A stretch of DNA of 35,595 nt from NCBI GenBank assembly GCA_902583715.1, contig CACHXC010000015.1:1-35595 (forward strand), in the 5' to 3' direction. The notes under the pieces are model-generated. The model saw nothing but the letters and a program-made list of their open reading frames with translations. It was not told the DNA's origin and searched no databases. A program made the translations under genes and the position numbers. Shown here in pieces: positions 1-35,595 of this stretch (positions are counted from its first letter, which is position 1; each line of letters starts with the position of its first letter). This DNA is from an uncultured SAR116 cluster alpha proteobacterium (GTDB lineage: Bacteria > Pseudomonadota > Alphaproteobacteria > Puniceispirillales > Puniceispirillaceae).

Positions 1-1
1 T

Positions 2-598
2 TTGACCCGACTTGATGCAGAGGGACGCTATCGCGAGTTATTTATGGAACTGCGTGAAATGCGACAAGACGGCAATTGGCTAGACGTGAATGGCGCATTT
101 TTTTTTGAAAAATACCTTCGCCACCGGGCTACCGGGCTTGGCGACGATGTGCATATCGAAATACAGTTGATCCCCGGGCAAGATGCCCCTTGCGCGGTGC
201 CAAGAACCGCCACCATCACCACCAACACCTTGCCTGGCTGGATCAATGACGGCTGCAAACTTCAATTAACGCTTGGCAACAAATCAGTTCAACCCATCGG
301 CGTATGGGCCGCCCTTTACAGCAAACAAGACAATGCCGCACCAAACATGATTCTACGAAACCATGCTGCCTTGCCACCAAAGCAAAGCGTTACCTTGCCA
401 AGTTTTACCATGGATAGCACTATGAAATCTGCGGCAAAAACCCTGCTGGTCATGGCCTCGATGCGGCCCGATTCTGAACTGTTGCCATGGTTTAACGCGC
501 TGCCATCCACCCCTCGCCCAGCCGCACAAATGATGCGGCGGATTGAAAAATCAGGAACTGGGTTCAGATTTGCCCTAGGTTCAGCCACTGAAAATTAA
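2..598 (+). CDS. C-terminal part of an unidentified protein (5' end outside window)
   Basis: The open frame runs into the left edge of the window, so this is probably the 3' end of a longer gene; the TTG at position 2 need not be the start. The visible 198 residues have no signal peptide or membrane segment. The middle (about residues 85-170) reads as a beta-rich domain with a pattern of hydrophobic strands, a leucine-proline-proline turn and a late 'LLVMAS' strand. This vaguely recalls the DUF4384 domain found behind caspase-like peptidases and in lipoproteins, but I cannot confirm that. The next gene on the same strand is a lipoprotein 61 bp downstream, so the two may be co-expressed. The function is unknown. 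Confidence 0.7.
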   Translation: MTRLDAEGRYRELFMELREMRQDGNWLDVNGAFFFEKYLRHRATGLGDDVHIEIQLIPGQDAPCAVPRTATITTNTLPGWINDGCKLQLTLGNKSVQPIGVWAALYSKQDNAAPNMILRNHAALPPKQSVTLPSFTMDSTMKSAAKTLLVMASMRPDSELLPWFNALPSTPRPAAQMMRRIEKSGTGFRFALGSATEN

Positions 599-659
599 AC
601 TTGCTTGCTGTCAATAATATTGTTTCGATAGTTGAGAGGCCTATTTTGAGGAATGAAAA

Positions 660-1109
660 ATGACAGCAAACAGATCAAGGCGGTTCATCCGTCATGCGGC
701 AATGACTGGTTTTTGTGCCTTGGCCTTTACGGCGTGCCAGCAAACCACCGCGCCGTTACGCGTAACCGAGCCAACTGTCTATGAGACCGGTGGTGAGAGA
801 GTCGCCCGGCTTGGCGAGATCATGCACAGCAATCGGACCAAGGTGAATGGTTCCAACGATCTGGTAACACATGAAATTGAGTTAGCTGGCATTCATGCTG
901 GTTATGGTGCGGCAACCGTGGTAAATATGATTTACCGCAAAATGGATGCTACTGGTAAAAACATCACCCGTCCAAAGGTGATCAGCCATAAGTTGTCGGA
1001 CGGCAAAGTAGTCAATATTGGCGGTGCGGCTATCGAGATTATTGACCTTAAAATCGACTATATACGGTTTGCTGTTACACGCGATTTTAACCAAGTATTG
1101 AACCGCTGA
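660..1109 (+). CDS. small predicted lipoprotein
   Basis: The 149-residue product begins with a basic n-region (residues 1-13), a hydrophobic stretch and a lipobox ending in 'AFTAC' near residue 26, so it should be lipidated and exported. The mature part has no motif I recognise; it looks like a mixed alpha/beta domain of about 110 residues. The ATG at 660 is supported by a GAGGA sequence 7 nt upstream. It ends 6 bp before the convergent end of the minus-strand envelope operon, and its export signal fits the envelope theme of that operon. Confidence in the CDS is good; the function is unknown. Confidence 0.75.
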   Translation: MTANRSRRFIRHAAMTGFCALAFTACQQTTAPLRVTEPTVYETGGERVARLGEIMHSNRTKVNGSNDLVTHEIELAGIHAGYGAATVVNMIYRKMDATGKNITRPKVISHKLSDGKVVNIGGAAIEIIDLKIDYIRFAVTRDFNQVLNR

Positions 1110-1115
1110 TCTGGC

Positions 1116-2240
1116 CTAGCAGCCACCGTCAACAAGCAAGACACGACCGGCTGCCCGAACGCCATCATGGGTGATATTTGCAATAAAGACGTGTCCCCGA
1201 TCGATCATGTAATCGGCCCGTAAAACACTGTTTGGGCCGATTGGTTTCCCGGTCAGCTGTGCAATTCCATCAACCAGACGCGCATCAACCGATTTGGTGA
1301 AAATCCGCACCGGAGTATACGCGCCGCTGACACGGTGCTGTGCAACAATTTTGGCAATTACATCCGCCTCGCCCCGACTAGCTGGTTGTTTCAACTGCCG
1401 GATCAATGGTGACAGTCCAGCATGATTGGCCTGGCCCTTGCCAGCAGTTGAAACCAGTTCGCCAGCGAGATTTAGAACTGCTGAGCGCATCCCGAAACAA
1501 CGGGTCATAACATCATAAAGATAGGCTGATTGTCGCGCGGTATCCGGCCAGAAAATTTCCATATCCAACCCCCCTTTGTTGGCAACCATGTCCAGCGTTT
1601 GCTGCCCTTTCAGCACATTGGCTTGGCGAATATGTAAATCTTTTAGCGCGGTTTTCTGCGGGGCCCCTGTTTGTGGTAGGAGTGTTTGTGGTGGGAGCGG
1701 CACGGTAATTGGTCGCAATGCAGGCGTCTTCGTCGTTTTCAGTGGCGCTGGTGCCGCTAAACGTTCCAACACTGTTGGCTTGCGTTGCGCCGGTGATACC
1801 GTCATGGGCTTTACCGCCAATCGGTGTAATTTGGCTGGCTTCACATTGATGGGTTTTGCGATCATTGGCATGATAGGTGCTTTTGTTTCCTGCGCCGTTT
1901 GGGGGACCAGCGGCACCAGGGCCGGCTCTGCGGCAGGGGCTGGCTCAGACAACTCTTGTTTGTGTGCCGATGGTTGTGACACTGCTGCTTGCGGCGATCG
2001 CATTGCTGCCGATACTGTTGGTGGGGCCGGCAACCTGATATTCGTCATGTTAATTTGCGCCTCAAGCCGGTTGACAGGCCTGTTGGGTACCACGCTATCA
2101 AGTGCCTCTAGCAGAGATGGCTGGTCTGGCAATGTGGCCACCGGATCAGCAGCAATTTTATTAAGACAGTAAAGCCAGACCACTGCCGCAATGGCTAGCA
2201 GATTTAGGGCAGCAGCGGCCTTTTTTGGGCAGATGCGCAT
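1116..2240 (-). CDS. single-pass membrane protein with long Pro-rich linker and C-terminal periplasmic domain
   Basis: The 374-residue product has one N-terminal membrane helix (about residues 8-27). A Pro/Ala/Thr/Lys-rich linker of roughly 130-150 residues follows (about 60-200), then a compact C-terminal domain (about 205-374). This is the TonB/TolA-like layout of an inner-membrane anchor that spans the periplasm, but I see no TonB C-terminal motif. The C-terminal domain holds only two cysteines, C248 and the very last residue C374, which suggests a disulfide. It is the last gene of the operon and abuts the upstream gene without a gap. The neighbouring MotA/ExbB-like membrane protein makes a force-transducing role an attractive inference, not a demonstrated one. 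Confidence 0.7.
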   Translation of the reverse strand: MRICPKKAAAALNLLAIAAVVWLYCLNKIAADPVATLPDQPSLLEALDSVVPNRPVNRLEAQINMTNIRLPAPPTVSAAMRSPQAAVSQPSAHKQELSEPAPAAEPALVPLVPQTAQETKAPIMPMIAKPINVKPAKLHRLAVKPMTVSPAQRKPTVLERLAAPAPLKTTKTPALRPITVPLPPQTLLPQTGAPQKTALKDLHIRQANVLKGQQTLDMVANKGGLDMEIFWPDTARQSAYLYDVMTRCFGMRSAVLNLAGELVSTAGKGQANHAGLSPLIRQLKQPASRGEADVIAKIVAQHRVSGAYTPVRIFTKSVDARLVDGIAQLTGKPIGPNSVLRADYMIDRGHVFIANITHDGVRAAGRVLLVDGGC

Positions 2241-2933
2241 TTACTGGCCTGCCCGTTCCAAATAAGTAAGCTGTAAATTTTGAATCAATTCCGACAGCGC
2301 CGCTTGGCGATCACCCGGACTCATAAAAACCGGGGCAGCCACCATATCCTGCGATGCCAGCGCATCACGCGTGGCAGAAACCGCCGTTGGATCGGCTGGA
2401 TAGAGTTCGGAAAACCCGCTTGTCAGCATCGCATCAGCGTCGGCGGGCACCTGCCTGACCGTTGGCAAGGTCGTATGTGGTTTGACCAGACCTGGCGTTT
2501 TGCCGGTGGCGGCGGTCTGGCTAACACGATCAAGTGACGACGGTGCAGTCTGGTCAGCTGGTACGGCAGTGGTCGCCGCGGCGCGCGGCGATGGCGCCGT
2601 GTTATCAGCTTGAACACCGCTAAGGCCAGCGGCAATTTCCTTCAAATTGCTATTAATCGAGGCACTAACGATCTCTTGGATTTTATCAGCAGTAATTTTT
2701 ATATCGTCATTTTGTGAGGTAACGGGTGCGGACGTTGAGACCGCTGATTGCGCCAGCTTGTCTTCCGACGCCAGTATCTGTTTTGATGCAGCAGTTGGGG
2801 TTGCTGATGCTACTGACCGACTGACCATATCGATAGTTGCATCGAGCCAATTGCCGACAGACTGACCAGGTGCCGCGGTGAACAAATAGCCAATGCTAAG
2901 AAACACCACCATGTTAAAAATGAGAAATCGCAT
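2241..2933 (-). CDS. single-pass membrane or exported protein with Ala/Thr/Pro-rich region
   Basis: I place the start at the ATG at 2933, which has AAAGG upstream. The GTG eight codons earlier lacks a good ribosome site. The protein then starts with a short basic n-region and one hydrophobic segment (about residues 2-21), uncleaved or a signal peptide. The remaining 210 residues are low in complexity and rich in Ala, Ser, Thr, Pro and Gln. A short conserved-looking C-terminus (about the last 60 residues) has helical character ending in 'NLQLTYLERAGQ'. The gene sits between the four-helix membrane protein (43 bp upstream) and the Pro-rich anchor (adjacent), so it probably belongs to the same complex. 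No family is recognised. Confidence 0.65.
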   Translation of the reverse strand: MRFLIFNMVVFLSIGYLFTAAPGQSVGNWLDATIDMVSRSVASATPTAASKQILASEDKLAQSAVSTSAPVTSQNDDIKITADKIQEIVSASINSNLKEIAAGLSGVQADNTAPSPRAAATTAVPADQTAPSSLDRVSQTAATGKTPGLVKPHTTLPTVRQVPADADAMLTSGFSELYPADPTAVSATRDALASQDMVAAPVFMSPGDRQAALSELIQNLQLTYLERAGQ

Positions 2934-2976
2934 AACTCTACCTTTCCGTTCTATCACAGAGTTTAATGTGCAGTTA

Positions 2977-3501
2977 TCAAAACCCCTGACGCTTGCCAGT
3001 CACACCAACCACAACGCGCATCAGCGCCGACAATGGCAAGCCAACCACCGATGTCATAAAGGCCATGCTGAACTGGTCAGTCAGGGTAGCAATTACCGTG
3101 TTGATGTTGTCAATGTTCAGATCACCTGCGGCCAGCTCGCCAACACCGGCGCTGATCCCAAACAAGGTAAAAGTCAAAGCCACCGTGGCAATGCCATTAG
3201 CCGCATGAAAGCCGATATAAAGCCAAACAGATTTTGACTGGCGATCGAGCTGAGTGTCGAGGATTTTAGCAGCCGCTGTCATCACCGTCAGCATCAGCCC
3301 AACTGCTAAGGCTATAAACAATACACCCAACGTATCTTTGGCGGTAGCAAACAGGTCCTTTGGCGCAACCCCAAACAATAGCAGGGTTAAGGCAAGGCCA
3401 ATTACCACCAGCCCACCAAGCACCGCCGATGCGCGAAGGCCAAGGCCAAAGTCAACACGCCACATACCAGTGGGCCGCATTTGTTTTGAAACACTGGTCA
3501 T
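2977..3501 (-). CDS. four-helix inner-membrane protein, C-terminus MotA/ExbB-like
   Basis: The 174-residue product has four likely membrane helices (about residues 22-45, 57-77, 92-115 and 140-163). The stretch before and within the last helix, 'TDQFSMAFMTSVVGLPLSA', resembles the C-terminal helix signature of the MotA/TolQ/ExbB proton-channel superfamily, where small residues and a Thr/Ser line the pore. The protein is short and lacks a large cytoplasmic loop, so it would be a minimal or divergent member; the assignment is by pattern only. Its ATG overlaps the stop of the upstream gene by 4 nt, which indicates translational coupling. Downstream lie two single-pass proteins with periplasmic linkers, the expected partners of such a channel. 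Confidence 0.6.
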   Translation of the reverse strand: MTSVSKQMRPTGMWRVDFGLGLRASAVLGGLVVIGLALTLLLFGVAPKDLFATAKDTLGVLFIALAVGLMLTVMTAAAKILDTQLDRQSKSVWLYIGFHAANGIATVALTFTLFGISAGVGELAAGDLNIDNINTVIATLTDQFSMAFMTSVVGLPLSALMRVVVGVTGKRQGF

Positions 3502-3881
3502 TTGGCAAGCCGTGACGCCATTAGTTGATCCGTGCTCAAGCCAATGTGTTCAAACCAATGGGCGGCGATCGACTTGTCATCTTCAGCTGACGCATGCGCC
3601 AAAAAGGTCAATTCATAATTCGATAGCGCATGTTTGACCCTTGGCGAATAACTGTTTTTCAACGATTTGTCATTAATGACCATTACCTCAAGATCAGCAA
3701 GCCGCGCCTTAGATAAATTAAGTTTGTTCCACCTCGCCTCAATGTCGATTGTGCTATCAAGCAGAGCCGCAATTGCGAGGGCGCGCTCTCGCTCCAAGTT
3801 TTTTAGAGAGTCAGCCACGGCTGATACAGCCATGCCGCCTACAATTGTAAAGGCTAAACATGCGAGTGTTATTTTTTTCAT
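3498..3881 (-). CDS. small exported protein of unknown function
   Basis: A longer frame is open to 4085, but the start is best placed at the ATG at 3881. It is preceded by TTTGGAG about 8 nt upstream and gives a clean signal peptide (Met-Lys-Lys, hydrophobic core, cleavage near 'VSAVADS', residue 20). The upstream extension would overlap the neighbouring coding sequence and has unnatural composition. The mature part of about 107 residues is helical and charged, with no cysteine. It is coupled to the next gene downstream by a 4-nt overlap and follows the coiled-coil protein by 19 bp. The product is probably periplasmic; I recognise no family. Confidence 0.7.
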   Translation of the reverse strand: MKKITLACLAFTIVGGMAVSAVADSLKNLERERALAIAALLDSTIDIEARWNKLNLSKARLADLEVMVINDKSLKNSYSPRVKHALSNYELTFLAHASAEDDKSIAAHWFEHIGLSTDQLMASRLAK

Positions 3882-3900
3882 CTTTTGATCTCCAAATTTT

Positions 3901-4767
3901 TTATTGTGTGAAAAGGAGCACAGCGTCCGATGGACTGCTATAGATTTGGGCTTTGGTCGCCACAGTGAAACTTTGTGCTGCGACATCCTCGGCAAGCGCC
4001 ATCGCATCCAATGACAGTAAATGCGCCATATGCCCAAGAAGCTCGGTCTCGATCTCGATGAGCGCCAAATCTGCTTCAGTATCAAGCATCAACTGGCGCA
4101 ACATATCGGCCTTGGTAGCACCGCTATCAAGGCCAAGCCGGCTTTGCATACGGTGGTTGGCAATAGCGTCTTTTAGGGCAGAAATAGCCGCCATATTCTT
4201 GTCAAAGGCTTTGCTGAAATTGGTTTCCTTTGTCAAAGGCTCAAGCGCGATCTGTTCACGCAACTTACTGCTGATCCCCTCGATCCGTGATTTGGCATCG
4301 GCTTGTAATTGTGCGACATCCGAGGCCGTCTTTTGCTGGGCTGTATTGCGTGTCAGATTGCGATCAAGGCGTCTCAACAAACCAAGTTTGGTATGTAGCC
4401 GCTCGCCTTTCAGATCGATTTGTTGGCCCAGCAATTCGATATAGGTCTTTTTACCAACAATGATCTGGTGCCGCGCCTCAATTTGTTCTTGTCCTTCATA
4501 GCGTGACAGGTTCTGTTTCAGCTGGTCAATTGCACTAACCTGATCAGACAGCTGCGTTTCCACACTAGTCATGTTTTGGGCAAGGCCTGACTTGCTAAAA
4601 TCCTGCTCGATTGCGTCATTCATATGCTTCGGCGGCAATAACAGAATTTTTTCCGACAATTGTGGACGCCATTGCTGGTCTATTTCTGCAAAAGCTACAG
4701 CCGTTTGCATTTGGCTGACAAAAACTAACGCACCCGTTGCAATAATGATGGTTCTAAATCGTAACAT
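3901..4767 (-). CDS. exported coiled-coil protein
   Basis: The 288-residue product has a typical signal peptide (about residues 1-26, cleavage near 'AVAFA') and then an almost entirely helical body. Residues about 65-135 and 150-185 show heptad-like spacing of Leu, Ile and Ala with many Gln, Lys and Glu, which suggests an extended coiled coil or helical hairpin in the periplasm. No enzymatic motif or cysteine pattern is visible. It lies inside the minus-strand envelope operon, 44 bp after the lipoprotein gene and 19 bp before the small exported protein. A structural or scaffolding role around the membrane proteins of this operon is plausible but inferred from position and shape only. Confidence 0.7.
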   Translation of the reverse strand: MLRFRTIIIATGALVFVSQMQTAVAFAEIDQQWRPQLSEKILLLPPKHMNDAIEQDFSKSGLAQNMTSVETQLSDQVSAIDQLKQNLSRYEGQEQIEARHQIIVGKKTYIELLGQQIDLKGERLHTKLGLLRRLDRNLTRNTAQQKTASDVAQLQADAKSRIEGISSKLREQIALEPLTKETNFSKAFDKNMAAISALKDAIANHRMQSRLGLDSGATKADMLRQLMLDTEADLALIEIETELLGHMAHLLSLDAMALAEDVAAQSFTVATKAQIYSSPSDAVLLFTQ

Positions 4768-4811
4768 GAGAGATAATCCTTCTATTCTTCAACTTTGAGT
4801 GGGCTGGCCGA

Positions 4812-5366
4812 TCAATTTGTTTGCCAATACCAAGCGCGACGAATTTCATCCTTGATCTCACCCTTTGCATTCTGGCTGGCAAGTTGGAGCGCATTTTTAT
4901 TGCGGGGCGCGTTCAACAAGACGTGCATGCTGGCGAGAAAAGAGGTTGAGTCCGGATAAAGAAGATCCGCGCCATCGGCGACCTGCTCAAAATGCTCAAG
5001 CATGGTGCGCGCTTTGGCAAGGTCACCACCTTTGATATAGTTTTGCACGCCCATGGCGATGGCTTTCAAGCGCATATCTTGGTCAATGATATTGCTGGCG
5101 TCACCAAGCATCAGCTCGCAACTTTCAAACTTTTCAGCACTCGCCAAAAAACGTGAAGCGTCTGCGCCAGCGTCTTTGTCAATTGCAAAGGCCACCTTGC
5201 GACACTCATCATAATTTACTTTGACTTGAATATCGGCAAATCGTTCATAGCGATATTCAACAGCCGATGCCGAGCCTGACATTGTTGTGGGCTGGCATGC
5301 TGAAACCGCCAGCGGTATAGCTAGTGTGGCAAAAGCGGCTCGAATTTTTGAACTTAAATGTTTCAT
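4812..5366 (-). CDS. predicted lipoprotein with helical repeat-like body
   Basis: The 184-residue product has a basic start, a hydrophobic stretch and a lipobox ending 'AVSAC' (Cys about residue 24), so it should be a lipidated envelope protein. The mature part is helical, with a segment around residues 100-165 ('GDLAKARTMLEHFEQVAD') that looks TPR-like. Two cysteines (about residues 55 and 83) could form a disulfide. It is the second gene of the operon, 40 bp after the glycine-zipper gene. TPR-like lipoproteins often scaffold outer-membrane machines, but which one is unknown here. Confidence 0.7.
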   Translation of the reverse strand: MKHLSSKIRAAFATLAIPLAVSACQPTTMSGSASAVEYRYERFADIQVKVNYDECRKVAFAIDKDAGADASRFLASAEKFESCELMLGDASNIIDQDMRLKAIAMGVQNYIKGGDLAKARTMLEHFEQVADGADLLYPDSTSFLASMHVLLNAPRNKNALQLASQNAKGEIKDEIRRAWYWQTN

Positions 5367-5406
5367 TCTGTTGGCTCCCGTTTGATACGCGTAGGGTAAA
5401 TTTAAA

Positions 5407-5880
5407 TTAGTGACTAAAATGGATATGCTCTCCGACGTGATAGGGTTGCTCGCTATTGAAGTGCAGTACCCGTCCTCTATGCGCTACAGACACGTTATAA
5501 TATGCCAAAGTCTTTACTCTTCGCCGTTCAGGACGCCAAACAGTCTCACATTTTTCCGCACTTCGATGCTGAGACTCAGATAGAGCCAACCCGACAGCAG
5601 CGCCTAAGGTGCCAAAACCAGGTGCATTAGACAGTTCATTGCCAATAGCAGCCCCAACCAAAGAGCCAAACAATGCATCATGGACCCGTTTGCGATCCAT
5701 TCGGTGTTTGGAATGACATTTCGTTTCAGCAACCTGATGTTGCACAACTTTAGTTTCGTAAATAGGTTGCACATCTACAACATGGCCAACACCGCCACGC
5801 TCATGAGCCACAGCGTCAACCGTGATGAGTGTCGGCAAAGCAAGCGTAACCAAAATAGACTTCAGTTGTTTTTTGTTCAT
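5407..5880 (-). CDS. glycine-zipper 2TM-type surface/envelope protein
   Basis: I use the ATG at 5880 (157 residues): a GGAG lies about 7 nt upstream and it yields a proper signal peptide (about residues 1-25). The frame is open further upstream but that part has no good ribosome site. After the signal come a 'VVDVQPIYETKVV' segment and a glycine-zipper hairpin, 'GSLVGAAIGNELSN...GTLGAAVGLAL', at about residues 69-103. This resembles the glycine-zipper 2TM / 17-kDa rickettsial antigen-like group, whose members sit in or on the outer membrane. The C-terminus is His- and Arg-rich. It is the first gene of the seven-gene minus-strand operon, so the promoter should lie in 5881-6000. Confidence 0.7.
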   Translation of the reverse strand: MNKKQLKSILVTLALPTLITVDAVAHERGGVGHVVDVQPIYETKVVQHQVAETKCHSKHRMDRKRVHDALFGSLVGAAIGNELSNAPGFGTLGAAVGLALSESQHRSAEKCETVWRPERRRVKTLAYYNVSVAHRGRVLHFNSEQPYHVGEHIHFSH

Positions 5881-6206
5881 CGAAAAACTCCATTTTAATA
5901 AATTAATGGAACCATCAGGCGAACTTTTGTTTGATTCATATTTTTTAATTATTATGCATAATGCAAAATGCTCCACATCATTCAGGGTTGTTTGGCCTCT
6001 GTGACGCCCTAATTAGGTTTACGGCTTATCCCCGCGTGTGCGAGCCTTTTTACTCAGTAATCCGACCTACATATACCAGGATGGGAGCAAAGATTTTACA
6101 TAATAAAGTCATACAAATTTTCAAAGCGTTGGAATTCGACAAACGGCTGATAAAAGCAGCATTCCAAAAGTTGTCGAAAAGTTGGACTTGCAGCGAGTCT
6201 CAGTCA
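5881..6206. other. intergenic region upstream of the envelope operon
   Basis: This 326-bp stretch lies between the start of the envelope operon and the end of the GH13 gene, both on the minus strand. It is AT-rich near 5890-5960, as expected for a promoter of the envelope operon. The right part holds no credible gene: the open frame across 5961-6293 is uninterrupted but runs antisense into the phosphorylase gene and has no coding character. I see no clear rho-independent terminator for the upstream operon. Confidence 0.4.
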
Positions 6207-7985
6207 CTAGGTCGAGTCAGAGATGCAAAGCCGCTCGTTGGCGATCCAATAGGTTTGATAAGGATTAAAGGACAACACGCTCGCAGAATTTGATATTTCA
6301 TTGCCGGAGATCAAATCAAACCATCTACATGAAAATGGCAAATTTATATTACTTAAGCTCAAACTTTGCTCTAAATGAGTTACATTTGTTATTGCATAAA
6401 TATTCTGCGAAAGATCAATTGACTGCCTCCAAATACCAAAAAAACAACTATCTAATTGCAATGTAAACTGTGTCGCGTTGGGATGAAAAGCGGGCTGGCA
6501 TTTTCTGATGGATATGAGCTTCTTTAATGAATTGAAAACTAAGGTCTCAATATTTTTTGAGGATTTTAGGCGCTTTTCGAGCTCTATTTTGGACCACTTG
6601 TGACGATTTATCGCGCGATTTGAGCGTTTTTTATTTACAGCGTCAGTGTCGTTGCATGTCGCAAAAAATGCATTTAAATAAAAAGCAGGCACACCTTCGA
6701 AGCCCAACATCATACAATTTGCAGCAATATACCTCTCTATTTTGAATTCTCCAGTAGGATCAGATGGTGTCTGCCGTAAGGAGTTAAAAAGGGTGATGTT
6801 TGCCTCATAAATTTTTTGTTCACTCTGCGAAATATTGCGCCAAGAGAAAAGTGAGCCATTTGACTCTAATTGGCTCACCATCTGGTCCAATTGCTGATCT
6901 GTTAAAACACCCTCAACTGGCCGCAACCCAATACCATCATGCGAGCTCAGAAAATTCAAATAGGCAGTGTTGGGAAGAGCAGGCGGCATTCCCATGCTCC
7001 ATTTGCGAACCTGGGTGGCATCGCCGAACATCAGTGTGAAAATACTCAGGGGCGGTAGGGTAAAGTTATATATCCAATGTGCTTCGTTCCCGTTTCCAAA
7101 ATATGATAAGTTTTCATCAACCGGAAGATTTGTTTCAGTAATTAAAATTATTCCACGATCAACATAATCAACCAAAACCCTCAATAACCTAACTATCAAA
7201 TGAGCTTGAGGAGCATTTAAACCTGTGGTGCCAGAATTTTTCCAGATAAACGCAACTGCATCTAATCTAAAAACTCGCACACCCTTCTGAATATACCAAA
7301 ATATCACATCTATTAGTTTGCGAAGAACTGCTGGGTTTTTGAAATTTAGATCAGCTTGATCACTACTGAACGTGCACCAGATATTCCTTTCCTCACCATT
7401 AACCAAAAACTTTTCTTTTAAAGAAGAGCTTCTTGGACGCACAATGTTTGAGATGTCAAAGTCTTCGGGTACAGTACAAAAAAAGTTTTCATACAATGGG
7501 TCGCCGTTTTGATAACCAGTGAACCATGAATTTTCCACAGAACAATGATTTAAAACTACATCCGCCATTAGAGTTGTGTGTTTAACGAACTCACCAACAT
7601 CAATCCAATCCCCCAATTTCTCATCAACTTCAAAGTAGTTTTGAACGGCGAATCCATCATCGCCAGTAGAAGGGAAAAACGGCAGAACATGTAGGATGCT
7701 TATCGTGTCAGAAAAATATTTGGCAAAAAATTTTTGTAATGACTGGAGCGGTGGGGTGTTTTGGCTGATTATGTTGTCGGGATACGAAATTAACAGAACG
7801 TCATTTGCCGACCATAATGAACGATTTTCGAACTCATCTGGTGATTGATTTTCTGAAGCTAAATTAGCAAGGTCTTCGGCAAAATTATCCAGAAGCGAGG
7901 AGCGCATTTCTGGGTATATGTCGTTCAAAATACTGAATAAATTTTGCTTCAGCTCACTATGCTGCTCTATAGCTCTGGAGACCAT
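6207..7985 (-). CDS. GH13 subfamily 18 phosphorylase, probably glucosylglycerate phosphorylase
   Basis: The 592-residue protein is a GH13 (alpha-amylase fold) enzyme of the sucrose-phosphorylase type. Visible motifs are 'DVVLNH' (142-147), 'FRLDAVAF' with nucleophile D242, 'ITETN' with acid/base E284, and 'LSSHDGIG' with D350. GH13_18 enzymes cleave an alpha-glucoside with phosphate to give glucose 1-phosphate; members found beside glucosylglycerate genes are glucosylglycerate phosphorylases. The start at 7985 overlaps the end of the upstream synthase by 29 nt, so translation is probably coupled. With synthase and phosphatase in one operon, it would recycle glucosylglycerate when it is no longer needed. 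Sucrose or sucrose-6-phosphate as substrate cannot be excluded from sequence alone. The C-terminal tail is AT-rich. Confidence 0.85.
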   Translation of the reverse strand: MVSRAIEQHSELKQNLFSILNDIYPEMRSSLLDNFAEDLANLASENQSPDEFENRSLWSANDVLLISYPDNIISQNTPPLQSLQKFFAKYFSDTISILHVLPFFPSTGDDGFAVQNYFEVDEKLGDWIDVGEFVKHTTLMADVVLNHCSVENSWFTGYQNGDPLYENFFCTVPEDFDISNIVRPRSSSLKEKFLVNGEERNIWCTFSSDQADLNFKNPAVLRKLIDVIFWYIQKGVRVFRLDAVAFIWKNSGTTGLNAPQAHLIVRLLRVLVDYVDRGIILITETNLPVDENLSYFGNGNEAHWIYNFTLPPLSIFTLMFGDATQVRKWSMGMPPALPNTAYLNFLSSHDGIGLRPVEGVLTDQQLDQMVSQLESNGSLFSWRNISQSEQKIYEANITLFNSLRQTPSDPTGEFKIERYIAANCMMLGFEGVPAFYLNAFFATCNDTDAVNKKRSNRAINRHKWSKIELEKRLKSSKNIETLVFNSLKKLISIRKCQPAFHPNATQFTLQLDSCFFGIWRQSIDLSQNIYAITNVTHLEQSLSLSNINLPFSCRWFDLISGNEISNSASVLSFNPYQTYWIANERLCISDST

Positions 7986-9186
7986 TATCTTCCTCTATTG
8001 CAACACGTAGCTGGTAGAGAAAATCTGGGTAGGCCGAAGAAACTCTGGACCAAGTAGGCATGAATGGTATCGCCATCGGTTGGTAGGCAAAACTCTCGCC
8101 AGCTCTCATCACGTTCTCAGCAAATAGTTCAACAGCCTTTTCCTCAGAATTCAGATCAATTACCAGAGCATTGTATGCTGCGTCAGCTTTATACTTATCG
8201 ATAGCGTCGAGGGCAAAGCGATAATACGAGGCTTTGATGGAACGCATAGTTTCATTGCTGAACGAATATCCCTGTATAGCCAATTTTCGGATAAGAGATT
8301 TGATTATGTCCGTCGACATTTTAGACAAACCACTATCGGCATTCTCAGTCGACAAGGGTTGATGCTTGTGATCATAAATGTCACAAATTTCAGCTTGGCA
8401 TATCCGGTTCGTTGCCTGATTGCGAAAGACCTCAGACAACAAACCCACCTCTAAGCCCCAGTCAAAAGGCACCCGCAGATCACGAAGCAAACTTTTACGA
8501 ACAGAAAATTCTCCAGACAGCGGATACCTGAAAGACTCCATGTAATCTAAATATTCATTTGCTCCAAGTGTAGCTCTGAACGACGCCAAGAGTGGCCCCA
8601 TAAGCAAGCGTACGACTCGACCGTTTAATTTACCGTCGGCAACACGAGCGTAATATCCCTTACAAAATTCAAATTCAAAATCAGGATTCGCCAGAGGTAA
8701 AAACAGGTTTGCAAGCAAGTCGCGATCGTATGTTAAAATATCACAGTCATGAAAGCCGACAACCTCAGCTTTTCCTCTGGAAATCACATGGCCAATACAC
8801 GTCCAAACATTTCTACCCTTACCCTGCTCTCCCATCTCCAAACCAACGTTTTCAAGGGATTGTCTCAATTGGGTGAGTCTTGGGCCATCATTCCATATTA
8901 CAGAGTGTGGCAACTGTAATCGGTTGAAGAACCTTTTAGCGTCTTCAAACTCAGCCTTTGTCGCCTTGTCCAAACCGATCGTAATGTGGCTTATGTATTT
9001 GATTGATGACAGTTGCTCCACAATAGGCTCAAGCGCGGGCCCATCAATCTCACTGTACAGGCAGGGTAGGACGAGCTCCATCGGACGATAGCCAGAGAAC
9101 AATTGTAAATCGGCCTCTTTCTGCTCAAGAGAGCGCAAGCCTAAGTTGTGAAGCGTGGTTATGGAGCGATGCTGTTGAAAATCCAT
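7957..9186 (-). CDS. gpgS: glucosyl-3-phosphoglycerate synthase (GT81-like)
   Basis: The 409-residue protein matches the GpgS type of glycosyltransferase (GT-A fold, GT81). It has 'GKGRNVW' (about 122-128) for nucleotide and 3-phosphoglycerate binding, the metal-binding D147-x-D149 in 'GFHDCDIL', and a long helical C-terminal part. Known members transfer glucose from an NDP-glucose to 3-phosphoglycerate in the cytosol, giving glucosyl-3-phosphoglycerate, the precursor of the compatible solute glucosylglycerate. The phosphatase gene lies 17 bp upstream and the phosphorylase overlaps its 3' end, so the three form one operon. Length and motifs are normal. The donor nucleotide is not readable from the sequence. 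Confidence 0.85.
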   Translation of the reverse strand: MDFQQHRSITTLHNLGLRSLEQKEADLQLFSGYRPMELVLPCLYSEIDGPALEPIVEQLSSIKYISHITIGLDKATKAEFEDAKRFFNRLQLPHSVIWNDGPRLTQLRQSLENVGLEMGEQGKGRNVWTCIGHVISRGKAEVVGFHDCDILTYDRDLLANLFLPLANPDFEFEFCKGYYARVADGKLNGRVVRLLMGPLLASFRATLGANEYLDYMESFRYPLSGEFSVRKSLLRDLRVPFDWGLEVGLLSEVFRNQATNRICQAEICDIYDHKHQPLSTENADSGLSKMSTDIIKSLIRKLAIQGYSFSNETMRSIKASYYRFALDAIDKYKADAAYNALVIDLNSEEKAVELFAENVMRAGESFAYQPMAIPFMPTWSRVSSAYPDFLYQLRVAIEEDNGLQSYRAA

Positions 9187-9203
9187 GACTGCACATTATG
9201 CAT

Positions 9204-9998
9204 TCACAACAATATCTCCAGTGCTTTTTTTGCACCATGCTGCCAACCAAAAGGTGCTGGCTCATCCGCAAAAACAACACATGTGTGCTCAGGCAAGGTC
9301 AAACGAGAGCCGTCTTGGTGAGGTATAACACAAGCTACAGCGGACGCCAGCATCATTGGTTTATCATTATTGCTATCACCAATCGCAATGATTTTTGGAA
9401 GCCTCTGGCCCATTGACACAAGTTTTTCTGACAGCCACTTCATCGGGGTTGCCTTATCATGGCAACCTGAGAGAGCAAAAGCCCTCCCACCTTGTGAAAG
9501 GTTTAAGCCAACCTTTGATAAATTTTTTTCCCAAATGGGAATTTTAGATTTAGGACCAATGTATTGATATAAAGAGCTGTATTTGCGTTCTAAAGCTTCC
9601 TCTAACTCTACCCCAGTTAATCCCAAAATTTGGGAGGCTTTAACTGGCTTCGATTTTGTAATTGGTTGGAAATCACTCACGAAAGATAAATCACCAAGCT
9701 TTTCGAGTCTGGTGTCCAACTCTGACGCATCTATCCCAAACTCTTTATCTGTTTCACCAATAGATTGGAAAACACATTGTATATCACACAATTTGGCACC
9801 GTTTTCGACAATGAAAGGTGTTTTGAGATTCAGAGACTCCAAAACATTTCGTGTTTCAACTTCGGTTTTACTGGTGTTGGGAATAATCAAAACACCATCA
9901 GCCAACAGCGTGTTCAAAACATCAATTATTTCAGCGCACGAAAAAGTTTCTTCATGCAGAAGGCTTGCGTCTAAATCTGTAAAAATAATGGCTTTCAT
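9204..9998 (-). CDS. HAD-IIB phosphatase, glucosyl/mannosyl-3-phosphoglycerate phosphatase family
   Basis: The 264-residue protein is a HAD-superfamily IIB hydrolase of the MPGP family. Motif I is 'FTDLDASLL' with nucleophile D8 and D10. The cap region follows, and motif IV is 'AIGDSNNDKPMM' near residue 207. The family removes phosphate from mannosyl- or glucosyl-3-phosphoglycerate. Because the adjacent gene is a GpgS-type synthase, the substrate here is most likely glucosyl-3-phosphoglycerate, giving glucosylglycerate, a solute associated with salt or nitrogen stress. It is the first gene of the three-gene minus-strand operon, so the promoter should lie just above 9998. No anomalies are seen. 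Confidence 0.85.
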   Translation of the reverse strand: MKAIIFTDLDASLLHEETFSCAEIIDVLNTLLADGVLIIPNTSKTEVETRNVLESLNLKTPFIVENGAKLCDIQCVFQSIGETDKEFGIDASELDTRLEKLGDLSFVSDFQPITKSKPVKASQILGLTGVELEEALERKYSSLYQYIGPKSKIPIWEKNLSKVGLNLSQGGRAFALSGCHDKATPMKWLSEKLVSMGQRLPKIIAIGDSNNDKPMMLASAVACVIPHQDGSRLTLPEHTCVVFADEPAPFGWQHGAKKALEILL

Positions 9999-10140
9999 CA
10001 GACCTTATTCTTCTTTGTAATTTATTTGACAGAATTGACCGAAAATCTGTTGCATATCAAGCTTTGATAGCAGAAGAGACATTAGGTCGCTGAAAACAAA
10101 AAGTTTAAAGGCACCATCGGAAACCAAACCTTACGCGCCA

Positions 10141-10280
10141 AAGTCCCTGGTCCAGGGTCCATCGAACTGGGTTCATGGACAATTTAAACGTGGCAATGAT
10201 CTAGACCGCAAAAAGCCACCTCAATTGTGAGACGGCTAAGTATCTGTTGTTTGGTTAGAATATCTGGTTGCGGGGGCAGG
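10141..10280. repeat. left copy of a direct repeat ending in a tRNA-Met 3' end
   Basis: This stretch aligns with 20799-20950. Shared blocks include 'GGGTTCATGG', then 'AATTTAAACGTGGCAATGA', a hairpin with 'GCCACCTCA', and finally 'TGGTTGCGGGGGCAGG' at 10265-10280, the CCA end and acceptor/T-arm of a tRNA on the minus strand. Beyond 10280 the tRNA similarity fades. The two copies bracket the whole zinc gene region, so I read them as the ends of an island. The rest of 9999-10448 contains no gene that I can support. Confidence 0.7.
10210..10236 (-). terminator. rho-independent terminator of the tRNA remnant
   Basis: On the minus strand the sequence forms a 9-bp stem (GCCGTCTCA / TGAGGTGGC, two G-U pairs) with a 4-nt loop, followed by TTTTT. 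It lies about 30 nt downstream of the tRNA CCA end at 10265, where a tRNA terminator is expected. Confidence 0.65.
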
Positions 10281-10448
10281 TTTTGTTCAAGACCCTACAA
10301 TTAGTGCTTGGATGTGAGGTCGTCGCGGAGCATGCAGTTATCTTTATTCACACATGGGTTTAATTTTTTTAGAACCAAACACGCTTAACAACAAGATTTG
10401 CTTCGTGAGTTCATCACATTTTTTGTTGCCAACAACAAATTACAGCAG

Positions 10449-11408
10449 CTAGCGAAAAGGATGGGCTGGAACGGTTACAGCCGAGATCAAAAAGGATAAG
10501 CCTAAAATAAAAATTGACCCACCACCGAGTATGCCAAGGATGATCGGAATTATATCACCCAAACGTCTTGCATAGTGCTTCGATTGCAAAATCCTTTGGG
10601 CGGCTCTCCTAAAGTAGACTGAAAATGTGGCAAGCAGCGCAATTGCGATGGCCGTGCCCAAAGACATCGCCAAAACTGCAAACAAACCTGCGACCACATG
10701 ACCGAGCGAAAACGCAAGGAGTAAAACAATAACTGCACCTGAGCAGGGTCGAATGCCGATTGATAAAATAATGCCAATGAAACTTCGGAGTGAAAGTTCT
10801 TTTTCAAGCTCACTTGCACCTGGCCCATGATGATGATCACACCTTTCAGAGCCATCAGCGCGATTATCAATCACTTTCCCAGAAAGATTGATTTTTCTCT
10901 TGAGGCTTTGGGCTTGCATGCAAGTAATGTAAAACCCTACGATTGCAACCATCGCGAAACTAACCACTTCAACGTGATTAACAATCCCTCTTGTCTGAAC
11001 CATTGACAGCTTCAATAACCAAAACGCAAAAAAGACAACGACCACTGCTGTGAGCCCTTGAGTTAACGCGGCGGCAAATGATAAGGCAATTCCACGACGC
11101 AGCTGGCTTTCGTGAGAAAGCAAGTAGGTCGAGATTATTACTTTTCCATGGCCCGGGCCAGCAGCATGTAAAACGCCGTAGACAAAACTGAATACGGTTA
11201 GAATGATTGAAGCCCATAAACCATCTGCTTGAATGGCTCGAAGCGCATCTGACAATCTGGCGTGCAGACCTCGCTGAATAGATTGAATTGTTAGTAAGTA
11301 TCGATCAATTAAAATGTTGGTGTTTGGTTCCCACCAAATGACAAGGAAAACCAAGACGGTAAAACAAAAAATACTAAAGACAAGTACCTTTTGCGTGCCC
11401 ATTAGCAA
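10449..11408 (-). CDS. NicO/RcnA-family metal transporter
   Basis: The 319-residue integral membrane protein has about six to seven membrane helices. 'HAAGPGHGKVIIS' (about residues 82-94) is the hallmark of the NicO/RcnA family. A cytoplasmic loop near residues 185-200 holds a His cluster, 'CDHHHGPG', and a further 'GIRPCSGA' motif follows. The family is known for nickel/cobalt efflux, but members paired with a DUF1007 protein inside a zinc cluster may handle zinc. Here the gene overlaps the DUF1007 gene by 7 nt and lies downstream of znuA and DUF1826 on the same strand, so I infer a role in zinc transfer across the inner membrane. The direction of transport cannot be read from the sequence. 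Confidence 0.8.
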   Translation of the reverse strand: MLMGTQKVLVFSIFCFTVLVFLVIWWEPNTNILIDRYLLTIQSIQRGLHARLSDALRAIQADGLWASIILTVFSFVYGVLHAAGPGHGKVIISTYLLSHESQLRRGIALSFAAALTQGLTAVVVVFFAFWLLKLSMVQTRGIVNHVEVVSFAMVAIVGFYITCMQAQSLKRKINLSGKVIDNRADGSERCDHHHGPGASELEKELSLRSFIGIILSIGIRPCSGAVIVLLLAFSLGHVVAGLFAVLAMSLGTAIAIALLATFSVYFRRAAQRILQSKHYARRLGDIIPIILGILGGGSIFILGLSFLISAVTVPAHPFR

Positions 11409-12097
11409 CTCACATGAACTGTCTCTGCGAAAAACCTGCCTACAGTGTCATCGGCATTGTTATCCAATGTGGTTGATTGAGAAAGGGCAACAGCATCAGC
11501 CGATGGGTTGGGCTGCTCAATCCAAGAGCTACATTTTTGAGCCAAATCACCGTCAATTGCGATAGAGGCACCCTCTTGGTGCAACATTTCGATGTAGTAG
11601 GTGGGGTCAAAAATCGCGTAGGACCAGCCCCGCACGTCAGAAGCAAAACTCTCATTTGGAGACAAGGTAAATCTCATCTGAATACGATTCAGGATGACCT
11701 CCCAGGTAACATCACCAACTAACGTGGAAGATAAATTTTTGCCACCCATTTCTATCTCCGTGTAGTAATTGTAAGGTTTAAGCGCCTCTGTGATTCGTTC
11801 GATTTCTTTCTGAATACCAGCATTTATTCCACCAGGATCAAGTCTAGCATCCTCAATTACAGAAGTTGAAAAAAAATCATCAAACAGCCAGACCTGCTGG
11901 ATAGCAACACTACCATCATCAATGTTGAGCACCACACGGCTCTCCAAATCCACCCACATGTGGGGATGTCCCAACGACGGTGTGACAAACGATAATAAGG
12001 TCAGAAAAAAAGCAATGACTGCAGAGGCAGAAATACTGCGCACTCTCACAATCCCAAAATCACCCTTGCTTTTCAAAAATATGTCTTTTCCGCACAA
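11402..12097 (-). CDS. DUF1007 exported protein, partner of the NicO-type transporter
   Basis: The 231-residue protein has a signal peptide (hydrophobic core about residues 23-41) followed directly by 'GHPHMWVD', the N-terminal His motif typical of DUF1007. The mature part carries further conserved-type segments such as 'WLFDDFFS' and 'FDPTYYIEM'. DUF1007 proteins are commonly encoded next to or fused with NicO/RcnA transporters, and the new N-terminus with its histidines is a likely metal site in the periplasm. The gene overlaps the transporter by 7 nt and starts 35 bp after DUF1826. I infer that it delivers metal to or accepts it from the transporter. The start at 12097 is the longest frame; a later start nearer the signal peptide is possible. 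Confidence 0.8.
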   Translation of the reverse strand: MCGKDIFLKSKGDFGIVRVRSISASAVIAFFLTLLSFVTPSLGHPHMWVDLESRVVLNIDDGSVAIQQVWLFDDFFSTSVIEDARLDPGGINAGIQKEIERITEALKPYNYYTEIEMGGKNLSSTLVGDVTWEVILNRIQMRFTLSPNESFASDVRGWSYAIFDPTYYIEMLHQEGASIAIDGDLAQKCSSWIEQPNPSADAVALSQSTTLDNNADDTVGRFFAETVHVSC

Positions 12098-12132
12098 AAC
12101 CGCACCAATTCATGATATTTTCCGGAGTCGAA

Positions 12133-12792
12133 TTAAGTTTCTTTATCGTCGGCATCATCCACTGGGTCAATTACTAATAGTAGTCGCGTTTCATTCACAT
12201 CATTAATTTCTGGAGATCGATGCACCAGATTGTTGGCACGATCAGTTGGCCACTTTGCCCCCCGAAGCACAATAGCCGCGCAATTGGGTGTAGTAAAAAT
12301 TTCGGCCGGTCTTTTTTGATCATCCAAAAAACTATACTCAGTGCCAACACCCCTGTAGGTGCACAATAAACGTGCGGCGACATGATCAATATGAAACTTT
12401 GGGCATTTGTTGGTCGTCACAACGTCAAACCGAAGGCGTAGGTAAGCCGGGGCAAAAAGTTCATTAAATTCATGTGCAAGCAAACAGATATCATCAAGCA
12501 AAAGCTTCCGCTCAGCACAGTCTGGCATTTCACTGATATTCATTAACTCAGTAACTGCTGATCGCACTTGTGAGACCGGTAAGACAATACGACCTGTGGG
12601 CAACTGGTCGACTGGTAGAGTGTCCAGCCAACTTTGCATACGCTTGTGCACACGCCGGCGCCAAATTACGCCAGCTGTATTACCGTCAAAAAGCTGGATC
12701 AGCCCCTCTACTTCATCAACATAAGCCACTTTAGCAGTTACTGAGCCAGCTAGCGCCTTTTCAGTGGTTATTTCTGTACAATTCAAAATCAA
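12133..12792 (-). CDS. DUF1826 family protein
   Basis: The 219-residue soluble protein has the DUF1826 pattern. An N-terminal 'VIWRRR' segment is followed at about residues 125-160 by 'LRLRFDVVTTNKCPKFHID' and then 'RLLCTYRGVGTEY'. The His-x-Asp pair after a cysteine, together with later His and Arg residues ('LVHRSP', about residue 187), looks like a metal or cofactor site, but the activity is unknown. In proteobacteria the family tends to sit beside Zur and COG0523 genes, and here it lies between znuA (75 bp) and DUF1007 (35 bp), so expression in zinc shortage is likely. A role in sparing or redistributing zinc is inference. Confidence 0.8.
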   Translation of the reverse strand: MILNCTEITTEKALAGSVTAKVAYVDEVEGLIQLFDGNTAGVIWRRRVHKRMQSWLDTLPVDQLPTGRIVLPVSQVRSAVTELMNISEMPDCAERKLLLDDICLLAHEFNELFAPAYLRLRFDVVTTNKCPKFHIDHVAARLLCTYRGVGTEYSFLDDQKRPAEIFTTPNCAAIVLRGAKWPTDRANNLVHRSPEINDVNETRLLLVIDPVDDADDKET

Positions 12793-12867
12793 CCTCTAAA
12801 GGATTTAATCGGTTCAGCTCAATTAGTTGGCGCCACAGCAAACATGCCTGCGTTCTGACTGCAGAAG

Positions 12868-14013
12868 CTAGCCCTTGCCTGATAAGCATTTTTTCAGTGA
12901 CGATGCCATATTTCGCAGAAGCTGAAAGTACAAGTCCGGGCCTTTGGTGAGAGTTGCACCGAGAGGGTCAAGCACACCAGTTCTCGCGCCTGTGCCTTCG
13001 ACTAGGGTCTCAACAAGCTTCGGCTCAAACTGCGGCTCAGAGAAAACGCAAGTGGCGTTCAATTCTAAGATCTTCTCGCGTAATTCACTTACCCGCTCAG
13101 CACCTGGCATGACCTCTGGCGATACAGTGATTGATCCAATTGCCGCTACGTCGAAACGTTGCTCAAAATATTGATAAGCGTCATGGAAAACGATAAAGCC
13201 CTTCTCATGGACTGGCTCAAGCTCTCCTCGTAATTCGGCTGTAAGTGACTCAAGCTTATCCATCATCTTATGGGCGTTGGCCTCATATGTTGATGCATGC
13301 TCTGGGTCAGCTTTGACCAGCGCTTCTTCAATTTCATGAACTATTGCTTTAGCGTTAACTGGGTCTAACCAAACATGGGGGTCAAACTCCCCGTGACCAT
13401 GGTCATCGTGCCCATCATGATCGCCATGATCATCATGTTCTTTATCTGCATGCTTTTCATGATCATGGTCATCGTGCTTTTCATGATCGTGGTCATCGTG
13501 CTTTTCGTGGTCATGGTCATCGTGCTTTTCGTGGTCATGGTCATCGTGCTTTTCGTGATCATGCTCATCATGATCATCATGCTCTTTCTTTGCATGCTTT
13601 TCGTGATCATGGTCATCGTGCTTTTCGTGATCATCATGGCCATGATCATCGAACATACCGCCCTCTCTAAATTTTATTTTTTTTAGCCCGTGAGCGTCGA
13701 TCAGTTTGATGGCTGTCGCGCTCTGCGCGATATTTTCGATTGGCCCCTCTAAAAATGTCTCTAATTCGTCACCCATCCAAAACACCAATTTGGCATCTTG
13801 AAGTTGTTTTGCCTGCGATGGTTTAAGCGAATAGGTATGGGGCGAGCCAGCACCTTCGATAATTACCGACGGATTGCCAACACCCGCCATTACCCCCGAC
13901 ACGAGAGAATGCACTGGTTTAATTGATGTGACGACCTCGATGTCTGCCTTGGCGGCTGAGATATTGGTTAGGCTTACAGCTCCAATTACTATGGCGAATT
14001 TTTTGAGATTCAT
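12868..14013 (-). CDS. znuA: ZnuA, zinc ABC-transporter substrate-binding protein with large His/Asp insert
   Basis: I place the start at the ATG at 14013: AGAGGG lies 5-6 nt upstream and it gives a clean signal peptide (about residues 1-23). The ATG at 14037 would add eight residues in front. The 381-residue protein has the cluster A-I features: 'PVHSLVSGVM' with H35, 'GSPHTYSL' with H59, 'FDPHVWLD' with H213, and a late Asp region. Between them lies a very long His/Asp/Glu/Lys loop (about 122-208) with roughly 30 histidines. The protein binds Zn2+ in the periplasm and hands it to ZnuB. It is divergent from znuC across a dyad that is probably the Zur operator. The loop is longer than usual and built of tandem repeats. 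Confidence 0.93.
   Translation of the reverse strand: MNLKKFAIVIGAVSLTNISAAKADIEVVTSIKPVHSLVSGVMAGVGNPSVIIEGAGSPHTYSLKPSQAKQLQDAKLVFWMGDELETFLEGPIENIAQSATAIKLIDAHGLKKIKFREGGMFDDHGHDDHEKHDDHDHEKHAKKEHDDHDEHDHEKHDDHDHEKHDDHDHEKHDDHDHEKHDDHDHEKHADKEHDDHGDHDGHDDHGHGEFDPHVWLDPVNAKAIVHEIEEALVKADPEHASTYEANAHKMMDKLESLTAELRGELEPVHEKGFIVFHDAYQYFEQRFDVAAIGSITVSPEVMPGAERVSELREKILELNATCVFSEPQFEPKLVETLVEGTGARTGVLDPLGATLTKGPDLYFQLLRNMASSLKKCLSGKG
13390..13647. repeat. tandem repeat coding the His/Asp loop of ZnuA
   Basis: The segment is built largely of a 24-nt unit encoding an eight-residue motif (HDDHDHEK), with about five near-identical consecutive units around 13455-13560. Flanking variant copies form a longer partial duplication ending 'HA(K/D)KEHDDH'. 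The unit is a multiple of three, so copy-number change would keep the frame. The long plus-strand frame across it is only the antisense shadow of the repeat. Confidence 0.85.
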
Positions 14014-14048
14014 GAAACCCTCTGAACATTTTGACACTTGAAAAAATT

Positions 14049-14089
14049 AATGTTATAAAGTTACCTTGTTAGCGTAACTATATTACATT
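14049..14089. promoter_or_regulatory. probable Zur operator between znuA and znuC
   Basis: Two inverted 16-nt arms (14049-14064 and 14074-14089) match at 14 of 16 positions around a 9-nt spacer. The inner part is a 19-bp palindrome with GTTAC and GTAAC ends, and the surroundings are AT-rich. It lies in the only intergenic gap between divergent znuA and znuC in an operon that encodes Zur, so control of both directions by Zur-Zn is the natural reading. The size would allow two dimers. No experimental consensus was compared. Confidence 0.7.
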
Positions 14090-14137
14090 TCAACGCTTGT
14101 CAACACCGTCTCCTTTGAAAAAAATGCCGGAGTCCAT

Positions 14138-14962
14138 ATGTCCGAAAAAAGAGCGGCCCTCGTATCACTTAACAATGCTGGCGTTTGTGTGTCCGGTAAG
14201 TGGCTTGTGCGTGGGGTAAGTTTGGATGTTTCCCGTGGAGAAATTGTTACTTTGATTGGGCCAAATGGCTCAGGCAAATCAACAACTGCAAAAATGGCAT
14301 TAGGTGTGGTTAACCCCTCAGAGGGGTCCGCTCAGTGCAGACGCGACATTCGTGTGAGCTACGTTCCACAAAAACTTGCTGTAGATTGGACGATGCCGCT
14401 TACCGTGAAACGGTTTATGGCATTGTCTCACACTGCAAACGAAAAGGAGGTTCAACGAGCGTTGTCGTCTACAGGAACTGAACATCTTAAAAATGCTCAG
14501 GTGAGAAACTTATCGGGCGGCGAATTTCAGCGCGTTCTCCTCGCACGCGCTGTCGTCAACACACCAGAACTACTCGTACTTGATGAACCGGTTCAGGGCG
14601 TAGATTTTAATGGCGAAATAGCGCTCTACCGTCTCATTGAGGAAATTAGAACTGAATTGAATTGTGGCATAATTCTCATATCTCACGATTTACATGTGGT
14701 AATGTCGAGCACAAATCAGGTCATCTGTTTAAATGGCCATGTATGCTGCTCAGGCAGCCCAGAAGCTGTCGCATCAGCGCCTGAATTTAGAACACTGTTT
14801 GGCGACCGTGCAGCTAACGAGCTGGCATTTTACAAACATAACCACGATCACGAACATCTGCCCGACCGAACAATACAAGAACTAAATAACGTGAGTCCTG
14901 CATCACCTCATAACTTAGGTGATGACGCCTCAAAGAATGAGGAGTTGAAACGTCATGCTTGA
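14138..14962 (+). CDS. znuC: ZnuC, zinc ABC-transporter ATPase
   Basis: The 274-residue cytoplasmic ATPase has Walker A 'GPNGSGKST' (41-49), signature 'LSGGE' (125-129), Walker B 'LLVLDEP' (145-151) and the switch histidine H183 in 'ISHDLH'. It powers zinc import through ZnuB. The C-terminal tail beyond about residue 235 carries 'HNHDHEH', a His-rich patch that fits a zinc transporter and might sense cytosolic metal. The start is supported by GGAG 5 nt upstream. Its stop overlaps the znuB start by 8 nt, and it is the first gene of the plus-strand zinc operon facing away from znuA. Confidence 0.93.
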   Translation: MSEKRAALVSLNNAGVCVSGKWLVRGVSLDVSRGEIVTLIGPNGSGKSTTAKMALGVVNPSEGSAQCRRDIRVSYVPQKLAVDWTMPLTVKRFMALSHTANEKEVQRALSSTGTEHLKNAQVRNLSGGEFQRVLLARAVVNTPELLVLDEPVQGVDFNGEIALYRLIEEIRTELNCGIILISHDLHVVMSSTNQVICLNGHVCCSGSPEAVASAPEFRTLFGDRAANELAFYKHNHDHEHLPDRTIQELNNVSPASPHNLGDDASKNEELKRHA

Positions 14963-15782
14963 CGATTTTTTCACTCGCGCAGTAATCGGCGGGATTGGTG
15001 TGGCATTACTTGCTGGACCACTTGGTTGTTTCATAGTTTGGCGGAGACTAGCTTACTTTGGCGACACACTATCACACTCAGCACTTCTAGGAGTAGCAAT
15101 AGCTCTTCTGCTGGAATTAAACATAACTTTCACAGTGTTCATAATATCTGTAGGTGTGGCAATGTTACTACTGCTTTTACAGCGACAAGCCAGATTATCT
15201 TCAGACGCTCTGTTGGGCCTGCTGGCGCATGCCACTCTTGCTGTTGGACTGGTTGTTTTAGCGTTCATGACTTGGGTAAGAGTTGATCTGATGGGTTTTC
15301 TCTTTGGGGACATTCTGGCCATAAACAAAGCAGATATCTTAACAATTTGGGTTGGTGGTTTAGCCGTTTTGATAGCGCTTGCCGTAATTTGGAAGCCGCT
15401 ATTTGCTGCAACAGTCAACTATGAAATTGCTGTAGCTGAGGGCTTGAAGCCAGACAGAGCTAACTTTTTTTTCATGGTTTTAATGGCCGCCGTGATCGCA
15501 ATTTCAATGAAAATCGTTGGTGTTTTGCTTATTACAGCACTCCTAATTATCCCAGCAGCAACAGCGAGACGTTTCTCCACCACTCCAGAGATGATGGCGC
15601 TTGTGGCTTCAATAATTGGTGCGGCGAGTGTTTGGGTTGGTCTTGAGGGATCGCTCCAATGGGACACCCCAGCCGGACCCAGCATCGTTGTGGCCGCACT
15701 TCTGGGTTTCATTATATCTCTTCTTCCAATTCAATGGCGTTTAAAACGCTCATCTTTTACACGGGCTAATGGAGGATTATAA
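14955..15782 (+). CDS. znuB: ZnuB, zinc ABC-transporter permease
   Basis: The 275-residue protein is very hydrophobic, with about eight membrane helices, and has the ABC-3 family pattern: 'GPLGCFIVWRRLAYFGDTLS' near the N-terminus, then 'HSALLGVAIA', and 'ALLIIPAATAR' near residue 200. It forms the inner-membrane channel that moves Zn2+ delivered by ZnuA. GAGGAG about 12 nt upstream within the end of znuC and the 8-nt overlap indicate coupling to znuC. The zur gene follows after 6 bp. Length and motifs are normal for the family. Confidence 0.93.
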   Translation: MLDDFFTRAVIGGIGVALLAGPLGCFIVWRRLAYFGDTLSHSALLGVAIALLLELNITFTVFIISVGVAMLLLLLQRQARLSSDALLGLLAHATLAVGLVVLAFMTWVRVDLMGFLFGDILAINKADILTIWVGGLAVLIALAVIWKPLFAATVNYEIAVAEGLKPDRANFFFMVLMAAVIAISMKIVGVLLITALLIIPAATARRFSTTPEMMALVASIIGAASVWVGLEGSLQWDTPAGPSIVVAALLGFIISLLPIQWRLKRSSFTRANGGL

Positions 15783-15788
15783 CGTCAA

Positions 15789-16193
15789 ATGCGAGATAAA
15801 CAGCACCTGAAATTATCGAAGAACCAAGCCCTTGTTTATGAAGCGCTCAGTCAAGCCAGCAAACCAGTTGGAGCATACGATTTGTTGGATCAATTAAAGG
15901 CGCATGGTCTGAAAGCCCCTCTTCAAATCTACCGAGCCCTGGAGAGCTTGATTGAGTTGAAAGTTGTTCATCGTCTCGAAAGTTTAAACGCTTGGACCAC
16001 TTGCTGTGATGCCGATCACGACTCGGCGCCAATTTTCGTAATTTGTGATGATTGTGGAGATGTGAAAGAACACATCGATACGGGTCTTAACCGCAGCATT
16101 GAAAAAATCTCCAAGAGAAGTGGCTTCACAGCGGAGAGACCAATAGTCGAAATTCATGGTCGATGTGGGGATTGTAGTCCGAAGACAAATTAG
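15789..16193 (+). CDS. zur: Zur, Fur-family zinc-responsive repressor
   Basis: The 134-residue protein has an N-terminal winged-helix domain (about residues 10-62) and a C-terminal metal/dimer domain. The structural zinc site is visible as C86-x2-C89 and C126-x2-C129. H61, C72 and H77 are candidates for the regulatory site. Family members bind DNA with Zn2+ and repress zinc uptake genes. It is the third gene of the operon, 6 bp after znuB and 11 bp before a COG0523 GTPase, so it is autoregulated if the 14049-14089 dyad is its operator. It is a little shorter than E. coli Zur. Peroxide or iron sensing by a Fur paralogue is unlikely in this context. Confidence 0.92.
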   Translation: MRDKQHLKLSKNQALVYEALSQASKPVGAYDLLDQLKAHGLKAPLQIYRALESLIELKVVHRLESLNAWTTCCDADHDSAPIFVICDDCGDVKEHIDTGLNRSIEKISKRSGFTAERPIVEIHGRCGDCSPKTN

Positions 16194-16204
16194 CGAGGGA
16201 AAAA

Positions 16205-17176
16205 ATGCAAACCAATAATCAAGTGCCTGTGACTGTGCTAACCGGTTTTCTGGGAGCTGGAAAAACTACTCTTCTAAATAGAATTTTAACTGAACAACAC
16301 GGGCAAAAATACGCCGTTATTGTAAATGAATTTGGAGAAGAAGGGATCGATAACGATCTCGTAGTTGATGCTGATGAAGAAGTGTTTGAGATGAATAACG
16401 GCTGCATATGCTGCACAGTGCGTGGAGATCTCATTCGTATTTTGGGTGGCCTGATGAAAAGGGCAGATCAATTAGATGCAATAATAGTTGAGACGACGGG
16501 TCTCGCGGATCCAGCTCCGGTTGCGCAGACATTTTTTGTTGATCAAGATGTAGCAGATCGAACTAAGCTCGATGCGATTGTTACCGTCGCTGACGCCGTG
16601 CACCTTCAAGATCAACTCGGCGAGCATCATGAGGCAGAGGAACAAATTGCATTTGCTGATGTCATTCTTTTAAACAAAACTGATCTTGTTGAAACCAGTG
16701 GGCTTGAGAGTGTTGAAAAACGGATACGTAAGATCAACCCATATGCGAAAATAATAAAAACGGCTCACTGCACTGCACCGCTCACAGAAGTTTTGGGTCT
16801 AGATGCTTTCAGTTTGGAGCGTATTTTGGAGGTTGAACCCGATTTTTTAGACTCTGATCATGATCACGAACACGATGACGACGTTACCAGTGTGTCGTAC
16901 ATCTCAGAAGAGCCGCTCGATCTGGAGAAATTCCAAGCCTGGTTCGGTAAACTCTTGCAAACTCATGGACAAGACATTCTTCGCTCCAAAGGGATCTTGG
17001 ATTTTGCCGGTATCGATGACCGGTACGTTTTTCAGGGTGTTCACATGCTCATGGACGCCTCCCCCATGGGAGCTTGGCCAAAAGAAAAAAAGAAAAGCTC
17101 TCGAGTTGTCTTCATTGGTCGCAACCTTGATAGTATGAATCTTAAAGAGGGCTTCGACGGGTGCAAAGCAACATAA
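16205..17176 (+). CDS. COG0523 (CobW/ZigA-type) GTPase, zinc metallochaperone candidate
   Basis: The 323-residue G3E GTPase shows Walker A 'GFLGAGKTT' (14-22), the COG0523 metal motif C67-x-C69-C70 in 'GCICC', 'ETTGLADP' (96-103) and the base-specificity motif 'NKTD' (157-160). An acidic His patch, 'DSDHDHEHDDD' (216-226), precedes the C-terminal CobW_C domain. Such proteins load zinc onto client metalloproteins using GTP. Being in the zur operon suggests it works in zinc starvation. GAGGG lies about 6 nt upstream of the ATG. Its last five codons overlap the start of the WD40 gene by 16 nt, so the two are probably made together. Confidence 0.9.
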   Translation: MQTNNQVPVTVLTGFLGAGKTTLLNRILTEQHGQKYAVIVNEFGEEGIDNDLVVDADEEVFEMNNGCICCTVRGDLIRILGGLMKRADQLDAIIVETTGLADPAPVAQTFFVDQDVADRTKLDAIVTVADAVHLQDQLGEHHEAEEQIAFADVILLNKTDLVETSGLESVEKRIRKINPYAKIIKTAHCTAPLTEVLGLDAFSLERILEVEPDFLDSDHDHEHDDDVTSVSYISEEPLDLEKFQAWFGKLLQTHGQDILRSKGILDFAGIDDRYVFQGVHMLMDASPMGAWPKEKKKSSRVVFIGRNLDSMNLKEGFDGCKAT

Positions 17177-18204
17177 ATACCGGTCGTACTCGGGAACTCG
17201 GCATTGGTGAAACGGAGATTGAAAAGCGTGGGCTTAAACTCAATTTCGATGCACCCCTCACCACCGTTGCATCGATCGACGATGCTGTGGGTGCTGGGTT
17301 TGGGGATGGCTCACTGACATTTTTTCGTCCCGGTTTAGCACCAGTCACCCATAAGATACATGAAGGTGTGATACTTTGCATGGCCAAACACAAAAACGGT
17401 TTGATTTCTGGGGGAGACGACGGCCGCTTTCTTGCCATCAAACAAAATGGTGACATAACAGAGATTGCAGTTTTTGGCACAAAGTGGGTCGACTGCGTAG
17501 CAGCCAGTGACGAAATTGTTGCGTGCTCATCAGGTTCTGATGTGCACCTTTTTGAGCATGGAAAATCTGACGGAAAAGTCTTTAAACATCAAAGCACCGT
17601 TGGTGGATTAGCTTTTGATAAGAAAGGTCAACGCTTAGCAGTCGCTCATTATGAGGGTGTAACGATCTGGGAACGCTCAAAGCGTCGCTGGAAGTCGACA
17701 AGACTATTTTGGAAAGGGTCACATGGCAATGTATCCTTTAGCCCCGACGGCAAATACATAGTAACCACCATGCAGGAAAATTCTGTCCATGGTTGGCGTT
17801 TGCGAGACAAAGGCGACCTTGCAATGTCTGGGTACCCCGCAAAGGTCAAAAGCCTTGATTGGGTTGGAGATACACCATTCCTTGCAACCTCTGGCGCAGA
17901 TGAGGCAATTTGTTGGCCGTTTGACGGTAAATTTGGACCGATGGAGCGTTCTCCAGTTTGTGTTGCTCACAATCGCAAGAAATTGGCAACCTTTGTAAGG
18001 GGATTGCCCGGGGAGGAAGCAGTTTTTGCAGGGTTTCAGGATGGCGCAGTTTTACTAGCCAAGCTTGATGAAGAAAAAAAGGCTATTGCTATCCGCGGCT
18101 CAACGAATGCTGAGGTCAGCGGCATAGCAGTCTCTAACTGCGGCTCTCATATTCTTATTGGCGATATAGCCGGAAATGTACTTTGGGCTCCTTTGTGGGC
18201 ATAG
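17161..18204 (+). CDS. WD40-repeat protein coupled to the zinc GTPase
   Basis: The 347-residue soluble protein consists of about seven weak WD40-type repeats forming one beta-propeller. Blades can be seen as 'GLISGGDDGRFLAI', 'HGNVSFSPDGKYIVTTMQEN', 'FLATSGADEAICWPF' and 'SHILIGDIAGNVLWAP'. There is no signal peptide, so it should be cytosolic. The GTG at 17161 is the best start, overlapping the GTPase end by 16 nt, which indicates translational coupling. Propellers of this kind act as protein-protein platforms, so it may dock client proteins for the GTPase; this is inference from the operon. It is unrelated to any metal-binding family by visible motifs. Confidence 0.85.
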   Translation: MQSNINTGRTRELGIGETEIEKRGLKLNFDAPLTTVASIDDAVGAGFGDGSLTFFRPGLAPVTHKIHEGVILCMAKHKNGLISGGDDGRFLAIKQNGDITEIAVFGTKWVDCVAASDEIVACSSGSDVHLFEHGKSDGKVFKHQSTVGGLAFDKKGQRLAVAHYEGVTIWERSKRRWKSTRLFWKGSHGNVSFSPDGKYIVTTMQENSVHGWRLRDKGDLAMSGYPAKVKSLDWVGDTPFLATSGADEAICWPFDGKFGPMERSPVCVAHNRKKLATFVRGLPGEEAVFAGFQDGAVLLAKLDEEKKAIAIRGSTNAEVSGIAVSNCGSHILIGDIAGNVLWAPLWA

Positions 18205-18220
18205 GAGATAGATTTTGGGA

Positions 18221-18466
18221 ATGTTCGACAAAAAGCGCCCGAACTCTGCGGCTGTTGGCAGAATAAAGGATTTGATCAAGCATAATTTGAATCTGCCCGA
18301 AACAACTATATTGAGCGTTGTAGAATTGACATGTCATGAGCCAGGTTGTCCACCTACCGAAACAATCATAACAGCACACGCTGAGGATAATTCGAGACGA
18401 GATTGGCGGATTAACAAACCAATCTCAGAAATTAGTGAGAAGGATATTAGCGCAATAAATGGTTAA
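18221..18466 (+). CDS. small conserved-looking protein with CHEPGC motif
   Basis: The protein has 81 residues from the ATG at 18221, or 83 from a TTG at 18215 whose spacing to the upstream GGAG (18204-18207) is actually better. It has a basic N-terminus, a central beta-type stretch and 'CHEPGCPPTET' at about residues 38-48, where two cysteines and a histidine could bind a metal. It has no signal peptide. It begins 16 bp after the WD40 gene and ends the plus-strand zinc operon, so it probably works with the GTPase and propeller. I do not recognise a named family. Confidence 0.75.
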   Translation: MFDKKRPNSAAVGRIKDLIKHNLNLPETTILSVVELTCHEPGCPPTETIITAHAEDNSRRDWRINKPISEISEKDISAING

Positions 18467-18496
18467 ATTAAGATAAACTAAAACAGCAGTGTCTGC

Positions 18497-19639
18497 TCAT
18501 AGCCAATGGCCAACTGATGAGCTTATCCAAGATTTAAAAAATTCATCAAGGGTCGCCCTTTCAATTCCATCTGTTATGAATACAAGCTTCGTCCGATGAT
18601 CTCCGTCTGGCCAATCGTCGAGCCATATTGGATCATGAAAAATATGTTGAACACCATGAATAACCATTGGGTTCCCCGGTCGATCAGCAGTATTGACAAT
18701 GCCTTTTATGCGAAGCAATCGAGACGCCTGGGTAAACAATAATGCCTCAAGCGCTGTGGCAAAAGTGTCAATCTTGACCGGCTGATCAAGAACTAAGGTG
18801 AAAGATCGAATGTTTTGTCCATGACGGGTCACATCATGTTGATGATGTCCACCGTTTTGTTCTGTCGTTATCTCATCTTCCATATGATGGTGGTGGTGGT
18901 GATCATCCTCGGCAGGAGAAACCTCAGCGTTAAGCCATTTTAGAACATCAATCGTTTTGTTGCTGGGATCGTAGAGAGATGTATCAAATAAATTACCAAA
19001 TTTAAATGACCCATCATGTCGATCCCAAATTTGCGCTGTTGGATTAAGCCTGGATAATTTAGTCCACAACCCATCGATACCCTCTTTGGGGATTTCTATA
19101 TTCTTTATATCCGTCTTTGTAACAACTATCCGGTCAGCGACTGCTACCTGCTTTTCACACTCTTTATGTTTTTCTATCGTCGCAAAACCGTTTGCAGAAT
19201 CCACAGTGGTAACGATGCCACCAAGCATGAACCGATGCTCCAAAAAACGGTCACTCATCAATGTATGAATGACAGGAGCAGGATCAGCCAAACCAGTGGA
19301 TTCCACCACAACCCGTTCAAACTGGGGTATTTCACCGCTCTCTCTCTTGCTATACAACATAAGTAGTGTCTGCCTTATGTCTCCGCGAACTGTGCAGCAA
19401 AGGCATCCTGATGTCATTTCGATGATTTGGTTTTCCGAATGCTCAATCAAAACACCATCGAGACCAACCTCGCCAAACTCGTTGACAATGACGGCTGTGT
19501 TTTGAAATTCTGAATGCCTAAGAATTTCTGACAGTAGTGTGGATTTACCACTTCCCAAAAAACCCGTCAAAAGAGTTACGGGTATAATATCTGGTTGACT
19601 TGTTGCACCCGTCGCATTTTGTCGCTCTGCTAACCCCAT
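18497..19639 (-). CDS. second COG0523 (CobW-type) GTPase with His-rich loop
   Basis: The 380-residue G3E GTPase has Walker A 'GFLGSGKST' (26-34), the metal motif C79-x-C81-C82 in 'GCLCC', 'ESTGLADP' (113-120) and 'TKTD' (174-177). A run of six histidines (247-252) and 'GGHHQHD' (264-270) lie in the loop before the CobW_C domain, more than in the first GTPase of this window. It is convergent with the plus-strand zinc operon and forms a pair with DUF1289 upstream (8 bp). A separate metal client or condition is likely, since one genome segment carries two divergent copies. Zinc is the probable metal because of context; cobalt chelation for B12 is not supported by neighbours. Confidence 0.88.
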   Translation of the reverse strand: MGLAERQNATGATSQPDIIPVTLLTGFLGSGKSTLLSEILRHSEFQNTAVIVNEFGEVGLDGVLIEHSENQIIEMTSGCLCCTVRGDIRQTLLMLYSKRESGEIPQFERVVVESTGLADPAPVIHTLMSDRFLEHRFMLGGIVTTVDSANGFATIEKHKECEKQVAVADRIVVTKTDIKNIEIPKEGIDGLWTKLSRLNPTAQIWDRHDGSFKFGNLFDTSLYDPSNKTIDVLKWLNAEVSPAEDDHHHHHHMEDEITTEQNGGHHQHDVTRHGQNIRSFTLVLDQPVKIDTFATALEALLFTQASRLLRIKGIVNTADRPGNPMVIHGVQHIFHDPIWLDDWPDGDHRTKLVFITDGIERATLDEFFKSWISSSVGHWL

Positions 19640-19647
19640 AACTCAGC

Positions 19648-19833
19648 TCAATCGATCCCAGTTGCTATCATCACTAGACGCTTTTTTAACTGTTTCTGTA
19701 TCATCTGGATGTCGTATGGCCGTAGCTTTTTCCATCTGTCACACTCATTGCGAGTACGGCCGCAACCCAAACACCACCCATTTGGTCCTGAGAAATCACA
19801 AACATCAATACAGGGACTTTTGTTTTTCTTCAT
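19648..19833 (-). CDS. DUF1289 small Cys-rich protein
   Basis: The 61-residue protein carries the DUF1289 signature: 'SPCIDVC' with C8 and C12, then 'WCLGCGRT' with C21 and C24, another Cys at 31, and a Trp-Lys-Leu segment after it. The four to five cysteines suggest a zinc or iron-sulfur site; the biochemical role of the family is unknown. It starts a two-gene minus-strand unit with the second COG0523 GTPase, 8 bp apart. The 280 bp upstream (19834-20113) contain AT-rich sequence but no dyad like the one at znuA; a plus-strand frame there has no coding support. Confidence 0.85.
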   Translation of the reverse strand: MKKNKSPCIDVCDFSGPNGWCLGCGRTRNECDRWKKLRPYDIQMIQKQLKKRLVMIATGID

Positions 19834-20113
19834 TCCACAACATTACCTAAATTTGATATTACTGTCGTATATTTTACGCAAAAAATTTCAAACATTGCAG
19901 TCACGTCTAATTTAATTGATGAGGTGTTTTCGGTGGCCACTGATGAATTAATGCAATGCAGGCTTGAACTCACTTACATGAGCTCAAATATCCTCTTCTT
20001 CCGCAACAACTGCGTGAGTTCACGCTTGGTAAACGCTCCAATTTGCGAATCAAGCACATTCAAGACAAAATTAAACGGAGACAACCATATTGCTCAATGT
20101 CTAATGTTTAAAG

Positions 20114-20776
20114 ATGAGTCTTCGTTCTAAACTTCCATCGACTGCGAGCGTTGTAGTCCAGTCTGGAGACGGTCGTCTATCAGCACCTGCCGCAGAGAAA
20201 AATGCTGGTCCGATCACAAAGCTCGTCGAAGAATTCGCGCCAGACAAAGGTCTGGCTCTTGAAATCGCGAGTGGCACTGGGCAGCACATCGTTAAGCTTG
20301 CTGTTGTAAAACCCAATCTGAATTGGCAGCCGTCCGATATAGACCCAATTCGAATTGCGAGCATTGAAACTTGGTGCAAGGACTATAATTTAGCTAATGT
20401 CAGGCCGCCCATCATATTGAATGCGACAGAGATTGGATGGTCCTCCAAATTTACAAGTCAGAAATTCATCTTTTTAGTGAATCTTTTTCACTTAATAAGC
20501 GAAGACGAAGCAACAATATTGATTAGCGAAATTTCTGCGGCATTAGCACCTGGAGGTCGTTCGATAATCTACGGCCCATTCAAAAGGAATAACAAACTTA
20601 CAAGCGCCGGCGATCAAACTTTTCATCACAGTTTAATAGAGGCAGATCCCCAAATTGGGTACAAGAACGATGCATGGATGACTGCCAAGTTTAAGGAGGA
20701 AAAATTGGGACTTCTTAAAGTCGTGCCTATGCCAGCGAACAACTTGGCTTTTGTTTGTGAAAAACTAGGCATGTGA
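20114..20776 (+). CDS. DUF938 family SAM-dependent methyltransferase-like protein
   Basis: The 220-residue protein matches DUF938. It has 'GRLSAPAAEKNAGPI' (about 19-33), the SAM-binding motif I 'ALEIASGTGQH' (about 48-58), 'WQPSDID' (about 72-78), and a Rossmann-type continuation with 'LAPGGRSIIYGPF' near residue 143. The substrate is unknown. I placed the start at ATG 20114. It lies at the right end of the zinc-island segment on the plus strand and ends about 20 bp before the right copy of the direct repeat, so it may be island cargo or a backbone gene. It is not obviously related to zinc. Confidence 0.85.
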   Translation: MSLRSKLPSTASVVVQSGDGRLSAPAAEKNAGPITKLVEEFAPDKGLALEIASGTGQHIVKLAVVKPNLNWQPSDIDPIRIASIETWCKDYNLANVRPPIILNATEIGWSSKFTSQKFIFLVNLFHLISEDEATILISEISAALAPGGRSIIYGPFKRNNKLTSAGDQTFHHSLIEADPQIGYKNDAWMTAKFKEEKLGLLKVVPMPANNLAFVCEKLGM

Positions 20777-20798
20777 GAGAAAAGGGCGCCATTAATCG

Positions 20799-20987
<189 letters not shown>

Positions 20988-21180
20988 TGATTGGAGCATG
21001 ACTTAGCTTAACCCACTGTAATATATAGATAGAGACAGTTATTGTTGATTAAGCCTGACGGTGTGGAGACAGATGGGGGACAGATTCCCGGCATCCTAAC
21101 GAGTAGTGGCAGTTAAGGGACACTTTTTGGGTGGGGCAGATTGTTGGATGAAACCTATAGCTATGAGCGTTATACGTTGA
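20988..21180. other. gap with an att-like core AAGCCTGACGG at 21051
   Basis: No gene is visible in this stretch. At 21051-21061 a sequence close to the tRNA-core repeat found at 24213 and 26177 occurs, followed by 'TGTGGAGACA' and 'GGGGGACAG', comparable to 'TGTGGACA' repeats after 24223. It is probably another integrase site or scar, but the upstream 48 nt do not match the other two copies. Confidence 0.45.
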
Positions 21181-22299
21181 TCATTGGACTCTGTACTCGT
21201 TGATTGCGTTTAATTCTGGTACCACACCTATTCCCGGCTCATCGCCTAAATCCATGCAACTCATTGATGATTCAAAGAAACCCGCGGCTATAAATGTCCG
21301 TAATGGGTTTGGATTACAGTCTAACTCAAGAATCCCATCTCCACCAACAGCTGCTAAGGCATGAGCAGAAGCCATCAACCCCACACCACCGCCAAGAAAA
21401 TGTGGGCAATATGATTTCTTGGCCGCTATAATTGCTTTTGCAAGTGGCACTGTTTCGGTTAAACCACCCCATTTTGCCAAATCAGGTTGCACTATTCCTA
21501 AATAACCCGTTGAAATAATGTGTTTGAACCTGTCTTTGCTGAATATATTTTCGCCGGCGGCCAGAGGCATATTGCTAATTTCAATTAACCCATACCATTC
21601 TTCGTCAGGACGATCCGCAGCTATCGGCTCCTCTACCCAGCTTACATTGAAAGGATTGATATTTTGGATCATGTGTTTAGCTTGATCCATTGTCCATGAT
21701 TGATTTGCATCCAACATAAGTTTCCCATCACTGCCGAGCAAATCACGCAAATCTTTTATATTTTTGAGGTCGGTATCTTTATCGAATCCAATTTTCAATT
21801 TAAGAGAGTCATGGCCTGCAGCGAGTGCAACTTCGGCTGTTTTCCTGGCTGTTGCAGGACTAATACCACTCGCATAAGTGGCGACCTTATTTCTTGTTCC
21901 ACCGAGATATTTCCACAAAGGCTGCGAAAGACGCCTGGCGCACAAATCATGCATCGCTATGTCAACTCCGGCAATACACTGTGCAATTGGTCCATACTCG
22001 CCTGTCTGTAAACATAATACCCAAGTTTTACTGGTCAATTGTTCAAAAGCATCCTCTGGTTTTTCAAAAGATTGGGAGCAAATCAAATTGCTCAAGACAC
22101 TTTTGACAATCTTTGCACGGTGCTCAGCACCAACCGCTGGATAATTACACCATATCTCGCCAAACCCACTTACATTATCTTGGTCAACAAGTTTAACAAT
22201 CACCATAGGTCTATCGTTCATTGTACCAAAAGAAGTCTGCACCGGTGCTTCCAGCGGGTATCTATAGACATAAGTTTCAACTGCTTTGATTCTAATCAT
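21181..22299 (-). CDS. mandelate racemase/muconate-lactonizing (enolase superfamily) enzyme
   Basis: The 372-residue protein has the capping domain (about 1-125) and the beta/alpha barrel of the enolase superfamily. Catalytic positions resemble mandelate racemase: K167-x-K169, metal ligands D197, E223 and E250, and the D273-H300 dyad ('QPDLAKWGG', 'CPHFLGGG'). The protein therefore abstracts a proton alpha to a carboxylate with Mg2+, acting as racemase, epimerase or sugar-acid dehydratase; the substrate cannot be read. It is divergent from a sulfatase gene across 173 bp, which suggests joint use in breakdown of a sulfated carbohydrate or acid, though the pair is small. The start at 22299 has only a weak ribosome site. 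Confidence 0.88.
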   Translation of the reverse strand: MIRIKAVETYVYRYPLEAPVQTSFGTMNDRPMVIVKLVDQDNVSGFGEIWCNYPAVGAEHRAKIVKSVLSNLICSQSFEKPEDAFEQLTSKTWVLCLQTGEYGPIAQCIAGVDIAMHDLCARRLSQPLWKYLGGTRNKVATYASGISPATARKTAEVALAAGHDSLKLKIGFDKDTDLKNIKDLRDLLGSDGKLMLDANQSWTMDQAKHMIQNINPFNVSWVEEPIAADRPDEEWYGLIEISNMPLAAGENIFSKDRFKHIISTGYLGIVQPDLAKWGGLTETVPLAKAIIAAKKSYCPHFLGGGVGLMASAHALAAVGGDGILELDCNPNPLRTFIAAGFFESSMSCMDLGDEPGIGVVPELNAINEYRVQ

Positions 22300-22472
22300 T
22301 GTCTTTCTCTATTATTAACGCTGCTTGATACAGGAATTTGGCATTTTACAATTAGATTTTCACTTGTAACTGTTATATTTTTTTTTGTTTTTGTTAACCT
22401 AACAAACTTGGTTATCAAAATTCTAATAGTAACCAAAAAAGTCTCATTTACGCTTTATCAGGAAAAATTTTT

Positions 22473-24011
22473 ATGAAGCGACCAAATTTCATATTCATTA
22501 CCTCAGATCAGCAGCGCGGTGACTGCTACGGATTTATGGGTCGTAAGGTGAAAACACCACACTTGGATCAATTAAGGCGTGAAGGAATGCATCTAAGAAA
22601 CTGCATTTCACCGTCTCCGGTCTGCCAGCCAGCAAGGGCCGCAATCTTAACAGGCAAATTACCGAAAACTAATGGCGTAAAAGACAATGGTATTGATCTT
22701 CGGAGAGATCGCGGGGAACTTGGGTTTGCATCAGCACTCTCGAATGCTGGTTATGATACAAGTTTAATTGGCAAAGCCCACTTCGCCACTACGCAAACAT
22801 TTTCACCACAATCAACAGCCGAATGTAAAATTGGATCTGCAGAATACGCACCAAGCTGGAACGGTCCATACATGGGTTTTGAACATGTGGAGCTTCTAAC
22901 GCAAGGTCATTGGCATAAAATACGGCCGCCTGTTACCCCTCCGAGTGGTCAGCACTATGAAAATTGGTTTTTTAATATTGTTGCCAAAGAAAATGCTTTT
23001 GATTTGTGGAAATCTGAGACCAAACAGGGGCTGGGTGCTGCACAAACTTGGGCTTCCGCACTACCAGTTGCCTGGCATAGCTCGACTTGGGTGGCAGATC
23101 GATCAATTGACTGGTTGTCAAAAAGACACAAGGACAAACCTTTTTGTATGTGGGTCTCATTCCCTGATCCACACCACCCATTTGACTGTCCTGAACCGTG
23201 GAGCCTTCTCCATAATCCAAAAGAAGTCGATTTACCAGAATTCTTGGAAAAAGACCTAAATGAGCGGCCGTGGTGGCATAAACGCGCGCTTGAGGATGAA
23301 CCTGATTTGAAAGATCCAGTTTTAAAGCGGTTTCGTAAAGAGGGATCTCGAATGCCTGATCAGACCGAGGCCCAACTCCGCGAAATGACTGCGAATTACT
23401 ATGGAATGATATCACTTATTGATCATAGCGTTGGCCGAATTATAGCTTGCCTAAATGAAAATGATATCTTGGACGAGACTATTGTTATTTACACCTCTGA
23501 TCATGGGGATCACTTGGGAGAGCGTGGATTGTACTTGAAGGGACCAATGTTATACGACTCGTTAATAAACGTCGGGATGATAGTTCGTGGTCCGGGGATT
23601 GAAGCGGGTAGCAGTGAAATCGATCCCGTGACGACTCTAGATGTTGGCGCTACTTTCTGTGACTATGCTGGAACATCTCTGCCAATCGAGGCACAAAGTG
23701 TTTCTCTAAAAAACTGTTTTGAAGGCAAGGGCTCCCCACACAAAGCTGTATATTCTGAATGGGACGTTGCTCCAAGTAGATGCGGTGTCAGATTAGATCT
23801 GCGAACGGTGCATACCGGTAAATCAAAACTTACACTTGAACTTCAGTCAAATGATGGTGAGTTATATGACCTGATTAACGATGTAAATGAAATGAGAAAT
23901 CTCTGGAATGAGCCAAGTGCGGCTGACCTTCAAAAACAAATGCTTAGGTTACTGTGGTCAAGACCAGGTATTGAACTTAATGAATTTGACGACCCGATAG
24001 GTGTAGCCTAG
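22473..24011 (+). CDS. Cys-type (formylglycine) sulfatase
   Basis: The 512-residue protein belongs to the alkaline-phosphatase-superfamily sulfatases. It has 'FITSDQQRGD' with metal ligand D12, the formylglycine motif C51-x-P53-x-R55 in 'PVCQPARAAI', 'GKAHFA' (about 99-104) and, late, 'SDHGDHLGE' with a metal Asp-His pair. The cysteine must be oxidised to formylglycine by a sulfatase-modifying enzyme encoded elsewhere. I see no signal peptide, so it is probably cytoplasmic and acts on imported sulfate esters (choline-sulfatase-like or sugar-sulfate; not resolvable). AGGA lies about 10 nt upstream of the ATG. It shares the divergent 173-bp promoter region with the enolase-family enzyme. Confidence 0.9.
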   Translation: MKRPNFIFITSDQQRGDCYGFMGRKVKTPHLDQLRREGMHLRNCISPSPVCQPARAAILTGKLPKTNGVKDNGIDLRRDRGELGFASALSNAGYDTSLIGKAHFATTQTFSPQSTAECKIGSAEYAPSWNGPYMGFEHVELLTQGHWHKIRPPVTPPSGQHYENWFFNIVAKENAFDLWKSETKQGLGAAQTWASALPVAWHSSTWVADRSIDWLSKRHKDKPFCMWVSFPDPHHPFDCPEPWSLLHNPKEVDLPEFLEKDLNERPWWHKRALEDEPDLKDPVLKRFRKEGSRMPDQTEAQLREMTANYYGMISLIDHSVGRIIACLNENDILDETIVIYTSDHGDHLGERGLYLKGPMLYDSLINVGMIVRGPGIEAGSSEIDPVTTLDVGATFCDYAGTSLPIEAQSVSLKNCFEGKGSPHKAVYSEWDVAPSRCGVRLDLRTVHTGKSKLTLELQSNDGELYDLINDVNEMRNLWNEPSAADLQKQMLRLLWSRPGIELNEFDDPIGVA

Positions 24012-24164
24012 TCACTGATACTGACGCGCTAATTATGTTCCAAATCCATTTCTTTTCCAAGTTTGCATTTCCAATATACACGCCTATTGCGAACGCTTTT
24101 ATTGTTCACTGGTTGGTTCAATTCGATATTTGTGAGCTCTTTAGGTCATCTGCCTGAATGGATC

Positions 24165-24223
24165 ACAAATAAATATCATACCAAATCAACAATATAACAG
24201 TTCAAACACTTCGAGCCTGACGG
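24165..24223. repeat. 59-nt att-like repeat, left copy
   Basis: It aligns without gaps to 26129-26187: both begin 'ACAAATAAATATCATA', share 'TATAACA' and 'ACAC' in the middle, and end in 'GAGCCTGACGG'. The last ten bases equal the tRNA-Met anticodon-region sequence at 24375 and 20976. Right after it come two copies of TGTGGACA, plausible recombinase arm sites. No gene is seen in 24012-24325. Confidence 0.7.
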
Positions 24224-24264
24224 TATGTGGACAAAATGTGGACACCAAGGAGGGTATCGAACAC

Positions 24265-24297
24265 AAAAAAAGGCCGCAACTCCGAAGAGTTGCGACC
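24265..24297 (-). terminator. strong rho-independent terminator downstream of the third tRNA remnant
   Basis: On the minus strand GGTCGCAACTC pairs with GAGTTGCGGCC (11 bp, one G-U pair), loop TTCG, followed by seven T. It lies about 30 nt beyond the CCA end of the tRNA fragment at 24326. Its sequence differs from the hairpins at 10210 and 20885. Confidence 0.85.
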
Positions 24298-24325
24298 TGA
24301 TAACTGTCTGTAATATATAACTATT

Positions 24326-24387
24326 TGGTTGCGGGGGCAGGATTTGAGCCTGCGACCTTCAGGTTATGAGCCTGACGAGCTATCAGC
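24326..24387 (-). pseudogene. 3' fragment of initiator-type tRNA-Met (CAT)
   Basis: On the minus strand it runs from the end of the D-arm ('TAGCTCGTCAGG', typical of tRNA-fMet) through the CAT anticodon, T-arm and acceptor to CCA at 24326. It is slightly longer than the fragment at 20934 but still lacks the 5' acceptor strand and the first half of the D-arm. The upstream sequence belongs to the cNMP-binding gene, which ends inside the fragment. Confidence 0.85.
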
Positions 24388-24750
24388 CATGTAACTTCGT
24401 GAAACATCTAGCCATTTTTGGAAGCAATGTATCAAAAATGGATCGGCTTGACTTAAAAGCAATGAGAGGTGCGATTCTGGTATAACTATGACAGTGGTTT
24501 CTTTTGTAGCCGTAGCGGTGAAATACCTAGTTTCATTGTTGAATAGTATTTTCCAAACACCCACAACTTCAACCTCCCCAAGCAACGCTGTCCGCTCAAT
24601 GACATTATCGTGATGCCTGGTTAGTTCTAACTCCCCCTTTTCTACTATGAATCCATCACCATTTATGTCGCCCTCCCGAAACAAAACGTCTCCGCTCAGA
24701 AAGAAGCGTCGAGAAAACTTTTTTGCCAAGCCATCAAAATCATAGTTCAC
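24364..24750 (-). CDS. cyclic-nucleotide-binding-domain protein, 3' end fused into tRNA remnant
   Basis: The 128-residue product is a single cNMP-binding (CRP-like) beta-roll: 'FFLSGDVLFREGDINGDGFIV' (about residues 16-36, in two pieces a capped hairpin), 'GELELT' and 'LLGEVEVVG' where a phosphate-binding cassette would be, though the usual Arg-Ser core is not evident. No DNA-binding domain or output domain follows. The last codons (Ser-Ser-Gly-Ser-stop) are read from the tRNA-Met fragment, and the stop is TAA from its anticodon loop. The gene was therefore probably cut by recombination and once continued. AGGTGA about 5 nt upstream supports the ATG at 24750. Function unknown. Confidence 0.75.
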   Translation of the reverse strand: MNYDFDGLAKKFSRRFFLSGDVLFREGDINGDGFIVEKGELELTRHHDNVIERTALLGEVEVVGVWKILFNNETRYFTATATKETTVIVIPESHLSLLLSQADPFLIHCFQKWLDVSRSYMADSSSGS

Positions 24751-24819
24751 CTGTTAACACATGTTTTTTCAGAGTTGCAAAATTAGAAAAGCTAAAATTG
24801 ACCGTAATAAACTAAATGA

Positions 24820-25269
24820 TTACCGAAATGCCTTATTGATTAATTTAAATGCTTCTTCCATTGCCCGGTCTTCTCCGCAGTCAGCCTCGAACACTATTTT
24901 AGGTCTTATCTGTCTATAGCGATCTGAATAATGGAAATTAGGATATGCGTCAGAAATTGCCAGTCTGATCTCACTCTTTTCTTTTAGTCTCATCGTTAAA
25001 CGACTAACTAAAAAATCGATTTTTTCGTCAGAGCCCTTAACTTCAACAGCAAAATATCGATTTGAAAAAGGGCACCTATTATTTACGCGTATATCTGCAA
25101 AGACATATTTATTATGAAATTCAGACAGATGAGAGATGTATGATAAATTGTAACGAAGAATTAAAAGTATAATTATCACGCCCACAATAACAGGCAGCAA
25201 AAGCAAAAACTTCCGTAAAACTACCCGATTAATGAAATTTCTTTTTTCAAATCCACCTCGATTAGACAA
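24820..25269 (-). CDS. small single-pass membrane protein of unknown function
   Basis: The product of up to 149 residues has one strong membrane helix (about 21-39) after a basic N-terminus, and a C-terminal domain of about 105 residues. That domain contains two cysteines (about residues 65 and 131) and mixed strands and helices, probably outside the cytoplasm. The start is uncertain: the first possible codon is TTG at 25269 with AGGA directly in front, and no ATG precedes the helix. It lies between the cNMP-binding gene and the small basic protein gene on the same strand. No family is recognised; the sequence is AT-rich. Confidence 0.55.
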   Translation of the reverse strand: MSNRGGFEKRNFINRVVLRKFLLLLPVIVGVIIILLILRYNLSYISHLSEFHNKYVFADIRVNNRCPFSNRYFAVEVKGSDEKIDFLVSRLTMRLKEKSEIRLAISDAYPNFHYSDRYRQIRPKIVFEADCGEDRAMEEAFKLINKAFR

Positions 25270-25311
25270 TCCTGTAATCGATTAAGAAAAGGAATTTTAC
25301 TTGCAGTCATT

Positions 25312-25533
25312 TTACAAAATCCAGGGCACATGGGATGGCAATTCTCTCCTTTCATCTGGTTTCGTCGAGTTGTTACCCCCGTCATCTGCTAAAAAAAAGG
25401 TATTCATAACAGCATCAAAAAAAGTTGTTTTTTTATCTTTATTTTTTCTTGCTTTTGAATACTCCGGTTTCTGATTTTTCTTTTTTGTTTTCATGGTTGC
25501 AGGTATTGGAGAAATTTTGTTTCGTATTTCCAT
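25312..25533 (-). CDS. small Lys-rich protein of unknown function
   Basis: The 73-residue product starts at an ATG with a very good ribosome site (AAAGGAG, 7 nt spacing). The first half is strongly basic (a Lys/Arg-rich stretch at about residues 15-35), the second half contains 'FFDAVMNTFFLADDGGNN' and ends in Pro-Trp-Ile-Leu. No motif is known to me. The gene follows the broken CBS gene by 15 bp and may be transcribed with it. The strong ribosome site is the main support for a real gene. Confidence 0.5.
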   Translation of the reverse strand: MEIRNKISPIPATMKTKKKNQKPEYSKARKNKDKKTTFFDAVMNTFFLADDGGNNSTKPDERRELPSHVPWIL

Positions 25534-25548
25534 TACACGCTCCTTTAC

Positions 25549-25740
25549 TCACGTTGGGTTTCTTGGTTTGGCCGTACGCTCTGAAATAATACCAACAACG
25601 ATACCTTGCTCGGTTTGAACAACCAGCGCGCCAATGCTATTTAAAGTTAAGGTGAAAATGACCCTCTCAATTGGAGCGTCTGGAGATACAGTCAGGCATT
25701 TACGTTTTGCGAGGTCATTTAAAAAATGTGCCATCACCAT
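25549..25740 (-). pseudogene. truncated CBS-domain gene
   Basis: The 63 residues match the first CBS motif of small two-CBS proteins: 'CLTVSPDAPIERVIFTL', then 'IGALVVQTEQGIVVGIISER'. Normal family members continue after 'SERD' through a second CBS motif to about 140 residues; here the frame leaves the pattern right after 'ISER' and stops eight residues later. The second half is absent from the neighbouring sequence in any frame that I could follow. It is probably a deletion remnant, although a short expressed peptide is possible. Confidence 0.65.
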
Positions 25741-26128
25741 CTCAACCGATCAGTGGTGGGCAGCACTCAAAAATGCAATTTTACAAAATACGAAGCACTA
25801 TCGAGTGCCGCCGCCGTATAGCGCCATCGTTAGCACCCTCTTTTTCATATTCAGCTGTATAGTGTGGTGCTTCGAGGCCGTTACACGGTAACACTATATT
25901 TTTTGAAAGTCAACAAAGTCAATTAACTGATAGTCAAAATCTATATATATAGGCTATTGGCATGTCAGTTTCTATGTGCATTGCAAATGTTGATTTAGAA
26001 CTTTCTTACGGCTTGTTGACCAAGATTTAGGGTCGTAACACTTAACCGCTACCTCAAAATATTTATCTATCAAAACACACCTACAGGACTGTTATATAAT
26101 AGCAAAATACTCGTTACCTTATGTCCTA
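25741..26128. other. AT-rich intergenic region
   Basis: No coding frame is convincing. A short palindrome GTTAC-ACG-GTAAC lies at about 25879-25891; it resembles the inner half-sites of the znuA/znuC dyad but is much shorter. The rest is AT-rich and leads into the 59-nt repeat at 26129. Confidence 0.35.
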
Positions 26129-26187
26129 ACAAATAAATATCATAATTCGCCAGTACTATAACACCTCAGACACACTGAGCCTGACGG
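26129..26187. repeat. 59-nt att-like repeat, right copy
   Basis: Ungapped partner of 24165-24223, identical over the first 16 nt and over the last 11 nt ('GAGCCTGACGG') and partly between. The reading frame of the following GIY-YIG-like gene stays open across this repeat back to a TAA at 26127, so the gene's original 5' end may have been replaced here. Confidence 0.7.
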
Positions 26188-26204
26188 CATGGCGACACAA
26201 AGGA

Positions 26205-27068
26205 GTGACATTTATCCAACCAGTTTTACCAAAAAATTTACTTACAGACTGCGGAGGGGACCAATTGCATCGGCTTTCAGTAGCTTGGAGTTTGAGCCTG
26301 AACAAAGACGAGTTTGTGAAGGTTGATCTTCCTAGCGTGATTAAACCACAATTAAGAGCAAGCTTAGACTTCACTAAGAGCTCACTTGGAAGACGAAGAA
26401 TGAGCTGGGAAGATCTGCATGAAGTTGTAAAAAATTGGAGAAACTTGAATGATGAAAGACCATTCCTTAATCAACAGACTCCATTTCTTCTTGATGCAGC
26501 AGAAGAAGGTCTAACAAGGCAATATCCAGATCTTGAATTAGCAACACTTGACATTTTGGAACTTGAGCATAAAGAAAGCCCAAAAGCCATTAAATCTGCA
26601 TCAAAAATAAGGGCAATACTCCGTGAAAAAGGGCATCAGCCTATTTCATGGCTCATTAGTGCAAGAAAAAATTTGTAATTTCTTAAATTCAAGCACAAAC
26701 CCAAAAAGAGTTACACAACTTCGCTTTATGTAATTCTCCGTGATGGCTTTTCTGAGAACAATGGCAGGTATGGTATTTATGTAGGTGAAACTGCAAAGGC
26801 TGTTGAAGAGCGTTTCGAACAACACATGAGTGGCATCAAGGCCGGTAAAGAGCTGCCTAAACATGGAATACAACTCTTGCACTCTCTGGTATGGCCTTGG
26901 CAAAAAGTCCCGCGGAGAGACAGTATGAACATCTTTTACGAGTCAGCTTTACATGAGGCCCTAACACTCGAAAATAGCTCAGGACCTAAAGTCAGCGGCA
27001 ACACCCAGGAAATTAGTGATTGGCCAGATGGGTTTCAAAGTAGATTGATTTCGAATATCGCTCGCTGA
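26205..27068 (+). pseudogene. GIY-YIG-like nuclease gene interrupted by one in-frame TAA
   Basis: The frame from GTG 26205 gives 157 residues to a TAA at 26676-26678, then continues in the same frame without any stop to TGA at 27066. The second part contains 'LYVILRDG', 'YGIYVGET', an Arg in 'EERFEQHMSG' and a Glu in 'FYESALHEA', the order expected for a GIY-YIG nuclease domain, though divergent. The first ATG after the internal stop is at 26826, behind the motif, so the nuclease part cannot be made alone from a normal start. One nonsense change (or readthrough of TAA) explains this. The 5' start is also doubtful: the ribosome site overlaps the GTG and the frame runs through the att-like repeat. 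The N-terminal 157 residues are helical and unrecognised. Confidence 0.6.
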
Positions 27069-27089
27069 TAGGGGCAATAACTTATATAT

Positions 27090-29189
27090 TTAGCGATTTT
27101 CTAAATCTTCCAAAAATTCACTACCAGGCTCAACACCTGTAACTAAGAGATGCTCTCTTGCCCTCGTGCACGCAACATACAATAAATGTCTTTCAGTCTC
27201 ATAAACTTCGGCTAGATCAGATGCATCTGTCACACGCTCGAGTCTCTCTTGGTGTGGCAAGATATCTTCATCGCAAGCCATAACCACAACAGATCTGAAT
27301 TCCAGGCCTTTTGCCAAATGCATTGTTCCAAAAGAAATAGCACTCGTATTTTCTTCATACTTGTCTGTGATTTTGAATGCCTTTTGCCCAGCGTCAATTA
27401 TCGCTGCCTTTGCTCTTGGCAGTTCATCTTCACTCCTAACAAAAATACCAATTTCAGATACTGGAACCCCGCCACTTATCTGCTGATTAATCCAATCTGA
27501 AATAATAGATGTTTCGTCTTCGAAATCATCAACTACTAAAATCTGTGGCGGCAAACTATTAAATAAAGAAATCGTCGCTTTGCGACTTTCCTCATTCTCA
27601 TCCAAATCTGAAATTTCTTTTGGAAGTAATCTGTCCGCCTGTTGCCTAATTTGATGAGATGTTCGGTAGTTTATTTTAAGCGTATTTGATCGACCACGCA
27701 CATCAACGCCCAGACTTTTCCAAGAAAACGGTTGCCTGAAAATCCGTTGGCCTAGATCGCCAGCGAAGAAAAGGCCATCTGTTTTATCTCCTGCCAAACG
27801 AGCAACAAATTTCAACTCACTAACGGAAATATCCTGTGCTTCATCAATGATGATGTTTTGGTATTTTATGGCAGGAGCTGAATTAGCATGCAACGAGCTG
27901 AAAACTGACGGCCATGTCGATAACTTACGGCTAGCAATGGTGTTCCCAACCCGATCAAAAATGCTCCAAAGCTTTTCACGTTGTGCGCCGCCTATCCGTG
28001 TTTTTCGACCCAGCCGCTTTATATCACGATAATCTTCCCATGACTTTAACTGCCACGCGTCAACAACATGTTCCCATTCAGCTAGCAAAAAACCAATGCT
28101 GAAATCTTCAACCTCCAACTCTTTACAAGCATATTTAAAAAAACTTTGAAGTTGTGAAACGGAAGCTATGTTCGGCTGCTTTCCAGATTGCTGCATCAAC
28201 TCATAGGCCACGCCTTCTAGATGACACACGTCTATTTTTTCTGATGCTGCAGATCCAACACCAGCCAGCCGCTCCAGTTTAACACGCATAGCATTGGCCA
28301 ACGTTTTGGTGAATGTTGTCAGTAATATTCTATTCTCTGGATATTTCTTATGCAAAGCTAGCGCGCGATGAATGGCCACAACTGTTTTACCTGTTCCAGC
28401 TGAACCTGCTACCCGCGCTGGACCATTGTAAGAACGATAAGCAAAAATGCGCTGAGCAGGGTGCAAAAACACTGTCCATTTTTCCCAAGGGTAATCAAGG
28501 GCAACTGCAAGAGCATCACTATCCTGCACCACACGGAAACGGCGTTGAGCATCTGGGTGTGCAAAGCCGCTATCTTCTATATCCGATGATTCTTCTCTAG
28601 CAGCTTGTGATTGCTGCACAGCCTGAAGGAATGAAACATCACCTCCAGCGACCTCTAGCAAAATTTCAGCAGCTTCTTGTGGTAAATGATCAGCCACATG
28701 TAAGAACGTCTCTTCATTCGCGCTCAACACATCATCAAGCCAATCTTCAGGTACACCAATTGACAGTAGTTGGTCTTTATTCAAGTCATCAAAAATGGCT
28801 GGTAACGCCTCAGGGGTTTCATCGGCAATCACAGGCCTCTGTATTGTGACGTCTTCAACCAGCTCACGAACTTCTACAATTTGGGCCGCCCCTGTCACAG
28901 GGTGGTTTTCGATACGCCGTCGCCCTGCCCAGGCATAGGCATCATCATGATGATCCACATAACAAAGTAAAATAGACGCGGAAGTTTTATGAACTATGAG
29001 GCGAATGTCACTATTTGCACGCACCGACCAGAAATTCGGGTCTTTAGCACGTTCAATTTTATGGAATTGTGTTGAATTTCCACTAAGGCCCATCTGTAGG
29101 TCAAAAGCGGTTGTCTTTACCGCCTTCTGTTCCTGGGCATTAAGCTTGCCAAGGCTAGACTGGAATGTATCAGCAATTCGAAATTCCAT
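27090..29189 (-). CDS. RelE-fold/UvrD-type SF1 helicase fusion
   Basis: The 699-residue protein has an N-terminal RelE/ParE-like fold (about 1-100, with 'FWSVRANSDIRLIVHK' and 'VDHHDDAYAWA'), a linker to about 210, and a superfamily-1 helicase. Helicase motifs are Walker A 'GSAGTGKT' (262-269), 'DEAQD' (449-453), 'GDLGQRIF', 'NYRTSHQIR', 'GTMHLAKGLEF' and 'LLYVACTRAREHL' near the C-terminus. The helicase part should unwind DNA with ATP. The RelE-like part may bind nucleic acid or ribosomes; whether it cuts RNA is unknown. It is third in an operon after res and mod (9 bp after mod), so it probably belongs to the restriction system. It ends 21 bp from the convergent GIY-YIG-like gene. Confidence 0.88.
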   Translation of the reverse strand: MEFRIADTFQSSLGKLNAQEQKAVKTTAFDLQMGLSGNSTQFHKIERAKDPNFWSVRANSDIRLIVHKTSASILLCYVDHHDDAYAWAGRRRIENHPVTGAAQIVEVRELVEDVTIQRPVIADETPEALPAIFDDLNKDQLLSIGVPEDWLDDVLSANEETFLHVADHLPQEAAEILLEVAGGDVSFLQAVQQSQAAREESSDIEDSGFAHPDAQRRFRVVQDSDALAVALDYPWEKWTVFLHPAQRIFAYRSYNGPARVAGSAGTGKTVVAIHRALALHKKYPENRILLTTFTKTLANAMRVKLERLAGVGSAASEKIDVCHLEGVAYELMQQSGKQPNIASVSQLQSFFKYACKELEVEDFSIGFLLAEWEHVVDAWQLKSWEDYRDIKRLGRKTRIGGAQREKLWSIFDRVGNTIASRKLSTWPSVFSSLHANSAPAIKYQNIIIDEAQDISVSELKFVARLAGDKTDGLFFAGDLGQRIFRQPFSWKSLGVDVRGRSNTLKINYRTSHQIRQQADRLLPKEISDLDENEESRKATISLFNSLPPQILVVDDFEDETSIISDWINQQISGGVPVSEIGIFVRSEDELPRAKAAIIDAGQKAFKITDKYEENTSAISFGTMHLAKGLEFRSVVVMACDEDILPHQERLERVTDASDLAEVYETERHLLYVACTRAREHLLVTGVEPGSEFLEDLENR

Positions 29190-29198
29190 CAGATAGCC

Positions 29199-31985
29199 TT
29201 AATCCAAATTGAACACTTTCATTACCTCGTCACCAAGATGATTGATGGCTTTTACAGCAATGCGTCCTGTTTCTGGCTTTGGAAATGGGCGGGAGATATC
29301 ACGATAAAGGCTTTCCCATGCTTCTTCATCTATCTCTGCTTTCAGGGCACTTTTCAGCTGTTTATACGGGTCATTAGCGCCAAGGAAATAGGCGTGTCTG
29401 ACAAAGAAACTTTCTTCGTTATAATCTGTGTCTATGAACCAAGCGGCGATACTTTCCGGCCCACCAGACACCACTTCTCCTTTTGAGGGGTGGAAGACAT
29501 CAACACCGTTGATCTTAACCTGCATCTTGCCATCCTCAGCATCAATGAAGTCAATATCTGGCTCACCAAATACAACAAACAGATTACCTGCCCCTGTGTT
29601 TTTGAGCTCTTCGGCCATATGCAGATCAGGGTTCATCCGTGCTTTCAGGATAGGCAGGTCAGCCAGTCTTTCAATTTCTGATGAATGCGCATCATAATTG
29701 AAGGCACAACAGACCAGCACGTCAAATTGTAGGTCACGTGCTTCACGAGCTGCGGCGACAATATCCGCCCGTCCCAGCGTGCCATATTCAGGACCAATGA
29801 AAACGGCCGCGCGTTTTTGTGGAGCGTTTTCACTGTCGGACTCCACATACCGCCCGTCACCGGAAATAAACTTGCCCGGGAAGAGGTTAATGTATGTGAA
29901 TTTAATTCGATCTTCTTTATGCGCCTGCTGAACGCCAGCGGTGCGCAGATGTTCTAAGATCACATTACCAAAATCAATCTCATCATCACTGCGGCCTGGG
30001 GCGACACGCAGGCCATCTGCCGCATCAAGATTGTCTAAGAGTTCACCATCATCATCGACTGCGATAACCTTATGTGGGGACAGGCTTTCCACCGTGAAGG
30101 GGCCGGCAACGCGCACCTTTGAATTGTCCACATAAGGCCGATCATGGAGGTATTCAGTTTCAGCATTGCGCGCTATGCTGTCATCAATATCTTTCTGGCG
30201 GGCGATCCGTGCCTCCCACCATTTTGCGTGAGCAGATTTAGCGGCTTCAGGCCAATTAGCCTCAGCTTCACGTGGGATTTCCCATTCTTCCCAAGTCTGA
30301 TTAAGGGCTGAATTTAACTGCTGACGGAGTGGCTCTAGAGTTTCCTGATGATTGTCCCAAATAACATCTATTTCAGAGTTATTGGCGATATCTCTCAGAG
30401 TGATATGGGGAACACGTTCATAAACAAAACCAGCTCTAATCTTGTTCTTGGGTAATTCAGATAGAACAAGGCCACTTAATTTATTTTCCTTAATCTGCCC
30501 ATCTCTTGAGTCCATCAAAATATAATGTGGAAATTCCGAGCTGATTATTCTTGATTTTGCTAAAGAGACTGCTACCCGAGATGTGTCAATTGTGATCCAA
30601 CGCCTTCCATACTTTTCAGCAACGGCAGCTGTTGTACCTGAACCACATGTTGGATCTAAAACTATATCACCAGGATCAGTCGTCATCAGCATGCAGCGCT
30701 TTACAACATCTTCATTAGTTTGAACAACATATATTGGATTTGAAGCGCCGATAACATCAGCCCAAAGATGATTTAATGGAGACACAGGAAAATCATCGAG
30801 AAAGAATTTATATCTAATACCAGATTTAGTGTAAATTATTCTATCTGCCTTCAAACACCTCTCTAGACCAATTTTACTTGTTCTATAGCATCCCCCAAGG
30901 GACATGCCTTGCCATTCAAAATCAAAGTGTGGATTGTTTTTTCTTACAAGGTCATCTGACTTAATCCCCCGAAATTGAGTAATTAAGTCAGCGGTTGAAT
31001 TAATTTTTTTGAATTCACCTTTTGTAATTAATTTTCCATCGGAGGATTGGAAATGCGACGCAAGTTCATCATCAACTCTAATATTGAACAATTTGTTCAT
31101 TTTACCTTTTGCAAGTTCACGATCCTTGGAGTACCAAATAATGTAGTCGCAAATTGTCGTTACAAAATCACTAGAAACAAGCGACCTCGTTTTTGTAAAT
31201 ACAATTTCACTAATAAAATTTTCTTGGCCAAACACTTCATCTAAAAGCGCTCTTACGCGATGCACATTTTCATCGCTAATTTGAACAAAAATCGAGCCAC
31301 TTTCATGAAGCAAGTCGCGCGATAATGTTAAGCGGTCTCTCAGATAGGTTAGATAAGAGTTTATGCCATCTGACCAAGTATCACGAAATGCTTTTACCAT
31401 TTCTGGTTCACGGCTAATTTGATCTGCCTTGCCGTCTTTTACATCACGCGACCGTGTCGATACCTGCCAGTTTGAGCCAAACTTAATCCCGTAAGGCGGG
31501 TCAAAATAGATGCATTGCACCTTCCCGCGCAGACCTTCTCTCTCCGCTAGTGAAGCCATCACCTGTAGGCTATCGCCCAAAATCATCCTGTTAGTCCAGT
31601 TCTGATCATGGGCGTAGAATTCTGTTTTGGCTTCTGGGTCCAGCTCGCCATCAAACATATCGGCAAACAGGTCAGGTGCTTCTTCCTGCGCTTTATCATC
31701 GCTGCGCTTTTTTGACTGGCGTATCAGATCATCAATGATATGTTTGGGATTAATTTTTTCCTGAATATAAAGCGGCGGGGCGGTGACCACTAAATCCGAC
31801 CAGTCTTGATCGTCCTTACCGCGCCAAACCAGCTGCGGGTCTAAATCAGAGTTGCGCGAATATTTCAATTCAATCGGCTTTTTATCTTCATCACGCATCA
31901 AATTTTCATATTCCGCGGTCGGAATATTGGTGCGTGTATCCCCTTCATGAGTAATGGTTTCAACTGATTTTGGTGTCTTAGCCAT
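29199..31985 (-). CDS. mod: type III-like DNA methyltransferase (Mod) with long C-terminal extension
   Basis: The 928-residue protein is a beta-class amino-methyltransferase. The catalytic 'DPPYGIKFG' (162-170) precedes the SAM-binding 'DPTCGSGTT' (444-452), with a target-recognition region of about 250 residues between. Mod subunits of type III systems methylate N6-adenine in an asymmetric site and direct the Res subunit. Typical Mods have 550-700 residues; here about 470 residues follow motif I, including helical and beta-rich parts. The gene starts 31 bp after res and precedes the helicase fusion by 9 bp. The recognition region (about 30690-31260) is visibly richer in A+T than its flanks, as if exchanged. 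Specificity is unknown. Confidence 0.9.
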   Translation of the reverse strand: MAKTPKSVETITHEGDTRTNIPTAEYENLMRDEDKKPIELKYSRNSDLDPQLVWRGKDDQDWSDLVVTAPPLYIQEKINPKHIIDDLIRQSKKRSDDKAQEEAPDLFADMFDGELDPEAKTEFYAHDQNWTNRMILGDSLQVMASLAEREGLRGKVQCIYFDPPYGIKFGSNWQVSTRSRDVKDGKADQISREPEMVKAFRDTWSDGINSYLTYLRDRLTLSRDLLHESGSIFVQISDENVHRVRALLDEVFGQENFISEIVFTKTRSLVSSDFVTTICDYIIWYSKDRELAKGKMNKLFNIRVDDELASHFQSSDGKLITKGEFKKINSTADLITQFRGIKSDDLVRKNNPHFDFEWQGMSLGGCYRTSKIGLERCLKADRIIYTKSGIRYKFFLDDFPVSPLNHLWADVIGASNPIYVVQTNEDVVKRCMLMTTDPGDIVLDPTCGSGTTAAVAEKYGRRWITIDTSRVAVSLAKSRIISSEFPHYILMDSRDGQIKENKLSGLVLSELPKNKIRAGFVYERVPHITLRDIANNSEIDVIWDNHQETLEPLRQQLNSALNQTWEEWEIPREAEANWPEAAKSAHAKWWEARIARQKDIDDSIARNAETEYLHDRPYVDNSKVRVAGPFTVESLSPHKVIAVDDDGELLDNLDAADGLRVAPGRSDDEIDFGNVILEHLRTAGVQQAHKEDRIKFTYINLFPGKFISGDGRYVESDSENAPQKRAAVFIGPEYGTLGRADIVAAAREARDLQFDVLVCCAFNYDAHSSEIERLADLPILKARMNPDLHMAEELKNTGAGNLFVVFGEPDIDFIDAEDGKMQVKINGVDVFHPSKGEVVSGGPESIAAWFIDTDYNEESFFVRHAYFLGANDPYKQLKSALKAEIDEEAWESLYRDISRPFPKPETGRIAVKAINHLGDEVMKVFNLD

Positions 31986-32016
31986 AGCTGATGTCTTCCT
32001 TGTGCGCCCTCAGGCT

Positions 32017-35000
32017 TTATTCTGCGGCATCTGTTTGTTCATTTTTTCGGGCGTATTTGGTCATCAGCCTGTCAACAGCTTCCTGCAGGCTGGCTTTACC
32101 CTCAAACACATCACCCTGAAATTCTACAAAGGCCCAGCGGCCAAATTTTTTCAAATTGTTCACACCCGGCACCCAAAAGGCTTTCATCGTGTTCGCTTTT
32201 TCAATCGATGCCTCACCGCGATAGCCCTTGACCTCAATAATCAGGTTCAGGGAGTCACCTGGCACGCCATCATCAACCTTAACAATAAAGTCGGGGCGGT
32301 ATTTGCGCGGCTCAGACCCCAGCAAATAAGGTACCTCGAACCCAAGCGAATGATTTTTGACATAAGCCAAAACGCGCGGGCTGTTTTCCAAGGCCTCTGC
32401 CATATCCAACTCCCATTCGCTGTCACCAATCACAAAATTAATATGTGATTTATGTTCACTGGTCTCATAGCGACGCGGATTGGATGTGGTGAAATTCACA
32501 TGAATGGACGAGCCTTCCATATTATACGGGTCAAGAACCGCTTTCACCAATTGCTCACCAGAATGAGTTTCGGTGATCGCAGCAGATATTTTATTGGCAG
32601 CCATATCCGCTAGCTGTTTGTACATCAATTGGGCGGGATAGGTGTTGCCAATGCATTCGAGGTGATTATCCATCCATTGCCGACAAATTGACCGCAACTG
32701 CCCAAAAAGATATAATTTAGGTTCATCACCAGGATCGCGATATTTGTGATAAAGAAGGTGTGCCGCCAAATTGAACAAGATGGTGCTCTTTCGCATATCT
32801 TTTGTATGTTCAAGTGTTAGCCTCTCACCTTTGCCAACAATGCCTTGTAAATCAACAATCGAAGGACCAACCAGTTCTGGCGTTAATCGAAGAGAGTGAT
32901 CTTGTGTAAAATTAGCTGTCAGTTTTGTGTTTGGAAGTTCGGTTCGATAACCTTCTACTTTGGGAAACCTTATTTCTAGATGATCACGTTCACGCATTGC
33001 TCGAACACGGATGGTCTCACGTGGTGGTCTTGGCTTTGAAACAACTGGTTCTGCCGCAAAGTCAAACGGTATGCCGAGTACATCGGCGTATTCAACGTCG
33101 AACAATCCATCTTCGTTCAGCTCATATGATTGGCGGCGAAGTGCGCGACCTACAACCTGCTCACAAAGCAGCTGTGTGCCAAAGGCTCGGACGCCAAGTA
33201 CATGCGTAACCGTGTTTGCATCCCAACCTTCTGTTAGCATCGATACCGAAACGACACATCTTATGCCTTGACCAAGTGAATTAGGTTTTCCAACGGTATT
33301 CATCACTTCACGAAGCAATGTGGCATCGTCAATGTTATCAGCTTCTTTTTGATTTCCCGTCCGCTCAAGAATTTCGCGGCGAAAGCGCTCTATTTCAAGA
33401 GCTGCCGCCTCCCTAAATTCTTTATCGAGTGCGTCTCCAGATTCTAACTGCGCGCTATCGATTAATAGTGTTTTTGGCTTTGATAGTCGCTGACCATTCT
33501 TATCGTAATTCTGGAAAAGCTCGAGACGGCCTTCGTGGAACGCAACTTCACCTTTTTCATTAGCGCGCTCAAAGCCAGAAATAAAATCATATACGAGCTT
33601 TGAAGTTGCTGTATTGTTACAAACCATAATGAAGACTGGAGGAACTGAAATCCCTTCTTTTTGCCAGCTTTCATAAACCTTCTCGTAATGGCCATATAAA
33701 GCTTCCAACGCTGTTTGAAGCATCGGCGGTAAAGAAAGAGGGTCGGCACTTGACTCCCCTCGTCCCATTTTAGGCATCTTTTTGCCAATATGTTCCCAAA
33801 GCTGCCGGTAAAGCGGCATCTCATCTCTCACAACATTATCAGCAACTGGCACACGAGGTAGCTTGACAATCCCGCATTCGATTGCGTCCATTAGCGAGAA
33901 ATCGCTGGACACCCACGGGAACAAAGTTCCCTCAGCATATCCAGAACCCTTGAGGAAAAATGGTGTTGCGGATAAATCGTATACAACGCGCACACCTAAT
34001 TTACGTTTTACCGCTTCGATTCCAGTTATCCATAGGCGGGCGGCTTCTTTATTTTTATCTGCTTCCTTTTTATCATCGCCTTTTAAATCATCTTCATCAG
34101 ACGATGGTTTTTCACGGTAGCAGTGATGGGCTTCATCATTAATAACCACAATATGCTTCATGCTCATTAATGCGCCCATGACGCGTTTGATCATCTGACC
34201 TTCTGTTTCCAGCGTCTGGATTTCTTCGCCTCTCCCTTTCAAAAGGGCTCGTCCTGTTTTTGAAATTTCTGTCGTTTCACGAAGTTTGAAGGCATGATAA
34301 TTAGTGATAATAATTTTAGCCTTCTCCATATCACCAATCATATCTGCGGGAATAAGCTCTCGTGTCTTATAGTAACTATCCGGATCATTAGGCTGAAGGA
34401 CGCGAAGGCGATCCTTAATTGTGATGCCAGGAGCGACAATCAAAAATGCTCTGGAAAAGGATTTTGTTTGGGGGTGACGAACCGCATTGACAGTTTGCCA
34501 TGCTATCAGCATCGCCATAACTGTAGTTTTCCCAGCACCCGTCGCTAACTTAAATGCAATTCTGGATATTTCTGGATTTGCCTGCTCGCTAGCCAATTTA
34601 AGGCGCTTTAAGATACCTTCCGTACGCTTCCCCATTTTAGGAGCAACTTCTGATAACCATATAGCAGTTTCGACCGCTTCGACTTGGCAGAAGAATGGAC
34701 GTATGGTTTCAAATTCGTGGGAGCGCCAATACCGGAGCAGTTGTGCTGTCTCTGCTGTAACTTGCCAGTCACGCTCATTCGGCAGCCGTCTCCATTGGTC
34801 GACTAATTCTCTAATCTCATTAATATACCCTGAAATATTATATTCTTGGTCGGTTGAAGACAGGTCATCTCCAGCATCCAAGACCATATCCATTTGGCCA
34901 TCATCGCGACCGTTTTTCCTGTGTCTTCCTCTAGCGCTCGGCACCGGGGTGATTAATGAAGAGGGTCGCCTTGCATGGTTAACAGATTGGGTAGGCTGTC

Positions 35001-35076
35001 CAGCCTCATCCAATTCCCAATGTCGACTTGGGTACTCGTATGGCGAGTTTAATATTGGTTTTTCAAAGAAGTCCAT
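32017..35076 (-). CDS. res: type III-like restriction helicase-endonuclease (Res)
   Basis: The 1019-residue protein has superfamily-2 helicase motifs: Walker A 'LATGAGKTT' (177-185), 'DEAH' (314-317) and the late 'GWDANTVTHV' plus 'QVVGRALRR'. At the C-terminus there is a PD-(D/E)xK nuclease, 'RPDFIVKV' with D929 and 'IIEVKGY' with E948 and K950. This is the layout of type III Res, which translocates or slides on ATP and cleaves away from the site together with Mod. It is the first gene of the operon, whereas classic type III loci have mod first. The start at 35076 is the first ATG of the frame. All key residues are present, so it should be active. Confidence 0.9.
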   Translation of the reverse strand: MDFFEKPILNSPYEYPSRHWELDEAGQPTQSVNHARRPSSLITPVPSARGRHRKNGRDDGQMDMVLDAGDDLSSTDQEYNISGYINEIRELVDQWRRLPNERDWQVTAETAQLLRYWRSHEFETIRPFFCQVEAVETAIWLSEVAPKMGKRTEGILKRLKLASEQANPEISRIAFKLATGAGKTTVMAMLIAWQTVNAVRHPQTKSFSRAFLIVAPGITIKDRLRVLQPNDPDSYYKTRELIPADMIGDMEKAKIIITNYHAFKLRETTEISKTGRALLKGRGEEIQTLETEGQMIKRVMGALMSMKHIVVINDEAHHCYREKPSSDEDDLKGDDKKEADKNKEAARLWITGIEAVKRKLGVRVVYDLSATPFFLKGSGYAEGTLFPWVSSDFSLMDAIECGIVKLPRVPVADNVVRDEMPLYRQLWEHIGKKMPKMGRGESSADPLSLPPMLQTALEALYGHYEKVYESWQKEGISVPPVFIMVCNNTATSKLVYDFISGFERANEKGEVAFHEGRLELFQNYDKNGQRLSKPKTLLIDSAQLESGDALDKEFREAAALEIERFRREILERTGNQKEADNIDDATLLREVMNTVGKPNSLGQGIRCVVSVSMLTEGWDANTVTHVLGVRAFGTQLLCEQVVGRALRRQSYELNEDGLFDVEYADVLGIPFDFAAEPVVSKPRPPRETIRVRAMRERDHLEIRFPKVEGYRTELPNTKLTANFTQDHSLRLTPELVGPSIVDLQGIVGKGERLTLEHTKDMRKSTILFNLAAHLLYHKYRDPGDEPKLYLFGQLRSICRQWMDNHLECIGNTYPAQLMYKQLADMAANKISAAITETHSGEQLVKAVLDPYNMEGSSIHVNFTTSNPRRYETSEHKSHINFVIGDSEWELDMAEALENSPRVLAYVKNHSLGFEVPYLLGSEPRKYRPDFIVKVDDGVPGDSLNLIIEVKGYRGEASIEKANTMKAFWVPGVNNLKKFGRWAFVEFQGDVFEGKASLQEAVDRLMTKYARKNEQTDAAE

Positions 35077-35595
35077 TGATGTACGGTGCCTTATTGACTC
35101 ATTGTTTTCAAGAGAGCTCTTTCAACCATCACTATATCAAGATAAGTCTTAATTTATGAATTTTTCACCACTCAAATAGAGTAGAAATTTGTCACGAGAA
35201 CACAGCACATCAACATCTTGCACCTGTAATACTCGAGCACTAGAAGATGCACTGGCTTCTGCTTGTGTTGGCAATCTTCAAATCATTCATCGGGTTGAAC
35301 TCACACGGCTAGTCACATCTCTCTGGTATGACGTAGAGGTGAATAAGTAGGAAACAAATCACCAAAATGACATTAACCTTCTGAGAGCATTAACAAACTT
35401 TAAAGCCAATCTTCAGCGTCGTAAAAAAAACTTCAGATACACTGACTAGCTCAAGGTTGATGGAAGTGCCCGAACCTGCTCGTTTCAGAAATTGCCCTAA
35501 CGGCAAAGGTGTGGGACTGCGCTGGAATTGAGAGTCATGATCAGCGGTCGAGGGTGCTAAAGAAGATTGATCAGCAGTGTGTAGGATACTGGGTT
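35077..35595. other. region upstream of res with possible gene remnants
   Basis: The promoter of the res-mod-helicase operon should lie at 35077-35170. Further right a plus-strand frame at about 35208-35350 ('RALEDALASACVG', 'VELTRLVTSLWYD', then TAG) has coding-like composition but no start. A second frame open to the window edge (from about 35437, 'LTAKVWDCAGIES') has neither a clear start nor a recognised motif. Both may be remnants of mobile genes; I cannot identify them. Confidence 0.3.

Follow-up and report, generated by a model that had tools for sequence, protein, structure and literature searches.

A Res-Mod-Hel gene triad with a RelE-UvrD-type helicase and two cargo slots, from a SAR116 cluster alphaproteobacterium

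Three adjacent genes for a restriction enzyme (Res), a DNA methyltransferase (Mod) and a RelE-helicase fusion protein (Hel) raise the question of whether they make up one defence system and what the third protein contributes to it. They lie in a 35,595-nt stretch of contig DNA (the window) from an uncultured SAR116 cluster alphaproteobacterium. The ORF positions, the reversed Res-Mod-Hel order, the 928-residue Mod and the gaps of 31 and 9 bp were exactly as claimed in the original prediction, all on the minus strand (Table 1). We consider it reasonably probable that the three genes form a single restriction operon, which is based on methylation and belongs to a subfamily of its own. The arrangement had been taken as uncharacterised, which holds for the Res-Mod-Hel triad, previously undescribed as far as searchable, though not for its third part, because Hel is of a known, ArmD-like kind.

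Proteins of the window triad

Table 1. Coordinates of the core genes, slots and motifs in the window
Feature	Positions	Strand	Description
Res	32017..35076	minus	1019 aa; first gene; SF2 translocase with C-terminal PD-(D/E)XK nuclease
Res Walker A	34522..34545	minus	ATGAGKTT, aa 178-185; motif alignment
Res nuclease core	32224..32301	minus	YRPDF ... IIEVKG, aa 926-951; P, D, E, K identical in 61/61
Slot 1 (Res-Mod)	31986..32016	minus	31 bp; empty in window
Mod	29199..31985	minus	928 aa; second gene; beta-class-order DNA methyltransferase
Mod catalytic motif	31491..31502	minus	DPPY, aa 162-165; identical in 75/75
Mod probable target-recognition region	30696..31238	minus	about aa 250-430; hypervariable; homology breaks in 6/6 compared pairs
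Mod SAM-binding motif	30636..30656	minus	DPTCGSG, aa 444-450; motif alignment
Slot 2 (Mod-Hel)	29190..29198	minus	9 bp; empty in window
Hel	27090..29189	minus	699 aa; third gene; RelE-like domain fused to UvrD-like SF1 helicase
Hel RelE/YoeB-like domain	28872..29189	minus	aa 1-106; structure model, fold matches and alignment
Hel helicase core	27135..28442	minus	about aa 250-685; GSAGTGKT, DEAQD, GDLGQRIF, VACTRAR conserved

Res matched the NCBIfam family NF046055 (restr_BPTD_3080, BPTD_3080 restriction endonuclease) over its length (1326 bits, aa 4-1000, cut-off 800) and is by score a member of this family, which names Res alone and not the triad; a literature search for the name BPTD_3080 found no publication. 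The Pfam search placed a ResIII domain in Res and an RE_endonuc match just under the cut-off, and the motor and nuclease motifs were conserved across 61 aligned Res. Curated defence models did not recognise Res as a type III enzyme, with PADLOC REase_III models matching over 43-86 aa only (best 24.5 bits, aa 606-648). Mod matched the PADLOC MTase_III model PDLC03632 over aa 29-926 (1136 bits) as well as Pfam N6_N4_Mtase. Its hypervariable region (about aa 250-430) is probably the target-recognition region, swapped between similar cores; relatives such as L198 and L208 differ in it.

Hel matched UvrD-helicase and UvrD_C in Pfam, its helicase part has a UvrD/PcrA-like fold, and all helicase motifs were kept in 85 aligned Hel. 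When aa 1-110 were modelled with AlphaFold2 (pLDDT 90), a fold search with the model gave 8 PDB matches at E <= 0.001, all of them toxin or toxin-antitoxin complex chains and 7 named RelE, RelK/RelJK, YoeB or YafQ. Together with the Pfam matches, this fold search bears out the predicted joining of a RelE-type fold to an SF1 helicase. By sequence, Pfam gave a sub-threshold HigB-like match only (E 0.04), and a profile search of the PDB with the RelE part was not significant, with YoeB at E 0.74 and a TPR protein better at 0.38. Residues H43, D61, R63, H80, H81, D82, Y85 and W87 of the domain were invariant in 28/28 Hel; a non-significant alignment puts R63 and H81 on YoeB R65 and H83, which are catalytic residues of YoeB, and the counterparts of R63 and H81 were invariant also in 8/8 ArmD-like proteins. 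At the position closest to YoeB's third catalytic residue, 28/28 triad Hel have H and 7/8 ArmD-like proteins have E, and therefore the Hel site cannot be taken simply as a YoeB site. Pfam, NCBIfam and defence-model searches recognised no nuclease domain in Hel. Degradation of cut ends would therefore need another nuclease, and the suggestion that Hel itself degrades cleaved DNA ends is unsupported as written.

Linkage of Hel to the Res-Mod pair

A neighbourhood survey was run on the best 80 of at least 545 Hel relatives in public genomes, of which 7 loci with no more than 1.8 kb upstream of Hel were left out of the linkage test. Mod lay upstream on the same strand in 73/73 testable relatives, across many phyla and even where cargo of as much as about 10 kb separates Mod from Hel, and Res preceded Mod in all 59 of these loci where the DNA reached past the Mod start. 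The Hel-Mod linkage is far beyond chance, and a chance neighbourhood of Hel was rejected on this count. None of the 73 testable copies showed a Hel of the close clade away from a Res-Mod pair. The one apparent exception, locus L175, showed no Mod within 10 kb; its Mod proved to end immediately outside the locus, with 9.9 kb of cargo including QatABCD between Mod and Hel.

In the reciprocal survey, Hel was present in 23/26 testable Res-Mod pairs of the subfamily. These comprised 18/19 loci from a 398-genome phylum draw (the Hel of G018 was inferred across two contigs, and G175 is broken by stops/frameshift) and 5/7 loci of a second phylum (20 of 46 matched places were fetched, among them 3 subfamily loci truncated by the end of a contig). 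Res was followed by Mod in the window and in every subfamily locus showing both genes. The linkage of the helicase to res/mod in the subfamily, the opposite of a mostly unlinked distribution, sustains the prediction of one linked three-part unit.

The pairs lacking Hel were one with a frameshifted Mod and HicAB-like genes close by on the other strand, in a genome without Hel (L121/G125), one among Mu-like prophage genes (L262/G416) and one with an AAA-type gene after Mod (L264/G453). Deeper Res-Mod relatives (Res 45-49% identity) were without Hel in all 5 searched genomes, as were the classical-order Mod-Res relatives (Res 31-40%; L128, L129, L273-L275). Hel is therefore not essential to every such pair. 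In a midpoint-rooted tree, the node grouping 85 triad Hel had a support of only 0.44. Phage records were also searched for Hel (7 records), and none covered 80% of Hel.

A chassis with exchangeable parts

The two cargo slots are invisible from the window sequence because the window copy is empty, a cargo-free form. Another cargo-free triad lies in Pseudomonas indoloxydans JCM 14246 (locus L185), with gaps of 47 and 53 bp. Cargo was found in 57/73 loci, between Res and Mod and/or between Mod and Hel; slot 1 exceeded 350 bp in 44/73 measured loci and slot 2 in 59/87. The 398-genome draw contributed 14 loci with all three genes visible, after the removal of broken loci, loci truncated at the end of a contig and those duplicating named ones. 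The cargo totalled 159 genes in 106 clusters, 80 of which occurred once in the sample, and many clusters had no Pfam match among the matches listed. Many slots held complete known defence systems, QatABCD, SIR2-HerA and DSR1-like systems among them, or nuclease/ATPase genes, and some cargo matched HEC-05/HEC-06 models. Six pairs of similar cores were compared (ranks 1-5 and 7 by Hel identity; rank 6 was passed over because a short contig was among its two members), and in these the cargo differed and homology broke near the core-gene ends. The operon is thus a chassis in which the Res-Mod slot, the Mod-Hel slot and the Mod recognition region are exchanged independently, and this modularity is a larger finding than the triad itself.

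It is likely that the slots are mere landing places in an expressed and selected locus, with cargo acting independently of Res, Mod and Hel, as several cargos are complete systems and QatABCD, SIR2-HerA and DSR1 work alone. The available text of PMC12988326 and PMC11411939 likewise describes genes embedded inside other systems, Hma and type I R-M. Set against free landing is the strong slot preference of the cargo, since 24/26 multi-member clusters were confined to one slot, whereas 5000 shuffles gave 11 on average; this preference fits a positional constraint and leaves a coupling of cargo to core unproven.

Known relatives and proposed roles

The closest described relative of Hel appears to be ArmD of ARMADA type II, which the available text of PMC12458937 presents as a RelE-like domain with a UvrD/GajB-like helicase; Hel has the same fusion, and in both cases the gene comes last in a defence operon built on a methyltransferase, third for Hel and fourth for ArmD. 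The same text reports that deletion of any ARMADA II gene, or ArmD K266A, abolishes protection, and that this protection is direct and non-abortive, without cell death. Our comparison used ArmD-like proteins encoded beside YprA helicases, and the published ArmD by its description. Hel is homologous to these ArmD-like proteins, a more distant RelE-UvrD clade that adjoins YprA helicases and not Res-Mod, and a relative encoded on an E. coli plasmid aligns with 99% of Hel (31.5% identity). In 7 of 9 ArmD-like loci (the 7 measurable), no more than 90 bp separates YprA from the helicase gene after it, and therefore there is no cargo slot there. ARMADA type II also differs in its other parts, YprA (ArmC), BrxHII (ArmA) and PglX-like (ArmB), whereas the window has a BPTD_3080-type Res and a type III-like Mod. 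YprA queries had no match at E 1e-10 in 18 triad loci (L031-L048), no YprA ORF lies beside the window triad, and BrxHII-like and PglX-like partners were not found, the best matches of Res and Mod lying elsewhere. ARMADA membership of the window locus was rejected for want of YprA.

Type III R-M systems share with the window a methyltransferase with DPPY before the SAM-binding motif and the recognition region between, and an SF2 helicase with a C-terminal PD-(D/E)XK nuclease. Type III enzymes use ATP for cutting, require two unmethylated sites placed head-to-head, and methylate one strand. Their usual order is mod then res, whereas the triad has Res first, an extra Hel, two cargo slots and a Mod of 928 aa; judged by its sequence, the window locus is not a standard type III locus. 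Sequence comparison shows that Res and Mod descend from a type III-like Mod-Res lineage with the gene order reversed. Hma is also a three-gene methylase system (helicase, methylase, ATPase) holding embedded defence genes (HEC), but HmaB is an m5C methyltransferase according to the available text of PMC8565338 whereas the window Mod is of the N6/N4 type; Hma models gave no match to triad proteins among the matches listed, and Hma membership was rejected. Gabija was rejected as well: the helicase part of Hel matches GajB models partially, in the helicase motifs only, and no GajA OLD-family nuclease was found next to the window's Hel.

The biochemical role of Hel is inferred. In the explanation that we prefer, Mod would mark host sequence, and the Res-Mod complex would inspect unmodified incoming DNA, move with ATP and cut. 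Hel, as a UvrD-type motor needing free single strands, would load at the cut, or else at replication intermediates, and would unwind or strip the DNA, so that the break becomes unrepairable and cellular exonucleases finish the work. The RelE-like domain would probably act on nucleic acid or dock Hel on the complex, and the cargo, sharing the operon's expression, may cover phages that escape the methylation-based cut. Points counted against this explanation were the Res-Mod pairs without Hel, the lack of a recognisable Hel nuclease domain, the node support of 0.44, the non-significant sequence similarity to YoeB, and cargo that may consist of unrelated passengers.

Hel had also been proposed as an abortive-infection trigger, and as such an effector it would be freed by Res-Mod recognition or cutting to act as a RelE-like RNase, cleaving host mRNA and stopping growth. 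The modelled RelE/YoeB fold and the invariant R63 and H81, whose placement on YoeB is non-significant, speak for this, but the third-site difference between triad Hel and ArmD-like proteins argues against it, as does the fact that no dedicated antitoxin gene was seen beside the window's Hel. With ARMADA II, the system of the nearest studied relative, reported as non-abortive in the available text of PMC12458937, such a trigger is rather unlikely and finds no support as originally worded. Hel might instead protect the host, repairing or clearing Res breaks in its own DNA, for example at unmethylated sites after a swap of the recognition region; its fold is that of a repair-helicase family, and the Mod recognition region changes often, so that a risk of self-cutting is expected. 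This is quite unlikely, given that some Res-Mod pairs live without Hel and that ArmD is required for defence itself in the account of PMC12458937. An ordinary type III pair beside an unrelated helicase would agree with the homology of Res and Mod to classical-order pairs without Hel, yet the 73/73 linkage over many phyla, maintained across long Mod-Hel cargo, makes it highly improbable, and for this subfamily the survey contradicts it.

A broader reading, which we regard as unlikely, is that the triad is a modular immune chassis of >10 phyla in which Hel is a common sensor licensing the slot effectors, with ARMADA type II as a second, unrelated front end on the same RelE-UvrD relay. If so, Hel would read damaged or unmodified DNA marked by Res-Mod, and both specificity (the Mod recognition region) and outcome (the cargo) would be exchangeable like cartridges. 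The window trio is now a recognisable system across many phyla, and the shared RelE-UvrD helicase ties it to ARMADA type II, so that the role of the helicase can be tested in each of two unrelated settings. Candidate defence genes can be drawn directly from the two slots, and cargo-free copies such as that of the window offer a minimal three-gene version for experiments.

Gene content and domain architecture of the triad

The window carries the restriction endonuclease gene Res, the DNA methyltransferase gene Mod and Hel, encoding a RelE-like domain joined to a UvrD-like helicase, with intergenic gaps of 31 bp (Res–Mod) and 9 bp (Mod–Hel); the reversed-order three-gene layout of the original prediction was thus found where it had been placed.

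Genes of the Res-Mod-Hel triad in the window
Gene	Position	Strand	Place
Res	32017-35076	minus	first gene of triad
Mod	29199-31985	minus	second gene of triad
Hel	27090-29189	minus	third gene of triad

Res belongs to the BPTD_3080 family of restriction endonucleases (score 1326 bits, cut-off 800) and contains a ResIII motor, the type III methyltransferase model covers nearly the full length of Mod, and a UvrD-like helicase was identified in Hel. An AlphaFold2 model of Hel built from 18 sequences (pLDDT 77, pTM 0.61) had its best structure matches in PcrA and UvrD. A separate model of the first 110 residues (pLDDT 90) matched RelE, YoeB, YafQ and related toxin structures, with all eight matches at E ≤ 0.001 coming from toxins or toxin-antitoxin complexes, and these two sets of matches back the predicted fusion of a RelE-type fold to an SF1 helicase. 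The ATP-use, DNA-cutting and methylation motifs were intact in the window and, in alignments of 61 Res, 75 Mod and 85 Hel proteins, also kept by the relatives.

The window is an entire contig, taken from a 60%-complete genome bin, and only 519 bp of DNA are visible before Res. Elsewhere it encodes an ordinary metal-uptake cluster (10449-19639; NicO, DUF1007, ZnuA, an ABC transporter, a Fur-family regulator and two CobW proteins) and a mandelate racemase-like enzyme adjoining a sulfatase on opposite strands (21181-24011).

Linkage of Hel to Res and Mod

Hel was found in 30 of 398 genomes of the phylum, and its close relatives (44–57% identity) followed Res and Mod in the same order and on the same strand wherever the contig permitted. 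With each species represented by a single genome, scanning yielded at least 545 stretches encoding Hel relatives, the best 80 of which were kept; besides many proteobacteria, their titles named Planctomycetota, Acidobacteria, Gemmatimonadetes, Verrucomicrobia, Kiritimatiellota, Nitrospirales, Acidimicrobiales, Pseudanabaena, Chryseolinea, Clostridiales and KSB1, as well as the Chloroflexi-type Anaerolinea and Herpetosiphon. In 72 of these 80, Mod precedes Hel on the same strand, and in a 73rd locus (L175) it lies just past the DNA first retrieved; the remaining seven showed at most 1.8 kb upstream of Hel and were left out. With Mod upstream in 73/73 testable loci among the best 80 of at least 545 relatives, this neighbourhood survey bore out the prediction of one linked three-gene unit. 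Res preceded Mod in 58 of the 72 loci and in L175, and the other 14, where the retrieved DNA starts inside Mod or at most 364 bp from the first Mod match, were excluded for Res.

Searching the same 398 genomes in the reverse direction, with Res and Mod as queries, gave matches in 32 and 24 genomes, respectively. Hel was present in 18 of the 19 loci of this first phylum with Res and Mod both far enough from a contig end, a count that includes G018 (inferred across two contigs) and G175 (with stop codons in Res and a split Hel) and leaves outside three genomes with broken Res or Mod (G105, G065 and G291). In the exception, G125, Mod was frameshifted, and a search of the whole genome found no Hel. 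In a second phylum, Res matches occurred in 42 of 297 genomes, and 20 of 46 places were retrieved. Among the ten loci with 57–67% Res identity, Hel was present in five (in one of them 8 kb downstream) and absent from the Res-Mod pairs L262 and L264, and three loci ended too early. Across both phyla, Hel accompanied 23 of 26 testable Res-Mod pairs, so the unit also held when approached from Res-Mod, and Hel's dependence on Res-Mod is stricter than that of Res-Mod on Hel. The Hel-less pair of L262 (G416:C1:1767000-1786000) lies within Mu-like prophage genes, by eye portal/MuF-like on the left and MuA/MuB-like on the right, a context that suggests carriage of the pair by a phage.

At seven loci with 45–49% Res identity, Res preceded Mod in the six showing both genes, and no Hel was found at any of the seven or in five of these genomes searched whole. 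The Mod-before-Res order appeared in 3/3 loci with 31–33% Res identity and twice in the first phylum. Based on gene order and Hel presence across these tiers, we infer that, in the simplest order of events, a classical Mod-Res pair would have been reversed and would then have gained Hel. In L129 (3422-6193), another UvrD-like gene, without a RelE domain, directly follows a classical-order Mod-Res pair.

More distant RelE-UvrD proteins (28–35% identity to Hel) were not near triad-type Res or Mod. A YprA-family helicase adjoined them in all six first-draw loci with upstream DNA visible (L051–L056) and also lay beside the RelE-UvrD of two plasmids, one from E. coli and one cyanobacterial; on a Thermus plasmid, the neighbour was a more distant YprA-like helicase matching DruE models. 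Likeness to ArmD, the RelE-UvrD subunit of the defence system ARMADA type II, was judged from ArmD-like genes and the published description. R63, H81, D82, Y85 and W87 (Hel numbering) were common to Hel and 8/8 ArmD-like proteins, whereas position 43 was H in 28/28 triad Hel and E in seven of the eight ArmD-like proteins. In a non-significant alignment, R63 and H81 fell on R65 and H83 of YoeB, presumably its catalytic residues. A midpoint-rooted tree placed all eight ArmD-like proteins outside the 85 triad Hel, but at a node with support of 0.44. The RelE-UvrD of a Thermus thermophilus plasmid (L228) has H43, F53, W54 and D61 like the triad type, yet a YprA-like neighbour, and may be intermediate between the two clades.

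Cargo slots and their exchange

The Res–Mod gap (slot 1) and the Mod–Hel gap (slot 2) were surveyed in 95 loci, comprising the 80 best Hel relatives, 14 loci of the 398-genome draw and the window. Slot 1, measurable in 73 loci, was ≤150 bp in 25, >350 bp in 44 and between these values in 4; for slot 2, measurable in 87, the corresponding numbers were 20, 59 and 8. Where both gaps were measurable (73 loci), at least one exceeded 350 bp in 57, and neither slot was filled in 12, including the window. In contrast, ArmD-like genes, a control from the same helicase family, start within 90 bp after YprA in the seven measurable loci of nine. The slots contained 191 ORFs of ≥70 aa (cargo), 163 of them in operon direction. 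Clustering of 159 ORFs of ≥80 aa gave 106 clusters, 80 of them single-member; 24 of the 26 multi-member clusters were confined to a single slot, whereas 5000 label shuffles gave 11 on average and never reached 24.

The domain scan of the cargo covered 24 proteins from slot 1 and 83 from slot 2, with each cluster ≥100 aa represented once and seven proteins added from L175. Among the matches listed, slot 1 contained GmrSD, Bro-N, PD-(D/E)XK, NYN, PIN, YhcG and Schlafen-AlbA domains and the PADLOC models HEC-06, PDC-S and SspE; slot 2 contained AAA/SMC-like ATPases, SIR2, KAP, TatD, HerA, Fic, subtilase, ABC-3C parts and AbiJ, with the models AbiLi, AriA, GajA and PDC-M. Most families among these matches had one member, and many cargo proteins had no match among those listed. 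Ten cargo proteins were inspected singly. L175 carries the full four-protein set QatABCD, L168 a SIR2-HerA pair with both clusters seen again in L150, L176 a protein that matches DSR1 over the full length (1647 bits), and L178 an IetS match adjoining an AAA ATPase that clusters with the ATPase of L177, this pair recurring in four loci. Systems of the QatABCD, SIR2-HerA, DSR1 and IetS types give anti-phage protection on their own.

Two Hel-less loci of the 45–49% Res tier carry like two-gene cargo in slot 1 (L266 4617-6251 and L267 10387-12017), by eye a three-Cys-motif partner protein-like and a phage Gp37/68-like protein. Because this tier has the same kind of slot-1 cargo, slot 1 may predate Hel.

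DNA comparison of six locus pairs with 83–98% Hel identity showed at least one slot differing in length or content in every pair, and both in L198/L208 (Hel 96% identical). In the four pairs differing in slot 2 (L142/L143, L198/L208, L040/L212 and L145/L155), homology ended within ~15 bp of the Mod end and resumed no more than 3 bp from where Hel starts. All six pairs had an extra break inside Mod, between both catalytic motifs (~aa 240–470), where we assume that type III-like enzymes have their recognition region; mean identity across 75 Mod proteins fell there to 0.12–0.4. Pairs sharing cargo were hardly closer in Hel than all pairs (median identity 0.64 vs 0.61). Of the filled stretches, 2 of the 59 in slot 2 retained a truncated Hel start and 1 of the 44 in slot 1 a truncated Mod start; another slot-1 match, in L141, is probably the genuine beginning of Mod. 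These remnants hint faintly that slots might be reloaded by recombination at core-gene starts.

Truncated Hel starts lie between cargo genes in slot 2 of L180 (5877-6095) and of L182 and look like traces left by earlier reloading. A short ORF in L050 (557-964), directly after a GmrSD-like C-terminus, corresponds to the RelE part of Hel without the helicase and is probably a triad remnant. In L046, the C-terminal 85 residues of Hel are encoded a second time at 17519-17824, 7 kb downstream from the complete copy.

Proposed function of the triad

The literature searched, with the preprint introducing embedded defence genes outside its scope, contained no description of the Res-Mod-Hel triad or its slots; defence genes embedded in other systems, Hma and type I R-M, are already known (PMC12988326, PMC11411939). 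In ARMADA type II, protection is reported to be abolished when any one of the four genes is deleted or ArmD carries K266A and to be partly lost with D454N, and infected cells stay intact (PMC12458937). By analogy, these ArmD results, which come from other partners, argue for a direct, non-abortive role of Hel. Alongside the observed anatomy, linkage, conservation and exchange of the triad, we propose that Mod would protect host sites, that Res-Mod would inspect and cut unmodified DNA, and that Hel, a UvrD-type motor, would process the cut product or replication intermediates, leaving the invader without recovery. Cargo genes probably extend protection to phages that get past the methylation-based step.
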